From Catenuloplanes atrovinosus (GTDB lineage: Bacteria; Actinomycetota; Actinomycetes; Mycobacteriales; Micromonosporaceae), in contig NZ_JAVDYB010000001.1 in NCBI RefSeq assembly GCF_031458235.1, forward strand, positions 6,514,501-6,578,500: a stretch of 64,000 bases of DNA. The letters are read 5' to 3'. The position numbers were made by a program, and so were the translations under genes. The first letter of the stretch is position 1. Every line of letters starts with the position of its first letter. The notes beneath the pieces are model-generated. The model was not told the origin of the DNA. It saw only the letters and a program-made list of their open reading frames with translations, and made no database searches. Below are positions 1-64,000 of the stretch, one piece after another.

Positions 1-2
1 AG

Positions 3-74
3 CACCTGCACGCGGCGATCGGCGTGGCGCCGAGCGCGTACCGGCGCGCCTTCCGCCGCGCGGAGGCGGCCTGA
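3..74 (+). CDS. C-terminal end of AraC/GlxA-type regulator (partial)
   Basis: The first 23 codons, open from the window edge and ending in TGA at 72-74, encode HLHAAIGVAPSAYRRAFRR followed by a short tail. The GVAPSAYRRAF string is the usual end of the second helix-turn-helix of AraC/XylS proteins, in which the G-x-x-P-x-x-Y-R-x-x-F pattern is conserved. Everything upstream is outside the window, so effector domain and target cannot be judged. Confidence 0.7.
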   Translation, partial: HLHAAIGVAPSAYRRAFRRAEAA

Positions 75-108
75 GCGGAACGCGCGCGGCCGTCGTAGCC
101 TGTAGCGC

Positions 109-2244
109 GTGGTGGAGCGGGCGGAAGCGCGGCAGGTGCTGGCCGCGGGCCGCCGGCTGCGGGACGCCGCCGCGCGGGTCGCGGACGGCGATCGGCACAT
201 CCGGGGCGAGGCGCGCGACGCCTACCTGCGCGAGCGCGAGCAGTTGCTGGCGCGGCACCTGGAGACGCTGCCGGTCTCCGCCCTGCGCGACGCCGGCGGT
301 TCCAAGATCCGAATCGCGCCGCTGGAGAAGGCGGGCCTGACCACGGTCGGCGCGGTCCGGGCGCGCTCCGAGGCCGAGCTGGCGCAGGTCCCGGGCCTCG
401 GCGCGGCGAGCGCACGGCAGCTCAAGGCCACGGCCGACCAGGTGGCGGAGGCGGCGGAACGGTCGCTGGCCGTCCGGGTCAACTTCGACCCGAAGGACCG
501 GGCCGCGACCGCGCTGCTCACCGCCACCCACCGGGTGCTGCGCGCGGAGCCGGCGGTGGGACCGGCGCGCGGCCCCGCCCGGCGCCTCGTCGACGAGTTG
601 GAGTCCGCGCTGCGCTCCGCGTCGGTGGCGGGCAGCCTGCTGCGGATGCTGTTCGCCGGCCGGTCGCGCAAGGAGCGCGCCGGCGCCGCGGTCGAACAGT
701 TGCGCCGGCTGGTGCAGGACGCGGAGCGGGAGAAGCTGCCGACCCGGCTGGCCCGGGCCGAACGCGCGATCCGGGAGCGGCCGGCGTCGCCGCGCACGGT
801 GTGGAAGGACTTCGAGAAGCGCGCCGCCGAGTACTACACGGCCTTCGGCGAGCTGGGGGCCGAGCAGCCGGACGTGGACTCGTCGCAGGGCTTCCTGCCG
901 ACGGACATCACCGGGCGGGTACGCCGCCAGGAGCTGGACGACACGTTCCGGACCGTGTCGCTGCGCGGCTACCAGTCGTTCGGCGCCCGGTTCGCGCTGG
1001 CCCAGGGCCGGGTGATCATCGGGGACGAGATGGGGCTGGGCAAGACGGTCCAGTCGATCGCCGCCATGGCCCACCTGCGGGCGCGCGGCGAGACGCACTT
1101 CCTGGTGGTCTGCCCGGCCAGCGTGATGGTCAACTGGACGCGCGAGGTCGGCGAGCGCAGCAAGCTCACCGCGTACCTGCTGCACGGCGGCCAGCGCGCG
1201 GCCAACCTCCGCACCTGGCTGGAGGACGGCGGCGTCGGCGTGGCCACCGTGGACTCGCTGCACACGCTGGAGGTGCCGCCGCGCGCGCCGATCGCGCTGA
1301 TGGTGGTGGACGAGGCGCACTACGTGAAGAACCCGGACACCCGCCGGTCCAAGGCGGTCCGGGAGTGGACCGACCGGGTGCCGCGGGTGATCTTCCTGTC
1401 CGGCACGCCGATGGAGAATCGGCTGGACGAGTTCCGCAACCTGATCGGCTACCTCCAGCCGCGCGTCGCGGACGGGCTGGACCTGGCCGAGACCGCGGCC
1501 GGGCCGGTCGCGTTCCGCCGCGCCGTGGCCCCGGTCTACCTGCGGCGCAACCAGGAGGACGTGCTCAAGGAACTGCCCGAGCTGGTGCGCGCGGAGGACT
1601 GGTCGGAGTTCACCCGGGCGGAGTTCTCCGCGTACCGGGAGGCGGTCGCGGCCGGCAACTTCATGGCGATGCGGCAGGTCGCGTTCACCGCGGACCCGGG
1701 CGGCTCCGGCAAGCTCAACCGGCTGAGGGAACTGGTCGCGGAGGCGCGCGAGAACGGCCGCAAGGTGGTGGTGTTCTCCAACTTCCGCTCCGTGCTGACC
1801 GAGGTGACCGAGCGGCTGGGCCCGTCCGCGTTCGGCCCGCTGACCGGCTCCACGCCGGTCGAGGAGCGGCAGAAGCTGGTCGACGCGTTCAGCGCGGTGC
1901 CGGGCCACTCCGTGCTGCTCAGCCAGATCCAGGCCGGCGGCGTGGGCCTGAACATCCAGGCCGCGTCCGTGGTCATCATCTGCGAGCCGCAGATCAAGCC
2001 GACCATCGAGGACCAGGCCGTGGCCCGCGCGCACCGGATGGGCCAGGTGCGCTCCGTGCAGGTCCACCGCCTACTCACCCAGGACGGCCCGGACCAGCGC
2101 ATCCTCGAGATCCTCCAGCAGAAGCGCCGGCTGTTCGACGAGTACGCCCGGCACAGCGAGGTGGCCCGCTCCAGCCCGGACGCGGTCGACGTCGACCTGG
2201 CCAAGGCCGTGATCGCGGAGGAACAGCGCCGCCTCGCGGTCTAG
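109..2244 (+). CDS. SNF2-family DEAD/DEAH helicase with helix-hairpin-helix domain
   Basis: Protein of 711 residues starting at GTG 109. A helix-hairpin-helix segment lies near residues 60-105 (VPGLGAASARQLK). A SNF2 motor follows: Walker A GDEMGLGKT from about residue 304, DEAH at 401-404, SGTPMENRLDEF (motif III), and a C-terminal RecA lobe with QAGGVGLNIQ near 607 and ARAHRMGQ near 640. This is the ATP-dependent double-stranded DNA translocase core of SNF2/RapA-type enzymes. The hairpin domain suggests DNA binding linked to repair or remodelling rather than to RNA polymerase recycling. No partner gene is adjacent; the next gene is convergent. The motor assignment is secure, the biological role is inference. 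Confidence 0.9.
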   Translation: MVERAEARQVLAAGRRLRDAAARVADGDRHIRGEARDAYLREREQLLARHLETLPVSALRDAGGSKIRIAPLEKAGLTTVGAVRARSEAELAQVPGLGAASARQLKATADQVAEAAERSLAVRVNFDPKDRAATALLTATHRVLRAEPAVGPARGPARRLVDELESALRSASVAGSLLRMLFAGRSRKERAGAAVEQLRRLVQDAEREKLPTRLARAERAIRERPASPRTVWKDFEKRAAEYYTAFGELGAEQPDVDSSQGFLPTDITGRVRRQELDDTFRTVSLRGYQSFGARFALAQGRVIIGDEMGLGKTVQSIAAMAHLRARGETHFLVVCPASVMVNWTREVGERSKLTAYLLHGGQRAANLRTWLEDGGVGVATVDSLHTLEVPPRAPIALMVVDEAHYVKNPDTRRSKAVREWTDRVPRVIFLSGTPMENRLDEFRNLIGYLQPRVADGLDLAETAAGPVAFRRAVAPVYLRRNQEDVLKELPELVRAEDWSEFTRAEFSAYREAVAAGNFMAMRQVAFTADPGGSGKLNRLRELVAEARENGRKVVVFSNFRSVLTEVTERLGPSAFGPLTGSTPVEERQKLVDAFSAVPGHSVLLSQIQAGGVGLNIQAASVVIICEPQIKPTIEDQAVARAHRMGQVRSVQVHRLLTQDGPDQRILEILQQKRRLFDEYARHSEVARSSPDAVDVDLAKAVIAEEQRRLAV

Positions 2245-2364
2245 GCCGCCACCATCAAGACCACCCATAGTCCCGCTTCCGGCGTGGTCGCGGTCCGCAC
2301 GCTCCCGCGGGCACCGGTCGTCGCAGAGCTCCTCCCTGCGCGTCCCGCAGGCGGCCGGCGGCGG

Positions 2365-3177
2365 TCAGACGGAGACGCGGCGGAGCGCGAGCGCGCGCAG
2401 CCGGTGGGACATGCGGGCCAGCGGCGGGCGGGCGCGCGGGTCCGGGTCGAGCGCCGGGAGCAGGACGTCGTCGAGGTCGGTGGCGTCCGGGCGGAGCAGG
2501 CCGGGCGGGATCGCGGGCGTGCCCGGCGGCGTGCCGGTGACCGCCTCGTAGAGCAGCGCGGCCAGGTCACGCACGTCCGCCGCCGGCCCGGGCTCGTCGT
2601 CCGGCACGGTCTGGAACGCGGCGTGGCCCAGGTCGCGCGGCACGATCCGGCCGTCCACGGTGCACAGCAGCGCGTCCGCGCGCAGCGCGCGATGCGCGAA
2701 ACCGCGGGCGTGCAACGCGTCCAGCGCGGCGCAGAGCGCGGGCAGGCCGCGCCAGAACAGGTCCAGGACATGCCGCGGGTACGGCACCGGGCCGAGCGCC
2801 TCCGGCAGCGGCGAGGCCTCCGGCAGCGCGACCACCAGCGTCACGCGGCCCGGGCCCGGCACCGCGTCGATCAGCCGGGGCAGGCCGGGCAGCATCCGCA
2901 GGCCGTCCATCAGCAGGCCCTGCGCGGTGAGATCGTCGCGCGCGCGGCGCCCGCCCGGCGTCGGCCGGAACGAGTGCGCCTGCACCAGCCACACGTCGCG
3001 CGCGGCCGGCGTGAGCTGCCGGGCGCGGGCGCGGCGCACCTCGTGCCCGCGATCGGCCGCGGTCTCCACCGTGACCGCGTCGCACAGCAGGAACGCGGCC
3101 TCCCCGAGCAGCACCTTGGCACCGGGCCGCCAGCCACCGCCCGCGGCGAAGGCGGCGCGGATCGGGGAGGCGTCCAT
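2365..3177 (-). CDS. degenerate Ser/Thr kinase-like protein (probable pseudokinase)
   Basis: 270 residues from ATG 3177. The C-terminal half has kinase C-lobe architecture: ALHARGFAHRALRADALLC aligns with the catalytic loop and IVPRDLGHAAF with the DFG segment, followed by DVRDLAALLYEAVTG, where kinases have their alpha-F helix, and by DPDPRARPP. Key residues are lost. The catalytic Asp of HRD is Ala, the following Lys is Arg, the metal-binding Asn is Ala, and DFG is DLG. No clear VAIK lysine or glycine loop is visible in the N-terminal half. I therefore expect a non-catalytic scaffold or sensor, possibly still able to bind nucleotide. It stands alone between a convergent helicase and an oxidoreductase transcribed in the same direction 82 bases upstream. 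Confidence 0.7.
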   Translation of the reverse strand: MDASPIRAAFAAGGGWRPGAKVLLGEAAFLLCDAVTVETAADRGHEVRRARARQLTPAARDVWLVQAHSFRPTPGGRRARDDLTAQGLLMDGLRMLPGLPRLIDAVPGPGRVTLVVALPEASPLPEALGPVPYPRHVLDLFWRGLPALCAALDALHARGFAHRALRADALLCTVDGRIVPRDLGHAAFQTVPDDEPGPAADVRDLAALLYEAVTGTPPGTPAIPPGLLRPDATDLDDVLLPALDPDPRARPPLARMSHRLRALALRRVSV

Positions 3178-3259
3178 GGCAGCCGACCCTAGCGGCGCCC
3201 CGGGTCCCGTTGGGGGGACCGGGCCGGGGACCTCCCGTTCGTACCCATTGGTCAGTTCT

Positions 3260-4426
3260 TCAGGCCAGGTCGGTGCGGGCCGGCTCGGCGCCGGTGAGGA
3301 AGTGCTGCGCGACCTCGCGGCGGCGCTTGTCCAGCGGAATCCCGGCGGTGTACGCGCGCGCGTCCCGCCAGAACCGGTCGAAGCCCTGCTGGGACGGCCA
3401 GTCGCTGGTGGTCTCGTACAGCCCGAACGTGACCTCGGTGGCCAGGTCCGCCGCGAGGATCGGCAGCCGGGAGACGCGCGCGGCCAACTCGGCGCGCTCG
3501 GGCCAGGTGAGCGTGGGCCGCGCGGCGGCGTCGGCGAGCTGCTCGGCGACCCGCTTCGCCAGCTCGCCGGCCGCGTCCAGGGCGGCCAGCCAGGTGCCGT
3601 AACCGGCGAGCGCGCGGGCGCCGGGCGGGGTCCCGCCGGGCGCGCCACTGCGGCAGTACCGCATGGCGCCCTCCGCGATGCCGAGGCAGAGGTGGCCGGA
3701 GACCGCCTGGATCGCGAGGCCGAGCAGCGAGGCGCGCGGCGTGGCGGTGTCCGGGTCGAGCGAACAGACGACGTGCTCGGACGGGATCCAGACCCGGTCG
3801 TACCGCACGGTGACACCGTCCGGGCGCGGCACCGTGCTCTCCGGCTCGGGCGTGAACGTCACGCCCTTGCTCTCCCGGGGCACGCCGACCAGCAGCGGCT
3901 CGGCGCTGTCGGTGTGCGCGGCCGCGACCACGGTCATGTCCGCGGCCGCGACGCCGATCGGGGCGAGCCGGGTGCCGGAGAGCCGGTATCCGTCGCCGTC
4001 CGCGGTGAGCGTGAGCGGCGCGGCACCGGGCACCACCACGTCGCTCCACAGCCACTGGCGCTCCGCGGACGGGCGGCCGAGCAGCGCCTGCACGCGCGGG
4101 CCGCCGGCCAGCCAGAGCGAGGCGTTGCTGACGTAGTGGTCGCCGAGCAGGTATCCGATCCGGCCGTCCGCGCCGGCCAGCACGCGGACGGCCGCGAGGG
4201 CGGTGCGCCAGGTCAGCCCGGCGCCGCCGTGCGCGGCCGGGGTGAGCAGCGTCAGCAGCCCGTGCTGGCGGAGCAGCTCGGCCTCGGCGACCGGCGGTGC
4301 CGGACCGCGGTCGGCGGTGCGGCGGGTGTGCCCGTCGATCAGCTCGGCGACCCGCTCCGCGCGGGTGACCCAGCGATGGTGCTCGGCCTCCCGCTGCTCC
4401 GGGGTCGGCGGACGTCCAGCTTTCAC
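3260..4426 (-). CDS. acyl-CoA dehydrogenase-fold flavoprotein (DszC/SfnB-like monooxygenase)
   Basis: 388 residues from GTG 4426. The N-terminal helical domain (LLRQHGLLTLLTPAAHGG), mid beta domain (WLWSDVVVPGAAPLTLTADG) and C-terminal helical domain match the acyl-CoA dehydrogenase fold. The ending, FDRFWRDARAYTAG followed by a KRRREVAQHFLTG-type tail, resembles the FMN-dependent DszC/SfnB branch (dibenzothiophene or sulfone monooxygenases, flavin hydroxylases) more than true acyl-CoA dehydrogenases, which carry a catalytic Glu and a CoA pocket. Such enzymes use reduced flavin from a separate reductase; none is encoded nearby. The gene appears monocistronic. Substrate unknown; an organosulfur or aromatic compound is a guess from family relatives. 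Confidence 0.75.
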   Translation of the reverse strand: MKAGRPPTPEQREAEHHRWVTRAERVAELIDGHTRRTADRGPAPPVAEAELLRQHGLLTLLTPAAHGGAGLTWRTALAAVRVLAGADGRIGYLLGDHYVSNASLWLAGGPRVQALLGRPSAERQWLWSDVVVPGAAPLTLTADGDGYRLSGTRLAPIGVAAADMTVVAAAHTDSAEPLLVGVPRESKGVTFTPEPESTVPRPDGVTVRYDRVWIPSEHVVCSLDPDTATPRASLLGLAIQAVSGHLCLGIAEGAMRYCRSGAPGGTPPGARALAGYGTWLAALDAAGELAKRVAEQLADAAARPTLTWPERAELAARVSRLPILAADLATEVTFGLYETTSDWPSQQGFDRFWRDARAYTAGIPLDKRRREVAQHFLTGAEPARTDLA

Positions 4427-4511
4427 CGCGCCAAATTAGACGATTGAGGCCGCTTTCGGGGGGACACGGCGTGGTTTTTCCCGCCGGCACCGGGTCCGCC
4501 GACGATGCGTG

Positions 4512-4544
4512 GAGGGGCGCCCGCGGTCGTCGCGGGCGCCCCTC
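4512..4544 (-). terminator. intrinsic terminator of DUF3455 gene
   Basis: A perfect 14-bp GC-rich inverted repeat (arms 4512-4525 and 4531-4544, 5-base loop) starts 31 bases past the stop of the gene ending at 4576. Orientation and position fit a factor-independent or hairpin-type actinobacterial terminator without a strong U tract. Confidence 0.75.
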
Positions 4545-4575
4545 TCCCCCTTGGCGCTGTGTGACAGGTCTGGAG

Positions 4576-5166
4576 TCAGCCGGCCGCGTAGAAGCGGTAC
4601 TCGGCGCGGTAGGCGACGCCGAGGCGGGTGCCGTCGGTGCAGGCGCCGGCCGGGGCGACGCCGCCGGTGGTGGCGAGCCGGTGGATGAAGGTCACCTTGC
4701 CGAAGACGCCGGTGGAGCCGGTCGCGGGCGTGGCCTTCAGCAGCAGCTGCGCGATCGAGCCGGTGACCGGCGAGGTGGCCTGGGAGGTGGCGGTGACGAG
4801 CGAGCCGTCGTCGATCGACTCCCAGCTCGGGCCCTTGAAGTGGATGGCGGTGACCGGACGGTTGTTGACCCGGCCGGTGAGCGTGGCGACCGGCTCGGTG
4901 AAGACCCAGGCGCCGGCGGTGCAGGTGTAGACCTGCTGGCCGCGGGCCTGCATGGTGCCGATCAGCCGGTTGCCGGCCGGAACCGCGATCTCCTGCGGGA
5001 TGCGCGGGCCGCCGCCGCGCGCCTCGGCGGCGACCTCGGAGGTGCCGGCGGCGGTGTCGGTGGTCTGCTCGGCGGCGTTGGCCGTGGCGAGGGTGGCGCC
5101 GATCAGCGCGCCGGCGACGGCGACCGCGCCACCGACCTTGATCATCCGAGACGTCGTCTTGTTCAC
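4576..5166 (-). CDS. secreted DUF3455 domain protein
   Basis: 196 residues. A signal peptide is evident: basic MNKTTSRMIK, a hydrophobic stretch VGGAVAVAGALIGATLATA, then ANAAE as a likely cleavage region near residue 32. The mature part shows the DUF3455 pattern: IPQEIAVPAGNRLIGTMQA, QVYTCTAGAWVF, a GPSWES segment and a closing YRAEYRFYAAG. Two cysteines (in YTC and GACTDG) may pair after export. The function of the family is not established; it is common in secretomes of actinobacteria and fungi. The gene is monocistronic, ended by the hairpin at 4512-4544, and shares a 466-base intergenic region with the CAP-domain gene transcribed the other way. Confidence 0.85.
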   Translation of the reverse strand: MNKTTSRMIKVGGAVAVAGALIGATLATANAAEQTTDTAAGTSEVAAEARGGGPRIPQEIAVPAGNRLIGTMQARGQQVYTCTAGAWVFTEPVATLTGRVNNRPVTAIHFKGPSWESIDDGSLVTATSQATSPVTGSIAQLLLKATPATGSTGVFGKVTFIHRLATTGGVAPAGACTDGTRLGVAYRAEYRFYAAG

Positions 5167-5632
5167 GTGTCCTCCAAGGACCGGTTCCGGGTCAGTGCGG
5201 CGGGGTCCGGTGTCGCCCCCGTGGAGCCTCGCCGCCCCCGAACACGGAACGGGGGGCTTCCGCGGTTCAACATGGAGCGAGATTCATCAAAGAATTTTTG
5301 AGCCGCGAAGCATATTCACGTCCTCTTCCGGATTCCATTGACGCCATTGCCGCCACCTTCAGGGAAACCATTCATCGGTACGCCGACACACCTCGGCGCC
5401 GATTACACGCAGCGTGTACGACGAGGCACATCCTGGTCACCGTGTCCGAAAAATGGCGAAAATCTGTCCGCACGGCCGGGAAAAAGGGTCTCCTATGTGT
5501 AACGGACATCGCGGCACCCAGGCGAGAAACCAAAGGCTGCGGCGTGGGCTTTGCGGCCCATTCGTCGGCCGTGGCACCGCACTGCCTGATGAACAGGTGC
5601 GAGCGAAACACCGACCGAGAGGTGACACACTC
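5167..5632. other. divergent intergenic region with long leader of CAP gene
   Basis: No supported gene lies in these 466 bases; reading frames here lack actinobacterial codon bias. The left part (about 5265-5350) is AT-richer and probably carries the promoter of the DUF3455 gene. The right part (5440-5632) would be a leader of up to about 190 bases for the CAP gene. It contains small inverted repeats such as CAAAG/CTTTG around 5531-5553 and CCTG-ATGAA-CAGG around 5584-5596. I tested it by eye against ydaO c-di-AMP and GEMM c-di-GMP riboswitch signatures and could not match either. Confidence 0.4.
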
Positions 5633-6130
5633 TTGCGCACAATCGTTCGCCGAAGCGCACTCGCCGTTCTCACTCCCGCCGCCGCCCTCGGCCTGACGCT
5701 CGCCGCGCCCGCGGACGCCGCGTCCGCCGCGCCCCGGACGTCCACGCTCGAGGCACAGGTCGTGTCGCTGACGAACAAGGCCCGGGTCCGGGCCGGCTGC
5801 CGGAAGCTGAGCGTGAGCCACGCGCTGATCCGGGCCGCGGAGGCGCACAGCGCCGACATGGTGCGCCACGACTACTTCGGCCACACCGGCGCGAACGGCA
5901 GCCGGTTCACCCAGCGCACCCGCCGGGCGGGTTTCACCGAACGCGCGATGGGCGAGAACATCGCCTGGGGATACCGCGACGCCAAGGGCGTGGTGCGCGG
6001 CTGGCTGAACAGCCCCGGCCACCGGCGCATCATGCTGAACTGCAACTCCACGATGATCGGCGTGGGCGCGGTCCGCGACGCCGACGGCGTCCTCTACTGG
6101 ACGCAGGAGTTCGGCACGGCGACCGGCTGA
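5633..6130 (+). CDS. secreted CAP/SCP-domain protein (YkwD-like)
   Basis: 165 residues from TTG 5633. I chose this start because it begins a clean signal peptide (MRTIVRRSALAVLTPAAALG, cut near ADAASA) and follows a GAGAGG ribosome site; the longer open frame upstream has poor codon bias. The mature protein is a single CAP domain: VVSLTNKARVRAGC, AEAHSADMVRHDYFGHTG, MGENIAWGY and GWLNSPGHRRIMLN, with the two conserved His residues and Glu of the CAP cavity. Bacterial YkwD-type CAP proteins are secreted, of uncertain enzymatic role, and often linked to the cell wall. The stop is 10 bases from the stop of the convergent histidine kinase gene. Confidence 0.88.
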   Translation: MRTIVRRSALAVLTPAAALGLTLAAPADAASAAPRTSTLEAQVVSLTNKARVRAGCRKLSVSHALIRAAEAHSADMVRHDYFGHTGANGSRFTQRTRRAGFTERAMGENIAWGYRDAKGVVRGWLNSPGHRRIMLNCNSTMIGVGAVRDADGVLYWTQEFGTATG

Positions 6131-6140
6131 GCGGAGGCGC

Positions 6141-7877
6141 TCACGCGGGGACGGCGCCGACCGCGGCGTCGACCCCGGGCAGCCGCAGCACGAAGCTGGC
6201 GCCGGACGGCTGGTGCGGCCGGTACGTCACGTTCCCGCTGTTGGCGACCGCGAGCTGCGCGACGATGTAGAGCCCGAGCCCGGTCCCCTTCTTGGTCGGC
6301 GCCACGCCGCTGCTGGCCCGCGCGAACCGGTCGAACAGGTGCGGCACGAAGTCCTCCGGCACGCCCTCGCCCGAGTCGCTGACCTCGATCTCCACGCCGC
6401 CGCCGGTGGCCAGCGCGCGGACCAGGATCGGCGGCTCGCCGTACTTCAGGCCGTTGCCGATCAGGTTGACCAGCATCTGGTGCAGCTGGCGCGGGTCGGC
6501 GAAGACGCGCAGCCGCTCGTCCGCGGTCACCGTGATGCCGGCCCGCTGCTGCACCGGCAGGTGGGTGAGCGCCTCCGCGATCGCGTCCGTCACGCGCAGC
6601 GGCGCCGGGTGCGCGAACAGCGTGTCCGCGTCGACCTGGGTGAGCGTGAGGATCTCCTCGACGTACCCGCTCATGCTGGCCGCGGTGGCCGCGATCCGGT
6701 CGACGTCGCGCCGCTTGGCCCGGTCGTCGGTGTCGTCCCACATCTCGGTGAGCAGTTCGCAGTACCCGGTGATGGTGGCGATCGGCTGGCGCACGTCGTG
6801 GGTGAGCATCGCGACCATGTCGGCGACCCGCTGGTTCGCCGCCTGCAGCTCCGCGTTCGCCGACTGGAGGTCGCGGGCGCGCGCGGCCAGTTCCTCCCGG
6901 TACGCCCGCTGCTCCTCCTGCCGTCGCGCCCGCTCGGAGACGTCCAGCAGCTGCGTGCTGTAGTGCAGCGGCTCGCCCAGCTCGTCGCGGATGATCGTGC
7001 TGGTCACCTCCACCGGCACGGTGCGCCCGGAGGTGTGCCGCAGTCGCACCGTGGCGGTGAAGCCGGGGATCTCGCCGGCCAGCGCGCGGGCCGCGAGCGC
7101 GGCGAGGCTCGCGGTGTCCTCCGGGTGCAGGACCTCCGGCCAGCCGCCCGCCGGCAGCGTGTCCGGCGGATATCCGAGCAGCGTGCCGAACGCGTGGTTG
7201 ACGCGCTCGATCTCGCCGTCCGGCCGGGTCACCACCATGCCGAGCATGGAGTTGTCGAACAGCCCGCGGAACTCCGCCTCGCTGGCCCGCAGCGCGGCGC
7301 GGTTGCGCGCGGCGCGCGCCGCGGTGAACACCGCGAGCAGCCCGAGCGCGGCGACGCCGGCGGCGGTGGACTGCACCGCGACGTTCGCGTCCGAGACCGG
7401 GCCGTAGAGCCCGTCCGCCGGCACGCTGGCGATCAGCCGCCAGCCGGTCTGCGGCACCGGCTCCGCGACGAAGTAGCGCCGGTGGTCCTCCGCGCCGTAG
7501 TGCCCGGCGTCGCCGCGGGTCAGGGCCTCGGCCAGCACCGGGTCGCGGCTGGCCAGCGGCAGCGCCCAGGCGGGGAGGTCGTCGCCGCTGGCGATCAGCC
7601 GGTCGTCCGCGTCGAGCAGGTAGACCTCCGCGTTGGCGATCGAGATCGCGTGCCGCAGGTAACCGCCGATCGGATTGGCCGGGCCGTCACCGTTGGTCAG
7701 CTCCGCGACCGTGCGCGCGGTGATCTGCGCCCGGGCGCCGAAGCGCTCACGCAGCTCCTGTTCGCCGCGCTCCTGCACCCAGAGCACGCCCCAGGTGCCG
7801 ATCGCGCAGAGCACCACCCACACGGCCAGCGGCAGCGCGAGGTACCGCCAGTCGACTCGCACCATTCGGCCCAGCAC
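6141..7877 (-). CDS. membrane sensor histidine kinase with extracellular Cache-like and PAS domains
   Basis: About 578 residues. Two membrane segments (near residues 12-32 and 175-190) flank an extracellular Cache-like domain (DADDRLIASGDDLPAW, HRRYFVAEPVPQTGWRLIA). Then come a PAS domain (FRGLFDNSMLGMVVTRPDG), a coiled coil, HisKA with phospho-acceptor His near 360 (LTHDVRQPIA) and an HATPase domain with NLIGNGLKYG, DSGEGVPE and GTGLGLYIV. The GTG at 7889 overlaps the GAGGAGG ribosome site, so GTG 7877 is the likelier start. It is the last gene of the MCP/CheW/kinase operon, 24 bases behind the CheW gene from this start. No response regulator is adjacent. It may take the place of CheA or simply share the signal. 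Confidence 0.85.
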   Translation of the reverse strand: MLGRMVRVDWRYLALPLAVWVVLCAIGTWGVLWVQERGEQELRERFGARAQITARTVAELTNGDGPANPIGGYLRHAISIANAEVYLLDADDRLIASGDDLPAWALPLASRDPVLAEALTRGDAGHYGAEDHRRYFVAEPVPQTGWRLIASVPADGLYGPVSDANVAVQSTAAGVAALGLLAVFTAARAARNRAALRASEAEFRGLFDNSMLGMVVTRPDGEIERVNHAFGTLLGYPPDTLPAGGWPEVLHPEDTASLAALAARALAGEIPGFTATVRLRHTSGRTVPVEVTSTIIRDELGEPLHYSTQLLDVSERARRQEEQRAYREELAARARDLQSANAELQAANQRVADMVAMLTHDVRQPIATITGYCELLTEMWDDTDDRAKRRDVDRIAATAASMSGYVEEILTLTQVDADTLFAHPAPLRVTDAIAEALTHLPVQQRAGITVTADERLRVFADPRQLHQMLVNLIGNGLKYGEPPILVRALATGGGVEIEVSDSGEGVPEDFVPHLFDRFARASSGVAPTKKGTGLGLYIVAQLAVANSGNVTYRPHQPSGASFVLRLPGVDAAVGAVPA

Positions 7878-7901
7878 GCGTGCCCGCACCTCCTCAGGTG
7901 G

Positions 7902-9461
7902 TCAGAACGCCAGCTCCGCCGCCGCGATGCGGTGCAGATCGATGTGCGGCATCATCCGGCCCTGATCCTCCGTGCCGATCTTGACAAGTGGGCTGTTGCT
8001 CAGCGACAGGCCGCTGTACTCGTTCTCGCCACCGGACTCCTCCCAGACCGAGTCCTCGATCGCGTGCAGCGCCGGGACCACGAACCCGACCGCGCTGCTG
8101 GTGCCGTCGTCCCGCTCCACGGCGACGAGCAGCACGCGGGAGGCGACCGGGTCGATGTCCTGATAGTGGCCGAGCAGCGTGGGCAGGCACAGCAGCGGCA
8201 CGGAGGTGCGGCGATGCGTGAAGACGCCCTTGATCGCGCCGCCGGAGTCCAACGGGATGATCTCGTTCGGGTACGGCAGGATCTCCCCGATCTGCGACAG
8301 CAGCGTCCCGACCTCCACGCCCACGTGGTAGGTCAGGAACTTCCGCACGCTCTGCACCACGCGCCGCCCCTCGCGGGTGCGCTGCGCACCGACCCGCGGC
8401 GGCTCCGCGGCCGGGCCGCCGGTGGCCTGTGCGGTGGCGGCCGAGGCCTTGCGCGGGTCGAGCGGCAGGCCGAGCGCGGCGAGCGCGTCCAGCTCCGCGT
8501 CCCGGCGCATGGCGGCGCCGTCCACCATCACGTACTGCCGGCCGCTCTCGTACTGGAGCACGCCGGTGAGGAACTCCGACTTGGGCATGCCGAGCGGCGG
8601 CAGCGGGAGCACGTCCGTGTTCGGCACGGAGGCGATGTGCGCCACGTCGTTGACGGTCAGCACGATCAGGCCGCGGGGCAGCGCGAGCACCACGCCGCGC
8701 AGCGGGCCGCTGTCCGGCAGGCCGCCGAGGCCGAGCAGCCCGAGCGGGTCCACCGCGGGCACCGCGTGGCCGTGCAGGTGGACCACGCCGCGGCAGGCCG
8801 GGCCGTCCAGCGGCGAGGGGCGCACGGTCAGCGTCGGGATGACCGAGTGGACGTCGTTGACCTCCATGGCCAGGCCGATGGCGCCGCAGGTGATCAACAT
8901 GACGGTACGGCGGGACGCGTCCGCGACCACGCCCTCCGCCTCGACCGGCACGCCGCGCGGGCCGGTGTCCCGGACCACCGGCATGCCGGGCAGCGCCGCG
9001 ATCGCCTCCGCGTCCAGCAGCGACACCACCGCGTCGTCGTCCGGCCGCTCGAAGCTGTGCGAGAACAGCGAGGGCAGGTCACCGCCGACGGTCATCCGCA
9101 TCAGCGCGTCCCCGGAGACCCGGCTGACACCCTCGATCTCGTCGGCTATCAGGCCGAAGACGCGGCCCTCCTGCGCGACGATCACGATCACCTGGTCGTC
9201 CGCGGTCTCCTCGATCCCCTGCAGCTTGCGCAGGTCCAGCACGGGGATGACCAGGTGCCGCAGGTTGACGGCGCCGACCAGGCCGGGCGCGCGGGCCGGC
9301 AGCGGGCTGAACGTGGGCGGGCACGGGATGACCTCGCGCAGCTCGGTGAGCGGCAGCGCGACCCGGATCCGCTCGATCCGGAAGACGCCGAACAGCGTGT
9401 CCGCACTGGCGTGCAGGCCGACGAACTCGGACTGCTGCGGGTCGAACGTCGTGGCGGTCAT
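7902..9461 (-). CDS. triple CheW-domain protein
   Basis: 519 residues containing three consecutive CheW-like beta-barrel domains, about 20-160 ([31 protein letters not shown]), 185-340 (LMITCGA-type core, [13 protein letters not shown]) and 370-519 ([35 protein letters not shown]). CheW domains couple chemoreceptors to the CheA kinase; single-domain CheW is usual, and multi-domain forms are scaffold-type variants. The start codon overlaps the stop of the MCP gene by four bases, so the two are translationally coupled and probably made in fixed ratio. No CheA P1-P5 kinase is present in the window, which leaves the downstream membrane histidine kinase as the nearest possible output. Confidence 0.85.
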
Positions 9462-12445
9462 GCCGACCCGGCCGTTTCCAGCTGCTGCTCCGGCGCGCCG
9501 TCCTGGGCGCCGGTACCGGTGAGCTCGTTGATCAGCTTGCTGACCTGGACCGACGCGGTCTGCTGCTTCTGCGTGGAGTCCACGATGCGGCGGATCGACT
9601 CGCCGGTGGAGGCGACGCTCTTGAGGATGTCCGCGAACGCGGCCTGCGCGCGGTGCGAGACCTGCGAGCCCTGGCCGACCCGGGCCGCCGACTCGTGGAT
9701 CAGGTTGCTGATCTCCCGGGCCGCGTCCGAGGAGCGTTCGGCGAGCTTGCGCACCTCGCCGGCGACGACGGAGAAGCCGACGCCGTGCTCACCGGCGCGG
9801 GCGGCCTCGATCGAGGCGTTGAACGCCAGCAGGTTGGTCTGGCTGGCGATCTCGCTGATCACCTTCACGATGGCGGCGATCTGGTCGGACGACTTCTCGA
9901 TCAGGTCGATCGCCTCGATCGACTTACGCAGTTCCTCGAAGCCCTGCTCGGCGTTGCTCTGCGTCTCGCCGGCGAGCCCGCTGGCCTGCTGGGCGTTGGC
10001 GACGATCTCGTCGATCGAGCGGGCCAGCGCCTTGATCGAGGACGCCATGTCGCGGGTCTTGGTGGTCAGCCGCTGCTCCAGCTCGACCTGCTCGGTGACG
10101 TCGTGGGCGTACTTGACCACCTTCACCGGGTCGCCGCGCATGTCGAAGATCGGGTTGTAGCTGGCTTGGATCCAGACGTTCCGGCCGTACTTGCCGACGC
10201 GGTGGAAGCGGCCGGCCAGGTACTCGCCCTTGCGCAGCCGCAGCCAGAAGTCACGGTACTCGGCGGAGGTGATGTAGTCGCTGTCGCAGAGCATGCTGTG
10301 GTGCTGGCCGACCAGCTCGCGCAGCGAGTAGCCGACCGCGCGCTGGAAGTTCTCGTTCGCGGAGAGGATGTTGCCCTCCAGGTCGAACTCGATCACGGCC
10401 TGGGCGCGGTGGATGGCGCGGTCCTTGCTGACGAACTCCGCGTTGCGGACCTTGGCCTCGGTGACGTCCACCGCGTACTTGACGATCTTGTACGGGCGGC
10501 CGTCCAGGTCGAAGATCGGGTTGTACGTGGCCTGGATGTAGACGTCCCGGCCGCCCTTGGTGCGGCGGCGGTACTCGCCGGCGTCGAAGTCGCCGCGGGA
10601 CAGCTTCTCCCAGAACGCGGCGTACTCGCTGGACTTCCCCTCGCTCTCGTCCACGAACATCCGGTGGTGCTTGCCGCGCACCTCGTCCAGCGAGTAACCG
10701 AGCAGGTCCAGGAAGTTCTGGTTGGCGTTCAGCACCCGGCCCTGGAGATCGAACTCGATCACGGCCTGCGCGCGGGAGATGGCGTTGACCTTGCCCTCGA
10801 ACTCGGTGTTCCGGGTCCTCTGGTCGGTGATGTCGGTGGCGTACTTGACCACCTTGAACGGGTGCCCGGAGAGGTCGTAGATCGGGTTGTAGCTGGCCTG
10901 CAGCCACACCTCCCGACCGCCCTTGGCGACCCGCTTGTACTCGCCGGTCTCGAACTCGCCGCGGCCGAGCCGCTGCCAGAACTCGCGGTACTCGCCGCTG
11001 GTCGAGGTGGACGAGTCCACGAACATCCGGTGGTGCTTACCGACGATCTCCGACTCGGCGTAGCCCATCGTCTCCTGGAAGAGCTGGTTGGCGCGCAGGA
11101 TGTTGCCCTTGAGGTCGAACTCGATGACGGCCTGGGAGCGGTCGATCGCGTTGACCTTGCCCTCGAACTCCGCGTTGTGGATCTTCTCGGCGGTGACGTC
11201 GATCGCGTACTTGACGACCTTGAACGGGCGCCCGTTCAGATCGAAGATCGGGTTGTAGGTGGCCCGGAGCCAGACCTCCTTGCCGCCCTTGCCCACCCGT
11301 CTGAACTCGCCGGATTCGAACTCGCCGCGGGCCAGCGCCTGCCAGAAGTTGCGGTACGCGGCGCTGCGCGCCTCCTCGTCCTCGACGAACATCCGGTGAT
11401 GCTGGCCGACGACCTCGGACAGCTCGTAGCCGACCGTGTTCAGGAAGTTCGCGTTCGCGTCCAGGATCGCGCCGGAGAGGTCGAACTCGATCGTGGCTTG
11501 GGCCCGGGAGATCGCGTTGACCTTGCCCTCGAACTCCGCGGTGCGCAGCTTCTGGTCGGTCACGTCCAGCGCGTACTTGACCACCTTGAACGGGCGGCCG
11601 TCCAGATCGAAGATCGGGTTGTAGGTGGCCCGGATCCAGATCTCCCGGCCGCCCTTGCCGACGCGCTTGTACTCGCCGGACTCGAACTCGCCGGCGCGCA
11701 GCCGGTCCCAGAACTTGTCGTACTCCGGGCCCTCCGCGAACGACGGCTCGCAGAGCACCCGGTGCTGCTTGCCGACCAGCTCACCGAGCGAGTATCCGGT
11801 GAGCGAGAGGAAGTTGTCGTTGGCGTGCAGGACGGTGCCGGTCAGATCGAACTCGATCACCGCCTGCGCGCGGTCGATCGCGGCGTACTTGCCCTTCAGC
11901 TCGCCGATCTGACGCCGGTCCTCGGTGATGTCGTACGCGGTGACCAGCACCGTGTCCGAGGTCTTCGCCTCGGCCGGTACGGCGGCGGGCGCGGCGCCGG
12001 CCGCGGAGGCGCTGCTCGCGGTGGCCGCCTCCTTCGCGGCGGCCGCGGCGGCGGCGGCCGAGGTGGCGGCCTTCGCGGGCGCCTTCGCCGGTACGGCGGC
12101 CCGGACCGTCGGCTGCACCGGGCCGCAGTTGAGCCGCAGCCAGCGCTGCCGGCCGTTGCCGTCGCTGATCGAGGTGACCTGCTCGATGAACTCGCCGTGC
12201 GCGGCCGCCTCCAGCAGCCGGTCGACCAGCGGCCCGGGCATCTTCCAGAGGTGTTCGAGCTTGATCCCGACCACCTTGTTGATCGGCATGCCGGCGATCT
12301 CCAGCACCCGTTGATTGACCGCCAGAATCGAACCCGACTTGGCGTGCAGCGTCAGCACGAGACGCTCCTGGAGCAGCAGGCGTAGCGCCGCGCCCTCGAG
12401 CATCTCCCCGCTCTCGGCATTGATCAGCGAACCGGCATCAGCCAC
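9458..12445 (-). CDS. soluble methyl-accepting chemotaxis protein with six PAS domains
   Basis: 995 residues with no membrane segment. A divergent PAS domain occupies about 25-115, followed by an Ala/Pro-rich linker (about 120-170). Five closely similar PAS/PAC units of about 122 residues follow between 188 and 795, each with (R/S)AQAVIEFDL, a YNPI(F/Y)D loop and VVKYA.DVT. The MCP signalling domain spans roughly 800-975 and includes the hairpin-tip region [20 protein letters not shown] and [15 protein letters not shown]. Cytoplasmic multi-PAS receptors (Aer2- or BdlA-like) often sense oxygen, redox state or haem/flavin ligands; the ligand is not evident here. First gene of the operon, coupled to the CheW gene by an ATGA overlap. 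Confidence 0.93.
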
Positions 12446-12767
12446 TGTGTTGCTTCCCTTCGGCGCGGACCCCGCCCTGCTTCCAGCCGCCTAATCGGCA
12501 CCCGAAACACAACCTTGAGACAACCGGGCCGCAACCGTTCGGAAGTTCGCCCCCGGATTCCCGCAGGGTAGATCGGCGCACGCCGGCACCGCGCCGAATC
12601 ACAGAAATCGCCGAATGTCCGGTGAATCGCTAGCAATCGCGGTGTCCACCGGGTGCCGTTCAGTGCCGTCCTCAGGGCCGCACCGGCACCCCCCGATATG
12701 GCTCCCCGTCGCCCCCCGTGCGACGCCCCCTCGAAGTCCAGCCACTATCGAAGGTCACCCATACAAC
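12446..12767. other. divergent intergenic region between MCP and GH16 genes
   Basis: 322 bases between two divergent starts. It should hold both promoters, and a GAAGG ribosome site precedes ATG 12768. I found no convincing inverted repeat, conserved -35/-10 pair or small gene; open frames across it are continuations of frames without signal peptides or recognisable domains. Confidence 0.4.
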
Positions 12768-14219
12768 ATGCGCCTCATCCCCGGGCGTGGTTCGCGACGC
12801 ACCTCCGTGATCGTCGCGCTCGCCGCGTTCACTCTCGCCCTGCCCGCCTCCGTCGCGTCGATCGCGGCGACGAGCCCCACCGCCAAGCCGTACGATGCCC
12901 GTGCGATCACGGTCACCTCCGGCGCGCCGGACGCCTCCAGCGCCGAGGGGGTCGTCGACGGCTCGGGCGCCACCACGAACCCCGGCTGGACCGCCGCCTC
13001 CAGCGCGGGCCCGATCGCGGTGCGCCGCGTCACCGGCGTCTCCGGCCCGTTCACCGCGAAGACCGCGATGGAGCTGAGCCGCACCGCGACCGGCAGCGGC
13101 ACCGGCGGCTGGGCGCTCGGGCTCGCGCCGCTGCGCAGCCCGCAGACGTTCTTCGCGGCCGGCAAGGTCTACCGGATGGAGGCGTGGGTGCGGGACACCC
13201 GTGCGTCCGGCGCCTCGATCGGCATGCTGCTGGCCAACGGCAACTACGGTCACCGGCCCGCCGACGCCGCGGTCTACGGCAAGTACACCGACGCGGCCTG
13301 GCACCTGATCACCCGTACCTTCGTGGCGACCGCGCCCGGCTGGGCGGACACCTCGGTCTACCTGGCGCTGCCCGCGTCCGGCGCGTTCTCGTTCCAGGTG
13401 ACCGGCCTCAGCGTCAAGCAGTACGCGGCCGCGCTGCCCGCGAAGATCGACACCACCCCGGAGCGGCTGATCTCGTTCGCCGGCAAGGCCGGCACCGCGC
13501 CGTCCGCCGCGCAGTGGAACCACGAGACCGGCGGCAACGGCTGGGGCAACGAGGAGCTCCAGACCTACACCAAGAGCACCGACAACGCGGCGCTGACCGG
13601 CGCCGGCAAGCTGGCTCTCACGGCCCGCCGGCAGACGGTCCGCGGCACCGACGGCATCACCCGCGACTTCACCAGCGCCCGCCTGACCACGGAGGGCAAG
13701 GTGACGGTCCGGGCCGGCTCGTACGTCGAGGCGGAGATCGTCGCCCCGGTCGGCGCCGGGGTGTGGCCCGCGTTCTGGACCGTCGGCGTGAACAGCCGCA
13801 CCGTGGGCTGGCCGGCCGGCGGTGAGCTGGACATCTTCGAGGGCTGGGGTGCCACGCCCACGCTCGCGCACAGCGCCATGCACCTGGCCAAGGCCGGCGC
13901 GCCCAAGGTCGACATGCCCTACGGCTGGGGCGAGGCCGGCGGCACCACGAACCTCGGCGAGTCGCTGGACGCCCGCCCGCACCGGTACGGCGTGTACTTC
14001 GACCGCAACGTGGTCCGCTTCTACATCGACCGCAAGCCCACCATGACGGTCTGGGCCGCGGACGCGATCTCCGCCGGCCGCACCTGGCCGTTCGGCGGCG
14101 ACCAGTTCCTGGTGCTGAACGTGGCGGTCGCGAAGGGCACGAACCCGGCCACGGTCTCGCTGCCGAAGACCATGACGGTCGGCGACATCGCGGTCCACGA
14201 GGGCGGCACGCCCTTCTAG
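12768..14219 (+). CDS. secreted GH16 beta-glucanase with N-terminal carbohydrate-binding-like domain
   Basis: 483 residues from ATG 12768, chosen because it starts a signal peptide (MRLIPGRGSRRTSVIVALAA, cleavage near residue 33). Residues about 45-190 form a CBM4/9-like beta-sandwich (YRMEAWVRDTRASGASIGM, WHLITRTFVATAPG). The GH16 catalytic domain follows with the signature ELDIFE at 353-358, in which the first Glu is nucleophile and the second is acid/base. Ligand-platform segments include WGNEELQTYT and GVWPAFW. GH16 enzymes cleave beta-1,3 or mixed beta-1,3/1,4-glucans, among other substrates. Placement beside an exopolysaccharide operon could mean polymer trimming, but secretion for plant or fungal glucan degradation is equally likely. 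Confidence 0.9.
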   Translation: MRLIPGRGSRRTSVIVALAAFTLALPASVASIAATSPTAKPYDARAITVTSGAPDASSAEGVVDGSGATTNPGWTAASSAGPIAVRRVTGVSGPFTAKTAMELSRTATGSGTGGWALGLAPLRSPQTFFAAGKVYRMEAWVRDTRASGASIGMLLANGNYGHRPADAAVYGKYTDAAWHLITRTFVATAPGWADTSVYLALPASGAFSFQVTGLSVKQYAAALPAKIDTTPERLISFAGKAGTAPSAAQWNHETGGNGWGNEELQTYTKSTDNAALTGAGKLALTARRQTVRGTDGITRDFTSARLTTEGKVTVRAGSYVEAEIVAPVGAGVWPAFWTVGVNSRTVGWPAGGELDIFEGWGATPTLAHSAMHLAKAGAPKVDMPYGWGEAGGTTNLGESLDARPHRYGVYFDRNVVRFYIDRKPTMTVWAADAISAGRTWPFGGDQFLVLNVAVAKGTNPATVSLPKTMTVGDIAVHEGGTPF

Positions 14220-14226
14220 GCACGAC

Positions 14227-14254
14227 CCGGTGAGGGCCCTCGGGCCCTCACCGG
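14227..14254. terminator. bidirectional terminator between GH16 and exopolysaccharide operon
   Basis: A perfect 13-bp inverted repeat (arms 14227-14239 and 14242-14254, 2-base centre) lies 8 bases after the GH16 stop and 19 bases from the end of the convergent glycosyltransferase gene, so it can serve both. Confidence 0.75.
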
Positions 14255-14272
14255 TCGTCGTCGCGCCGACCA

Positions 14273-15199
14273 TCAGCGGCGCAACTCGGCGTCGATCCGG
14301 TCCAGCACCGCCGGGTCCGACGACCGGAACTTCCGGGCGAACAGCCGCCGCGTCCCGGCCGGGTCCGGCGCCGCGGCCGGCGTCGGCGGCGGCGCCCAGC
14401 GCGCCGCCTTCAGCCGGTCCAGGTCGGTGCCGGTCAGCCACGGCGGGTGATGCCCGTCCGCGCTGCCGGCCCAGTCGATGTACCAGGCGCCCGCCTCGCA
14501 CGGCGCGAGCGCGTCCGCGCCGGCCAGCGCCCGGCTGGCCAGCATGGTCGGCACGAACGTCTCCTCCGGGACGAGCGTGGTGCGCCAGAACCGCAGCAGG
14601 TCCGGCCGGCGCTCGACCACGTCCAGCAGCAGCCGCGCGTGCACGTCCGAGTAGATCTTCCAGTGCCCGCCGGCCCGCAGCTCCAGCTCCGCCGGGATCG
14701 CGCGCGGCCACGGCCAGCGCAGCGGCACGCCGCGCAGGTGCAGCACCGCGTCCCGGCGGGTCAGGTAGCGCCGGTTGAGCCGCCACAGCCCGCCGTCCGG
14801 GTGCCGGGGCGTGCTCCACCGCGGCACCGGCAGCGGCGTGTTCGCCATCCACGACCGCCCCTGCCACACCGCCAGCTCGCGGACCAGATCCGCCACGCCG
14901 GCCAGCGGGTAGCAGGCGCCGGAGAGCACCGCGACGTGCCGCGCGGGCACGGCGCGGACCGCGGCGCGCAGCGCCACCAGTTCCGCGTGCACCAGCGACC
15001 AGCTGGCCAGCGCGGTCCGTACCCGATCGACGACCGTGACGTGGCCGGGCAGGCCCGCGGTCATCGCGTGGTGGACCGGCGGCCGGGTGCGCGCGTCGCA
15101 GTGCAGGAACACCGGCACCCCGTCCAGCGCCCGGACCAGGCGGCGGACCTGCGCCGGGTCCGCGTGCGCGAGCACGATCACGGCCAGCGGCTCGGTCAC
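14273..15199 (-). CDS. GT14-like (core-2/I-branching type) glycosyltransferase
   Basis: 308 residues from GTG 15199, whose GTGA overlaps the stop of the flippase gene. The start LAVIVLAHADPAQVRRLVRAL, then FLHCDARTRPP, SWSLVHAELVALRAA, VAVLSGACYPLAG, WKIYSDVHARLLLDV and VPEETFVPTML follow the beta-1,6-N-acetylglucosaminyltransferase (GT14, branching enzyme) pattern, with Glu residues near the expected catalytic site (PEETF). In bacterial polysaccharide loci such enzymes add a branch or cap sugar. Last gene of the exopolysaccharide operon. Confidence 0.8.
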   Translation of the reverse strand: MTEPLAVIVLAHADPAQVRRLVRALDGVPVFLHCDARTRPPVHHAMTAGLPGHVTVVDRVRTALASWSLVHAELVALRAAVRAVPARHVAVLSGACYPLAGVADLVRELAVWQGRSWMANTPLPVPRWSTPRHPDGGLWRLNRRYLTRRDAVLHLRGVPLRWPWPRAIPAELELRAGGHWKIYSDVHARLLLDVVERRPDLLRFWRTTLVPEETFVPTMLASRALAGADALAPCEAGAWYIDWAGSADGHHPPWLTGTDLDRLKAARWAPPPTPAAAPDPAGTRRLFARKFRSSDPAVLDRIDAELRR

Positions 15200-16614
15200 G
15201 CCGACGTCCTCTCCAGGCGGCGCACGCCGGTCAGCACCCGGAAGAACCACACCACCGTGCCGAGTACCAGCGCACCGCGTACCGCCAGCAGAATCGGGGT
15301 GTCCGGCGCGGCCGCGGCCGCGAGACCGACCGCGACCGCCGCGGCGATCAGCGCCCGCAGCCGCACCGGCGGCGCCGGCACCGGCGCGGTGACCGCGGCA
15401 CCCCGGCGCAGCCCCAGATAGAGCAGTGCGTAGGCGGCGACCGTGGCGAGCGCGGCGCCGGCCAGCCCGAGCGGCGGGATCAGCACCCAGGTGAGCAGCA
15501 GGTTCGCCACCGCGGCGAGGCAGACCGCGACCGCGACCACGCCGGTGTGGCCGGCCGCGACCAGCGCGCGGTGCAGCGCGAGCTGGGCGGCGAACGGCAC
15601 GGCCGCCACCACGATCAGCGAGAAGACCCAATACAGCTCCTCCGGCCGGTACGACGGGGGCGCCCACACCCGCAGCACGAACGGCGCGCCGATCGCGACG
15701 CCGGCCACCAGCGGCACCAGCAGCCGGTAGAGCAGGTCGCGGCTGGCCGCCAGCACGGCCGTGCGCTCGCCCTCCTCCGCCAGCGCGAAGAACCGCGGCA
15801 TCCAGGCCGTGTTCAGCACGCCGAGCAGCAGGATCGGCCCGGACGCCACGTTGTACGCCACCTGGTAGCGCGCCACCGCGTCCGCACCGAGCGCGGCCTG
15901 GATCAGCAGCCGGTCCCCGGTGGAGAGCACGAGCATGCCGAGCACGGCCGGGACCAGCGGCAGCGCGTAGGCGAGTGCGCCGCGCAGCATCGGCCGGTCC
16001 ACCAGGCGCAGCGCGTACGGCCGCACCAGCGCCAGCCCGGTCGCCGCGGCCACCAGTTGCAGCAGCGCCTGGCCGAGCAGGAAGCTCTCCGCGGCCGGGC
16101 GGGTGAGCGCGACCAGCCCCAGGCTGGCGGCCTCGGCCACGGCCGACTGCACCAGGCTGACCGTCGCGAACGCGGCCAGCCGGTCCTGGCTGCGGAGCAG
16201 GCCGAGCGACGCGTTCGTGATCGCGGAGAGCCCGGCCCAGGCGACCGCGAGCCGCAGCGCGGGCAGCTCGCCGGTCAGGTCCAGCGGGCGGGCCCAGCCG
16301 CCGGCCGTGACCAGCGCGAGCCCGGTGACCGCGACGGCCAGCACGATCGCCAGCGTGACCAGCCGGCGCGCGTCGGCCGGGCCGCCGGGCCGCGCATAGG
16401 CGCGCTGGATCGCGGTCTGCAACCCGAACCCGCCCACCACGAACAGCACCTGCATGACCGTGTTGGCCGCGGCGACCGTGCCGAACTCGCCGGTGCCGAG
16501 GAAGCGGGTGAGCACCGGGGTGAGCAGCGCGGCGCAGCCCAGCTGCACCGCCCACAGGATCATGTACAGCGAGTCGCGGCCGAACAGCCGGGACAGGTGC
16601 ATATCGACGGTCAC
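15196..16614 (-). CDS. polysaccharide flippase (Wzx/MVF-MATE type)
   Basis: 472 residues from GTG 16614, overlapping the previous stop by four bases. It is a membrane protein with about 12-14 hydrophobic helices. The start (LSRLFGRDSLYMILWAVQLG, FLGTGEFGTVAAANT) and the middle (STGDRLLIQAALGADAVARYQ) are typical of Wzx-type lipid-linked oligosaccharide flippases of the MOP superfamily. Expected to move the undecaprenyl-linked repeat unit across the membrane. Neighbouring glycosyltransferases and the large membrane protein support this role. Confidence 0.88.
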   Translation of the reverse strand: MTVDMHLSRLFGRDSLYMILWAVQLGCAALLTPVLTRFLGTGEFGTVAAANTVMQVLFVVGGFGLQTAIQRAYARPGGPADARRLVTLAIVLAVAVTGLALVTAGGWARPLDLTGELPALRLAVAWAGLSAITNASLGLLRSQDRLAAFATVSLVQSAVAEAASLGLVALTRPAAESFLLGQALLQLVAAATGLALVRPYALRLVDRPMLRGALAYALPLVPAVLGMLVLSTGDRLLIQAALGADAVARYQVAYNVASGPILLLGVLNTAWMPRFFALAEEGERTAVLAASRDLLYRLLVPLVAGVAIGAPFVLRVWAPPSYRPEELYWVFSLIVVAAVPFAAQLALHRALVAAGHTGVVAVAVCLAAVANLLLTWVLIPPLGLAGAALATVAAYALLYLGLRRGAAVTAPVPAPPVRLRALIAAAVAVGLAAAAAPDTPILLAVRGALVLGTVVWFFRVLTGVRRLERTSA

Positions 16615-18632
16615 GAAGCCCCCCGGTACGCGAACACCACCGTCTCGCCGGACCGGAAGGCGACGGACCAGCCGGGCGCGGTGGCGAACGCGTCCCGCAG
16701 CGCGGCGAATTCGTCGCGGGTGTGCAGCCCGTACTCCCAGCCGTAGTACGACGTGACCGGCGACCACAGCGCGTAGAGGTGGTCGGTTCGCCAGTTCGCC
16801 TCGCGGTCCGCGTAGAGCCGCAGCCGTTCGGTCAGCCGCGGCACCGCCCGCTCCGGCGTCTCACCGGCCGGCCGCTCCGCCACCGGGTCGAGGATCGGCC
16901 GGTAGACGGAGACGTGCGTGCGCTCCCGGTTCGGCGGCACGCTGGGCAGGTCACCGGGGCCGAGGATGAGCATCCAACTGCCGCGCGGCCGGTCCAGGAA
17001 GTACTGGAACGCGGCCCGGTCGCCGGGCCGGCTGACGTTGGTGGCGTCCATGCTGAACGCGGCCGTCACGAACGTCGCGGTGAGCGCGGCGCACAGCGCC
17101 AGCAGCGCGGGCCGCCGCCGCTCGGTGAACGCGCCGGCCGCGAGCAGCGCCAGCCACGGGATGCCGAACAGCGCGGCCCGGAAGATGCCCTCGTTGCCGT
17201 ACGCGTTCCCGGCGATCACGACCAGCCCGACCGCCGGGCAGGCCGCCAGCGCCCACGCCCGCTCATCGCGCAGCCGGGTGACGAGCACGCCGGCCGCGAC
17301 CAGCCCGAGCAGCACGATCCCGGCGGCGAGCGCGACCACGCTGACCGTCACGATCGGCAGCCGTTCCAGGTCGTCCACCGCGGCGGTGCGCGGCGGCCGG
17401 AAGTTCGCCGCGTCACCGATCTCACTCAGGCTCAGGAACCCGGCCACCGCGGAGAAGTGCGCGAGCGTCCAGAGCACCGCGGGCAGCAGCACGGTCGCGG
17501 GCACCCACCACGGCCGGATCTGCCGGAACGCGGCGAGCACGACCAGGATGCCGCCGACCAGGTACGGGCTGAGCTGGTGCGTGACCGCGAGGACGCACCC
17601 GGTCGCGGTCAGCAGCGGCAGCCGGTGCGCCACGGACGACAGCGCCAGGCCGAACGCCAGCAGCCCGAGCACGAACCCCACCGACTGCGGCGAGAAGTAG
17701 TCCGCACCGATCGGGTCCGCCAGCACGGCCAGCGCCACCGCGATCCACGCCTGGTACGGCGAGGCCAGCACCCGCCCGGCCAGGTGCCGCAGCGCGACCA
17801 CCCGGAACACCGCCAGCACCGGCGGCCAGGCGATCGCGAGCCGCATCGGATCGCGCAGCCCGGTCGCGTCGCACAGCCAGGCGACGCCCGCGAAGAAGCC
17901 GGGCCACGCGTTGTACGCCTGCACGGACGAGTCGAGCGCGCCCAGCGCCCGGATTCGCTGCACCAGCTCGACGTGCTTGTTCGCGGACTGCGAACGCGGG
18001 CCGTCGTAGACCAGCGCGGGCGTGACGGTGAGTGCCAGCGCCAGCACCAGCACGGCGATCGCCAGCCCGGTCTGGCCGCCGCCGCGCGCGGTGGCCAGCC
18101 CGATCAGGATGAGCGCGAGCCCGGCGTACCAGACCGGCCCGATCTGCACCAGGAACCCCCACAGGTCCGGCTCCAGGTGCCGGTGGGTGAGCGCGGCGAT
18201 CAGGCAGAGGCCGCCGCCGAGCACCGCGATCAGCCCGGAGCCGAGGCCGTCCACGGCCGGCCTGAGGACCGGCTCGCGCAGCAGCGACAGCCCGTGCGCC
18301 ACCACGGCCGCCACGGTGAGCGGCACGAACACGGCGACCGGGTACCACAGCCCGGTGAACAGCATGACCGTGCCGACCAGCACCGGCAGCGCCAGCGCGG
18401 TCAGCGCGGTCAGCGCCAGCCGGGTGCCGGCCGGCAGCCGCAGCAGCGGCGCCCACGGCGCGGACCCGAGGCCGAGCAGCGCGAACGCGAGCAGTGCCGC
18501 GCTGCGCGGCCCGGAGGCGCCGCCGAGCTGGCACAGGCCCGCGATCGGCAGCAGCGCCAGGCTGCCGGCGGAGAGGGCGAGCCGGGCGGTGACGTCCGGG
18601 TCCGCGGCGCGCGCGGTCCGCAGCTGGGTCAC
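16611..18632 (-). CDS. large polytopic membrane protein of exopolysaccharide operon (polymerase/GT-C candidate)
   Basis: 673 residues with some 14-16 hydrophobic helices over residues 15-530 and a soluble C-terminal domain of about 130 residues ending FRSGETVVFAYRGAS. Between early helices there is an outward-facing loop with DGPRSQSANKHVELVQRIRAL and YNAWPGFFAGVAWL, as seen in GT-C fold transferases and Wzy-like polymerases; another loop has ADPIGADYFSPQSVGF. I do not recognise a named family. From the context (flippase after it, GT2 before it, all coupled by four-base overlaps) it is the best candidate for the polymerase or a lipid-linked sugar transferase. Confidence 0.6.
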   Translation of the reverse strand: MTQLRTARAADPDVTARLALSAGSLALLPIAGLCQLGGASGPRSAALLAFALLGLGSAPWAPLLRLPAGTRLALTALTALALPVLVGTVMLFTGLWYPVAVFVPLTVAAVVAHGLSLLREPVLRPAVDGLGSGLIAVLGGGLCLIAALTHRHLEPDLWGFLVQIGPVWYAGLALILIGLATARGGGQTGLAIAVLVLALALTVTPALVYDGPRSQSANKHVELVQRIRALGALDSSVQAYNAWPGFFAGVAWLCDATGLRDPMRLAIAWPPVLAVFRVVALRHLAGRVLASPYQAWIAVALAVLADPIGADYFSPQSVGFVLGLLAFGLALSSVAHRLPLLTATGCVLAVTHQLSPYLVGGILVVLAAFRQIRPWWVPATVLLPAVLWTLAHFSAVAGFLSLSEIGDAANFRPPRTAAVDDLERLPIVTVSVVALAAGIVLLGLVAAGVLVTRLRDERAWALAACPAVGLVVIAGNAYGNEGIFRAALFGIPWLALLAAGAFTERRRPALLALCAALTATFVTAAFSMDATNVSRPGDRAAFQYFLDRPRGSWMLILGPGDLPSVPPNRERTHVSVYRPILDPVAERPAGETPERAVPRLTERLRLYADREANWRTDHLYALWSPVTSYYGWEYGLHTRDEFAALRDAFATAPGWSVAFRSGETVVFAYRGAS

Positions 18633-19906
18633 GGCGTGCCCCCGGCGCGCCGGGCGCGCAGGTAGAGCAGTGGCCCGGCCAGATATCCGGCGAACTCGCG
18701 GCGCATCGCGCCACGGGGCGCGGCCACGCCGGCCAGCTTCCGGCCGGTGTCCCGGCGGATGCGGGCCACCCGGACCAGCCCGGCCGGGACGCGGCGCAAC
18801 AGGTCACGGCGGGTGTCCCGGGTCAGCGCCAGCTTGGTCAGGTACGCGGTGAGCCCGGTGCCGTACCCGTAGAGCTGGCGCAGCAGCGAGTCGTGGTCCG
18901 CGCGGTGGTGGTGCCAGACGACCGCGGCCGGCTGGTAGGCGATCGCGTACCCGGCCCGGAGCACGCGCACGAACGCGTCCAGGTCCTCACCGCCGCGGGT
19001 GGGCGAGCCGGCGCCGAGCGCCTCGTCGAAGCCGCCGAGCGCGAGCGTGCGCTCCCGGTGGAAGGCGACGTTGGCGCCGGTGCCGAAGATCCCGGCAGAG
19101 TACGGGTAGAGCGGCCCGCCGTCGGTGTCCAGATCGAAGAGGCGCGCGGCGATCCGGCCGGACCAGCCGGAGTTGCGCGCGTCGAAGTACGCCTCGGCCG
19201 CGTTGCCGATCGACGCGGTGCAGACCAGCCCGGTCACGCACGCCACGTCCTCGCGCGCGGCGAAGCCGCGGAGCAGTCCGTGCACCCAGCCGGGGTCCAC
19301 GGACACGTCGTCGTCGGTGTAGGCCACGTAGGTGCCGCGCGCGACCGCGAGCCCCCGGTTGCGGGCCGGCGACAGCCCGGGGCGCGGCTCGCGCACGTAC
19401 CGGAACCGCGCGTCGTCCCGCGCCCGCGCCGTGACCAGCCGTTCGGTCGAGTCGTCGGACGGCGCGTTGTCCACGATCACGATCTCCAGCCGGGGGTACG
19501 TCAGGCGCGCCAGCCGGTCGAGCGCGGCGCCGAGCTGCCCGGCCCGGTCGCGCGTGCACACCACCACGGACACCAGCTCGTCCTCGGCCGCCCGGTTCGG
19601 GCACGCCGGCCCGGCCGGCGCGGGCCGCTCCCCCACCGCCGGTGCCGCGCCCTCGGCCGTCAGGTGCGCGAGCGCGGCCGGGCCGAACTCCCGCCACGCG
19701 TCCGCGACCAGGTCGTCCACCGTGGTGCCGGCCGGCCGGGTGAGGTAGCCGAGCGGCTCGCCGTGCAGCCGGACCAGCACGCGTACGACGGGTTCGCCGC
19801 GCGCCGGCACCACCGAGACGACGCCGTCCACGCCGGACAGCTCCAGTTCGCCGCACCGGACCCCGTCGCCGGCGGTCGCGGGCGCGGCCGGCAGGACCGC
19901 GGTCAC
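18629..19906 (-). CDS. family 2 glycosyltransferase with N-terminal extension
   Basis: 425 residues. An N-terminal extension of about 110 residues (GEPVVRVLVRLHGEPLGYLT) precedes a GT-A domain: VSVVVCTRDRAGQLGAALD, LEIVIVDNAPSDDST, ARNRGLAVARGTYVAYTDDD (the DDD metal/nucleotide site) and GGEDLDAFVRVLRAGY, with an ED acid pair. The C-terminal helices include HHHRADHDSLLRQLYGYGTG. Predicted to transfer a sugar from a nucleotide donor to the growing lipid-linked unit. Starts and stops overlap both neighbours by four bases. Confidence 0.88.
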   Translation of the reverse strand: MTAVLPAAPATAGDGVRCGELELSGVDGVVSVVPARGEPVVRVLVRLHGEPLGYLTRPAGTTVDDLVADAWREFGPAALAHLTAEGAAPAVGERPAPAGPACPNRAAEDELVSVVVCTRDRAGQLGAALDRLARLTYPRLEIVIVDNAPSDDSTERLVTARARDDARFRYVREPRPGLSPARNRGLAVARGTYVAYTDDDVSVDPGWVHGLLRGFAAREDVACVTGLVCTASIGNAAEAYFDARNSGWSGRIAARLFDLDTDGGPLYPYSAGIFGTGANVAFHRERTLALGGFDEALGAGSPTRGGEDLDAFVRVLRAGYAIAYQPAAVVWHHHRADHDSLLRQLYGYGTGLTAYLTKLALTRDTRRDLLRRVPAGLVRVARIRRDTGRKLAGVAAPRGAMRREFAGYLAGPLLYLRARRAGGTP

Positions 19907-20910
19907 AGCGCCTTCTCCAGCGCCTCGGACGCCTCGGCCACGCCGCCGGCGAAGGTGAGCCCGGGCAGCGCGTGCAGGTAGGCGTCGTACGCGGCGGAGA
20001 TCTTCCCGGAGCAGTTGTCCAGCGCGATCACCGGGATGCCCATCAGCGCGGCGAGCACGGCCGCGTGCAGGCGGTCGGTGACCACCACGCGCCCGCGGGA
20101 CAGCACCGCGCGGGCGGTGTCCACGTTGTGCGCCGCGATCGCGGCGAACGAGCGCTCCACCAGGCCCTGCATCGGCCCGCGCAGGACCGGGACGTGCCGG
20201 GCGATCGCGGAGGGGGCGCGGAGCAGGTCCCAGCGCACCCGGTCCGCGCCCCGGAACCCCCAGTCGGTGCGCAGCGCGGTGGCGCCGGGCGGGATCGCGA
20301 CGCGGTGGTCACCGGTCTGCTCGCCGTCCGTGCGCAGCAGCAGCAGCACATCGTGCGTGGCCGGCCCGGTGCGCGGCTGCGGCCCGGCGCCGGGCGCCAG
20401 GTCGGGGCAGAACTCGACCCGGACGCCGGGGAACGCGTCGCGGGCGCGCTGGAGGCTGCGCTCGTCGCGGAGCAGCAGCGTGAGGTCCGGATGGGCGTGG
20501 AACGCGGCGCTGGCCCGGGCGAGCCGGGCCGGGTCGCGGAAGTCCATGGACTGTGGCAACTGGACGATCGCCCGGTCCGGGTGCTCCCGGAGCAGCCGTT
20601 CCCGGAAGTCCTGGCGCAGCGGCCAGAGATCGCCGAGATTTCCCCCGCCCTGAATGAAGATCGGACCGTCCGGATGCCGTTTGCGCAGTACCGTGGGGCT
20701 GTAGGTCCGGTCGTCGGCAAGATACCGCACCACGAGGCCGAGTCGCCGCAGATGGGCCATCTGTCCAAGATGGATCAGCGAGTCGCCGGCGTTGTCGTGT
20801 GCCGGGAAGTCGAGCAGCGCCACGTGCGGGCCGTCGGGCAGCAGATCCTGCAGGATCGCTCCCGTCCGCGCGGTCAGGGCGCGGACGGGATCGTCGATGC
20901 GAGCGGTCAC
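19903..20910 (-). CDS. polysaccharide pyruvyl transferase family protein
   Basis: 335 residues. The family landmarks are present: HDNAGDSLIHLGQMAHLRRL at the start, IFIQGGGNLGDLW, RDERSLQRARDAFPGVRVEF and VVTDRLHAAVLAALMGIPVI with DNCSGKI. This matches EpsO/EpsI- or CsaB-type enzymes that add a ketal-linked pyruvate from phosphoenolpyruvate to a sugar of an exopolysaccharide or cell-wall polymer, giving it negative charge. Its position between two GT2 genes in a fully coupled operon supports polymer decoration. Regulation is by the operon promoter upstream of 22768. Confidence 0.9.
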   Translation of the reverse strand: MTARIDDPVRALTARTGAILQDLLPDGPHVALLDFPAHDNAGDSLIHLGQMAHLRRLGLVVRYLADDRTYSPTVLRKRHPDGPIFIQGGGNLGDLWPLRQDFRERLLREHPDRAIVQLPQSMDFRDPARLARASAAFHAHPDLTLLLRDERSLQRARDAFPGVRVEFCPDLAPGAGPQPRTGPATHDVLLLLRTDGEQTGDHRVAIPPGATALRTDWGFRGADRVRWDLLRAPSAIARHVPVLRGPMQGLVERSFAAIAAHNVDTARAVLSRGRVVVTDRLHAAVLAALMGIPVIALDNCSGKISAAYDAYLHALPGLTFAGGVAEASEALEKAL

Positions 20911-21896
20911 GTGTGGTTCCTTCGCTTTCCGGTGCGGGCCGGCGCACCGGTGAGGTATCCGAGCACGGTGGCGGTCAGCCCGGCGAGGATCGCGCCCGCC
21001 TGGAGCAGCCCGTGCGGCCGCCGGACCGCGCCGGCGAGCCCGCGGGCCACGCCGAGCGGCAGCACCACGCGGACGTACCGGCGCTCGGCCGCGAGCGCGT
21101 CACCGGCCCCGGCGAGCGCGGCGACCGCGCGTTTGGACCGTCCCTCGTGGTAGCAGCGGCTCAGGAAGTAGCGCAGCCGCTGCCGGTCCGCGGGCACCAG
21201 GTGGTCCACCCTGGCCCGTGGATCGAAGACGACGGCGGCGCGGGTGTGCCGTCGCGTCAGGCGGATGCAGAACTCGGTCTCCTCGCAGCCGACCGGGAGC
21301 GTGCCGACCCGGCCGACGACCTCGGAGAAGCCGCCGACCTCGGCGAAGCAGGCCCGCCGGATGGCCATCGAGGCGCCGATCGGGTTGCGGACCGGCGCCG
21401 GCGCGGTGGGCAGACCGCGGTATCCGCAGCCGACCACCCAGCCGAACTCCGGCGGGAACCAGCGCGGTGGTGACCCGCCGGCCCAGCGCGGCGCCACCTC
21501 GGTGCCGACCACCTGCACGGCCGGGTCGGCGAACGCGGCGCGCACCCGGTCCAGCCAGCCGTCCGCGGCGGTGGCGTCGTCGTCCAGGAACGCCACCACC
21601 GGACAGTGGCTGAGCCGGACGCCGGTGTTGCGGGCGCCGGAGAGCCCGCGCGGCCCGGCGCTGGCGACCGCGTGCACGCCCGGGATCTCCCGGTCCACCC
21701 GGGACAGCAGTTCCGGGTTGTGGTCGACCACGACGATCAGCTCGTCGTGCGGTGCGAGCTGCGCGCTCACCGACGCACAGGCGGCGGTCAGCTCGCCGAA
21801 GCGGCGTTCGTGATAGGTGCAGACGACCACGCTGATCGCGGGCGTGCCCGTACCGCCGCGCAGGTGTGCCTGTTCCTCCGGTGCGAGCAGGGTCAC
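20907..21896 (-). CDS. family 2 glycosyltransferase
   Basis: 329 residues from GTG 21896. GT-A motifs: AISVVVCTYHERRFGELTAA, DELIVVVDHN, GPRGLSGARNTGVRLSHCPV, VAFLDDDATA (the metal-binding acidic triad) and CEETEFCIRLTRR (acidic pair before the catalytic base). A C-terminal amphipathic or membrane helix (GLLQAGAILAGLTATVLGYL) suggests membrane association. Both ends overlap neighbours by four bases in GTGA junctions. Donor and acceptor cannot be read from the sequence. Confidence 0.87.
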   Translation of the reverse strand: MTLLAPEEQAHLRGGTGTPAISVVVCTYHERRFGELTAACASVSAQLAPHDELIVVVDHNPELLSRVDREIPGVHAVASAGPRGLSGARNTGVRLSHCPVVAFLDDDATAADGWLDRVRAAFADPAVQVVGTEVAPRWAGGSPPRWFPPEFGWVVGCGYRGLPTAPAPVRNPIGASMAIRRACFAEVGGFSEVVGRVGTLPVGCEETEFCIRLTRRHTRAAVVFDPRARVDHLVPADRQRLRYFLSRCYHEGRSKRAVAALAGAGDALAAERRYVRVVLPLGVARGLAGAVRRPHGLLQAGAILAGLTATVLGYLTGAPARTGKRRNHT

Positions 21897-22768
21897 GAGA
21901 TCCCTCTCGCGCCCGCGCGGGCGTGCTTGCGGCCGGTCGCGGCGGTGCGGTGGATGCGGGTCGACGTGGACACCCGGTGCCGCCGGCCGGCCACGGTGGC
22001 GGCCGCGACCGCCATCTCGATCTCCAGGCGCGGGATCGGCTTGCGCGGCCACTCGCGCATGATGGTGCGCAGCACGCGGAACCCGTCGGTGATGGCGTTG
22101 AGGTTGCTCACGCCGTGGATGCGCCGGTGCTCGTAGCTGGCCACCTCCTCGACGCGCAGCCCGGCCCGGGCCACGCGCAGGTTGAGCAGCGTCTCGATCT
22201 CGAAGCCGTCGCCCCACAGCCACTGGCCGTTCGCGGGCCGGGGCGTGGTGTGGTCCAGCCCGAAGACCGGCAGGTGCGCGGCCCAGAACGCGTTGTAGCC
22301 GTAGCACAGGTCGCTGTACCGGGTCCGGAACAGCACGTTGACGAAGAGGCTCAGCGCCTTGTTGCCGAGTCGCCGGATGCCCGTGATGTCCGCGCTGCCC
22401 CCGCTGGCTACGAACCGGGTTCCCTTGGCGAAGTCGGCGCCGCGGCGCAGCGCCTCGACGAACCGTGGGATCTCACCGGGATCGGTGGATCCGTCCGCAT
22501 CGATCATGACGATGATGTCGCCCGTCGCCGCCGCGAACCCGCAGGCCAGGGCGTTTCCCTTGCCTTTGCGGTTCTGCTGGACGACGCGGATGCCGGGTCT
22601 GAGGCGCCGCGCCGTCTCGACCGTGTCGTCCACGGAGCCGCCGTCGACGAGGATGACCTCGTCCACGTCCGGCATCGCGCCGAGCACGTGCGGCAGGTTC
22701 CGGGCCTCGTTCAGTGCCGGAACGATCACGCTCACCGAAGGAGGCGGCGCGTGCTGGTGATATTGCAT
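21893..22768 (-). CDS. family 2 glycosyltransferase, DPM1/DPG-synthase-like
   Basis: 291 residues from ATG 22768, which has a GGAG site five bases upstream; longer starts lack one. Motifs: VSVIVPALNEARNLPHVLGA, DEVILVDGGSVDDTVE, NRKGKGNALACGFAAATGD, IVMIDADGSTDPGEI, a DLCYGYNAFW loop and WGDGFEIETLLNLRVARAGL. This is the dolichyl/polyprenyl-phosphate sugar synthase-like branch of GT2, so it may make a polyprenyl-phosphate sugar or start the repeat unit. It is the first gene of the seven-gene exopolysaccharide operon. Confidence 0.88.
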   Translation of the reverse strand: MQYHQHAPPPSVSVIVPALNEARNLPHVLGAMPDVDEVILVDGGSVDDTVETARRLRPGIRVVQQNRKGKGNALACGFAAATGDIIVMIDADGSTDPGEIPRFVEALRRGADFAKGTRFVASGGSADITGIRRLGNKALSLFVNVLFRTRYSDLCYGYNAFWAAHLPVFGLDHTTPRPANGQWLWGDGFEIETLLNLRVARAGLRVEEVASYEHRRIHGVSNLNAITDGFRVLRTIMREWPRKPIPRLEIEMAVAAATVAGRRHRVSTSTRIHRTAATGRKHARAGARGIS

Positions 22769-23164
22769 GGCATCTCCAAACCACCGGTTATGTGGGTGCA
22801 TGCCGTCACGCTCTGTGCAGTGACCGTTACAGAGTAGGCGGGGCACATCGGTGGAGTGCACACGAATCACAGGTAATGCCCGCAAGGTAGTGCGGTCCAG
22901 GCGAAGTGGACCCTTGCGATAAACCGCCCCAGTTACCCGTACCCGGGCGTTTCACACGTGACGCGGGGAGAAATCGCGGTTCGGCCGTACCGACCGGACA
23001 GACCGCCCGCCAACAACGCAAACACCTCGTCGGCCGCGGCGGTGGCCCCGGCGTGACGCGCGTCCGCGCTGTCCCCACCGGCCAGGCGACGCCAGTTCTC
23101 CCGGGCCAGGATGCGGTGAACCGCCACGAGTCGGCCGGCCGCGACGAGATCGGCCGGCCCGGGC
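22769..23164. other. promoter region of exopolysaccharide operon and decayed sequence
   Basis: The first 150 bases have lower GC and should contain the promoter of the operon starting at 22768. From about 22960 to 23164 the sequence looks like coding debris. On the minus strand a frame reads AAGRLVAVHRILARENWRRL and ADEVFALLAGGLSGRYGR with reasonable codon use, but it has no convincing start or homology I can name and runs antisense to the helicase remnant beyond 23165. Confidence 0.4.
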
Positions 23165-23410
23165 GTGTCGGACCCGGCGGCGCCGCGGCCGGCGACTCCC
23201 CGTCCGCGGCTGACCGCGCCGCCCGCCGCACTCGCCAAGGGCCTGGAGTTCGACCACGTCATCGTGGTGGAGCCGGCGGACATCGTGGCGGCCGAGCCGC
23301 GCGGGCCGAACCGGCTCTACGTGGTGCTCACCCGCGCGGCCGCCAGGCTCGACGTGGTCCACTCCGGTCCGCTGCCGGACGCGCCGCGCAGTCGCCAGGC
23401 GCCGCAGTGA
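23165..23410 (+). pseudogene. C-terminal remnant of UvrD/HelD-type helicase
   Basis: The frame encodes ALAKGLEFDHVIVVEPADIV, then RGPNRLYVVLTRAAARLDVV and a short tail to TGA. This is the final RecA-like segment (motifs V and VI: KGLEFD and YVVLTRA) of superfamily 1 helicases such as UvrD/HelD, normally of 600-750 residues. The upstream bases do not continue the helicase, and no P-loop or motifs Ia-IV are found, so this is a leftover of a deleted gene. Confidence 0.65.
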
Positions 23411-23510
23411 CATCGCTCGTACCGGACCGGCCCGGTGCTGGTGCGGTGGCTGGAGATCGTGCGCCAGCTGTGCTGTTCCGTCATGTCCTCGACGATGATG
23501 TAATGCCCTT

Positions 23511-24035
23511 GTGCACATCAACCCTTACGGGGAGGACGCGGTCCTGCTCGCCATAGACCTGCTGCGCCACCCGCCCGCCACCGCGGCCGAGCTGGAGGCC
23601 CGCTGCCGCGCCGCCGACCTGATGATCGAGCAGCCGGTCACCGCCGCCGACCTGGACGCCACCCGCGACTTCCTGCGAACCTGGCTCGGCGTGGTGGACG
23701 CCCCCGACTTCACCACCCGCGCCGACCGCCTCAACGCCCTGCTGGCCGGCTCCTCCGCCCACCCCCGCCTGACCAACCACGCCGGCGACGGCTGGCACGT
23801 CCACTACCGCGGGTCCGACCTCCCGCTCGGCTGGCTGCTGCGCGCCCTGATCAGCGTCGGCACCGCGCTCCACCTGGCCGGGCGCGGCATGCACCGCCTC
23901 GGCCGCTGCGCCGAGCCCACCTGCGCCGCCCCCTTCGCCGACGTCAGCCGCACCGGCCGCCAGCGCTACTGCTCCACCACCTGCGCCAACCGCGACGCCG
24001 TCCGCCGCCACCGCGCCCGCACCACCGCCGCCTGA
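23511..24035 (+). CDS. CGNR zinc-finger regulator
   Basis: 174 residues from GTG 23511. The N-terminal part (residues 1-125) is the ABATE-like stress domain usual in this family; the C-terminus is a CGNR-type zinc finger RCAEPTCAAPFADVSRTGRQ followed by RYCSTTCANRDAVRRHR. Four Cys coordinate the zinc, and the ANRDAV stretch replaces the classical CGNR string. These are putative transcriptional regulators found as stand-alone genes in actinobacteria; the target is unknown. Ends in a hairpin shared with the convergent hydrolase gene. Confidence 0.85.
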   Translation: MHINPYGEDAVLLAIDLLRHPPATAAELEARCRAADLMIEQPVTAADLDATRDFLRTWLGVVDAPDFTTRADRLNALLAGSSAHPRLTNHAGDGWHVHYRGSDLPLGWLLRALISVGTALHLAGRGMHRLGRCAEPTCAAPFADVSRTGRQRYCSTTCANRDAVRRHRARTTAA

Positions 24036-24037
24036 CG

Positions 24038-24056
24038 CGGCCTCACCGAGAGGCCG
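24038..24056. terminator. short bidirectional hairpin between convergent genes
   Basis: Arms CGGCCTC (24038-24044) and GAGGCCG (24050-24056) with a 5-base loop fill the 26-base gap between the CGNR gene and the convergent alpha/beta hydrolase gene. Confidence 0.5.
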
Positions 24057-24061
24057 ATCGC

Positions 24062-24931
24062 TCAGTCCCGCTTCGACTCCAGCCGGCCGAGGTCGCCGAG
24101 CTCGCCGTCGGCCGGTGCGTCGGCGGGGAGGTCGAGTGCCTGCCGGAGGTAGGCGGTGGTGACGCGCTGGATGAGCGCCACCCGCTCCGGGTTCTCGTCC
24201 GTCGTCTCGGTGACCCGGTAGCCGGTGATCCCGCCCAGCGAGTGTTCCGCGCCGTACAGCGTGAGCAGGCTCTTGGGGGCCGGGCTCAGGTGGTAGGCCT
24301 CGGTGAACCACTCCGGGCCGCGTACCGACAGGAAGGACTGGTCCTTGTCCCCGGCCACGATCAGCGCCGGCGTGGTCATGCCGGTGAAGTCCGGGTGCAT
24401 GAACGGGAAGTGCTCGGCCGCGAACGGCGACAGGTTCTCCCCGCCGGTGCCGGTCAGCGCGAACAGCACGCCGGCGCTGATCCGCGCGTCGCGCTCCGGC
24501 ACGTCCATGCCGACGACGCCCGCGCCGAGCAGCACGCTCACGGTCTGCGCGCCCCAGGAGTGCCCGGCCACCGCGATCCGGGTGCGGTCCAGGCGGCCGG
24601 GGATCAGGGTCTCCAGCGTGTCCAGTTGGTCGAGCACGCGGGTCACGTCGTCGATGCGGGTGCGCCAGATGTCCGGCGTGCGCGGGTCGTCCTGCGGCAG
24701 CCCGAGCCGGCGCGAGTCGAGATGGGTCGGCTGGATGACCGCGAAGCCGTTCGCGGCCCAGTGGTCGGCCAGCGGCGCGTATCCGATCGCCGACTCGCCG
24801 AAACCGTGCGAGAAGATGACGACGGGCAGATCGCCGTCGGTCGCGGGCGCGGAGATCCGCACCTGGAGGTCGTCGCCGCGTCCCGGCGCCGGCAGCGGGA
24901 CCGGGTGCATGGTGATGATGGTGGTGGTCAT
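24062..24931 (-). CDS. alpha/beta hydrolase (chlorophyllase/dienelactone hydrolase-like)
   Basis: 289 residues from ATG 24931. Catalytic elements: oxyanion region VVIFSHGFGESAIGYAPLA, nucleophile elbow AGHSWGAQ (Ser), acid DKDQ in LIVAGDKDQSFL, and His in YGAEHSLGG. There is no signal peptide, so the enzyme is intracellular. The fold resembles chlorophyllase-like and PET-hydrolase-like predicted esterases; the substrate is probably a small ester. It diverges from a TetR gene, and two palindromic operators lie in the spacer, so it is very likely the target of that repressor. Confidence 0.85.
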   Translation of the reverse strand: MTTTIITMHPVPLPAPGRGDDLQVRISAPATDGDLPVVIFSHGFGESAIGYAPLADHWAANGFAVIQPTHLDSRRLGLPQDDPRTPDIWRTRIDDVTRVLDQLDTLETLIPGRLDRTRIAVAGHSWGAQTVSVLLGAGVVGMDVPERDARISAGVLFALTGTGGENLSPFAAEHFPFMHPDFTGMTTPALIVAGDKDQSFLSVRGPEWFTEAYHLSPAPKSLLTLYGAEHSLGGITGYRVTETTDENPERVALIQRVTTAYLRQALDLPADAPADGELGDLGRLESKRD

Positions 24932-24961
24932 GGCGTACCTTCCGATGCTGACGGCCCACGA

Positions 24962-25004
24962 AGCGGAACCGCGTTCCGCTCAACCGTACGGAACCATGTT
25001 CCGT
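24962..25004. promoter_or_regulatory. twin palindromic operators of TetR regulator
   Basis: Two copies of CGGAAC-N3-GTTCCG occur at 24964-24978 (extended to a 19-base palindrome, 24962-24980) and 24989-25003 (17 bases with flanks). Their centres are 25 bases apart. They lie in the 99-base spacer between the divergent hydrolase and TetR starts, as expected for autoregulated TetR repressors binding as two dimers. Confidence 0.8.
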
Positions 25005-25030
25005 TTGCCAAGCGGAGTGACGGAGGCAAC

Positions 25031-25612
25031 GTGGCGACAGACGCACCGGCGGGCTCGGCCAGGCCACGGAAACGCGCGGACGCGGAGCGCAACAAACAGG
25101 CGCTGCTGGACGCGGCCGCCGCCGCCTTCGTCGAGTCCGGCGTCGACGTGGCCGTCCGCGACATCGCGGCCCGGGCCGGCGTGGGCGTCGGCACCATCTA
25201 CCGCCACTTCCCCACCCGCGCCGACCTGATCGTCGCCGTCTACCGCCACCAGGTCGAGGCGTGCGCCGAGGCCGGCCCCGCACTGCTGGCCGCCGGCCCG
25301 TCCCCGCACGCCGCGCTCACCGCCTGGATCACACTGTTCGTCGACTTCCTGGTCACCAAGCACGGCCTCGCCGCCGCGCTGCAGTCCGACGACGCCGCCT
25401 TCCAGGCGCTTCACGCGTACTTCATCGACCGCCTGCTCCCGGTCTGCGCCGAACTGCTCGACGCCGGCACCGCCGCCGGCGAGGTCATCCCCGGCCTCGA
25501 CCCGCTCACCCTGCTCCGCGGCGTCGGCAACCTCTGCATCGGCGCCGAGGACCCCCGCTACGACGCCCGCGGCATGGTCGCCCTGGTCATCGAGGGCCTT
25601 CGGCCTCGCTGA
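25031..25612 (+). CDS. TetR-family repressor
   Basis: 193 residues from GTG 25031, preceded by GGAGG five bases upstream. The N-terminal helix-turn-helix is clear: KQALLDAAAAAFVESGVDVA, then VRDIAARAGVGVGTIYRHFP. The C-terminal ligand domain (about 75-190) is of the AcrR/YxaF-like variety with GVGNLCIGAEDPRYDARGMV. It diverges from an alpha/beta hydrolase gene and should bind the twin CGGAAC-N3-GTTCCG sites, repressing both itself and the hydrolase until a ligand, perhaps the ester substrate, is present. Confidence 0.88.
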   Translation: MATDAPAGSARPRKRADAERNKQALLDAAAAAFVESGVDVAVRDIAARAGVGVGTIYRHFPTRADLIVAVYRHQVEACAEAGPALLAAGPSPHAALTAWITLFVDFLVTKHGLAAALQSDDAAFQALHAYFIDRLLPVCAELLDAGTAAGEVIPGLDPLTLLRGVGNLCIGAEDPRYDARGMVALVIEGLRPR

Positions 25613-25760
25613 AAACCTTCCCATCCACCCGCTCCCGGCCTGGCCGCGATCCGCATGCCCGGAGCGGGCACCGGCCCCGCGGCCGGTCATCACGACCCCA
25701 CGGACGCCCCGGCCGGGACGCGGGCACGGACGTCACGTGGCGCAGGTGCTCCCGGTCGAT

Positions 25761-25800
25761 GCCGGGGCCCGGCAGCTCCGGAGGACCGCCGGGCCCCGGC
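25761..25800. terminator. bidirectional terminator between TetR and NmrA genes
   Basis: A perfect 13-bp inverted repeat (25761-25773 and 25788-25800) with a 14-base loop, itself containing CTCCGGAG, sits 8 bases from the stop of the minus-strand NmrA gene and about 150 bases beyond the TetR stop. Confidence 0.7.
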
Positions 25801-25808
25801 CGAGCAGG

Positions 25809-26759
25809 TCAGTGCCGTGGGATGGAGTCCGCGTTCGCCGCCAGCCAGGTCTCGAAGGTCTGCAGCGCCGGGTTCAGCCGCCGGACCTCGTCGAGGTCCC
25901 GCACGCCGGTGAAGTAGTCGGCCGCCTCCGTGTAGTACTGGAACATGTTGCCGAGCTCGTCCGCCCCCGGGAATCCGAGCCGCCGGTACGCGTCGTGGCT
26001 CAGCGGCCGGTAGGCGACCGGCTCGCCGAGCACCCGGCCCAGCGCCGCCGCGATCTCCTCGCCGGTCAGGTGCTCACCCGCGATGTGCACGGTCCGGCCG
26101 ACGTACGCGTCCCCGGCCTTGAGGATGCCGTACGCCGTCCGCCCGATGTCCTCCGCCGCGATGCCCGCGAGCCGCGCCTCGCCCAGCGGCAGGTTGAACA
26201 CGAGCGTGCCGTCCGCGTCCCGGACCGGCTCCCAGCCGAAGCCGGCCAGGTTGTCCCAGTACGCCGTCGTACGCAGGAACGTGGTCGGCACCCCCAGTTC
26301 GGTGAAGACGCCGTCCGCCTCCGCCTTCGCGTCGAAGTGCGGGACCCGGTAGCCGCCCTGGAGCACGGGCATGCGGGTGTCCGTCACCGGGAGGTGGTCG
26401 CGGGTGTCCTCCAGCGTCGACCAGATGACGTGCCGGAGCCCGGCCTCCTTCGCCGCCCGCGCCAGGTTCGCCGCCTCCTCCCGCTCGCGCACCACGGACA
26501 TGTGCGCCCAGAAGTTGGTGACCAGGTACGCGCCGTACGCACCCCGGAACGCCGCCGCCAGGCTCTCCGGATCGACGTTGTCCGCCTGCATCACCTCGGC
26601 CCCGAGTTTGACCAGTTCCTGTGCCGCCGGTGAGGTCGCGTCGCGGGTGAGCGCGCGCACCGCGAAGTCGCCGTCGGGGTCGTCCAGGATCGCGCGGACC
26701 AGCCCGCCGCCCTGCGCACCGGTGGCACCGACGACCGCGATGATCTTCTTCTCGCTCAT
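25809..26759 (-). CDS. NmrA/HSCARG-family NAD(P)-binding protein
   Basis: 316 residues from ATG 26759. It opens with the Rossmann motif IIAVVGATGAQGGGLVRAIL, continues with VRALTRDATSPAAQEL and VMQADNVDPESLAAAFRGAY, and ends in the NmrA C-terminal substrate-like lobe (FPGADELGNMFQYYTEAADY). NmrA-like proteins are atypical short-chain dehydrogenases that bind NAD(P) and often act as redox sensors, while some are reductases or quinone/nucleotide-sugar enzymes. It diverges from a MarR gene, a common regulator/target arrangement. Confidence 0.88.
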   Translation of the reverse strand: MSEKKIIAVVGATGAQGGGLVRAILDDPDGDFAVRALTRDATSPAAQELVKLGAEVMQADNVDPESLAAAFRGAYGAYLVTNFWAHMSVVREREEAANLARAAKEAGLRHVIWSTLEDTRDHLPVTDTRMPVLQGGYRVPHFDAKAEADGVFTELGVPTTFLRTTAYWDNLAGFGWEPVRDADGTLVFNLPLGEARLAGIAAEDIGRTAYGILKAGDAYVGRTVHIAGEHLTGEEIAAALGRVLGEPVAYRPLSHDAYRRLGFPGADELGNMFQYYTEAADYFTGVRDLDEVRRLNPALQTFETWLAANADSIPRH

Positions 26760-26831
26760 GACGAGTCTCCGCATCTTCAGGCGGGCCGACTGTCTTTCGG
26801 CCCTTCCATTGACACCTGAACTAGATCGCCA

Positions 26832-26872
26832 CATCGAAGCTTCCCGATCGATGACGCATCAACCTGTGACGC
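26832..26872. promoter_or_regulatory. possible MarR operator region
   Basis: The 126-base spacer between the divergent NmrA and MarR starts contains an inverted repeat CATCGA (26832-26837) / TCGATG (26848-26853) and a direct repeat TGACGC (26852-26857, 26867-26872). Either could be the regulator's binding site; neither is as strong as a typical MarR palindrome. Confidence 0.35.
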
Positions 26873-26885
26873 GTACCATGGGAAT

Positions 26886-27362
26886 GTGACCATCTGGCTG
26901 ACCGACGACGAGCAGCGCGACTGGCGCCGGTTCGTCACCATGCAGAGCCGGCTGATGGCCCAGCTCGCCGCGCACATGCAGGCCGAGGGCGGCATGTCGG
27001 TCCCGGACTACGAGGTGCTGGTGCACCTCACCGAGGCGCCGGGCGGCCGCATGCGCTCCACCGACCTGCTGGAGCTCACCTGCTGGGAGAAGAGCCGCCT
27101 GTCCCACCACCTCACCCGGATGGAGAAGCGCGGCTTCGTCACGCGCGAGACCCGCCCGGACGACCTGCGCTACTCGGACGTGGTGATCACCGCGGAGGGA
27201 CGGGCCGCGATCGAGGCGGCGGCGCCGATGCACGTGACGCACGTCCGGTCGTGGTTCGTGGACGCGCTGACCGCGGAGGAACTGGCCACGTTCGCGGCGT
27301 TGTGCGACAAGGTGACGACCCGACTGGACGAGGCCACGCCGGCCTGCCCGGCCGGGGCGTGA
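26886..27362 (+). CDS. MarR-family regulator
   Basis: 158 residues from GTG 26886. The winged helix-turn-helix spans about 35-105: MSVPDYEVLVHLTEAPGGRM, TDLLELTCWEKSRLSHHLTR and the wing MEKRGFVTRETRPDDLRYSD. Flanking helices should form the dimer interface. Single Cys residues (in LTCWEK and the C-terminus) could in principle respond to oxidants, as in OhrR-like members, but this is not shown. It most likely controls the divergent NmrA gene. Confidence 0.88.
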   Translation: MTIWLTDDEQRDWRRFVTMQSRLMAQLAAHMQAEGGMSVPDYEVLVHLTEAPGGRMRSTDLLELTCWEKSRLSHHLTRMEKRGFVTRETRPDDLRYSDVVITAEGRAAIEAAAPMHVTHVRSWFVDALTAEELATFAALCDKVTTRLDEATPACPAGA

Positions 27363-27368
27363 GGACGG

Positions 27369-28973
27369 TCAGGCGCGGCCGAGCAGGCGGGCGGTGAGCC
27401 CCGCGATGACCTCGCGGCGCTCGTCGTCGGTGAGCGGGTTGCCGCGCGCCGACGGCCGGGACTGCCAGGGCAGCGGCCCCTCCGGCCGGCGGTACTCCAC
27501 GCCGAGCGCGTCCAGCCGCGGGTAGTGGCCGGTCAGGCGGCGCGCGAAGTCGTCGCCGTCGCGTTCCGGCGCCGACCAGACCACCTCGGCGAGCGCGCAC
27601 AGCCGCGGGAAGGCCATGTAGTCGACCGCGCGGGCGTCCGGCATGTGCTCGGTCCAGATGTTGGCCTGCGCGCCGATGATCCGCGCCGGGTCGGCCACGC
27701 CGGGCGGCACCGGCTCGAAGGCGTACACGTCCTCGACCGTGAGGCGGGTGCCGACCGGCGCGGGTTCCGCCGGGTCGTCGGACTGCCGGTAGTCCAGATA
27801 GACCTTCATGTCCGGGCACGAGACGACGTCGTGGCCCGCGTTCGCGGCGAACGCGGCGGCCTCCGGCCCGCGCCACGCCCCGATCAGCGCGCCCGCGGGC
27901 GCGCCGCCCTCCAGGATCTCGTCCCAGCCGTACGGCCGGCGGCCACGCGACGCCAGCACGGCCGCGAACTGAGCGACGAACCAGGCCTGCAGGTCGTCCG
28001 GGTCGATGCCGAGCGCGCGGGCCCGCTCCACCGCGGCCGGGCTGGTGCGCCACTCCTCCCGGTCACACTCGTCGCCGCCGATGCCGATCACCGGGGACGG
28101 GAACAGGTCGCAGACCGTGTGCAGGACCGTGCGGCAGAAGTCCACCGCCTCGTCCGACACGTTGAGCGTGTGCGCGGAGATGCCCCACGCCTCGCGGACC
28201 GCGGGCGAGGAACCGTTGCCGAGCCGGGGGTACGCCGCGAGCGCGGCCTGCACGTGGCCGGGCAGATCGATCTCGGGCACCACCGTGACGTGCCGGGCCG
28301 CCGCGTAGGCGACGATCTCGCGAATGTCGTCCGCGGTGTAGTAGCCGCCGTGCGGCCGGTCGTCGTACTCGTCGTGGATGCGTGACCCGCGCATGCTGCG
28401 CGGGCGCCACGCGCCGACCGTGGTCAGGCGCGGATAGGCCGGGATCTCCAGCCGCCAGCCCTGGTCGTCGGTCAGGTGCAGGTGCAGCACGTTGAGCTTG
28501 TGCAGCGCGAGCAGGTCGATCAGCCGCAGCACACCCGCGACCGGCATGAAGTGCCGCGCCACGTCGAGCATGCAGCCGCGCCACCGGAACCGCGGCCCGT
28601 CCGCGACCTCCACGGCGGGCAGCGTCCACGGGCCGCCGGCCACCGGCGCACGGCGCAGCGCGGCCGGTGGCAGCAGTTGCCGCAGCGTCTGGAGTCCGTA
28701 GTGGACGCCCGCCGGATCGCCGCCCGTCACGGTGACCGCGGACGGCGTGACCACCACGCGGTACGCCTCCGGCCCCAGCGCGGCGTCGAGGCGCAGCGCG
28801 ACGGCGTCCGAGTCCGCGGTGCCCGGCGGGAGGAAGCAGCCGGTCGGCGGCCCGAGCGTGGCCCGCAGCCAGGCCGCCTCCGCCAGCAGCGGGGCCGGCG
28901 CGTCCAGCACCGTGCCCGGATGCAGCGTGAACGTGCCGCCGGACGCGACGACCGACACCGGGCGCGGGATCAT
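27369..28973 (-). CDS. GH20 beta-N-acetylhexosaminidase
   Basis: 534 residues from ATG 28973, whose first base overlaps the stop of the permease gene. Residues 1-120 are the GH20b-type N-terminal domain (MIPRPVSVVASGGTFTLHPG). The barrel begins with FRWRGCMLDVARHFMPV and carries the catalytic Asp-Glu pair at 301-302 (IGIGGDECD), where Asp polarises the substrate acetamido group and Glu is acid/base; WTEHMPD and the MAFPRLCALAEVVW segment follow. No signal peptide, so it acts on imported oligosaccharides. Being the last gene of a sugar ABC operon, it should release GlcNAc (or GalNAc) from chitobiose-like or muropeptide-derived sugars in the cytoplasm. Confidence 0.93.
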   Translation of the reverse strand: MIPRPVSVVASGGTFTLHPGTVLDAPAPLLAEAAWLRATLGPPTGCFLPPGTADSDAVALRLDAALGPEAYRVVVTPSAVTVTGGDPAGVHYGLQTLRQLLPPAALRRAPVAGGPWTLPAVEVADGPRFRWRGCMLDVARHFMPVAGVLRLIDLLALHKLNVLHLHLTDDQGWRLEIPAYPRLTTVGAWRPRSMRGSRIHDEYDDRPHGGYYTADDIREIVAYAAARHVTVVPEIDLPGHVQAALAAYPRLGNGSSPAVREAWGISAHTLNVSDEAVDFCRTVLHTVCDLFPSPVIGIGGDECDREEWRTSPAAVERARALGIDPDDLQAWFVAQFAAVLASRGRRPYGWDEILEGGAPAGALIGAWRGPEAAAFAANAGHDVVSCPDMKVYLDYRQSDDPAEPAPVGTRLTVEDVYAFEPVPPGVADPARIIGAQANIWTEHMPDARAVDYMAFPRLCALAEVVWSAPERDGDDFARRLTGHYPRLDALGVEYRRPEGPLPWQSRPSARGNPLTDDERREVIAGLTARLLGRA

Positions 28974-29791
28974 CAGTCCTTCACCGCCCCGGCCAGGCCG
29001 GACACCAGGCGCCGCTGGACGAGCAGGAAGAAGATCAGCACGGGTACGGTCATCAGCACCGACGCCGCCATGATCCCGCCCCAGTCGTTCTCGTCCGGCT
29101 TGAAGAAGACCAGCAGCGCCATCGGCAGCGTCTGGTTCTCGGTGGCGCTGATGATGAACGTGCGCGCGAACAGGAAGTCGTTCCAGGCCGTGATGAACGA
29201 GAACACGCTGGTCGCCGCGAGGCCGGGGGCGACCAGCGGGAACAGGATGCGCCACAGGATCTGCCAGCGGGACGCGCCGTCCAGTTGCGCGGCCTCCTCG
29301 ATCTCGTCCGGGATCGCGGCGACGAAGCCGCGCAGCATCCACACCGCCAGCGGCAGCGTGAACGCGAAGTGCACCAGGATCAGCGAGAACAGCGTGTTCA
29401 GCGCGCCCAGATCACGCACCAGGAAGAACAGCGGGATGGTGAGCGCCTCGATCGGCACCATCTGGGCGATCAGGAACAGCACCAGCAGCGTGGTCCGGAA
29501 CCGGAAGCGGAACCGGGTCAGCGCCACCGCGGCGAGGAACGCCACCAGCCCGGACAGCGCGACCACGGCCAGCGCCACGATCAGGCTGTTGATGAAGTAG
29601 CGGCCGAAGTCGTTGACCTGCAGCACCCGCTGGAAGCTCGACAGCGTCGGGTGCAGCGTCCACGGTACGGGCGACGCGGACTGGATCTCGCCGGCCGGCT
29701 TCAGCGCGGACAGCACCATCCAGTAGATCGGGAACGCGACGACCAGCGCGACGATCAGCGCGACGGCGTTCGGGAACAGGCGACGGCTCAC
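28973..29791 (-). CDS. sugar ABC transporter permease (MalG/NgcG type)
   Basis: 272 residues from GTG 29791 (GTGA overlap with the preceding permease). Six membrane helices, starting PNAVALIVALVVAFPIYWMV. The cytoplasmic EAA loop is conserved: EIEEAAQLDGASRWQILWRI. CUT1 family subunit that pairs with the upstream MalF-type permease to form the transmembrane channel for an oligosaccharide. Confidence 0.92.
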   Translation of the reverse strand: MSRRLFPNAVALIVALVVAFPIYWMVLSALKPAGEIQSASPVPWTLHPTLSSFQRVLQVNDFGRYFINSLIVALAVVALSGLVAFLAAVALTRFRFRFRTTLLVLFLIAQMVPIEALTIPLFFLVRDLGALNTLFSLILVHFAFTLPLAVWMLRGFVAAIPDEIEEAAQLDGASRWQILWRILFPLVAPGLAATSVFSFITAWNDFLFARTFIISATENQTLPMALLVFFKPDENDWGGIMAASVLMTVPVLIFFLLVQRRLVSGLAGAVKD

Positions 29792-30714
29792 AGCGGCTCC
29801 CCGGAGCGGCGCAGCATGCGCAGATAGACCAGCGTGACGGCGAGCAGGATCAGCATCATCACCACGCCGATCGCGGAACCGAGGCCGTACTCCGAGGAGG
29901 CGAAGGCCTGCTGGTACGCGTACACGTTGAGGGTCAGGTTCTGCCCGGCGATGCCGCCGCCGTTCGTCATCACGTAGATCTGGGTGAAGATCTTGAAGTC
30001 CCAGATGATCGACTGGATGACCACGATCGCGATGACCGGGCGCAGCATCGGCACGGTGACGCTCCAGAACGACCGCCACGGCCCGGCGCCGTCCAGCTGC
30101 GCGGCCTCCAGCACCTGCTCCGGCAGCGCCTTGATCCCGGCGTAGAGGGTGACCATCACGAACGGGAACGAGTGCCACACCACGACCGCGCCGACCAGCG
30201 CGAACGCGGAGAACCGCTGGTACGTCCAGTTGTGCCCCTCCCAGCCGAGCACCCGGTTCACCAGGCCCAGGTTGGTGTCGAAGAGGAACATCCAGACCGT
30301 GGAGCCGGTCATCGCGGGCGCGGCCCACGCGGCCATCGCGGCGAGCGACAGTGCGTACCCGGCCCACCGGCTGACCTTGGTGAGCAGCACCGCGAGCGCG
30401 GCGCCGACCGCCAGCGTGACCACCACGCAGCCGGCCGCGAACAGCACGGTGGCCCACAGCACGGACCAGAACTTCGGCGCGGACATCAGCTCCGCGTAGT
30501 TGTCCAGGCCGACGAACCGGGTCGGCTGGCCGCCGCTGACCTGTGCCTGCCGGAAGTCCAGCACGGAGAGCAGGCCGAGCTGGTAGATCGGGTAGACGAA
30601 CAGCGGCACCAGCACCGCGGCCGCGGGCAGCAGCATCCACAGCGGCGCGAGCTGCCGCCCCTTGCGGGTGCGGGCCCGGCCGGCGACGGCCGGGCCCGCG
30701 TCGATCGCTGTCAC
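29788..30714 (-). CDS. sugar ABC transporter permease (MalF/NgcF type)
   Basis: 308 residues from GTG 30714. A cytoplasmic N-terminus with ARTRKGRQL precedes six membrane helices, and the EAA loop reads LEAAQLDGAGPWRSFWSVTV. CUT1 permease, partner of the downstream MalG-type protein. Start and stop overlap both neighbours, so binding protein, two permeases and hexosaminidase form one translational unit. No ATPase gene is in this operon; in many actinobacteria the multitask ATPase MsiK energises such importers. Confidence 0.92.
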   Translation of the reverse strand: MTAIDAGPAVAGRARTRKGRQLAPLWMLLPAAAVLVPLFVYPIYQLGLLSVLDFRQAQVSGGQPTRFVGLDNYAELMSAPKFWSVLWATVLFAAGCVVVTLAVGAALAVLLTKVSRWAGYALSLAAMAAWAAPAMTGSTVWMFLFDTNLGLVNRVLGWEGHNWTYQRFSAFALVGAVVVWHSFPFVMVTLYAGIKALPEQVLEAAQLDGAGPWRSFWSVTVPMLRPVIAIVVIQSIIWDFKIFTQIYVMTNGGGIAGQNLTLNVYAYQQAFASSEYGLGSAIGVVMMLILLAVTLVYLRMLRRSGEPL

Positions 30715-31967
30715 TTCTCCAGGGCCGCGCTCACCGCGGCGGCGGCCTCGTCGGTGGCGGCGTCCACGGTGGCTCGCCCGGTCGCGATGTTCTGCAGCAT
30801 GGTGGGGATGACGGCCTGGCTGTCGATCGCGCCCCAGCCCGGGTCGACCGGGACGAACTTCGTGCCGGCCGCGATCGTGTCCAGGTACGGCTTGAGCGAC
30901 GGGTCGGACGCGGCCAGCTCGGTGCGCGCGGCCGTGAGCGTCGGCAGGTTGCCCATCGCCTCGTACATCTTGAGCTGGTACGTCCTGCTGCCGAGCAGCT
31001 TCAGGAAGTCGGCGGCGAGCGTACGGCGCTGGGTGTTCTTCATGATGCCGAGGTTGTTGCCGCCGGCGAACGCGGGCGCGACGGTGCCGGCCTGGACGCC
31101 CGGCAGCGGCACGACCGCGTACTTGCCCTTGGCCGCGCCGGCCTCGACCGCGGCGCGGTTGAAGTTGCCGAGGATCGCCATGCCGGCCTTGCCGCCCGCG
31201 AACAGCTCGACGGTCTTGCCGCCGGTCAGGTCCGCGCACTGCTGCGGCGGGCAGTTGTCGTCCTTGAGCAGGTCGGTGTACGCGGTGACGCCGGCCCGGG
31301 ACTGCGCCGAGTTCAGCGCCGTGATGTCGCCGCCGTTGGCCCACACGAACGGCAGCGCGCCGAACGTGTACTTGCCGCCGACCGCGATGCCGAACAGCTC
31401 CGGCTTCTTCTCCCGGATGGTCCGGGCGGTGCTGGTCAGCTCCGCCATCGTCGCCGGCGGCTTCAGGCCCAGTTCGGTGAAGACGTCGGTGCGGTAGTAG
31501 AGCGCGCGCACGCCGACCCACCAGGGCAGGCCGTAGAGTTTGCCGTCGACCGTGACGCTGGCGCGCAGGTCGGAGCCGAGGTCGGCGCCCTCGGACCAGC
31601 CGTCGATGTCGGCGGTCACGTCCGCGAGGCCGCCGGCCGCCACGTACTCGGCGATGTCGGTGTTGCCGAACTCGACCACGTCGGGGGCGCTGGCCGGGTC
31701 GTTGAACGCGCCCTTGAAGCGCTCGCCGCGCGTCTCGACCGCGATGTACTGCACGTCCACGGTGACGCCGGAGTGCGCGGCCTGGAACTCGTCGATCGCG
31801 GCCTTGATCACCGCCTCCTTGGGGGCGCGGTTCGGCTCGTCGAAGAGCCAGACGCGCAGCGTGCCGGTCTTCTCGTCGGCGCCGGACGACGCCGGCGAGT
31901 TGGTGGAGGGGGCGCAGCCGGTCAGCAGCGCCGCGGCGAGGGCGACGCCCGCTATCCGCTTCTTCAT
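30711..31967 (-). CDS. sugar-binding lipoprotein of ABC importer
   Basis: 418 residues from ATG 31967. Lipoprotein signal: MKKRIAGVALAAALLTGC with lipid-modified Cys18. The mature protein is a family 1 solute-binding protein: TLRVWLFDEPNRAP, VEFGNTDIAEYVAAGGLADV, LYGLPWWVGVRALYYRTDVF and GGNNLGIMKNTQ. Linked to two CUT1 permeases and a cytoplasmic GH20, it resembles the NgcE/DasA type that binds N-acetylglucosamine or chitobiose; the ligand assignment is inference from context. A promoter element shared with the nearby regulator gene at 33386 lies just upstream. Confidence 0.9.
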   Translation of the reverse strand: MKKRIAGVALAAALLTGCAPSTNSPASSGADEKTGTLRVWLFDEPNRAPKEAVIKAAIDEFQAAHSGVTVDVQYIAVETRGERFKGAFNDPASAPDVVEFGNTDIAEYVAAGGLADVTADIDGWSEGADLGSDLRASVTVDGKLYGLPWWVGVRALYYRTDVFTELGLKPPATMAELTSTARTIREKKPELFGIAVGGKYTFGALPFVWANGGDITALNSAQSRAGVTAYTDLLKDDNCPPQQCADLTGGKTVELFAGGKAGMAILGNFNRAAVEAGAAKGKYAVVPLPGVQAGTVAPAFAGGNNLGIMKNTQRRTLAADFLKLLGSRTYQLKMYEAMGNLPTLTAARTELAASDPSLKPYLDTIAAGTKFVPVDPGWGAIDSQAVIPTMLQNIATGRATVDAATDEAAAAVSAALEK

Positions 31968-31983
31968 CGGGCCTCCGTCGGGA

Positions 31984-32012
31984 GAATATTCCGTGCCTGG
32001 TTCGTAAATGGT
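31984..32012 (-). promoter_or_regulatory. promoter element shared with site at 33331, copy A
   Basis: Read toward the binding-protein gene, this site has ACCATTTACGAACC, a short spacer with GCACGG, and AATATT ending 19 bases before ATG 31967. On the plus strand GGTTCGT occurs twice (31999-32005 and 32010-32016), 11 bases apart, i.e. one helical turn. A near copy lies before the regulator gene at 33386. Confidence 0.6.
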
Positions 32013-32073
32013 TCGTTGACGCGTGGCACATAGCGTGGGACCGGGCGGTTCAGCACGTCAAGACCCTCGGAGG

Positions 32074-33258
32074 TCACAAATGAGGCCGCAGCACGCCGGA
32101 AACCCGCCCGTCATGATCGACAACGGGGATCGCGCGCCACTTGTCGAACGCGGTGCACGGGTGCGAGATCCCGAACAGCACCAGCTCACCGGGGACGAGG
32201 TGGGCGCCGCCGGTGGCCACGTAGGCGTGGTGGTCGTTCACCTTGGTCACGCGCGCGCCGGTGATCTCGCGCTCGGCACCGTCGGCGCCGCGCACCCGCT
32301 GCGGCTCGGGCAGGCCCTCGTCGTAGGGGACCTCGCGCTTGCCCATGCCGACCAGCGCGAGCCCGGGCTCCGGCGTGGAGAGCACCAGCGCCCAGACGCC
32401 CAGCGCGGCGGTCAGCGCGCCCTCGCCGGCCAGCCGGCCGAACGGGTCGCGCTCCCGGTAGATGCCGTCGTCGTGGGTCACGTAGGCGCCGGAGCGCAGC
32501 AGCCCGACGATGGTGCGGCCGGGGATCCACTGGCCCTGAAGACGGTCGGCGACCACGTCGAACCAGGCGCTGCCGCCCGCGGAGACCACGATGTCGCCGT
32601 CGATCAGCGGGGCCACCGCGTGCGCGGCCTCGCGCAGCCGGTCCAGGAACGCGGCCACCGCCTCCGCGCCGGACAGGCCGCCCTCGTACCCGGTGACGCC
32701 GGCCAGCCGCAGGCCCGGGCGCGCCTGGACCGCCTCGGCGGTCCGCACCAGTTCCCGCACGGTGCGGGCGCCGGTGCGGCCGTTGTCGTGGCCCAGTTCC
32801 ACCAGCACCGGCAGCGTGCCGGCCGAGGCCGCGCCGGCGATCTCCGCGCCGGTCACCGAGTCGATCGTGATCATCACGTCGTGCTCGGCCGCCCAGCGCA
32901 GCGCGACCGGGTCCATCACCTGGTTCGCGACCAGGATGCGGGGCGCGCCCATCGCGTGCGCGGCCAGCGCCTGGTTCGCGGTGGCGACGGTGACCGCCCA
33001 GGCGCCGGCGTCGAGCTGGGCCCGGACCAGCGTGGGGCTCATGTGGGTCTTGATGTGCGGCGCGATCTCCAGGCCGCGCCGGGCGCAGAACGCGGCCATG
33101 GTCGCCACGTTGGCGTCGAGCGCGGGCTGCCGGGCGAACATCACCGGGTACGTGAAGGAGCCGTCGAAGAGCGTGTGCCCGGCCGCGATGAAGTCCTCGT
33201 CGGTGATCGGCGGACCCGGGTTGAAGAAACCCTTGGTACGCCAGTCGATCGTGCTCAT
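32074..33258 (-). CDS. PLP-dependent D-serine dehydratase/D-threonine aldolase-like enzyme
   Basis: 394 residues from ATG 33258. N-terminal alanine-racemase-type barrel with the PLP lysine at residue 70 (IAPHIKTHMSP), followed by VELGHDNGRTGARTVRELVR and VVSAGGSAWFDV (phosphate-binding region). The C-terminal domain has NDHHAYV and SHPCTAFDKW, the His-x-Cys zinc site of eukaryotic-type D-serine dehydratases and metal-dependent D-threonine aldolases. Dehydration of D-serine would give 2-aminoacrylate, which the RidA protein encoded 2.7 kb away can hydrolyse. Divergent from the regulator gene at 33386 with a 127-base spacer. Confidence 0.85.
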   Translation of the reverse strand: MSTIDWRTKGFFNPGPPITDEDFIAAGHTLFDGSFTYPVMFARQPALDANVATMAAFCARRGLEIAPHIKTHMSPTLVRAQLDAGAWAVTVATANQALAAHAMGAPRILVANQVMDPVALRWAAEHDVMITIDSVTGAEIAGAASAGTLPVLVELGHDNGRTGARTVRELVRTAEAVQARPGLRLAGVTGYEGGLSGAEAVAAFLDRLREAAHAVAPLIDGDIVVSAGGSAWFDVVADRLQGQWIPGRTIVGLLRSGAYVTHDDGIYRERDPFGRLAGEGALTAALGVWALVLSTPEPGLALVGMGKREVPYDEGLPEPQRVRGADGAEREITGARVTKVNDHHAYVATGGAHLVPGELVLFGISHPCTAFDKWRAIPVVDHDGRVSGVLRPHL

Positions 33259-33330
33259 TGTGACACCCTTCTCGCAGGACGGGCTTGACCCGGGCGGGCC
33301 GAGGCCCCACTCTTAGTCGAGCTTTAGCGC

Positions 33331-33356
33331 ACTATTTACGAACCTGCTCGAATATC
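33331..33356 (+). promoter_or_regulatory. promoter element shared with site at 31984, copy B
   Basis: ACTATTTACGAACC followed by TGCTCG and AATATC, 29 bases before the proposed GTG 33386. The 14-base core matches copy A (31984-32012) at 13 positions in the same orientation relative to the downstream gene, and the AATAT block is also kept. It probably is an operator overlapping a promoter. Confidence 0.6.
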
Positions 33357-33385
33357 GGTTCTGATCGTAGGTGAGGGGCGGCCCC

Positions 33386-34672
33386 GTGGCGATGGTCATC
33401 GGACTCGTGATTCACGCGAGTCACCGGGCCCGGTTCGACGCGGCCGCCCGCACGCTGACCGGCGCCACGCTGGAGTGGATCACATACGAGCACGAGTCGG
33501 AGATCCGCCCACGCGTCGGCGAACTGCTGCGCCGCACGCACGTCGACGGCCTGCTGCTCGGCCCGGTCCCGTACGCCCGGGCCCGCGAGGTGATCCCGAA
33601 CAGCCTGCCGGTCGCGGTCACCCGCTCCGCGCCGCTCGACCTGGCGCTCGCCTGGGGGCGCGCGCTGGCCGCCGGCATCCCGGCCACGCCGGTCAGCGTG
33701 GACACGTTCGGCCAGGAGACCATCGACGAGGTCGCGGACGCGCTCGGCCTGGACCGCGGGCAGATCACCGGCCTGCCGTTCGACGAGGCGCAGACCGTGG
33801 AGGAGATCGTCGCGTTCCACCGCCGCGCCGCCGCGCCGCTGGTGATCAGCGTGCGCACCGGCGTGGTCGCGGCCGGCGTCGAGGGCGCTACCGTGCTCAG
33901 CGCGCAGCCGGAGATCGCCACCATCCGCGCGGAACTGCACCAGCTCGCGCTGCGCGTGAAGTCCAAGCAGGCCGACGAGCTGCGGTTCGCGGCCGGCGTG
34001 TTCCTGGTCGCGCCGAACTCCCCCGACCCGGACCGCGCCCGAATAGGCCTGATGAACCTGCTGCTCAACACGCCCGAGTTCGCCGACTGCTGGATCGAGA
34101 ACCGGGACCGGCGAGGCGTCGTCGTCTTCGCGCACCGCGCGCTGTTCGAGGCGGTCACCCACCGCTGGGTCGACCTGGACGTGCTGTCCAGAGCCCAGGA
34201 GACTCTGGGGGTACGGGTGGTGGCCGGCTTCGGCATCGGCGCGTCCGCCCGCACCTGCGTGGCGCTGGCCGAGCGCGCCGCCGCGCGGGCCGAGTCCGAG
34301 CCGGCCCCCGGCGCGTACCTGATCGAGGACTCCGGACTGGTCATCGGCCCGATGGGCGCCGGCGGCACCGCACTGACGTTCACCTACCGCTCGCACGACG
34401 CCGGCCTGGAGGACCTGGCCGCGGAGGTCGGGCTGAGCGCGGGCACGCTGTCCCGGCTGGCCGCGATCGAGCGCGGGCTGGCCGGGCGCGCGGTGTCCCC
34501 GGGCGAACTGGCCGCGTCGTTGGGCATCACCGACCCGAGCGGGCGCCGGCTGATCCGCAAACTGAGCGAGCGCGGGCTGGTCGTGGACGAGGGCAGCGCG
34601 CAGGTGAGCCGCAAGGGCCGGCCCACCCGGCTCTACCGGCTGGCGATCACCTCCGCGGTGGCCGCGCCGTGA
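33386..34672 (+). CDS. transcriptional regulator of D-amino-acid locus, unknown family
   Basis: About 428 residues from GTG 33386, which has GTGAGGGG seven bases upstream; GTG 33371 and ATG 33392 are alternatives. The N-terminal part (IGLVIHASHRARFDAAARTL, RTHVDGLLLGPVPYARAREV) looks like a Rossmann-type effector domain, as in PrpR-type sensors. The middle part (RVVAGFGIGASARTCVALAE) resembles the regulatory region of PucR-like proteins. The C-terminal 90 residues hold a winged helix (LSRLAAIERGLAGRAVSPGE, LGITDPSGRRLIRKLSERGL). I do not know the family. GTGA overlap with the amidohydrolase gene; it probably regulates this locus and perhaps the sugar importer through the shared element. Confidence 0.65.
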   Translation: MAMVIGLVIHASHRARFDAAARTLTGATLEWITYEHESEIRPRVGELLRRTHVDGLLLGPVPYARAREVIPNSLPVAVTRSAPLDLALAWGRALAAGIPATPVSVDTFGQETIDEVADALGLDRGQITGLPFDEAQTVEEIVAFHRRAAAPLVISVRTGVVAAGVEGATVLSAQPEIATIRAELHQLALRVKSKQADELRFAAGVFLVAPNSPDPDRARIGLMNLLLNTPEFADCWIENRDRRGVVVFAHRALFEAVTHRWVDLDVLSRAQETLGVRVVAGFGIGASARTCVALAERAAARAESEPAPGAYLIEDSGLVIGPMGAGGTALTFTYRSHDAGLEDLAAEVGLSAGTLSRLAAIERGLAGRAVSPGELAASLGITDPSGRRLIRKLSERGLVVDEGSAQVSRKGRPTRLYRLAITSAVAAP

Positions 34673-35925
34673 TCCTCGACCTGGCCCTCACCGGCGGTCA
34701 CGTCGTCGACGTCGGCGGCGATCACGTCGGTACGTTCGACGTGGGCGTGCGGGACGGCCGGATCGCCGCCGTCGCACCGCGCCTGGACCCGTCCACCGCG
34801 CGCGAGGTGGTCGACGTGCGCGGAAAGATCGTCACGCCCGGCCTGGTCGACCTGCACACGCACGTGCACGCGGGCGGCGGCTACTGGGGCATCGACCCGG
34901 ACCCGGTCGCCTGGTACACCGGCGTGACCACGTGGGTGGACGCGGGCTCCGCGGGCGCGTTCACGCTGGGCGCGTTCCGCGAGGCGGCGGCGCGCAGCCG
35001 GGTGCGGATCGCGTCGCTGCTCAACATCTCCGCGGTCGGGCTGGCCGGGCGCACCGGCGAGGCCCGCGACCTCGCGCACTGCGACGTGGACCTGGCGATC
35101 GCCACCATCACCGCCCACCGCGAGCTGGTGCGTGGCGTCAAGGTGCGGATGGACCGGGACACGGTCGGCGGCAACGGCCTGGAGCCGCTGCGCCGCGGCC
35201 TCACCGTGGCCGCGGAGACCGGCGTGCCGCTGATGGTCCACATCGGAACGACGCCGCCGGCGCTGGACGACGTGCTGGCGCTGCTGCGCCCGGGCGACCT
35301 GGTGACGCACTGCGCGAGCGCGATCGCGGCCGGGTCCACGCTCACCCATCCGGCGCTCGTCGAGGCGTACCGCCGCGGCGTGCTCTTCGATCTCGGCCAC
35401 GGGTCCGGCGGGCTCGCCTTCGACGTGCTCGACGCGCAGCTCGACGCCGGCCTCGTGCCCCACACGCTCAGCTCCGACCTGCACGCGCGCAGCCTCTACG
35501 GCCCGGTCTTCGACCTGCCGACCACGCTGACGAAGATGCTCGCGCTCGGCATGCCGCTGCCCGACGTGATCGCGCGCGCCACCGTACGGCCCGCGCAGGT
35601 GCTCGGCCTGCCCACCGGCACGCTGGCCGTCGGCGCGCCCGCGGACCTCGCGGTGTTCACCCTGCGCGAGGGCCCGTTCGAGGTGGTCGACGCGCACCAG
35701 CAGCGCCGGACCGCCGCGCGGCGGCTGGTCAACGAGGCCACCTACGTCGGCGGCCGGCTGCTTCCCGCCCGGCTGCCGGAGCCGCCACCGTCCTGGATTC
35801 CGCTGACCCCCGCACAGCGGCAGGCGCTGCACGACCGCACGGCCGCGCTCCGATCGCTGCTGCGCGATCCGCTGGTCGGCGCGGACGGCCTGACCGAGCA
35901 GTTCCCCCGCTTCCCGCACGCATAG
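34669..35925 (+). CDS. amidohydrolase/deacetylase-family metallohydrolase
   Basis: 418 residues from GTG 34669, coupled to the regulator by a four-base overlap. Composite amidohydrolase fold: beta-sandwich ends (LALTGGHVVDVGG; GTLAVGAPADLAVFTL) around a barrel with H63-x-H65 (DLHTHVHAGG), a candidate carboxylated Lys158 (VKVRM), H191 (VHIG), a GHGSGG His and the SSDLHA Asp. Closest known type is the amidohydrolase/deacetylase group that acts on N-acylated amino acids or cyclic imides and often sits beside D-amino-acid genes. Here it may free D-amino acids for the PLP enzyme encoded at 32074. Substrate is inferred. Confidence 0.85.
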   Translation: MILDLALTGGHVVDVGGDHVGTFDVGVRDGRIAAVAPRLDPSTAREVVDVRGKIVTPGLVDLHTHVHAGGGYWGIDPDPVAWYTGVTTWVDAGSAGAFTLGAFREAAARSRVRIASLLNISAVGLAGRTGEARDLAHCDVDLAIATITAHRELVRGVKVRMDRDTVGGNGLEPLRRGLTVAAETGVPLMVHIGTTPPALDDVLALLRPGDLVTHCASAIAAGSTLTHPALVEAYRRGVLFDLGHGSGGLAFDVLDAQLDAGLVPHTLSSDLHARSLYGPVFDLPTTLTKMLALGMPLPDVIARATVRPAQVLGLPTGTLAVGAPADLAVFTLREGPFEVVDAHQQRRTAARRLVNEATYVGGRLLPARLPEPPPSWIPLTPAQRQALHDRTAALRSLLRDPLVGADGLTEQFPRFPHA

Positions 35926-35940
35926 AAAGGTTCCGCACCC

Positions 35941-36321
35941 ATGCCCAAGAAGATCATCGCGACCGACCAGGCCGCCCCGCCCGGCGGCCCGTACTCCCAG
36001 GCCGTCGTCGCCGGCGACTTCGTCTATCTGGCCGGCGCCTGCCCGGTCCACCCCGACGGCACCTGGATCCGCGACGACTTCGAGGCCGCCGCCCGCCTCG
36101 CCTTCACCAACCTGGCCGCCGTCGCCGAGGCCGCCGGCGCGTCCCTCTCCCAGGCCGTCCGGGTCGGCGTATACCTGCGCGACTTCGCCGACTTCCCGAA
36201 GATGAACGAGATCTACACCGAGTTCCTCGGCACCGACAACCTCCCGGCCCGCACCACGCTGCCGGTCCCGCTGGAGGGCTTCCAGATCGAGATCGACGCG
36301 GTCCTCTACACCGGCGCGTAA
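35941..36321 (+). CDS. ridA: RidA-family enamine/imine deaminase
   Basis: 126 residues. The family pattern is intact: PGGPYSQAVVAGDFVYLAG, DDFEAAARLAFTNLAAVAEA, VGVYLRDFADFPKMNEIYTEF and NLPARTTLPVPLEGFQIEID, with the catalytic Arg104 and Glu117. RidA hydrolyses reactive 2-aminoacrylate and related imines made by PLP dehydratases, protecting other PLP enzymes. It follows the amidohydrolase by 15 bases and is the last gene of this operon, matching the presence of a D-serine dehydratase-like enzyme. Confidence 0.92.
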   Translation: MPKKIIATDQAAPPGGPYSQAVVAGDFVYLAGACPVHPDGTWIRDDFEAAARLAFTNLAAVAEAAGASLSQAVRVGVYLRDFADFPKMNEIYTEFLGTDNLPARTTLPVPLEGFQIEIDAVLYTGA

Positions 36322-36328
36322 CCCGGGC

Positions 36329-36360
36329 CCGCCGCTCGTCACCCTCACGGCGAGCGGCGG
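36329..36360 (+). terminator. terminator of ridA operon
   Basis: Arms CCGCCGCTCG (36329-36338) and CGAGCGGCGG (36351-36360) with a 12-base loop, followed by TTTCCCTC, seven bases after the ridA stop. Confidence 0.75.
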
Positions 36361-36413
36361 TTTCCCTCGCGGCCCCGACGAATCGATCCAGCGGCGGCTC
36401 GCGCGGCGCGTCA

Positions 36414-37190
36414 TCAAGGGGTACGGAGTAGACGTCCGTCCTCCGAATCCGCGAAGGTGTGTCCCTCAGGCCAGATGGCGCCGATATCCGCAGCTTCGAG
36501 TAGCTTCATCAGGTCGGCCGAGGGATGTGTCGGGACGAGCACGGCGAGATCAACGGGAAACGCGAGATAGCGGCGATAGTCGTATAGCTGCCCGACCGCG
36601 AGTCGGAGATGATTCCGGTCGGCACGGGCCTTCACCTCGATCAACACGTTCGTGAACTCATCGAACAGATCGACGCGGAGCTTGCCATCGGAGACGTCGA
36701 TCTCGATGCCACTCAGCCGTTGCCCGCGAGGGTCCCGCCACTGACGGAATTGCTCCCGGAGAACCGCCTCCAACTGTCTGGCCCGACGTTCTCCGTCGTG
36801 CGCGGCGACCTCGACGGTTTCGGTGCTGGGCACCTCAGGCGGAACGATGCGCACACTCCCGCCTTCAACGTCTTGCACGCCTCGGGACAACAGGCCCAAC
36901 CGTCGGCGAGCCTCGTCGAGTCGCGTCGCGAGGAGGTCGGGATCGTGGCGAATGCTCTCCCATAGCCGCAGGGCCTCACCTGTGATGGGCTTGAGACCGG
37001 TTCCGGGCTCGTCCGTACCCTTGAAATTTCCGATCCGTCGGCTGATCGACGCCGGCGTACGACCGAGCAACGCCGCGATCTCACGCACCTCAGCCGTACC
37101 GGTGCCCACCGCGCGTCCACGGCGAAGCCAGAGATCACCGACTACCACGTACTCGTCGAGCAACCACGGCTTACCCTCGCGCGACTGCAC
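36414..37190 (-). CDS. PD-(D/E)XK nuclease-like protein with N-terminal DNA-recognition domain
   Basis: 258 residues from GTG 37190. The N-terminal third (VREIAALLGRTPASISRRIG, NFKGTDEPGTG) matches the small helix-turn-helix-like domain seen at the start of some HNH and McrA-type restriction enzymes. The C-terminal part has a RecB-type PD-(D/E)XK arrangement: RVDLFDEFTNVLIEVKARAD, giving D174, E185-x-K187, then Q201 and Y205 (VGQLYDYRRYL). These are the metal-binding and catalytic residues of such nucleases. Base composition is visibly less GC-rich than its neighbours, and it stands alone. Likely an orphan restriction or defence nuclease acquired by transfer; activity is not proven. Confidence 0.7.
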   Translation of the reverse strand: MQSREGKPWLLDEYVVVGDLWLRRGRAVGTGTAEVREIAALLGRTPASISRRIGNFKGTDEPGTGLKPITGEALRLWESIRHDPDLLATRLDEARRRLGLLSRGVQDVEGGSVRIVPPEVPSTETVEVAAHDGERRARQLEAVLREQFRQWRDPRGQRLSGIEIDVSDGKLRVDLFDEFTNVLIEVKARADRNHLRLAVGQLYDYRRYLAFPVDLAVLVPTHPSADLMKLLEAADIGAIWPEGHTFADSEDGRLLRTP

Positions 37191-37262
37191 GTGCGACCTC
37201 CCCGGCTATCCGATGTGATCAGGTTAGCCGCGGCATCCGGGACTCGGTGAGGCTCGCCCGGG

Positions 37263-37682
37263 TCAGACGACAGCGCGGTAGTGCCGGCGGAAGTCGTCGC
37301 GAACGGGGCCGGTGCGCGGGATGCGGTGCCACCACCAATCGCGGGTCGAGTCGGGGTCGTCGGTGGCGCGGTCGACGAGGCCGTCGATGTCGGGCTCGGT
37401 GAGGGCGAGGAAGCGGGCGTCGAGGTCGGCGACGGCGCGGTCGAGGCGGTGGCGCGGGCCGGTGGGGAGCACGGCGCTCGCCTGGGCGATCCAGTCGCGG
37501 AAGTACAGCGCGGCGACGTAGTCGCGGGCGCCCCGCGCCGGGCGGCCACCGGACGGCGCCAGCAGATCGGCCTCGAATCGCGCCACCTGCGCCCGCCACG
37601 CCGCGATCAGCGTGAGCACGTCGAGCTGCCGACCCGGCGCGACGGTGACCGTGACCATGGCCAGATCCACGTCATCGCTCAC
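37263..37682 (-). CDS. hypothetical protein
   Basis: 139 residues from GTG 37682, whose GTGA overlaps the stop of the decayed kinase-like gene upstream. The protein is soluble, mostly helical, Asp/Arg/Trp-rich (RDYVAALYFRDWIAQA, RDWWWHRIPRTGPVRDDFRR). No domain recognised. The overlap suggests that it was once co-expressed with the P-loop gene now broken, so it may be drifting too. Confidence 0.55.
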   Translation of the reverse strand: MSDDVDLAMVTVTVAPGRQLDVLTLIAAWRAQVARFEADLLAPSGGRPARGARDYVAALYFRDWIAQASAVLPTGPRHRLDRAVADLDARFLALTEPDIDGLVDRATDDPDSTRDWWWHRIPRTGPVRDDFRRHYRAVV

Positions 37683-37848
37683 GGCAGGATCTCCGCGTCG
37701 ATCGCGCGCGGCACGCCGGCCCGCCGGCAGTGGTCCAGGATCGGCGCCATGGCCTCACGATAGATGGCCAGTTTCAGCGCGACCGTGCCGGCGTCGCGGA
37801 GGTATCCGCGACGCCGGAGCCGGGCGGGCCGAGCACGGCGAGGCGCAC
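37679..37848 (-). pseudogene. remnant of P-loop nucleoside/adenylate kinase-like gene
   Basis: From GTG 37848 the reading begins VRLAVLGPPGSG, the start of a nucleoside monophosphate kinase P-loop, but then a deletion and frame change occur before the expected Lys-Thr. In another frame the end survives: RGYLRDAGTVALKLAIYREA, then MAPILDHCRRAGVPR and a short tail to TGA at 37679. Only about 57 codons of an expected 180-190 remain, so the gene is dead. Confidence 0.6.
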
Positions 37849-37850
37849 GG

Positions 37851-38210
37851 TCAGCGCTCGGACCAGACGCCGAGCTCGTTGCCGCTGGGGTCGGTGAAGT
37901 GGAAGCGCCGGCCGCCGGGGAACTCGTAGGGGCCCTCGACGACGGAGCCGCCGGCCGCGCGGACCGCGTCGACGCTGGCGTTCAGGTCCGAGGAGTAGAG
38001 CAGGACCAGCGGGCCGCCTCGGCGCACCTCGCCGTCGGTGCGGATGCCGCCGGCCTCGGGGGCGTCGTCGTGCGGGCCGCGGATGCCGGCGTACGCGGGA
38101 CCGTAATCGTTGAACCGCCAGCCGAACGCGTCGGCGTAGAACCGCTTCGACCGCTCCAGGTCGGTGACGATGAACTCGACGTAGTCGATCGCGTGGTGAG
38201 TGTGGACCAT
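37851..38210 (-). CDS. VOC-family (glyoxalase/bleomycin-resistance fold) protein
   Basis: 119 residues. One glyoxalase-fold unit pair: HHAIDYVEFIVTDLERSKRF, YADAFGWRFNDYGP, GGPLVLLYSSDLNASVDAVR, GGSVVEGPYEFPGGRRFHFT and DPSGNELGVWSE. The His near position 6, Glu12 and the closing Glu are in the positions used for metal binding in this superfamily. The substrate cannot be told from sequence; relatives include glyoxalases, dioxygenases and drug-binding proteins. It is followed closely by the kinase remnant. Confidence 0.85.
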   Translation of the reverse strand: MVHTHHAIDYVEFIVTDLERSKRFYADAFGWRFNDYGPAYAGIRGPHDDAPEAGGIRTDGEVRRGGPLVLLYSSDLNASVDAVRAAGGSVVEGPYEFPGGRRFHFTDPSGNELGVWSER

Positions 38211-38365
38211 GACGCCGATTGTGCCCGGTGCCGGCGCGCGCCGCGACGGTACCCTGACGGCACTGCCTCGCGGCCGGCTGGGCCGGGCCGCGGCCGTCGG
38301 CGACCTGGGCGGCTACACCGATCTCAAGGACCCGGTGATCGTGGCCGCGGAGGAGTGGGCGGCCG

Positions 38366-38791
38366 CTACCGGCCGGGCGCCGTGAACGAGGACGCGGCCT
38401 CTATCGCGTACCGGCCGGTGGGGTCGATCTCCATGATGGCGCGGCGCGCCTCCGCGTGCCGGCCGCGCGCGTGGTGCAGGCCGACCAGCAGGTAGAACGC
38501 GAGCCGGTCGCCGCCCAGCGCGCGGCGGCGCAGCGCGGTGGCGCGGCCCTTGCGGTAGAGCAGCCGGTTCAGGCAGCGGCGCGCGTGCTCGTCGGTGCGG
38601 CTCAGCTCCTCCAGCTCGGCGAGGCGCCCGGCGCGGCCGAGCAGGTCCACGTGCCAGAGGTGCGCCTCGTGCCGGTCGAGGTCGTCGCTGAAACACTCGC
38701 CGAACGGCCCGACCAGCGCGATCGCCGTGGCGAAGTCACCCCGGTCCTCCGCAACCCGTGCCGCTGCCGCATCGAACACCGCCGTCTTCAC
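38366..38791 (-). CDS. hypothetical TPR-like protein
   Basis: About 141 residues from GTG 38791. Helical repeats are visible (FDAAAARVAEDRGDFATAIA, HLWHVDLLGRAGRLAELEEL, LAFYLLVGLHHARGRHAEAR), the spacing of small residues fitting tetratricopeptide-like helices that mediate protein contacts. No enzymatic motif. Stand-alone gene; function unknown. Confidence 0.6.
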   Translation of the reverse strand: MKTAVFDAAAARVAEDRGDFATAIALVGPFGECFSDDLDRHEAHLWHVDLLGRAGRLAELEELSRTDEHARRCLNRLLYRKGRATALRRRALGGDRLAFYLLVGLHHARGRHAEARRAIMEIDPTGRYAIEAASSFTAPGR

Positions 38792-39076
38792 GGCGACAGT
38801 ATGACGATCTTCCGGCGGGTACGGTCGGCGCCGCCCCCGGCGATTCGCCCGGCCCGGCGCGGGCCGGTCCCGGCACACTGTTCCGAATTGTATTCACACC
38901 AGAGATGAATGCGATTATTGGATACCATTACCATGGTCGAGTCAATAGCTCCGATTGCCATCCGACATTGCAATTAAATGCGATTAGAGGACTGCGGCAC
39001 GGGTATTGAGACGCTGCGGCCGCAAGCGCACCAAATCCCCCAGACATACATTCTTCTATCAGTGGAGGAAATGAAC

Positions 39077-39376
39077 ATGCGTCGTATCTCCAAGGTTGTC
39101 GCTGGTTTCGCTCTCGCCGGTGTGGCGACGTTCGGCGGGCTGTCCCTCGCCGGGCCGGCCTCGGCGGGCGACAGTGGCCCCCTGGTGAACGTGGTGGTCG
39201 AGGACGTGCTGACCGGCAACGAGGTCACCGTCGCCGAGAACGTCGCCGTGCCGGTCGCGGCCACCCTCTGCAGCATCGACGTCAACGTGCTCTCGAACAT
39301 CCTGAGCAACACCGAGGTCACCGAGTGCAAGGCGCTCAGCGTCGTCGGCAAGAAGGCCTGGATCAAGAAGCACTGA
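39077..39376 (+). CDS. small secreted protein
   Basis: 99 residues from ATG 39077, eight bases after GGAGG; the ATG at 39071 is too close to that site. A signal peptide (MRRISKVVAGFALAGVATFG, cleavage near SAG-DSG) precedes a mature part of about 68 residues that is Val/Asn-rich, beta-prone and has two Cys (in ATLCSIDVN and VTECKAL) and a basic tail. The alternating pattern VNVVVEDVLTGNEVTVAENV recalls small actinobacterial surface proteins such as rodlins or chaplins, but I cannot name a family. An AT-rich leader of about 190 bases precedes it and a strong terminator follows, so it may be highly expressed at a given growth stage. Confidence 0.75.
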   Translation: MRRISKVVAGFALAGVATFGGLSLAGPASAGDSGPLVNVVVEDVLTGNEVTVAENVAVPVAATLCSIDVNVLSNILSNTEVTECKALSVVGKKAWIKKH

Positions 39377-39396
39377 GCATTCTTCCCCCTGTGAAC

Positions 39397-39430
39397 GGGC
39401 CCGGCCACCTCGCCCAGGGTGGCCGGGCCC
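39397..39430 (+). terminator. terminator of small secreted protein gene
   Basis: A perfect 13-bp inverted repeat (39397-39409 and 39418-39430) with an 8-base loop, 20 bases beyond the stop codon. Confidence 0.78.
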
Positions 39431-39621
39431 GGCCCGTCATCGCCGGCCGCACCGACGCGCCGATCGGACGAGGCCGCCGGCATCCGGCGGTATTGAGGCG
39501 TCATGATCGGCGAATGCCGACACGCTAAAGGTGATCACACCGGCTCGCGGTGCGATCGGGATGAGCGGTGTGCCGGCGGCACGAATTCCACTGCTGACCC
39601 GGCTTGCTGGAACGTCTCTTT

Positions 39622-39987
39622 CTAGAGCGCGCGCAGCCCGACCAGCACGCGGCGCAGCAGCTTCTCGGTGGGCGCGGCGGTGGGTGGTTCCCAGGCGGCG
39701 ACCAGGCCGGCGCCGACCAGGTCGCCGAGGAGGACGCGGGCGGTGCCGAGCGGCAGGCCGGCGTTGGCGGCGGCCTCGGCGACGGAGTGGGGGCTGTGGC
39801 AGAGGCGCAGAATCTCGCGCTGTTCCGGCGGGAGCGTGCGGCGGACCCGCGCGCCCTTGCCGGTGGTGATCATGAGGGTGACCAGGTCGAGGTCGCGGGC
39901 CGGGCGGGTGCGCCCGCGGGTGACCGCGTAGGGGCGCACCACCGGGCCGGCGGCGTCGTCGTACCAGGCCTCCTCACCGGATGACAT
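39622..39987 (-). CDS. DUF742 protein (CvnC-like)
   Basis: 121 residues from ATG 39987, overlapping the end of the kinase gene by 14 bases. DUF742 features: RPYAVTRGRTRPARDLDLVT, LPPEQREILRLCHSPHSVAE, AAANAGLPLGTARVLLGDLV and the ending EKLLRRVLVGLRAL, forming a winged-helix-like fold. In Streptomyces conservons this is CvnC, encoded between the roadblock protein CvnB and the small GTPase CvnD. Here neither CvnB nor CvnD follows, so the set is incomplete. Role: probably links a CvnA-type kinase to a GTPase encoded elsewhere, or it has been re-purposed in this membrane-stress locus. Confidence 0.85.
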   Translation of the reverse strand: MSSGEEAWYDDAAGPVVRPYAVTRGRTRPARDLDLVTLMITTGKGARVRRTLPPEQREILRLCHSPHSVAEAAANAGLPLGTARVLLGDLVGAGLVAAWEPPTAAPTEKLLRRVLVGLRAL

Positions 39988-41137
39988 CGACGCCTCGCCG
40001 GGGCCGGGACGGGCCGGAGCCGACCACGTGGCCGGACCGGGCCGGCCCGGCACCGGCCGCGGCGGGTTCGGTAGGTGGCGACGGAACCGTGAGCAGGTCG
40101 CCGGGGATCAGTACGGTGGCGGTGCTGCCCTGCGGGCTGGTCTGCAACGTGACCGTGATGCCACGCCGCTGGGCGAGCCGGGACGCCACGTGCAGCCCGT
40201 GCCCGCGCTGCTGCTCGGTGGCGGTCGCGGGCGCGCGGAGCAGCTCGTTCGCCGCGGCCAGCGCACCCGGGTCGATGGCCGGCCCGACGTCGCGGACCGT
40301 GATCAGCACCTCGCCGCCGATCGGCGTGCAGACCACGCGGACCTGCTGGCCGGGCGCGGCCTCGAGCGCGTTGTCGATCAGTTCGGCCAGCAGGTGGGTG
40401 ACGTCGATCAGCGCCCGGCCGAGCAGCACCGGCCCGCTGACCGGGGCCACGTCCACCCGGTGATAGTCGGTGGCCTCCGCGGCGGCGGCGCGCAGCACGT
40501 CCAGCATCGGCACCGGCTTGCGCCAGCGGCGGGCCGGCGTGCTCCCGGAGAGCGTGAGGTGCTTCTCCACGTTGCGGCGCATGCGGGCGGCGAGGTGGTC
40601 GATGGTGAACAGCCGGGCAAGTTCGTCCGGGTCGGTCTGCCGGCTCTCCACCTCGTCCAGCATGGTCAGCTGCCGGTGCAGCAGCGTCTGGTTGTCCCGG
40701 CCGACGCGCAGCGCGAGCTGCTGGGCATCGCGGCTGATCGTCTCCGCGGTGACCGCGTCGACCGCGTGGCAGGCGAGCGCGTGCAGCGCCTCGCCGAGCT
40801 CCGCGAACGGCCCGTCGACCGGGGGCGGCAGCGCGGTGGCGGGGTCGACCGGCTCGCCGGCCCGGACGCGGCGGGTCAGCTCGGGGACGCGTACCGCGGC
40901 GAGGTCCTCCGCGTAGGCGGCGGCCGCCCGGACCTGGCGGGCCAGCCAGACGATCACGGCGGTGGCCGCGAGCACCAGCACGCCGAGGACGGCGGCGAAC
41001 ACGATCTGGAGCGAGAACGGCGCCGCGCCGGAGCCCGCGCGGGCGGCGGCGTTGCCGGCGGCGTACGCGAGCAGGCCGGCGCCGGTGGGGATCAGGACGA
41101 CCAGCGCGAGCGCGGGTCCGGGGCTGAGGTTCTTCAT
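39974..41137 (-). CDS. CvnA-like sensor histidine kinase
   Basis: 387 residues from ATG 41137 (ATGA overlap with the LuxR gene). Two membrane helices near residues 8-28 and 45-65 enclose a very short outer loop. The helical region has the conservon CvnA signature DEVESRQTDPDELARLFTID and HLAARMRRNVEKHLTLSG, then an HATPase domain with ELIDNALEAAPGQQ, VRDVGPAIDPG and GHGLHVASRLAQRRG. A Pro-rich tail follows. Expected to bind ATP at the inner membrane face; whether it autophosphorylates is uncertain in this family. Co-transcribed with LuxR and Hsp70-like genes. Confidence 0.85.
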   Translation of the reverse strand: MKNLSPGPALALVVLIPTGAGLLAYAAGNAAARAGSGAAPFSLQIVFAAVLGVLVLAATAVIVWLARQVRAAAAYAEDLAAVRVPELTRRVRAGEPVDPATALPPPVDGPFAELGEALHALACHAVDAVTAETISRDAQQLALRVGRDNQTLLHRQLTMLDEVESRQTDPDELARLFTIDHLAARMRRNVEKHLTLSGSTPARRWRKPVPMLDVLRAAAAEATDYHRVDVAPVSGPVLLGRALIDVTHLLAELIDNALEAAPGQQVRVVCTPIGGEVLITVRDVGPAIDPGALAAANELLRAPATATEQQRGHGLHVASRLAQRRGITVTLQTSPQGSTATVLIPGDLLTVPSPPTEPAAAGAGPARSGHVVGSGPSRPRRGVDVIR

Positions 41138-43629
41138 GCCGGCGCCTTCCCGGTGGTGGTGGCGCGCAGCCGGGCCAGCAGCTCCGCGCGGTTGGGCGCG
41201 CCGAGGCGGGCGCGCATGCGGGCGACGTGGTGTTCGACGGTCTTGGGGGTGATGAAGAGCCGGTCGCCGATCTCCTTGTAGGTGAGCCCGGCCAGCAGCA
41301 ACTCCGCGACCTCCTGCTCGCGGGCGGAGAGCTGGCCGGTCGGCGTGGGCTCGGACGCGCCCTCGGCGCGCGGGCCCGGCACCCGTCCCTGGAGCAGGCG
41401 CGCGGTGTCGAGCAGCGTGACCATGGCGCGGCGGTCGGCGGTGCGGGCGGCGGCCTGGCCGGCGAGCCGGGCCGCGTCCCAGGAGAGCCCGGTGCGGGCC
41501 AGGTCGCGGGCGTGCCGGACGACCTGGTCCGGGTCGATGTCGCCGGCCAGCAGGCGGCACCAGCTGGTGGCCGCGGCCGCGAGCACAGCGGTGTGCGCGG
41601 TGGCGCCCGCGTCCGCTGCGAGCGCGTCCGCGTGCACGGCCGCGGTGGCCGCGTCCTCGCCGACCACGGCGGCCTGGAGCAGGTACCAGTGCAGCGTGGC
41701 GTGCCACAGCGGCGGGCGCCCGAGCCGGTCCAGAAGATCAAGAGCCTGCCGCACCGGTACGTCCAGCGCCGCGCGCTCCCCGAGCCGGGCGCCGGCCACC
41801 GTCAGCTCGCCCAGCGGCAGCAGCGTGAGCAGGTCGACCGGGTGGCGCAGCACGGTCTCCCGGGCGGCCGCCCAGCCGCGGTGCATCTCGGGCAGGTCGC
41901 CGGTGCGCCGGGCCAGGCCGATCTGCAGCGCGGTGGCGAACAGCCCGTCGCGCAGCTGGATCGGCGCGCCGCCGGTGGTGGCCGCGGCGAGCAGTTCGTG
42001 CGCGGCCGCGGTGTCGCCGCGGAACATCCGGATCCAGCCGGCCAGCAGCCGGTGGCGGCGGGCCATCAGCACCGAGCCCATGCCGGCCGTGACCGCGCGG
42101 TCGAGCACCGCGTCGGCCGCGTCCAACTCGCCGTCGTGCAACGCGACCAGCGCGGCCAGCGCGGCCGGGCTGTCCGGGAGCAGGACCGCGGGACCGGCCG
42201 GCTCCAGCAGCGCGGCGGCCTGCACGAGCGTGGCGAGCGCGGCCGCGGGCGTACCGCCGATGCTCTCCCGGATGCCGTCGGCCATCATCGCGGCCGCGTT
42301 GGTGAGCAGCGTGGGCGGCCCGTCCACGGCGTCCGGCGCGGCCGCGTCCGGCGAGACGCCGGTGACCTGCGCCGCGAGCGCGGCGAACGACCGCGACGTG
42401 GGGGTACGCGACCAGCGGTACCGCTCCGCGCTGTGCGCCAGCTGGCCGCGGTGCGCGAGCACCGCGGCGGCGACCGCGGCGCCGGCGGCCCGGTCGGTCT
42501 CGGCCGTGGGGCCGGTGCCGGGCGCGCCGACGAGCCGGTCGGCCAGGCGCAGCGCGGTGTCCAGGTCGCCGCCGAGCGCGGTGGCGAGCGCGTGCCGGGC
42601 GCCGGTGGGCGCGCCGCTGGCAGCCGCCGCCGCGAACAGCCGCGCCGCCACCTGGGGCGCGGCGATCAGCGCCTCCTCCGCGCCGGCCTGGAACGCGGGC
42701 GCGAGGCCGCTGCCGCCGATGCCGGCGTCGAGCAGCGAGCGGGCGACCGTGAGCGTGCCGTCGCCGCGGGCCAGTTGGAGCGCGGCGAGCCGCTGCCACA
42801 GGTCGGCGCGGTGCGCGACCGGCCCGAGCGCGGCGACGGCCTGCCGGGCGGCCGGGACCAGCGTGTCGTCCAGCCCGAGCAGCCCGGTGGCGCGCGCGGC
42901 CTCCAGCAGCTCGTCGATCCGGGCCGGCTCGCGGTCGAGCAGCTCGGCGAGCACGTCGATGGGGAGCGCGCCGCCGGCCGCGGTGGCCAGCAGCAGGCGC
43001 CGGACGTCCGGGTCGAGGTGGTCGAGGTCCGCACGGAACTGGAGCAGCGACGTGTCGGTGAGATCCGGCCCGGCCGCGAGCACCGCGGTGATCCGGTGCG
43101 CGATGCCCGGGACGCCGCCGCTGAGCCGGTGCACGCGGGCGGCCAGGCCGGGCGCGGGCGCGTCGCCGGTCCAGGCGTGCACGGCGCGCGCGGTCTGGTC
43201 CGGCGTGAACGGGCCGAGCAGCACGGGCGGGCGTTCCCGGCGCAGGATCGTGGTGAGCGAGGCCAGGCCGGCCGGGCGCGGCCAGGGGCGGTACGCGAGG
43301 ACGAGCCGGCGACGGCCGCCGATCAGCGGGTGCAGCGCGGCCAGACGGCCCTCGTCGAGCAGGTGGGCGTCGTCCACGATCAGCACCGTGTTCTCGCCGT
43401 CGTCGCCGGCGGCGTCGCCGAGCGGGTCGGTCCAGGCGTCCAGCACCGGTACGTCGTGCTCGCGGAGCAGCCCGGCCAGGTAGGAGAGCAGCGCGGTCTT
43501 GCCGTACCCGCCGGGCGCCTGGAGGCAGAGGCGCAGCGGGCCGGTGGGCACGGCCGCGAGGTCGTCGCAGATCCGCGCGACCTGTTCGTCGAGCACCAGC
43601 CAGGACGGTGTCATGGTGCGGATCGTCAC
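41134..43629 (-). CDS. LuxR-family regulator with AAA/STAND ATPase domain
   Basis: 831 residues from GTG 43629, which has a GGAG site six bases upstream; the frame stays open far upstream but without sense. N-terminal ATPase: Walker A APGGYGKT at 38-45 and Walker B VLIVDDAH near 83-89. A long helical-repeat region (about 300-740) follows. The C-terminal LuxR helix-turn-helix reads LSAREQEVAELLLAGLTYKE and IGDRLFITPKTVEHHV. Such MalT-like regulators assemble on ligand or protein binding and then activate promoters. It lies 8 bases after the Hsp70-like gene and is the best candidate to activate the divergent IniB/dynamin operon. Confidence 0.9.
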   Translation of the reverse strand: MTIRTMTPSWLVLDEQVARICDDLAAVPTGPLRLCLQAPGGYGKTALLSYLAGLLREHDVPVLDAWTDPLGDAAGDDGENTVLIVDDAHLLDEGRLAALHPLIGGRRRLVLAYRPWPRPAGLASLTTILRRERPPVLLGPFTPDQTARAVHAWTGDAPAPGLAARVHRLSGGVPGIAHRITAVLAAGPDLTDTSLLQFRADLDHLDPDVRRLLLATAAGGALPIDVLAELLDREPARIDELLEAARATGLLGLDDTLVPAARQAVAALGPVAHRADLWQRLAALQLARGDGTLTVARSLLDAGIGGSGLAPAFQAGAEEALIAAPQVAARLFAAAAASGAPTGARHALATALGGDLDTALRLADRLVGAPGTGPTAETDRAAGAAVAAAVLAHRGQLAHSAERYRWSRTPTSRSFAALAAQVTGVSPDAAAPDAVDGPPTLLTNAAAMMADGIRESIGGTPAAALATLVQAAALLEPAGPAVLLPDSPAALAALVALHDGELDAADAVLDRAVTAGMGSVLMARRHRLLAGWIRMFRGDTAAAHELLAAATTGGAPIQLRDGLFATALQIGLARRTGDLPEMHRGWAAARETVLRHPVDLLTLLPLGELTVAGARLGERAALDVPVRQALDLLDRLGRPPLWHATLHWYLLQAAVVGEDAATAAVHADALAADAGATAHTAVLAAAATSWCRLLAGDIDPDQVVRHARDLARTGLSWDAARLAGQAAARTADRRAMVTLLDTARLLQGRVPGPRAEGASEPTPTGQLSAREQEVAELLLAGLTYKEIGDRLFITPKTVEHHVARMRARLGAPNRAELLARLRATTTGKAPA

Positions 43630-43637
43630 CGTTCTCC

Positions 43638-44981
43638 TCAACCGATCGGTGTGACGGGCGCGAGCGCCCCTATGGCGAGTACGAGAGCGGTCGCGCTCGC
43701 GTTCATCCCCTGTGCCCGGCGGATCCGGCGACGGCCGGGCAGCTCCGGCGTGCTGATCTTCACGGGCGGCCGGGGCGGCGCGTCGGGCAGTTGGCCGCGG
43801 GTGCCGGTCGCCGGGGCGGGCAGCACGGACGGCTCCTGGCCCGGCTCCGGCTCCCAGACCGCGTTGTCGCGCCGGCCGGTGTCCGGTGGCGCGTCGTGCA
43901 GCCCGGCCGCGAGCTGGGCCGCGACCGCGGCGGCGCCCTCGGCGACCAGCGTGCTGCCGCCCGGCGGGAGCAGCGTGACGCCGGGCAGGTGGCCGGCGAC
44001 CAGCTCGGCGAGCAGCGGTGTCTGCGCGAGGCCGCCGGTGAGCAGCACGCCGGCGAGGTGGTGCGGGGGTACGCCGGCCGCCTCCACCACCCGGGCCAGC
44101 GTGGCGGCCGGGTGGTCGAGCAGCGGCCGGGCGAGTTCCTCGAACGTCGCGCGGGTGACGGTGAGCCGGGCCTCGCCGGGGTGCAGCGGCAGGATGATCT
44201 CGGCCTCGTCGGCGTGGCTGAGCTGCTCCCGCGTGTACCGGCACTCGGCGCGCAGCTCGTGCAGGATGCGCAGGTGGCGCTCGTCCGCCGGGTCCAGCGG
44301 GCCGGTCTCGCGCCGGAGCTGCTCGGCCGCGTGGTGGGCGAGCGCCTCGTCCAGGTCGGCGCCGCCGAGCTGTTCCGCACCGGTGCGGGTGGCGCGTACC
44401 GCGTAGGTGATCGGGTTGGTCCGGGTCACGACCGAGGCCTCGTAGCCGGTGCCGCCGGCCGCGAGCACGGCGAGCGCGCGCCCGCCGGTGCCGCCGCGGG
44501 CCGCGTGCCCCTCGGCCGCGAGGACCGGTTCGGGCAGCGGCTCGGCGGCGAGCGCGACGTCGGCGAGCGCGGCGCGCAGCGCGGCGATGTGGTGCGCGGT
44601 GAACGTGGCCGGGTGCGCCAGCACGACGCGGACCGGCGGCTCGCCCTCGCGGCCGTGGATCAGGTCTGTGACGCGGCGGGCCACGATCGCGGTGAGCGTC
44701 TGCGGGGACCAGCGTTCGCCGCGCAGCAGCACGGGCGCGTCCGCGCCGATCCGGCCGGCGAACTCGCGGGCGACCACGCCGGGGCGCAGCACCGGTCCGC
44801 GCTCGGCCGGGTCGCCGACCTGGAGCGAGCCGTCCGGGTCGACGTGCAGGACCGCGGGCGCCTCGTCGGAGTCGCCGCGGAGGCGGACCGGGGCCGGGCG
44901 TTTCCAGCTGCCGTCGACGAGGCGGCCGATGGCGGCCGTGACGTGCGTGCCGCCGATGTCGATGCCGAGCACGTACGCCAT
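43638..44981 (-). CDS. Hsp70-like (DnaK ATPase domain) protein with C-terminal membrane helix
   Basis: 447 residues from ATG 44981. The actin-like ATPase fold shows phosphate 1 motif LGIDIGGTHVTAAIG, RVVLAHPATFT, phosphate 2 region ALAVLAAGGTGYEASVV and the adenosine motif GVLLTGGLAQTPLLAELV. It lacks the DnaK substrate-binding domain and lid. Instead it has a Pro-rich linker and a hydrophobic C-terminal stretch (ALVLAIGALAPV) likely to anchor it in the membrane. First gene of the regulatory operon; its leader holds three successive hairpins. Probably a sensor or chaperone-like switch rather than a general chaperone. Confidence 0.85.
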   Translation of the reverse strand: MAYVLGIDIGGTHVTAAIGRLVDGSWKRPAPVRLRGDSDEAPAVLHVDPDGSLQVGDPAERGPVLRPGVVAREFAGRIGADAPVLLRGERWSPQTLTAIVARRVTDLIHGREGEPPVRVVLAHPATFTAHHIAALRAALADVALAAEPLPEPVLAAEGHAARGGTGGRALAVLAAGGTGYEASVVTRTNPITYAVRATRTGAEQLGGADLDEALAHHAAEQLRRETGPLDPADERHLRILHELRAECRYTREQLSHADEAEIILPLHPGEARLTVTRATFEELARPLLDHPAATLARVVEAAGVPPHHLAGVLLTGGLAQTPLLAELVAGHLPGVTLLPPGGSTLVAEGAAAVAAQLAAGLHDAPPDTGRRDNAVWEPEPGQEPSVLPAPATGTRGQLPDAPPRPPVKISTPELPGRRRIRRAQGMNASATALVLAIGALAPVTPIG

Positions 44982-45431
44982 GCCGCCCCCTCCTCGTCAT
45001 CGCGAGCGGGCGCCCGTAGGACCTCGGGCGCCCGCCCCATCCCTCGTGTGTCCCCTCTCGAGCACCCCTACCCGGGAGAGGGAGCCCTCCGTGGAGGCGC
45101 GTGGGCACACGCTCGCACGGCCGGCCAGGCAGACGGAGTCCGGCCGTGCCCACGGTGGGCTCGGGCCCGCCGGAGCCGCAGCGGGATGGCTGCCGCCGCG
45201 GCTCACGATGATCGGCGAGCTGCATAGTTCGTACCAGAGAGCGTCCAGGGGACGGACCCCACAAAATCGGCGGCGCCCGGAGCCCCTAATCCCCCATCCC
45301 CCACCCCCGGGGTCCCCCAGGGGTCCGGTACGGAACCCGGTCTCGTCCCCGATGTTCCGGGTACCGCACGGCACTAGCTTCGTTCTCGGCAGCCGCTGCC
45401 GACCACCGCGTATCACTGAGAGGCTCCCCCA
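44982..45431. other. divergent regulatory region between Hsp70-like and IniB-like operons
   Basis: 450 bases without a supported gene. The left part contains three consecutive perfect hairpins: 45006-45016/45025-45035 (11 bp), 45053-45059/45076-45082 (7 bp) and 45086-45090/45093-45097 (5 bp). The first ends 25 bases before the Hsp70-like start, so together they form a structured leader on the minus strand. The right part contains C-runs, an imperfect repeat CGGTAC-GGAAC/GTTCC-GG-GTACCG (45326-45366), and TCGGCAG-N3-CTGCCGA (45386-45402), about 30 bases before the IniB-like start. Confidence 0.6.
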
Positions 45432-46352
45432 ATGACTTCGACGCTGCACGACTTCGTGCTGAACCTGATCACCGACCCGCAGGCGCGGACGGTGTTCGAG
45501 CTGGACCCGGAGGCGGCCCTGTGCGCGGCCGGCCTGGGCGACATCACGCCGGCGGACGTGCAGGACGTCGTGCCGCTGGTGGTCGACTACGTGGCCGTGC
45601 CCGGCCTGGCCGGCCTGGCGCTGCCGACCGCGGCGGTGGAGGCGGAGGCGGGCGCCACCGTGTCCGCGACCGCGGTGGCGCAGCTGCAGTCGGTGACCGC
45701 GCACCTGTCGGCCGGCACGCACGCCTCCGGCGACCTGGGCAGCACCGCCGCCGCGGCCGGCCTGGCGATCGACCACAACGGCGTCGAGGTCGGCGTCGGC
45801 GCGCTCTCCGGCCTCGGCCTGGACGTGGCCGCGGACGCGACGGTGGAGGTGCCGCTGGAGCTCGGCGCGGAGAGCGACCTGTCCGCCACGCTGGACGCGG
45901 ACGTGACCGGCGTGGTCACCTCGCCGGTCAACGAGGTCGCCGGCACGGTCTACGACGTGGCGGACACCGCGGGCCTCGGCTCCACGGTGACCGGCGTCGG
46001 CGGCACGGTCGGCGAGCTGGACGGCACGGTGGCCGGCCTCGGCGGCACCGTGTTCGGCACGGTCGGCCTGGGCCTGGACACCGTGGGCACCTCGCTGCAC
46101 GGCGTGACCGGCACGGTCGGCGGCGTGACCACCGGCGTCACCGGCCTCACCGACGGCCTGACCGGGGGCACCGGCCTGGACCACACGCTCGACGGCGTCA
46201 CCTCGACCGTCGACGGCCTGACCGGCACCGCCGCCGGCAGCGGCCTGCACGACGTCACCAGCACGGTCACCGGCACGGTGGGCAACACGCTCTCCGGTGG
46301 TGCCGAGCAGCACGGACCGGATCTGTCGGGCGTCACCGACATTCTGTTCTAA
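45432..46352 (+). CDS. IniB N-terminal-domain protein
   Basis: 306 residues from ATG 45432. Residues 1-50 are the IniB N-terminal domain (TLHDFVLNLITDPQARTVFE, ALCAAGLGDITPADVQDVVP). The rest is a low-complexity Gly/Thr/Val/Leu-rich repeat (VTGTVGGVTTGVTGLTDGLT) that should form a long beta-rich or coil-like structure. In mycobacteria IniB is encoded first in the iniBAC operon, induced by cell-wall inhibitors, with dynamin-like IniA and IniC. The same order is seen here. No signal peptide is evident. Strongly biased composition makes any enzymatic role unlikely; a structural or envelope-contact role is inferred. Confidence 0.85.
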   Translation: MTSTLHDFVLNLITDPQARTVFELDPEAALCAAGLGDITPADVQDVVPLVVDYVAVPGLAGLALPTAAVEAEAGATVSATAVAQLQSVTAHLSAGTHASGDLGSTAAAAGLAIDHNGVEVGVGALSGLGLDVAADATVEVPLELGAESDLSATLDADVTGVVTSPVNEVAGTVYDVADTAGLGSTVTGVGGTVGELDGTVAGLGGTVFGTVGLGLDTVGTSLHGVTGTVGGVTTGVTGLTDGLTGGTGLDHTLDGVTSTVDGLTGTAAGSGLHDVTSTVTGTVGNTLSGGAEQHGPDLSGVTDILF

Positions 46353-46406
46353 TGAGCTTTTTTCAGCCGGGCTAGGATTGCCAGCCAGGTTGAAGAGGCT
46401 CGATCA

Positions 46407-46455
46407 CCACGCCTGCCGCGCGGCCCCGGACTCCGGTGCCGCGCGGCAGGCGTGG
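46407..46455 (+). terminator. 18-bp perfect hairpin between IniB-like and dynamin genes
   Basis: Arms 46407-46424 and 46438-46455 are perfectly complementary over 18 bp; the 13-base loop contains CCGGA/TCCGG. It begins 54 bases after the IniB-like stop and ends 31 bases before the dynamin start. No T tract follows. It may be a partial terminator or a processing or stabiliser hairpin that sets IniB levels above those of the GTPases. Confidence 0.6.
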
Positions 46456-46486
46456 GGGCGCGGAACAGCCGGTGAAAGGAGCGCGC

Positions 46487-48289
46487 ATGGGCGGTCTCGG
46501 CTCAGTCGCGATGCCGATGTGGGTGGACGTCCTCGACGCGGCGGTGCAGGCGTGCCTGGTGCACGGCCGCACGGACCTCGCCGCGACGCTGCGGGCCCGG
46601 CGCGCCCAACTGCTCGACCCCGCGCTGTGGGTGGTGGTGCTCGGCGAGCCCGGCCAGGGCAAGAGCCAGCTCATCAACGCACTGATCAACGCGCCGGTCT
46701 GCCCGGTCGGTGACGCCGGCACGACCGGCACCCCGACCGTGGTCCGGCACGCGGAGCAGCCCGGCGCGCTGCTGGTGCGCAAGACCGCCCGGACCGCGCT
46801 CACCGTGGCCGAGGCGGCGCCGCACATCCGCGGCCGGGAGGCGCTGCGCGCGGAGATCGGCGTGCCGCGCGCGCTGCTGGCCGGCGGCATGACGCTGGTG
46901 GACACGCCGGCGAGCGCGGCCGTGCCGGGCAAGGACTGGCGCGCGCGGCTCGGCGGTCTCGGCGACCATCCGCCGGCCGACACCGTGGTGCTCGTGTCCG
47001 CCGCGACCGCGGAGCTGAGCGTCGCGGAGCTGGACCTGCTGCGCGAGGCGGCGTCGACCGTACCCAACGTGCTCGTCGCTCTGACCAAGACCGACCTGGC
47101 CGCGGACTGGCGCGCGGTCGCGGACCGCAACCGGCAGCGGCTCGCCGCGGCCGGGCTCTCCGCCGCGGTGATCCCGGTGTCCGCGGTGCTGCGCCTGCAG
47201 GCCGCCCGCACCGGCGACGCCGAGCTGAACGCGGAGTCCGGATTCCCGGAGCTGATCGGCCGGCTCAGCCGGGACGTGGCGGCCAAGAGCCAGGGGCTGG
47301 CCCGGACCGCGGCCGCACAGGCCACCCGCGCCGCGCTGGAGCAGGTCGCGACGCCGTTGCGGGCCCGGCTCACCTCCGGCTCCGCGCCGTCGCAGGCGAT
47401 GGCCCGGCTCACCGAGGCGCAGCGCGCGCTGGACGACGTGCGCCGCCGGCAGGTCCGCTGGCAGAACACGCTCAACGACGACATCGCCGATCTGGTGTCC
47501 AACGTGGAGTACGACCTGCGCGACCGAACCCGGCAGATCCTGCGCAAGGTCGACGCCGCGTTCGAGACCGCGGACCCGCTGACCGCGTGGGACGAGTTCG
47601 CCGCGTGGCTGGACCGCGAGCTGAAGGAGGCCGCGGAGGCGAACTTCGGCTGGCTGATCGCGCAGTGCGAGTGGATCTCGCACCGGGTCGCGGCGCACTT
47701 CGGCGAGTACGGCCAGGACGCGCTGCCGACCTGGCGCATGCACGTGCCGGACGACCTGGACCGGCTGGTGCCGGACATCGAGCAGCCCGGCGTGGAGAAG
47801 TTCACCATCACGCAGAAGGCGCTGACCGGGCTGCGCGGCTCGTACGGCGGGATCCTGATGGTGGGCCTGGCGACCAGCCTCGCCGGCATGCCGCTGATCA
47901 ACCCCGTCTCGGTCGGCGCGGGCGCGATCCTCGGCGGCAAGACCGTGCACGACGAGAGCAAGACGCTGCTCAAGCGCCGGCAGGCCGCCGCGCGCACCCG
48001 CACCCAGCGCTACGTCGACGACTTCTTCCTGCTGGTCAGCAAGGAGGGCAAGGACACGGTCCGGCAGGCGCACCGGCTGCTGCGCGATCACTTCCTGGAC
48101 TTGACGGACCGCTTGCAGGACGCGATCGTGCACTCCGTGCGCACCGCGAAACTCGCCGCCGACGCGGACGTGGCCGAGACCGAGCGCCGCCAGCGGGAGA
48201 TCGAGCTCAGCCTCCGCGAGCTGGCCGGCCTCTACCGCCAGGCCCAGCAACTCGGCGACATCGCACAGCCCCTACTCAAGATCGCATGA
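46487..48289 (+). CDS. dynamin-like GTPase (IniA-like)
   Basis: 600 residues from ATG 46487 with AAAGGA six bases upstream. GTPase motifs: G1 GEPGQGKS at 53-60, G2 Thr in GTTGTPTVV, G3 DTPA from residue 139, G4 TKTD at 200-203. Long helices follow (RLTEAQRALDDVRRRQVRWQ) and a hydrophobic segment near 454-485 (GGILMVGLATSLAGMPLINP) suited to membrane insertion like a dynamin paddle. Mycobacterial IniA is a bacterial dynamin-like protein able to act on membranes. Here it forms a pair with the next GTPase, coupled by an ATGA overlap. Expected location: inner face of the cell membrane. Confidence 0.88.
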   Translation: MGGLGSVAMPMWVDVLDAAVQACLVHGRTDLAATLRARRAQLLDPALWVVVLGEPGQGKSQLINALINAPVCPVGDAGTTGTPTVVRHAEQPGALLVRKTARTALTVAEAAPHIRGREALRAEIGVPRALLAGGMTLVDTPASAAVPGKDWRARLGGLGDHPPADTVVLVSAATAELSVAELDLLREAASTVPNVLVALTKTDLAADWRAVADRNRQRLAAAGLSAAVIPVSAVLRLQAARTGDAELNAESGFPELIGRLSRDVAAKSQGLARTAAAQATRAALEQVATPLRARLTSGSAPSQAMARLTEAQRALDDVRRRQVRWQNTLNDDIADLVSNVEYDLRDRTRQILRKVDAAFETADPLTAWDEFAAWLDRELKEAAEANFGWLIAQCEWISHRVAAHFGEYGQDALPTWRMHVPDDLDRLVPDIEQPGVEKFTITQKALTGLRGSYGGILMVGLATSLAGMPLINPVSVGAGAILGGKTVHDESKTLLKRRQAAARTRTQRYVDDFFLLVSKEGKDTVRQAHRLLRDHFLDLTDRLQDAIVHSVRTAKLAADADVAETERRQREIELSLRELAGLYRQAQQLGDIAQPLLKIA

Positions 48290-49641
48290 GCCTCGCCGGC
48301 ACGGTCCAGGCCCTGCTCGACGACACGCTAGCCGCGTACCCCCGGGTCGTGACGCTGCGGCACCAGCGGCACCGGTGGACCGAGCCGCTGCGGGTCGCGG
48401 TCGCCGGCCGGGCCGGGGCCGGCAAGTCAACGCTGGTCAACGCGCTGGTCGGGGACCGGGTCGCGCCGGTCGCGGCGCCCGGCGACAATTGCACGGTCTG
48501 GTATCAGGACGGCTCCGGGCCGCGCGCGACCGCGTACCCGCGGGACGGTGAGCCCTTCGAGCTGCCGCTCACGGTCACGCCGGACGGGCCGCGCACCGGC
48601 CAGATCGACGGCGACCTGGTGATCCACTGGCCGAGCCGGGCGCTGCGCCAGATGACGCTGCTGGACACGCCCGCGGAGGGCGCGAGCCTGGACGACGCGG
48701 ACGCGGTGCTGCACCTGACGCCGGCGGCCCGGCCCGCCGACCTGACGCCGCTGCGCGCGCCGCAGCAGAGCGCGGTCGCGCGGGCCACACCGATCGCGAC
48801 CGTGCTGGTGCTGTCCCGGGCCGACGAGGTCAACGGCGGGCGTACGGACGCGTTCGTCACCGCGCGGCAGATCGCCCGCCGGCACGGCCGCGACCCGGCC
48901 GTGCGCGACGTCTGCCTGCGCGTGCACGCGCTCGGCGGGCTGGCCGCCGCCACCGCCCGCACGCTCACCGACGCGGACTTCGAGACGATCGCGCACCTGG
49001 CCGCGCTCCCCCGCACGGACACCGACGGCGCGCTGCTGAGCACGGACCGCTACCTGCGCGCGGGCCTGCCTCCGGATCTGCTGCACCGGCTCGGGCTGCC
49101 CGGCGTCCGGCTGGCGACCGTGCTGGTGCGTACCGGCCACGACACCCGGCTCACTCTCGCGGGTGAACTCGCGCGCCGCAGCGGCATCACGGAGCTGCGC
49201 GACACGATCAACCGTGGGCTGGTCGCGCGCACCGAGGCGCTGAAGGCCCGCGCCACGCTGCTGGCCATCGAGTCCGCGCTGGACGGGCAGTGGACGCCGC
49301 GCACGGACGCGCTGCGCGCCCGGCTCGGCCGAATCCTCGCCGAGGCGACCGAGTTCCGCGAGATGCGGCTGGTCGCGGCCCTGCCGGAGCTGCCGGTGCG
49401 GTTCACCGCCGAGCTGGAGGCGGAGGCGCACCGGCTGGCCGGCGGCGACGGCACCGACATCCCCTCCCGCCTCGGCCTGGACGAGCCGACCGGCGCGCCC
49501 GCCATGCGCCGCCGCTGCGACGAGGCGCTGCTGCGCTGGCAGGTGCTGGCCGAGGGCGGCACCGCCGACCGCCGCCAGCGCCGCGCCGCCGCGATCGTGG
49601 TGGAGAGCTGCGCCGCGATTCTCGACCGCCTCGGGGTGTGA
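48286..49641 (+). CDS. dynamin-like GTPase (IniC-like)
   Basis: 451 residues from ATG 48286 overlapping the previous stop. G1 is GRAGAGKS (41-48), G3 DTPAE from residue 127, and G4 is a variant SRAD near 177-180 instead of N/TKxD. It lacks the long hydrophobic membrane segment of its partner. Charged helices in the second half (ARLGRILAEATEFREMRLVA) should form the stalk. Bacterial dynamins often work as heterologous pairs of a membrane-binding and a helper subunit; this gene fits the helper, as IniC does in mycobacteria. The altered G4 may weaken guanine specificity. Confidence 0.86.
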   Translation: MSLAGTVQALLDDTLAAYPRVVTLRHQRHRWTEPLRVAVAGRAGAGKSTLVNALVGDRVAPVAAPGDNCTVWYQDGSGPRATAYPRDGEPFELPLTVTPDGPRTGQIDGDLVIHWPSRALRQMTLLDTPAEGASLDDADAVLHLTPAARPADLTPLRAPQQSAVARATPIATVLVLSRADEVNGGRTDAFVTARQIARRHGRDPAVRDVCLRVHALGGLAAATARTLTDADFETIAHLAALPRTDTDGALLSTDRYLRAGLPPDLLHRLGLPGVRLATVLVRTGHDTRLTLAGELARRSGITELRDTINRGLVARTEALKARATLLAIESALDGQWTPRTDALRARLGRILAEATEFREMRLVAALPELPVRFTAELEAEAHRLAGGDGTDIPSRLGLDEPTGAPAMRRRCDEALLRWQVLAEGGTADRRQRRAAAIVVESCAAILDRLGV

Positions 49642-49671
49642 GTTCATCCCCGCCCGGTACGGTTCTGCACC

Positions 49672-51165
49672 ATGCGCATGGTCTGGACCGACGCACCCGA
49701 GGACGACTTCTATCCGGCCCGCGACCGCCTGGTCGACGCGTTCACTCGGTGGGCGCGCCGCGCGGGGCGGGACGTCGACCCGTTCATGGCCGAGGTCCTG
49801 ATCGAGCAGCGCTGGAGCGTCGGCGACGGCCGGCTGTGCCGGTGGCAGCCGGACGACCTGCGGTACGCGCTGCTCGAGTACTTCCCGCGCGGCGTCACCA
49901 CCCGGGAGTGGTCGGACACGATCCCCACGATGCACGCGTTCGTGGACTTCCTGTTCGACGCGGACCTGGCGGACGCGAAGTGCGCGGACGCGGACGTGCT
50001 GCACGCCGTGCTGAACGGGCTGGCCGCCGCGTTCGACGCCGCGATGGCGGACGAGACCCGGTACGGCCCGGCCAAGTTCTGGTCGATGCGCATGCTGGAC
50101 GCCGGCATCAACCTCGACGACCAGGACGCGATGAGCGCGTTCATCGCGGACGTGCAGGCCGGCAAGGTCCCCTACGACCAGACCGTGCTGGACCGGGTTG
50201 TGGAGAACCAGCTGACCGAGGAGGACGAGACGCCGCCCGCGCTGCCGCCGATCGACCCGCCGACCGCGGGCGAGGTCGCCGACGCGGCCGCGGAGTCGAT
50301 CGCGCTGACCCGGCTGCTGCGCTTCACCGAGTGGGTGGGCGAGGGCCGCGAGCTGACCCGCGGCGGCGCGCTCACGCCGGACGACGCGGCCGAGGTGAGC
50401 GCGCTGATCGACCCGGCGAGCGACGACGGGGCGTACGAGGCCGCGCTGGTCCTGGCGTGGGCGCGGGAGGCCCGGTTCGTCCGCGTGGTCAAGGGCCGGC
50501 TGGTGCCGGTCAAGGCCGCCGCGAAGCTGGTCACGGACCGCGTCGCCGCCGCCCACCGCGCGTTCGAGGCGTTCCACCTGATCGGCCGCGCCGTGTGCCC
50601 GCCCGACGACCGGGAGTCGATCGTGCCGTACCGCGCCGACGACTTCACGTTCGCGCTGCTGATGGCGATGTACCTGGCGCAGCGGCCGATCGAGTACGAC
50701 GAACTGGAGGAGATCGTGGGCCACCTGGCCGATGACTTCGCCGGCGCCGGGCCCGGCCCGGAGGACGCGGCGGCCCGCGACGTGCAGCTCCTGCTCACCC
50801 AGCTGGACCTGCTCGGCGCGATCCGGCACGACCCGGCCCGCACGTCGCTGACGCCGTTCGGCACCGCGCTGTTCCAGCGGCACCTGCGCGGCATGGGCAT
50901 CGACGTGCCCACCGTCGACGACGTGCTCGACGAGACCGCCGAGGTGGTGGTGGCACTGGCCGCGGACACGCCGACGATCGCCGGCCCGCTGCTCACCCGC
51001 TGGCGCGACCACCGCCCGGAGGCGGCGGTCGCGGAGCTGCGCGCGCTCGCCGCCCGCACGGACGACCCGGAGCACCGCGCGCTGGCCGAGACCTACGGCG
51101 GCCGTCGCCTCGCCTCCCGGCCGCACGCGGTCTCGGCCCGCCGCCCCAAGAAGCGCCGACGATAG
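49672..51165 (+). CDS. hypothetical protein linked to dynamin operon
   Basis: 497 residues from ATG 49672, 30 bases after the IniC-like stop and so probably in the same transcript. Soluble and largely helical. Recognisable only in part: the N-terminal 140 residues (WSVGDGRLCRWQPDDLRYAL, FVDFLFDADLADAKC), a middle acidic linker (EEDETPPALPPIDPPTAGEV) and a C-terminal region with possible winged-helix parts (LLTQLDLLGAIRHDPARTSL). The tail is very basic (RRPKKRRR). Such proteins are common as unnamed actinobacterial genes. A role in DNA or RNA binding is possible from the tail; nothing more can be claimed. Confidence 0.7.
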   Translation: MRMVWTDAPEDDFYPARDRLVDAFTRWARRAGRDVDPFMAEVLIEQRWSVGDGRLCRWQPDDLRYALLEYFPRGVTTREWSDTIPTMHAFVDFLFDADLADAKCADADVLHAVLNGLAAAFDAAMADETRYGPAKFWSMRMLDAGINLDDQDAMSAFIADVQAGKVPYDQTVLDRVVENQLTEEDETPPALPPIDPPTAGEVADAAAESIALTRLLRFTEWVGEGRELTRGGALTPDDAAEVSALIDPASDDGAYEAALVLAWAREARFVRVVKGRLVPVKAAAKLVTDRVAAAHRAFEAFHLIGRAVCPPDDRESIVPYRADDFTFALLMAMYLAQRPIEYDELEEIVGHLADDFAGAGPGPEDAAARDVQLLLTQLDLLGAIRHDPARTSLTPFGTALFQRHLRGMGIDVPTVDDVLDETAEVVVALAADTPTIAGPLLTRWRDHRPEAAVAELRALAARTDDPEHRALAETYGGRRLASRPHAVSARRPKKRRR

Positions 51166-52029
51166 TCACCCCGAGAGGATCGTGCGCGCCTCCGCGACCT
51201 GATCGGCGCGCATGTCCCGCCACCGGCCGAGCAGGCCCGGCGTCTCCGCGAGCACGTCCTCCTGCAGCTCGGCCATCCGCCGGTAGGCCCGGTCGAGGAA
51301 GTCGGTGTCCGCCTTGCAGCGCAGGTCGGCGCGCACGCCAGGGTCGGCGGCCGGATCGGGCCCGGACACCGGCAGCGCCGCGGGGTCGGCGGCGTCGATC
51401 CCCGCGCCCTTCATGCACTCGGCCCACTCGGCGCGCAGCCCGGCGTACTCCCCGTCGGTCTCCAGCCGGTCCAGCGACTCGCGTTCCGCGTCGAACAGTG
51501 CCACCCGGGCCTCCTGCAGCGGTACGCGGTTCGCGCCCGCGAGCCGCACCTCCGCCTCGGCCCGGCAGCCGGTCGTCGGGATGGTGATCTCAAGGCTCTC
51601 GCCGGTCACGCGCAACCGCGTGGCCTGATCGCCGTCGAGCGCCATCGCGAAGCCGGGCGCGGCCGGCGTGCTGGGCTCGGACAGCGCCGGTCCTCCGTCC
51701 CCGAGGTCGGCCGTCTCCTCGATGCCGAACGGCCGTGGTCCGAGCGCGTCACCTTCGGCGGTGGCGGCCGGGCCGGCGCGGTAGGTGTGCCCGGCCCTGG
51801 CCATGCACTCGGTCACCATCTGATCCTCGGCACGCCGCAACAGGGCCTGCTGGTCGGCGCGGTGATACAGCACCTCGTAGATCGGCGGCAAACTCCGCAG
51901 CTCGGCGAGTGTGAGATCCGCGCCCGGCAGCCGTCCCGCCGCGAGCAGCCACGCCGCCGCACCCACGCCGATCACCGCGGCGAACGCGGCTGCCGGCCTG
52001 ATCCGGAGGCCGCGTTTCGTCGTGTCCAC
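51166..52029 (-). CDS. membrane-anchored extracytoplasmic protein, unknown function
   Basis: 287 residues from GTG 52029 (AGAGGAAG ribosome site). A single N-terminal membrane helix (AAAFAAVIGVGAAAWLLAAG) exposes the remaining 250 residues outside. Three Cys-containing short segments (VTECMARAGHTY, TTGCRAEAEV, AECMKGAG plus DLRCKAD) resemble the repeated helical motifs of actinobacterial secreted proteins with E/Q-rich helices. Its stop codon directly abuts the stop of the convergent 49672 gene with no base between them. Function unknown. Confidence 0.7.
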   Translation of the reverse strand: MDTTKRGLRIRPAAAFAAVIGVGAAAWLLAAGRLPGADLTLAELRSLPPIYEVLYHRADQQALLRRAEDQMVTECMARAGHTYRAGPAATAEGDALGPRPFGIEETADLGDGGPALSEPSTPAAPGFAMALDGDQATRLRVTGESLEITIPTTGCRAEAEVRLAGANRVPLQEARVALFDAERESLDRLETDGEYAGLRAEWAECMKGAGIDAADPAALPVSGPDPAADPGVRADLRCKADTDFLDRAYRRMAELQEDVLAETPGLLGRWRDMRADQVAEARTILSG

Positions 52030-52056
52030 AGTTCGTCTTCCTCTCCGACGGGTCCG

Positions 52057-52085
52057 GCACCGGGGCCGGAACCGCACCCCGGTGC
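52057..52085 (-). terminator. terminator of I36-like gene
   Basis: Arms GCACCGGGG (52057-52065) and CCCCGGTGC (52077-52085) with an 11-base loop, 21 bases past the stop of the gene ending at 52107 on the minus strand. Confidence 0.6.
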
Positions 52086-52106
52086 TTCTGCTACTCGGAC
52101 GGGTGG

Positions 52107-52655
52107 TCAGCCCAGACAGTCGATCGAGGTCCGGCCACGGAGAAGGAGCGAGCTGGCCTCGTCGCCGTGCCCGGTGCCGTTGCCAGGTGTTCCGTCGGTC
52201 CACAGGCCCCGGGCCTGGGTGTTCGGGTTGAGGCAGAAGACCAGCGTGCTGACGCCCACGACCGGGTTGCTGCCGTAGAAGAAGTGACTCTCGTATCCCC
52301 CGCTGCTGCTGTTGGCCGCCGATCGGACGTTGTTGTCGACGACCGAGTCCGACTCGGCGCCGTTGCCGTTGTCGCGGTCGAAGTAGTCGTCGCTGAAGTC
52401 ACGGTCCGTGTTGAAGTAGTTGTGCGACGCGCTGCTGAACGAGTCGAGGATGTACACGCAGTGGTATCCGCGCGGGCAGTTGCCGACCGCGGCCGCGGTC
52501 ACCGCGGTCGTGCTGACGCCGGCGAAGCCGGCCTTGTCGGCACCCGCCGCCGAGGCCGGGGACGCCGCGGTGACGATCAGCCCGGTGACGAGCACGATCG
52601 CGGCCGCGACCGCCGCCATCCAGCGCGTCGTGGTCTCCCCCATGGATCTGGTCAT
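52107..52655 (-). CDS. secreted peptidase inhibitor I36/crystallin-like protein
   Basis: 182 residues from ATG 52655, with GGAGG seven bases upstream. Signal peptide with hydrophobic AAVAAAIVLVTGLIVTAASP and cleavage near SAAGADK. The mature part begins NCPRGYHCVYILDSFSSASH and continues with repeated aromatic/Asp/Asn turns (NYFNTDRDFSDDYFDRDNGN), as in the beta-gamma-crystallin-like peptidase inhibitor I36 family (SMPI type). Four Cys (two after YxC-type motifs and two near the end) may form disulfides. Possibly inhibits secreted metalloproteases or simply is a surface protein. Confidence 0.7.
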   Translation of the reverse strand: MTRSMGETTTRWMAAVAAAIVLVTGLIVTAASPASAAGADKAGFAGVSTTAVTAAAVGNCPRGYHCVYILDSFSSASHNYFNTDRDFSDDYFDRDNGNGAESDSVVDNNVRSAANSSSGGYESHFFYGSNPVVGVSTLVFCLNPNTQARGLWTDGTPGNGTGHGDEASSLLLRGRTSIDCLG

Positions 52656-52796
52656 GTCGACACCTCCGTGTCGGTTCGGCCGGCCGACGTGGCCGGTCCG
52701 CGTCCCACCGTGGGTCACGGCCGTCTCGGCGCGCCCCCTGTCGGGTATCGGCGGGAACCCGTGAAGCGGCCATGATCGATACCTAGGATTCGACCC

Positions 52797-55301
52797 ATGT
52801 CAACGGGGGTCGAATTCCGGCTGCTCGGGCCCTTCGAGGTGCTCGCGGGCGGGGACGCCGTCCGGCTCGGCGGGCGGCGGCAGCGGCTGGTGCTGGCCAC
52901 GCTGCTGTTGCACAACAACCACCCGGTGGCCGGCCGCGAGCTGGCCGCCGCGGTGTGGGGCGACGCGCCGCCCGCGACCGCACGGCGTCAGGTGCACATG
53001 GCCGTCTCCATGCTGCGGCGGGCGCTGGGCCGGGTGCCGTCCTGGGGCGAGTTGCGCACCGAGCCCGGCGGCTACCGGCTGTGCGTCCCGGACGAGCGGA
53101 TCGACGCGGCGCGGTTCCGCGCCGCGGTGGCGGCCGGCCGGCGGCTGGTCCGGGACGGCGACCCCGCCGGAGCCGCGCAGGCGTTCCGCGCGGGTCTGGT
53201 GCTGTGGCGCGGCCCGGTCCTCGCCGACCTGGACGGCGCGGTGCGGGATCGGGCGGCCTGGCTGGAGGAGATGCGGCTGACGGCGCTGGAGGACTGCCTG
53301 GAGTACGAGGTGGCGGGCGGCGCGTCCGCGTCCGTGGTGGAGGAGCTGTCCGCGCTGGTCGACCGGCATCCGCTCCGCGAACGGCTGGTCGCGTCGCTGA
53401 TGCTGGCGCTGAGCCGGCACGGCCGGCAGAGCGAGGCGATCGCGGTGTACCGCCGGACCGCCGACGTGCTCGCGGACGAGCTGGGCGTCGACCCGTCGTC
53501 CGCGCTGGCGGAACGCTTCACCGAGATCCTGCGCACGGCGCCGGCCGCCCCGCCGCCGGGCGATGCGCCCGTGGTCGTGGACTGGCAGCCGGTACGGCCT
53601 CGTCAGCTCCCCATGCCCCGGTCCGGGTTGGTGGGGCGCACCGCCGAGTCCGCGGTGCTGGACACGCTGCGGCAGCCGGATGACGACGGCCCGCGGCTGG
53701 TCGTGGTGCAGGGCACGGCCGGCGTCGGCAAGACCGCGCTGGCGCTGCACTGGGCGCACCGGGTGGCCGCGCACTTCCCGGACGGCCAGCTCTACCTCGA
53801 TCTGCGCGGCTTCGACGCCTCCGGCGCGCCGGTCGCCCCCGAGGAGGCGTTGCGGCAGTTGGTCGAGGCGCTGGGCGTACCGCCGGAGCGGGTGCCCGCC
53901 GGGGTGCCGGCGCGGGCCGCGCTGTTCCGCAGCGTGCTGGCGGACCGCCGGGCGCTGCTGGTGCTGGACAACGCGCGCGACGCGGAGCAGGTGCGCCCGC
54001 TGCTGCCGGGCGCGCCGGGCTGCCGGACCGTGGTCACCAGCCGGGCCGAGCTGACCTCGCTCGCCGTCACGGACGACGCCCGCCTGCTGCTGCTCGGCCT
54101 GCTGCCCGAGGACGCCGCGTTCGCGCTGCTGGCGGCCCGGCTCGGCGAGGAGCGGGTGCGGCGGGACGAACCGGCGGCCCGGGAGATCGTCCGACGGTGC
54201 GCCGGGCTGCCGCTGGCCCTGACGGTGATCGCGGCGCGGGCCGCGGCGCGGGCGTCGTTCCCGCTGCGCACGCTGGCCGACGACCTGGCCGCGGACACCC
54301 CGCTGGACGTGCTGGCCGGTGGCGCGCCGGCCGCGGACGCCCGGGCCGCGATCTCCTGGTCGTACCGGACGCTGGGGGTGCGGGCCGCGCTGCTGTTCCG
54401 CCTGATCGGGGTGCACGGCGGGCCGGACCTGAGCGTGGCCGCCGCGGCCGGGCTGCTCGGCCTGCCGGTCGCGGCCGCGCGGGACACCGTCCGCGAGCTG
54501 ACCACCGCGCATCTGGCGGTCGAGCACGCGCCGGGCCGGTTCGCGCTGCACGACCTGCTGCGCGCGTACGCGGTGGAGCTGGGCCGGGACCGGGCCACGG
54601 ACGCCGCACCGGCCCTGCGCCGGCTGATCGACCACTACCTGCACAGCGCGTACGCCGCGGTCCGGATGTTCACGCCCCGGCTCGCCCGGGTCGAGCTGCC
54701 GGAGCCGGCCCCGGACACGGTGGTGGAGCGCCCGGCCGACAGCACGGCGGCGTACCGGTGGTGCGACCTGGAATATCCGAACCTCGTCGAAACGGTACGG
54801 ACCACCGGCGCGCACGGGCTGCACACCCACCGCTGGCAGCTCGTCTGCGCGCTCGGCGGCTTCCTGGACCGGCGCGGGTGGCGGGACGACGCGGTCCGGC
54901 TGCACGAGTCGGAGCTCGACCGGGCCCGCGCGTCCGGTGACGTCCGCGCGCAGCGGCACCTGCATCACGCGCTGGGCGTGCTGCAGAAGCGTCACCGGCT
55001 GCTGCGGTCCGCCGACCGGCACCTCGCCGCCGCGCTGGAGCTGTGCCGCCGGTCCGGCGACGAGGGCGGGGTCGCGGACGTGCTGACGGACACGGCCGTG
55101 CTGCGCGTCCACGAGGGACGCGACGGCGACGCGGTCGCGCTGGCGGAGACCGCGCTCGGCTACTACCGGCAGCACGACGAGCCGGCCAACGAGGCGATCG
55201 CGCTCAACGTCCTGGGGTGGAGCACCGCGCAGCTCGGCGATCACCTGCGCGGCATGCTGTACCGCACGGCCGCGCTGAACCTCCAGCCGCCGGGCTCCTG
55301 A
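52797..55301 (+). CDS. AfsR/SARP-type regulator with NB-ARC and TPR domains
   Basis: 834 residues from ATG 52797. Domains in order: OmpR-like winged helix (about 1-95, VEFRLLGPFEVLAGGDAVRL, RRQVHMAVSMLRRALG); BTAD helical domain (about 100-245, DAARFRAAVAAGRRLVRDGD, ELGVDPSSALAERF); NB-ARC ATPase (about 290-560, Walker A GTAGVGKTAL near 306, LLVLDNARD, RRCAGLPLALTVIAARA); C-terminal TPR helices (from 690). This is the AfsR class that activates secondary-metabolite or developmental genes after nucleotide-driven assembly. No biosynthetic cluster is in the window, so its target is elsewhere or it is global. Confidence 0.93.
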   Translation: MSTGVEFRLLGPFEVLAGGDAVRLGGRRQRLVLATLLLHNNHPVAGRELAAAVWGDAPPATARRQVHMAVSMLRRALGRVPSWGELRTEPGGYRLCVPDERIDAARFRAAVAAGRRLVRDGDPAGAAQAFRAGLVLWRGPVLADLDGAVRDRAAWLEEMRLTALEDCLEYEVAGGASASVVEELSALVDRHPLRERLVASLMLALSRHGRQSEAIAVYRRTADVLADELGVDPSSALAERFTEILRTAPAAPPPGDAPVVVDWQPVRPRQLPMPRSGLVGRTAESAVLDTLRQPDDDGPRLVVVQGTAGVGKTALALHWAHRVAAHFPDGQLYLDLRGFDASGAPVAPEEALRQLVEALGVPPERVPAGVPARAALFRSVLADRRALLVLDNARDAEQVRPLLPGAPGCRTVVTSRAELTSLAVTDDARLLLLGLLPEDAAFALLAARLGEERVRRDEPAAREIVRRCAGLPLALTVIAARAAARASFPLRTLADDLAADTPLDVLAGGAPAADARAAISWSYRTLGVRAALLFRLIGVHGGPDLSVAAAAGLLGLPVAAARDTVRELTTAHLAVEHAPGRFALHDLLRAYAVELGRDRATDAAPALRRLIDHYLHSAYAAVRMFTPRLARVELPEPAPDTVVERPADSTAAYRWCDLEYPNLVETVRTTGAHGLHTHRWQLVCALGGFLDRRGWRDDAVRLHESELDRARASGDVRAQRHLHHALGVLQKRHRLLRSADRHLAAALELCRRSGDEGGVADVLTDTAVLRVHEGRDGDAVALAETALGYYRQHDEPANEAIALNVLGWSTAQLGDHLRGMLYRTAALNLQPPGS

Positions 55302-55311
55302 CCCACCGCCG

Positions 55312-56250
55312 TCAGGGCACCGCGTAGGTCACGCCGGTCAGCCGCTCCGACTCGCCCCAGAGCCGGCGCTGCGCCTCGGTGTCGTGGGACCGGGGCGAGG
55401 ACGCGACCCGCACCGGGTGACCGACGAACTGGTGGCGCCCACCCGGCCCGAAGAGGTCGCCGCCGCGCGCGTCCGGGTCGGTGGCGGCCCGCAGGATCGC
55501 CAGCGCACCGACCTCCGCGCTCTGCAGCAGCCACCAGGTGAGCAGGCGCAGCCGCGGGCTGGCCACGGCGCGGGACAGCGGGTCGAGGTCGCGCGGGAAC
55601 TCGGTGCGGGCATTGCCCGGGTGGGCGGCCGTGGCGATGGTCGGCGCACCCGCCGCGTCCAGGCGCCGCTGCAGCTCGTAGGTGAACATGAGATTGGCCA
55701 GTTTGGACTGGAAATACGCGGCGCGGTTGGCGCCGGTGTGCGTCCAGCCGGACGCGTGGTGCAGGTCGTCGAAGTTGATCACGCCGGTGCCGTACCGGTG
55801 GCCGAGGCTGGTCACCGTGACCACGCGCGAGCCCGGCACGGTCAGCAGCCGGTCCAGCACCAGGCCGGTGAACGCGAACGGGCCCAGGTGGTTCGTCGCG
55901 AGCGTGCGCTCGTGCCCGTCCTCGGTGGTCGACCGGTGCCGGAACAGCGCGCCGGCGTTGTTGATCAGCAGGTCGACCGGGCCGGGTAGCCGCCGCGCCG
56001 CTTCCCGTACCGACGCCTGCGACGCCAGGTCCAGGTGCAGGGTCTCGACGGCGGCGCCCGGGACCGCGGCCCTGATCCGGCCGGCCGCGGCGGTGGCCCG
56101 GCCGGGGTCGCGGCAGGCCAGCACGACGGTGGCGCCACGGGCGGCGAGCACCCGGGCGGTCACGAAGCCGAGGCCGGTGTTGCCGCCGGTGATCACGGCG
56201 GTGCGGCCGTGCTGGTCGGGGACGTGCGCTGCTGTCCATCGTGGTGACAT
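55312..56250 (-). CDS. short-chain dehydrogenase/reductase (retinol dehydrogenase/WWOX-like)
   Basis: 312 residues from ATG 56250 with an AGGAGG site. Cofactor motif AVITGGNTGLGFVTARVLAA, the LLINNAGAL structural motif, Ser in VTSLGHRY and the catalytic pair AAYFQSKLAN (Tyr-x3-Lys). The longer substrate loop (DLHHASGWTHTG) and C-terminal AHPGNARTEFPRD are typical of the retinol dehydrogenase-like branch of classical SDRs. Divergent from a TetR gene, with two similar operator copies in the spacer, so it is probably controlled by that repressor. Confidence 0.9.
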   Translation of the reverse strand: MSPRWTAAHVPDQHGRTAVITGGNTGLGFVTARVLAARGATVVLACRDPGRATAAAGRIRAAVPGAAVETLHLDLASQASVREAARRLPGPVDLLINNAGALFRHRSTTEDGHERTLATNHLGPFAFTGLVLDRLLTVPGSRVVTVTSLGHRYGTGVINFDDLHHASGWTHTGANRAAYFQSKLANLMFTYELQRRLDAAGAPTIATAAHPGNARTEFPRDLDPLSRAVASPRLRLLTWWLLQSAEVGALAILRAATDPDARGGDLFGPGGRHQFVGHPVRVASSPRSHDTEAQRRLWGESERLTGVTYAVP

Positions 56251-56266
56251 CGCGACCTCCTGACGA

Positions 56267-56321
56267 TATCCGGTACGATCATCCCGGTTATTCGCAATAT
56301 ACGGGACGTCCATCCCGTTTA
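56267..56321. promoter_or_regulatory. twin operators of SDR/TetR pair
   Basis: Two 24-base sites, 56267-56290 and 56298-56321, agree at 19 positions and start 31 bases apart. The second contains ACGGGA-N6-TCCCGT (56301-56306/56313-56318); the first keeps CATCCCG and the flanking TAT. They fill the spacer between the divergent SDR and TetR starts. Confidence 0.7.
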
Positions 56322-56336
56322 GCAATGGAGGCCTGT

Positions 56337-56900
56337 GTGCCGAGAGAGCTGCGCGCCGACGCGCGCCGCAACCGCGCCCGGGTGCTGGAGGTGGCCGGCG
56401 AGGTCTTCGCCACCGAGGGCCTGACCGTGCCGGTGCACGAGATCGCGCGCCGGGCCGGCGTCGGCACCGGCACCGTGAGCCGCCACTTCCCCACCAAGGA
56501 GGCGCTGATCGCGGCGATCCTGCTGGAACGCATGGGGCAACTCCTGGCCGAGCCCGACGAACCGGCCGGCGACTCCGGCGAGCGGTTCTTCCGGTTCTTC
56601 GGCACGCTCATCCGCGCCGGCGCCGCGAACCGCGGGCTGGCCGAGGCACTCGCCGGCACCGGGTACGACCTGGACGCCGCCGCGGCGGAGGCCGGCTACG
56701 ACCTGTCCGGCCACCTCCGCACACTGCTCGCGGACGCCCAGCGGGCCGGGGCGGTGCGCGCCGACATCGAGTTCGCCGACCTCAAGGCGCTGATGGTGGG
56801 GTGCCAGTCGCACCCGGCCGCGGCCACCGATCCGGCCGCGCTCGACCGCATCATCGACGTCGCCACCACCGGGCTGCGAGCCGCCGGGAAATCTGCGTGA
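56337..56900 (+). CDS. TetR-family repressor
   Basis: 187 residues from GTG 56337, chosen because GGAGG ends five bases before it; ATG 56325 is the alternative. Helix-turn-helix: ARRNRARVLEVAGEVFATEG, EIARRAGVGTGTVSRHFPTK. C-terminal helices follow with ERFFRFFGTLIRAGAANRGL, the TetR_C-type domain of AcrR-like proteins. It probably represses itself and the divergent SDR gene through the paired sites at 56267-56321. Confidence 0.88.
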   Translation: MPRELRADARRNRARVLEVAGEVFATEGLTVPVHEIARRAGVGTGTVSRHFPTKEALIAAILLERMGQLLAEPDEPAGDSGERFFRFFGTLIRAGAANRGLAEALAGTGYDLDAAAAEAGYDLSGHLRTLLADAQRAGAVRADIEFADLKALMVGCQSHPAAATDPAALDRIIDVATTGLRAAGKSA

Positions 56901-56905
56901 ACTGC

Positions 56906-56932
56906 TTGGCACTCGCCCTCGGGGAGTGCTAA
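56906..56932 (+). promoter_or_regulatory. CIRCE element (HrcA operator) before hsp20
   Basis: TTGGCACTC (56906-56914), nine bases, GAGTGCTAA (56924-56932): this differs from the CIRCE consensus TTAGCACTC-N9-GAGTGCTAA at one base. It lies 117 bases before the Hsp20 start and just after the TetR stop, so the small heat-shock protein should be repressed by HrcA. Confidence 0.9.
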
Positions 56933-57048
56933 AAAAATATCTGTAGCCGCTGCCCAGAGCAGCGAGCTCCTCGGCAGAATTGGTTGTGAGCCGAGCGCCA
57001 CACGCCTCGCCGGAAGGCCCGGCGGGCAGCCTCGAGGAGGTGGGTCCC

Positions 57049-57519
57049 GTGGTGCTGACTTTCGATCCTTTTCGCGAGTTCGACCGCCTGGCCGGTCAGA
57101 TGTTCGGCGCCCCCGGCGTCGGCGGCGCCGCCACCATGGCGATGCCGATGGACCTGTACCGCTCCGGTGACCACTTCGTCCTGCACTGCGACCTGGCCGG
57201 CGTCGACCCCGGCTCCGTGCAGGTGGACGTGGACGGGCGCGTGCTGAGCATCCGCGCCGAGCGCTCCGCGCGCACCGACGCGGACGTGCAGTGGCTGCGC
57301 CGCGAGCGGGCCACCGGCACCTTCGAGCGCCGCCTCACGCTGGGCGACGGGCTCGATCTCGACAACGTGGCCGCCACCTGGCAGGACGGCGTGCTGACGC
57401 TCACCATCCCGGTGGCCGAGGCGGCCAAGCCGCGCCGCATCCAGATCGCCACCGGCGGCCGGACCAGCCCGGTGATCGAGGGCTCGTCCACCGAGACCAC
57501 CGCGATCGCCCGTTCCTGA
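57049..57519 (+). CDS. Hsp20/alpha-crystallin small heat-shock protein
   Basis: 156 residues from GTG 57049 with GAGGAGG eight bases upstream. N-terminus LTFDPFREFDRLAGQMFG is typical of actinobacterial Hsp18-like proteins. The alpha-crystallin domain spans about 35-130 (MPMDLYRSGDHFVLHCDLAG, VDPGSVQVDVDGRVLSIRAE, GVLTLTIPVAEA) and the tail carries PRRIQIATGG, the I-x-I/V-like anchor. It is an ATP-independent holdase forming oligomers in the cytoplasm. Heat control through the CIRCE element is strongly indicated. Confidence 0.93.
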   Translation: MVLTFDPFREFDRLAGQMFGAPGVGGAATMAMPMDLYRSGDHFVLHCDLAGVDPGSVQVDVDGRVLSIRAERSARTDADVQWLRRERATGTFERRLTLGDGLDLDNVAATWQDGVLTLTIPVAEAAKPRRIQIATGGRTSPVIEGSSTETTAIARS

Positions 57520-57537
57520 CCACACCCTCACGTCGCA

Positions 57538-57562
57538 GAAGGCCCGCGGTTCGCGGGCCTTC
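57538..57562. terminator. bidirectional terminator after hsp20
   Basis: Arms GAAGGCCCGCG (57538-57548) and CGCGGGCCTTC (57552-57562), 3-base loop. It lies 18 bases after the Hsp20 stop and just beyond the stop of the convergent membrane-protein gene. Confidence 0.8.
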
Positions 57563-57568
57563 GCGCTG

Positions 57569-58054
57569 TCAGCGCACCAGCGCGGTCACGGTCGCGGCGA
57601 CGAGCGCGATCACGGTGACGATGACGACGCCCTTGGCGAACCCGGCGGCGTGAAAGCGCCAGTCCCGGCACTCCGGCATGTCCTCCGTGCCGGGCAGCAC
57701 GACCAGCGCGGGCCGCCACGCGACGAACACCAGCCAGTCCAGCACCACCAGGTCGTACGCGTTCCAGGTCAGCAGCGCGATCTCCGCGGCGGCGAACGCG
57801 GTGCCGAACGTGCGCGCGTCCACCGCGGCCATCAGCGCGGCCAGCGTCGCCGTGATGGTCACCGCGATCAGCGCACCGGCGACCGCGGTGACCCGCCGCC
57901 CTCGCGCGCTCTTCGGCCCGTACCGCCGGCGGATCGGCGCGGGATGGCCGTGCACGCCGAAGTCCCGGGCGACCACGCCGCCGAGCAGCAGGATCAGCGT
58001 GAACACCCCGCTGAGGATCAGCCCGGCCGCGATCGACGGCCCCACGACTCTCAT
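57569..58054 (-). CDS. small integral membrane protein
   Basis: 161 residues from ATG 58054 with GAGGAGG upstream. Four hydrophobic helices: VVGPSIAAGLILSGVFTLIL, VAGALIAVTITATLAALMAA, AAAEIALLTWNAYDLVVLDW and AKGVVIVTVIALVAATVTAL. A cytoplasmic or external loop has RRRYGPKSARGRR. No family recognised; several actinobacterial genomes carry similar unnamed four-helix proteins. Monocistronic. Confidence 0.75.
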   Translation of the reverse strand: MRVVGPSIAAGLILSGVFTLILLLGGVVARDFGVHGHPAPIRRRYGPKSARGRRVTAVAGALIAVTITATLAALMAAVDARTFGTAFAAAEIALLTWNAYDLVVLDWLVFVAWRPALVVLPGTEDMPECRDWRFHAAGFAKGVVIVTVIALVAATVTALVR

Positions 58055-58193
58055 GGCGCACCTCCTCGCGCCGCGCCCTCCCGAATCCAGCCGCATGAGA
58101 TAGAAGTTCGCGGATATTGACGGCCACCGGATTATCCGTAAACTCTCTTAACAGAGAGCGCTCTCACACACCCCCCACCCTCGGAGGTACGCG

Positions 58194-59693
58194 ATGACAC
58201 GCAGAATGGGTGCGCTCCTGAGCCTGATCCTCGGCGGCGGCCTGCTCGTCACCCCGCCCACGCCGGCGTCGGCCGCCGGCCCCGACCTCGCCCCCGGACA
58301 GATCGAGGCCATGCAGCGCGACCTGGGGCTCACCGGCGCGGAACTGGCCGAGCGCCTGATCACCGAGGCCGTGGCCCCGCCGATCGAGCGCCGGCTGGAG
58401 AGCACACTGGGCAGCGCCTACGCCGGCACCTGGATCGCGGCGGACGGCCGTACCGTGATGGCCGGCATCACCGACCCGGCACGGGCGGCGACGGTTCGCG
58501 CGGCCGGCGCCACCCCCAAGGTCGTCGGCCGCAGCCTGACCACGCTCAACGGACTCGCCGCCACGCTCGACCGCCGCGCCGCCTCCGCCGGGAACCGCGT
58601 CCACTCCTGGTACGTCGACCCGGTCACCAACACCGTCACCGTCCAGGCCGCGGACCCGGCGGCGGCCACCGCGTTCGCCCGCGGCGCCGGCCTGCCGCCC
58701 GACGCGGTCACGGCACGCGCGGCGGAGGCGTACCGGCCGGTCTACGACATCCGCGGCGGCGACCAGTACGTGATCAACAACAGCGTGCTGTGCTCGGTCG
58801 GCTTCGCGGTCGCCGGCGGCTTCGTCACCGCCGGGCACTGCGGCGGCGTCGGCGCCACCACCAGCGGCAGCGGCGTCGCCCAGGGCACCTTCCGCGGCTC
58901 CTCGTTCCCCGGCGACGACCTCGCCTGGGTGCAGACGAACGGCAACTGGGTGCCCCAGCCCTGGGTGAACAACTACGGCGGCGGCGTCGCCACGGTCGCC
59001 GGCTCCACCGAGGCCGCGGTCGGCGCGTCCGTCTGCCGATCCGGCCGCACCACCGGCTGGCGCTGCGGCACCATCACCGCCAAGAACGTCACCGTCAACT
59101 ACAGCGGGCAGATCGTCAACGGCCTGGTCTCCAGCAGCGCCTGCGCCCAGCCCGGCGACTCCGGCGGCTCGTTCCTCTCCGGCAACCAAGCCCAGGGCGT
59201 CACCTCCGGCGCCGGCGGCGACTGCGCCTCCGGCGGCACCACGGTCTACCAGCCGGTCAACGAGATCCTGTCCCGCTACGGCCTGTCCCTGACCACCACC
59301 GGCGGCAGCGGTTCGGGCAGCCGGCTCATCGGCCTGGCGAACAAGTGCATCGACGTCCCCAACTCCAACGGCGTCGACGGCCAGTACCTGCAGCTCTGGA
59401 CGTGCAACGGCACCGCCGCCCAGAACTGGACCTGGCCCGGCGACGGCACGGTCCGCGCGCTCGGCCTGTGCATGGACGTGGCGTGGGGTTCCACCGCGAA
59501 CGGCGCCGTCATCCAGCTCGCCACCTGCAGCGGCAACCCGGCCCAGCAGTTCGTCCTCAGCGCCGCCGGCGACCTGGTCAACCCCCAGGCCAACAGGTGC
59601 GTCGACGTCGTCGACTGGAACACCGCCGACGGCGCCCGCCTCGTCCTCTTCGACTGCCACGGCGGCGCCAACCAGAAGTGGCGCCGCGGCTGA
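58194..59693 (+). CDS. secreted S1 (alpha-lytic type) serine protease with C-terminal ricin B lectin domain
   Basis: 499 residues. Signal peptide MTRRMGALLSLILGGGLLVT (cleavage near ASAAGPD). An alpha-lytic-type pro-region (about 40-190: IERRLESTLGSAYAGTWIAA) acts as intramolecular chaperone. Mature protease: TAGHC (His, near 215), GDDLAWVQ (Asp), PGDSGGS (Ser), with Cys pairs typical of Streptomyces S1E proteases. A Gly/Ser linker leads to a ricin-type beta-trefoil (about 380-499: CIDVPNSNGVDGQYLQLWTC, QNWTWPGDG, CMDVAW, QFVLSAAGDLV, CVDVVDWNTADG, NQKW), which binds sugars and would target the enzyme to polysaccharide surfaces. Confidence 0.93.
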   Translation: MTRRMGALLSLILGGGLLVTPPTPASAAGPDLAPGQIEAMQRDLGLTGAELAERLITEAVAPPIERRLESTLGSAYAGTWIAADGRTVMAGITDPARAATVRAAGATPKVVGRSLTTLNGLAATLDRRAASAGNRVHSWYVDPVTNTVTVQAADPAAATAFARGAGLPPDAVTARAAEAYRPVYDIRGGDQYVINNSVLCSVGFAVAGGFVTAGHCGGVGATTSGSGVAQGTFRGSSFPGDDLAWVQTNGNWVPQPWVNNYGGGVATVAGSTEAAVGASVCRSGRTTGWRCGTITAKNVTVNYSGQIVNGLVSSSACAQPGDSGGSFLSGNQAQGVTSGAGGDCASGGTTVYQPVNEILSRYGLSLTTTGGSGSGSRLIGLANKCIDVPNSNGVDGQYLQLWTCNGTAAQNWTWPGDGTVRALGLCMDVAWGSTANGAVIQLATCSGNPAQQFVLSAAGDLVNPQANRCVDVVDWNTADGARLVLFDCHGGANQKWRRG

Positions 59694-59704
59694 CCGGCCG
59701 CACC

Positions 59705-59730
59705 GGGCGCCGGTCCTCGGACCGGCGCCC
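59705..59730 (+). terminator. terminator of S1 protease gene
   Basis: A perfect 11-bp inverted repeat (59705-59715 and 59720-59730) with a CTCG loop, 11 bases after the stop codon, followed by TCTC. Confidence 0.8.
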
Positions 59731-59930
59731 TCTCACCGTCGGCCGAACGCCCGCCCGCGGACCCGTCCCCGCGACCGCGGCCGGCATGGTCGATGGATTC
59801 GGCGGAGGCGATCGACGGGGCTACGCTGTGCCGCGCGGTCATCGCAAGATCAGCAGGTCTGCCCACAGTCGACAGACATGCACACCGGCGGCGGTCGCGC
59901 CGCATCCGCCGCCGTACCAAGGAGATTGCC

Positions 59931-60863
59931 ATGCCGGACGCCGACCGTGCGACCGTCATCCGCGCCATCGAGGCCATGGAGAAGCACACCGCGACCGTCC
60001 CGGGATATCGGCGGGCGCATCCGCGCGGCGTGCTCTTCCACGCCACGTTCACCCCGGCGCCGGACATCGCGACGCTGACCACCGCGGCGCACCTGGCCGG
60101 GCCGCCGGTCACCGCGCTGGTCCGGCTGTCCACCGCACCGGGCAACCCGCACGCGCCGGAACGCAAGCCGGACGGCCGCGGCACGACGCTCGGCCTGGGC
60201 ATCCGGTTCGACCTGCCGGCCGGCGGGCACGCCACCTGGGCCGCGGCCAGCATCCCCGCGTTCCCGGCCCGGACCCCGAAGGAGTTCATCCAGGTCACGA
60301 AGCTGCAGAACCCGGCGACCGGCAAGCCGAGCCCGTTGATCCTGGCGCACGTCGCCACCCACCGGCACATCCTGCCGGGAATCAGGGCGATCGCCGGCAT
60401 GCCGGTCCAGGCCAGCTTCGCGACCACCCGCTACAACGGGCTCCACGCGTACTTCCTGGTCGCCCCGGACGGGACGCGGCGGGCGTTCCGCTACAGCTGG
60501 CTGCCGGACGCGGGCGAGGCCACGCTGACCGACGAGGACCAGCGCCCGCCCCACTACCTGATCGACGAGATCCTGCAGCGCGGGCCGGCGTCCTGGTCCC
60601 TCGTGTTCACCCTGGCGGACCCCGGAGACCCCACCGACGACGTGACCGCCCAGTGGCCGGACTCCCGCGAGACGGTCACGGCCGGCACGCTCCGCCTCGG
60701 CTCCGCGGTCGAGGACCAGGCCGCGCTCGACGCGACCGTCTTCGACCCCACCGGCGTCGTCCCCGGTATCGAGCTGTCCGACGACCCGATCCTGCACTTC
60801 CGATCCCAGGTGTACGGCGAGTCCTTCACCCGCCGTACACGGGAGGAACGCCCCCGCGCGTGA
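59931..60863 (+). CDS. small catalase-family (SrpA-like) haem protein
   Basis: 310 residues from ATG 59931 with GGAG six bases upstream. It has the small-catalase core: RAHPRGVLFHATFTPAPDIA (distal His), RLSTAPGNPHAPERKPDGRG, TLGLGIRFDL, PAFPARTPKEFIQ and RAFRYSWLPDAGE (the region around the proximal haem ligand). At 310 residues it lacks the N-terminal arm and C-terminal flavodoxin-like parts of full catalases, like SrpA/YdbD-type proteins, some of which have peroxidase rather than catalase activity. No signal peptide. Stand-alone gene. Confidence 0.85.
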   Translation: MPDADRATVIRAIEAMEKHTATVPGYRRAHPRGVLFHATFTPAPDIATLTTAAHLAGPPVTALVRLSTAPGNPHAPERKPDGRGTTLGLGIRFDLPAGGHATWAAASIPAFPARTPKEFIQVTKLQNPATGKPSPLILAHVATHRHILPGIRAIAGMPVQASFATTRYNGLHAYFLVAPDGTRRAFRYSWLPDAGEATLTDEDQRPPHYLIDEILQRGPASWSLVFTLADPGDPTDDVTAQWPDSRETVTAGTLRLGSAVEDQAALDATVFDPTGVVPGIELSDDPILHFRSQVYGESFTRRTREERPRA

Positions 60864-61137
60864 CCGTGTCTTCGTCGTCGGTCCGCCGGGTGGGCCGGAT
60901 CTGCGCGGGTCAGGGACCGCAGGAGCCCTCCGGAAGCCGATTTCCCGGGGGCGCCGGATGGGAAGACTCCCGGCACCTTCTGGTGGATGTCCGCGGATCT
61001 CACATCCCGCGCTCCGGCTCCGCCTCGAGGTGAGCACCGGACTGGTTCGAGACGGGCCGCCGCCGGACAACACGCCGGCGTCCTCATCTGGCCGTGGCCG
61101 GCCGCCCAGGAGACACCCACGGGGCGCGGGCGTCACG

Positions 61138-62130
61138 TCATGGTCGGCGACAGGCCGCACGAGGCTCATCGTTGGTGAGGACGATCTTGCCGGTGTGGGA
61201 GCTGGATTCCATGAGGTGGTGGGCCTCCGCGGCGGCGCGGAGCGGGAGGACACGGTCGATCACCGGGCGGATGGTGCCGGCGGCGACGAGGGGCCAGATC
61301 TGGTCGGTGACGTGCCGGACGATGCGGGCCTTGTCGCGGCGGGGGCGGTGACGCAAACCGGTGGCGGTGATCGAGGCCTGCTTCGCGAAGAGGGTGGTGA
61401 AGTCGAGCGTCGCGGACAGGGAGCCCTGGAAGCCGATCGTCATGATGCGCCCGCGGGGTGCGAGCGCGGCCAGATTGCGGGCCAGGTAGTCGGCGCCGAC
61501 GATGTCCAGCACCACGTCCGCGCCCCGGCCGCCGGTGTGGGCGAGGGTGGCGACGGCGAAGTCATCGGTGGTGTAGTCGACGACCACGTCGGCACCGAGG
61601 GCGCGGACCCGGTCGTGCTTGGCGGCGCGAGCGGTGGCGATGACGGTGGCGCCGAGGGCCCGCCCGAGTTGCACCGCGAACGTGCCGATCCCGCTGCCCC
61701 CGCCGTGCACGAGCAGGGTGCCGCCGTCGCGGAGCCCGCCGAGGTCGACCAGGTTGGACCAGACCGTGCAGGCCGCCTCGGGCAGGGACGCCGCCTCCGG
61801 CAAGGACAATCCCGCGGGTACGGGCAGTAGCTGGCCGACCGGCACGACCACCTTCTCCGCGTACCCGCCACCGCCGAGCAGCGCGCAGACCCGCTCACCC
61901 AGGTGGTGCTCGAGCACCCCGGGCCCGACGGCGGTGACGACGCCGGCGCACTCCAGACCCGGGTACTCCGGTTCACCGGGCGGCGGCGGGTAGAAGCCGA
62001 GGCGCTGGCCGATGTCGGCCCGGTTCACGGCGGTCGCGGCGACGTCGACGAGGACCTCACCCGGACCGGGTACGGGATCGGGGACGTCCGACCAGACGAG
62101 CGCGTTGTTCTGGATCGTGATGGCGTGCAT
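61138..62130 (-). CDS. NADPH:quinone oxidoreductase (zinc-free MDR family)
   Basis: 330 residues from ATG 62130. GroES-like part (ALVWSDVPDPVPGPGEVLVD, AVNRADIGQRLGFYPPPPGE, YPGLECAGVVTAVG) and Rossmann domain with LLVHGGGSGIGTFAVQLGRA, VVDYTTDDF and ADVVLDIVGADYL. The Cys/His zinc ligands of alcohol dehydrogenases are absent, as in the TP53I3/QOR branch. Expected to reduce quinones or enals using NADPH. It diverges from an AraC-type gene, which probably regulates it in response to an electrophile or redox signal. Confidence 0.9.
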   Translation of the reverse strand: MHAITIQNNALVWSDVPDPVPGPGEVLVDVAATAVNRADIGQRLGFYPPPPGEPEYPGLECAGVVTAVGPGVLEHHLGERVCALLGGGGYAEKVVVPVGQLLPVPAGLSLPEAASLPEAACTVWSNLVDLGGLRDGGTLLVHGGGSGIGTFAVQLGRALGATVIATARAAKHDRVRALGADVVVDYTTDDFAVATLAHTGGRGADVVLDIVGADYLARNLAALAPRGRIMTIGFQGSLSATLDFTTLFAKQASITATGLRHRPRRDKARIVRHVTDQIWPLVAAGTIRPVIDRVLPLRAAAEAHHLMESSSHTGKIVLTNDEPRAACRRP

Positions 62131-62219
62131 GGATACAGCGTGTGCCGGGCGGGGTGGCGCGGGCGTACCGTGGCGTCCAGCGTTCGTGTCCGATCGTCCA
62201 CATCCGCGCGGGGGGCGTC

Positions 62220-63083
62220 ATGTACGGCCGGTTCGTCGCCCGGGGGCCGTGGGCGTTCTCCGTCCCCACCGGGTCCTCGATCTGGATCATGCGGGTGGCC
62301 GAGGGGCGGGTAATGGTCACCACGCGCAGCGACGGGCGTACGGTCGGCGCGGTGTCCGGCGATTACCTGGTCATCCCGGACGGTGACGAGGTGGTGGTGG
62401 CCGACCGGCCGGTCGTCGCGGGAGACGCCTGCCCGGCGAGGAGGACTCCGGTGGTGCGCGGACTGGCGCGGCACGGCCAGGCCGGGCCGCGCACCGATCT
62501 GCAAGCCATGGCGTTCGGGGCCGCGGGCAGCCCGGTGCGGTCCGGACCGCTGCCGGCGGTGCTGCGGCTGGAGACGGACACGGAGACGGCCGCCGCACTC
62601 GACGCCACCTTCGGGCTGCTGGAGCACGAGCGGGCCCGCGGCGAAACCGATGCGGACCTGGTCACCGCACGGCTCGCCGAGGTGCTGATGACGCACACGC
62701 TCCGCGCGCTCACCGCCACCCTCAAGACCGGCACCGGCACCTCGCCGCGACTGTTCGGCGATCCCCGGCTGGCCCGCGCGGCCCGCGCCATGCGGGACGA
62801 CCTTGCGTACCCGTGGACGGTGGCGGCACTGGCCCGGGAGGCGCACATGTCCCGTGCCGCATTCGCGGCGGCGTTCCGCCAGGCGGCCGGGGAGAGCCCG
62901 CTCGCCCTGCTGCGCCGCTGGCGGCTGTGCGAGGCCAAGCGCCTGCTCCGGGAAACCCCGCTGAGCCTGAACGAGATCGCACTGCGAGTCGGCTACGAGT
63001 CCGCCCCGGCGCTGAGCCGCGCCTTCACCCGGCAGGAGCGAATCGCCCCCGGCCGCTGGCGCCAAATCCGCTCCGGCGCGTAA
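62220..63083 (+). CDS. AraC-family regulator
   Basis: About 287 residues from ATG 62220; in-frame GTG codons at 62142 and 62154 would leave almost no room for divergent promoters. The N-terminal cupin-like sensor (AraC_E/cupin 6 type: FVARGPWAFSVPTGSSIWIM, GDYLVIPDGDEVVVAD) is followed by two helix-turn-helix units: TVAALAREAHMSRAAFAAAF with QAAGESPLALLRRWRLCEAK, and LSLNEIALRVGYESAPALSR with AFTRQERIAPGRWR. Divergent from the quinone oxidoreductase gene, its likely target. Confidence 0.87.
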   Translation: MYGRFVARGPWAFSVPTGSSIWIMRVAEGRVMVTTRSDGRTVGAVSGDYLVIPDGDEVVVADRPVVAGDACPARRTPVVRGLARHGQAGPRTDLQAMAFGAAGSPVRSGPLPAVLRLETDTETAAALDATFGLLEHERARGETDADLVTARLAEVLMTHTLRALTATLKTGTGTSPRLFGDPRLARAARAMRDDLAYPWTVAALAREAHMSRAAFAAAFRQAAGESPLALLRRWRLCEAKRLLRETPLSLNEIALRVGYESAPALSRAFTRQERIAPGRWRQIRSGA

Positions 63084-63234
63084 CCCGTCATGCGTTCACG
63101 GAGCTGAAGGTGCAATACCGGCCTGGGACAGCCGCGGCGGTCACCGCATCCACGAACCCACCCCGATCCTTGTCAATTGCTTGGCCACAATTTATTGACA
63201 CTGGTTCAGCGCAATGCCAAGTCGGGTGAGGGTG

Positions 63235-63316
63235 GCCCTAGTACGGCAGCCGCCTTTCGGGATCTACGCCGAGGCGTTTCGCCTGGGCGGCAGACGTCAC
63301 GGTCATTTACTAGGGC
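63235..63316. repeat. nested inverted-repeat element between AraC and TetR genes
   Basis: An 82-base structure with outer arms GCCCTAGTA (63235-63243) / TACTAGGGC (63308-63316), a middle stem GCCGCC (63249-63254) / GGCGGC (63286-63291) and an inner hairpin AGGCG-TTT-CGCCT (63272-63284). It overlaps the TAG stop of the TetR gene and could be a bidirectional terminator or a remnant of a small mobile element. Confidence 0.45.
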
Positions 63317-63894
63317 TGTACCGATGTCGGAGGAGGTGTGGTCAGACTTTGGACGCACGGGCGCAGTAGGTCGATGATTCGTTCGGGTGAGGCGTCCGCG
63401 AGGTGCGTGAGGCGTAGCAGGTATCGCTCGGCTATCACGCCGTGGATGATCGCGCTGAGCAGACTTGCGCGCAAATCGGCGTCAGGCGTCGGTATCGCCT
63501 CGGTGAGCCGGTTGAGCTGGGATTCACCGGCGGCCCGGTAGCGATCAGCGGCGTCGGCGTTGGTGAGCATCGAGCGCAGTACCGCCAGGGAGGCCGCCGG
63601 CTCGCCGGTCAGGCGCCGACCCAGCGAGGTGAGTAAGGCCTCGGCCACCTCGCCTGGAGTGCCGGCGGGCAACTCATCGGCGGGCACCTCGACGGCCCGG
63701 GCGAAGAGCAAGTCCTTGCTGCCGAAGTAGTGCATGACCAGCCCGGGATCGACACCGGCAGCCGACGCCACGGCCCGGATTGTGGTCCGGTCGTAGCCGA
63801 GCTCGGCAAAGATGTGACGGGCTGCGGCGAGGATGCGCTCCTCGCTCTGGCGGCGCTGCTGCGCCCTGGTGGGCCGGGGGCTCGATGCGGTCAC
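63310..63894 (-). CDS. TetR-family repressor
   Basis: 194 residues from GTG 63894. Helix-turn-helix: QQRRQSEERILAAARHIFAE, TIRAVASAAGVDPGLVMHYF with the GSKDLL turn. The C-terminal domain (TetR_C_17-like: DELPAGTPGEVAEALLTSLG, SQLNRLTEAIPTPDADLRAS) is the type seen in regulators of efflux or oxidoreductase genes. It diverges from a gene beginning at 63978 that is cut by the window end, with an imperfect palindrome between them. GC content is somewhat lower than in the rest of the window. Confidence 0.88.
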   Translation of the reverse strand: MTASSPRPTRAQQRRQSEERILAAARHIFAELGYDRTTIRAVASAAGVDPGLVMHYFGSKDLLFARAVEVPADELPAGTPGEVAEALLTSLGRRLTGEPAASLAVLRSMLTNADAADRYRAAGESQLNRLTEAIPTPDADLRASLLSAIIHGVIAERYLLRLTHLADASPERIIDLLRPCVQSLTTPPPTSVQP

Positions 63895-63936
63895 GGGTTC
63901 ATTCTACGGCTGTTGACCGACGGCTTTATACGTTCT

Positions 63937-63959
63937 ACGCTCGTTCAATCAACAAGCGT
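63937..63959. promoter_or_regulatory. probable TetR operator
   Basis: Arms ACGCTCGTT (63937-63945) and AACAAGCGT (63951-63959), one mismatch, 5-base centre, located 42 bases upstream of the TetR start and 18 bases before the next gene. TATAAA on the minus strand near 63925-63930 may be the TetR -10 box. Confidence 0.55.
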
Positions 63960-63977
63960 TGAGCGAAGGGGACGGCC

Positions 63978-64000
63978 GTGGCCGCCACATCACGCGAAGT
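63978..64000 (+). CDS. start of gene cut by window end
   Basis: GTG 63978, preceded by GAAGGGGAC, opens a frame MAATSRE that runs off the window. Only seven codons are visible, so no function can be assigned. Its place opposite a TetR gene with a palindrome between suggests it is the regulated target. Confidence 0.4.

Follow-up and report, generated by a model that had tools for sequence, protein, structure and literature searches.

An iniBAC/IniR-type locus, assigned by homology, in a Catenuloplanes carries a co-inherited Hsp70-like gene and a predicted promoter array

The window is a 64-kb stretch of DNA taken from the 8.9-Mb genome of Catenuloplanes atrovinosus, and the locus studied here consists of two operons that diverge from a 450-nt spacer. 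All eight ORFs were present at the positions given by an earlier note made from the sequence alone, and an ORF check agreed with its ATGA overlap and its 30-nt and 450-nt spacings. The genes, numbered by position in the window, are the following.

39622..39987, minus strand: DUF742 (CvnC-like) protein, 121 aa (PF05331, E = 9.9e-33); lineage add-on
39974..41137, minus strand: CvnA-like protein with a histidine-kinase-type ATPase domain, 387 aa (HATPase_c, E = 6.1e-13); lineage add-on
41134..43629, minus strand: IniR homologue with a STAND ATPase and a LuxR-type HTH, 831 aa
43638..44981, minus strand: Hsp70-like nucleotide-binding-domain protein with a degenerate active site, 447 aa (PF00012, E = 5.5e-19)
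45432..46352, plus strand: IniB homologue, 306 aa (NF038175, E = 2.7e-19)
46487..48289, plus strand: IniA-like dynamin GTPase, 600 aa (6j72, E = 1.8e-89; Dynamin_N, E = 9.2e-9)
48286..49641, plus strand: IniC-like second dynamin-type GTPase, 451 aa (MMR_HSR1, E = 4.2e-5)
49672..51165, plus strand: 497-aa protein, family unassigned, 30 nt after the IniC-like gene

On the minus strand, the Hsp70-like and LuxR genes are separated by 8 nt, the junction of the IniR and kinase genes is an ATGA overlap, and the kinase and DUF742 genes overlap by 14 nt.

The LuxR protein matches NF038181 (isoniazid response ATPase/transcriptional regulator IniR) over residues 19 to 825 (E = 1.1e-124). This full-length match scores 417.6 bits, below the equivalog cut-off of 750, and we therefore speak of an IniR homologue and of a variant system rather than of the equivalog. 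The protein also has a GerE match (E = 9e-15), and its residues G40, G41, G43, K44, D86, and D87 are invariant in 11 aligned sequences including the window's own. Because the LuxR protein is a full-length IniR homologue, the locus is by homology an iniBAC/IniR-type system in a Catenuloplanes. Since mycobacterial IniR directly binds in front of iniBAC and activates the operon (PMC5760070, in part), this homologue is likely an activator of iniB, as the earlier note had supposed. Trehalose is an inducer of mycobacterial iniBAC, and the same source mentions in one sentence that M. smegmatis has a dnaK-like gene next to iniR, with no follow-up of that link in its accessible part (PMC5760070). The IniR identity and the promoter array described below are additions to the earlier note.

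The plus-strand operon is headed by iniB, the product of which scores 68.9 bits against IniB_NTERM (NF038175; cut-off, 40). It has an N-terminal helical domain followed by an acidic Gly/Val/Thr-rich low-complexity tail; an AF2 model gives pLDDT values of 83 to 93 over residues 1 to 40 and below 50 in most of the remainder. This iniB is the single copy in the genome. The IniA-like protein matches the solved M. smegmatis IniA structure, and the IniC-like gene follows directly with an ATGA overlap. The IniC-like protein is a P-loop GTPase with an MMR_HSR1 match over the Pfam cut-off and a Dynamin_N match (E = 2.8e-4) under it; against an IniC profile built here, which includes this protein, it gives E = 3.3e-144. 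The reading of an IniB N-terminal domain protein followed by dynamin-type GTPases in IniA-IniC order was upheld. IniA mediates GTP-dependent membrane fission in vitro (PMC6715688); membrane cutting by IniA and activation by IniR would both transfer to Catenuloplanes by homology.

The profile matches listed above also bear out the CvnA-like kinase and the DUF742 protein. This pair was detected solely in Micromonosporaceae loci, with no profile match in other loci, including every locus of family f8 and the named Pseudonocardiales loci. Five ORFs scanned between 36.4 and 39.4 kb, beside the pair, gave no roadblock or GTPase match at an E value of 0.001. The 497-aa protein has no Pfam match over its cut-off and no NCBIfam match. 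It is full length in five of 61 relatives, which are the five genomes of the genus, with weaker matches in three others, and is a nearly Catenuloplanes-restricted neighbor.

The Hsp70-like protein had been described as a membrane-anchored Hsp70 ATPase-domain protein. The fold stands: PF00012 matches over profile positions 103 to 350, and the protein aligns with DnaK (2v7y) residues 1 to 351 (E = 1.2e-22). No substrate-binding domain was seen, the Pfam match stopping at position 350 of 599 and the protein at 447 aa. ATPase activity is doubtful. The equivalents of DnaK Asp8, Lys70, Glu171, Asp194, and Thr199 are D, A, E, A, and G, and because the equivalents of Lys70, Asp194, and Thr199, which we take to be catalytic residues of DnaK, are lost, the protein is a probable pseudo-ATPase. 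Among 120 distinct, nearly full Hsp70-like proteins, partial ones being left out, all five residues are kept in 19 (Ser counted as Thr) and at least one is changed in 101. In a FastTree phylogeny, the 120 proteins group apart from DnaK and four paralogs from the same genome with modest support (0.81), and the 19 intact-site proteins together with two others form one clade, also with modest support (0.71). Membrane anchoring is marginal in the window protein, where a C-terminal hydrophobic stretch lies just under the hydropathy cut-off; the same stretch is just above it in three of four congeners. A transmembrane helix near residue 450, with a tail after it, is predicted in family f8, genus g40, and some others, and none is predicted in the named Micromonospora members.

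Co-inheritance was assessed in 393 Actinomycetes genomes (the class sample; thresholds of E = 1e-40 for IniR, 1e-60 for IniA, and 1e-8 for IniB_NTERM) and in the 61 relatives. IniR is present in 41 of the class genomes and IniA in 54, among which are all 41 with IniR; IniB was detected in 40 genomes, every one of them IniR-positive, and in no genome among the 352 that lack IniR. Of the 41 class loci, 40 have an Hsp70-like ORF no more than 7 kb from IniR (69 to 6857 nt; less than 1 kb in 30), and in all 40 it is on the strand of IniR. IniB, IniA, and IniC were each found in 39 of the stretches around the 41 IniR genes; two loci (L170 and L174) are at contig ends, and one (L172) is without IniB. 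The stretch fetched for L161 has no Hsp70-like ORF, and Hsp70-like matches are partial in several loci (e.g., L170, L174, and L176), which indicates that the Hsp70-like protein is not indispensable. To our knowledge, M. tuberculosis also appears to be without the gene. Among the relatives, 21 Hsp70-like matches exceed 340 bits, and the next among the matches listed reach at most 271. Nineteen of the 21 are in IniR-positive genomes (17 inside the iniR locus itself); the other two come from genomes that lack a full IniR (G027 and G044). In three IniR-positive relatives (G020, G022, and G050), no match passes 340 bits.

Across 141 mapped loci, some from genomes held twice and partly picked as best matches, the Hsp70-like gene was found in 136, IniB and IniA in 128 each, and IniC in 127. 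The earlier note had proposed a survey for co-occurrence of all eight genes; the kinase (31 loci), DUF742 (30), and the 497-aa protein (6) fall outside a core of five genes: Hsp70-like, IniR, IniB, IniA, and IniC. Gene orders vary: divergent as in the window, with IniR beyond IniC, all codirectional, IniA-IniC facing IniB-IniR-Hsp70, or IniR-IniA-IniC-Hsp70, and in some lineages the Hsp70-like gene lies beyond IniC. This conservation is far beyond chance. The survey had been named beforehand as the test that could refute a single system made of the two divergent operons, and it found their core genes inherited together, which supports the view that the two operons form a single system.

The intergenic regions of the plus-strand operon contain the following elements, and one further element lies upstream of the Hsp70-like gene.

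45228..45239, minus strand: conserved element TTCGTACCAGAG, CTCTGGTACGAA in the direction of the Hsp70-like gene; possible promoter element
45283..45294, plus strand: distal tandem box CCCCTAATCCCC of a putative IniR-binding array
45347..45354, plus strand: promoter-proximal box CCCCGATG, 28 nt before the predicted -10 element
45375..45380, plus strand: predicted iniB -10 element TAGCTT
46407..46455, plus strand: GC hairpin between iniB and iniA, with 18-bp perfect arms and a 13-nt loop

Upstream of iniB, 151 regions were reduced by similarity and length to 118. In these, CCCCTAA occurs 161 times in the sense orientation, in 102 of the 118 regions, and twice in antisense, against a mean of 2.8 in 50 Markov shuffles. 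Its density in iniB upstream regions exceeds that in the rest of the same loci 250-fold, with duplicates counted. CCCCGAT is found in 70 of the 118 regions and is followed by TANNNT at a spacing of 28 nt (31 cases) or 29 nt (33 cases). When regions of sufficient length were anchored on this pair (66 found), boxes fell near -66, -58, and -33, and GG stood at -8/-7 in every anchored region with enough sequence. Fewer boxes are seen at iniB in rearranged lineages (none in L140 and L162, one weak box in L141); in L057, L173, and L178, boxes are upstream of the Hsp70-like gene. On the opposite side of the spacer, 132 Hsp70-like upstream regions, related ones kept, hold 58 exact matches to TGGTACGAA.

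At the genome scale, CCCCTAATCCCC is unique in the C. atrovinosus genome and lies at iniB; the reversed-pattern control also occurs once. The strict double box CCCCTAANCCCCTAA is absent from this genome, and the window carries a looser form. It has six matches in the 61 relatives and 20 in the 393 class genomes (reversed control, one and seven). These give 25 unique sites, 23 of them in IniR-positive genomes, and all 23 lie ahead of a co-oriented IniB-domain gene, 149 to 284 nt from the domain (561 nt in one case). For six of the 23, the gene is not linked to iniR, being either distant from it or on a different contig. Neither of the two sites in IniR-negative genomes has an IniB domain in the sequence retrieved around it. 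The strict double box occurs in only 16 of the 41 IniR-positive class genomes. In genus g40, which we take to be mycobacteria, it occurs in 16 of 19 IniR-positive and in none of eight IniR-negative genomes. Because 16 of the 18 class genomes that carry a double box come from this one genus, the sites are not independent.

The hairpin between iniB and iniA folds at -57.5 kcal/mol over a 75-nt stretch, and no T-run follows it by eye. A perfect inverted repeat of at least 9 bp is present in 78 of 117 iniB-iniA gaps, related ones kept, versus five of 117 after a single mononucleotide shuffle, and the sequences of the repeats differ between lineages. Published RNA-seq might favor an abundance of IniB relative to IniA and IniC (PMC5760070, in part). 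A decay or partial-termination boundary at the hairpin would explain such an excess.

We consider the best explanation to be a five-gene envelope-stress module in which the Hsp70-like protein restrains IniR until the envelope is damaged, a reading for and against which the balance is about even. Resting IniR would be held inactive by the Hsp70-like protein, whose nucleotide-binding-domain fold would act as a docking or sensing platform and here as a pseudo-ATPase; in many of its relatives, a transmembrane helix and an outer tail are predicted. Envelope damage would free IniR, possibly by way of a sugar ligand, a route already proposed for IniR of mycobacteria. Freed IniR may then assemble on the direct-repeat CCCCTAA boxes and, close to the -35 region, on the CCCCGATG box, and recruit RNA polymerase to iniB. 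The hairpin after iniB would allow more IniB to be made than the downstream dynamins; these would then cut or reshape the membrane. The restraint step is a guess from gene order, co-inheritance, active-site loss, and the precedent of MalT, which MalK anchors at the membrane and MalY blocks from oligomerizing (PMC10427625, in part). The fuller picture, in which a dead Hsp70 fold, membrane-tethered in many lineages, gates a STAND activator of repair dynamins through a MalT-like array with unlinked iniB paralogs in its regulon, is more tentative and falls somewhat short of even chances.

It is also possible, if rather unlikely, that the Hsp70-like protein is a positive partner, either by folding, loading, or assembling IniR or by acting together with IniB and the dynamins at the membrane. 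Chaperones do fold, load, or assemble eukaryotic NLR-type STANDs. The constant shared strand with IniR and short distances in the class loci would suit such a partner, as would the position of the gene beyond IniC in some lineages and the 19 of 120 proteins with all five active-site residues. However, the changed residues in the other 101, the window protein included, and the lack of any substrate-binding domain seen here argue against a classical chaperone cycle.

The CCCC boxes, most likely landing sites of IniR, might instead be bound by another regulator, which we regard as improbable. Lsr2 is a further regulator of iniBAC in mycobacteria. HpoR also acts on mycobacterial iniBAC, with the motif CAGAC-N7-TGTCTG (PMC13413693, in part). 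The boxes differ from that motif and have the TCCCC core of MalT boxes; they track IniR across the 393 genomes and within one genus, and they accompany unlinked iniB paralogs. The E. coli MalT box is quoted as GGGGA(T/G)GAGG (PMC7567727, in part), and its reverse complement shares the TCCCC core with the predicted boxes; for Actinoplanes MalT, an inverted, not direct, repeat was reported (PMC7567727). That the kinase-DUF742 pair is the damage sensor to which the rest responds is very unlikely, since its translational coupling to IniR here and its presence in 31 and 30 of 141 loci stand against the absence of profile matches in all other loci and of roadblock or GTPase matches in the neighboring ORFs scanned.

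The iniBAC response is a classic readout of cell wall antibiotics, and neither the restraint of IniR nor its binding sequence was found in the accessible parts of published iniBAC accounts. With a conserved partner and a predicted DNA array that can be followed through several actinomycete families, both questions can be put directly to the test in harmless soil strains. A pseudo-Hsp70 that gates a STAND protein, if true, would give bacteria an unusual parallel to the immune receptors that chaperones control.

This kind of system is known already, and the dnaK-like link to iniR has been noted before; new are the lost active-site residues that make the Hsp70-like protein a probable pseudo-ATPase, the predicted box array before iniB, and the recurrent GC hairpin between iniB and iniA. 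Streptomyces conservons (cvn) comprise a CvnA-like kinase, a CvnB roadblock protein, a CvnC-like DUF742 protein, and a CvnD GTPase. The locus shares with them a CvnA-like kinase adjoining a CvnC-like DUF742 protein, but CvnB and CvnD were not found beside the pair in the five ORFs scanned, and the pair is tied to iniR. With mycobacterial iniBAC and IniR (Rv0339c/MMAR_0612), it shares the IniB N-terminal domain, IniA followed by IniC, and an adjoining STAND/LuxR IniR (PMC5760070, in part), whereas here iniR lies in a divergent operon behind the Hsp70-like gene, iniB is single, and the kinase, DUF742, and 497-aa genes are added. The accessible part of PMC5760070 contains no box array. E. coli MalT is likewise a STAND activator with a DNA-binding effector domain and several sites per promoter, and it is restrained by membrane or cytosolic partner proteins, as we infer here; in this locus an Hsp70 fold would take the partner role filled by MalK, MalY, or Aes, and the targets would be dynamins (PMC10427625, in part). 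Finally, paired bacterial dynamin-like proteins also place two dynamin-type GTPases in one operon (PMC6104087, in part), whereas in this locus the pair lies beside a STAND regulator and is accompanied by IniB.

The spacer from which the Hsp70-like gene and iniB diverge carries a GATCTCTGGTACGAAC-like element on its Hsp70-like side, and iniB itself encodes a tail:

45228-45239, GATCTCTGGTACGAAC-like element, Hsp70-like side of the spacer
45627-46352, tail of IniB

Across 132 Hsp70-like upstream regions, related regions included, 58 exact occurrences of TGGTACGAA were counted. In the loci L145, L146, L147, L149, and L151 of genus g40 (taken as mycobacteria), Hsp70-like ORFs flank iniR, the gene for the STAND/LuxR regulator, on both sides.

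The tails of IniB are nearly devoid of lysine and arginine, with the two residues together at 0.7% across all IniB proteins from the loci that were mapped. Several of the tails displayed end at the C terminus in an LLGxTDxLF-like motif. Every iniB paralogue unlinked to iniR at L195, L196, L200, L206, L208, and L212 is preceded by the double CCCCTAA box, the strict tandem form of the putative IniR-binding array, and at least one of these paralogues (L195) has a long Gly-rich repeat tail.

Other genes in the window encode a BTAD/NB-ARC regulator of the SARP-STAND type directly past the cluster (52797-55301) and an MCP-type signalling protein with five PAS stretches (9458-12445).

IniA-like dynamins were present in 13 genomes of the Actinomycetes class sample without IniR (E value of 1e-40) or IniB (E value of 1e-8): G056, G072, G074, G105, G107, G120, G125, G181, G217, G269, G333, G426, and G443. 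These proteins may form a dynamin lineage of their own or may be what is left of a system whose regulator was lost.
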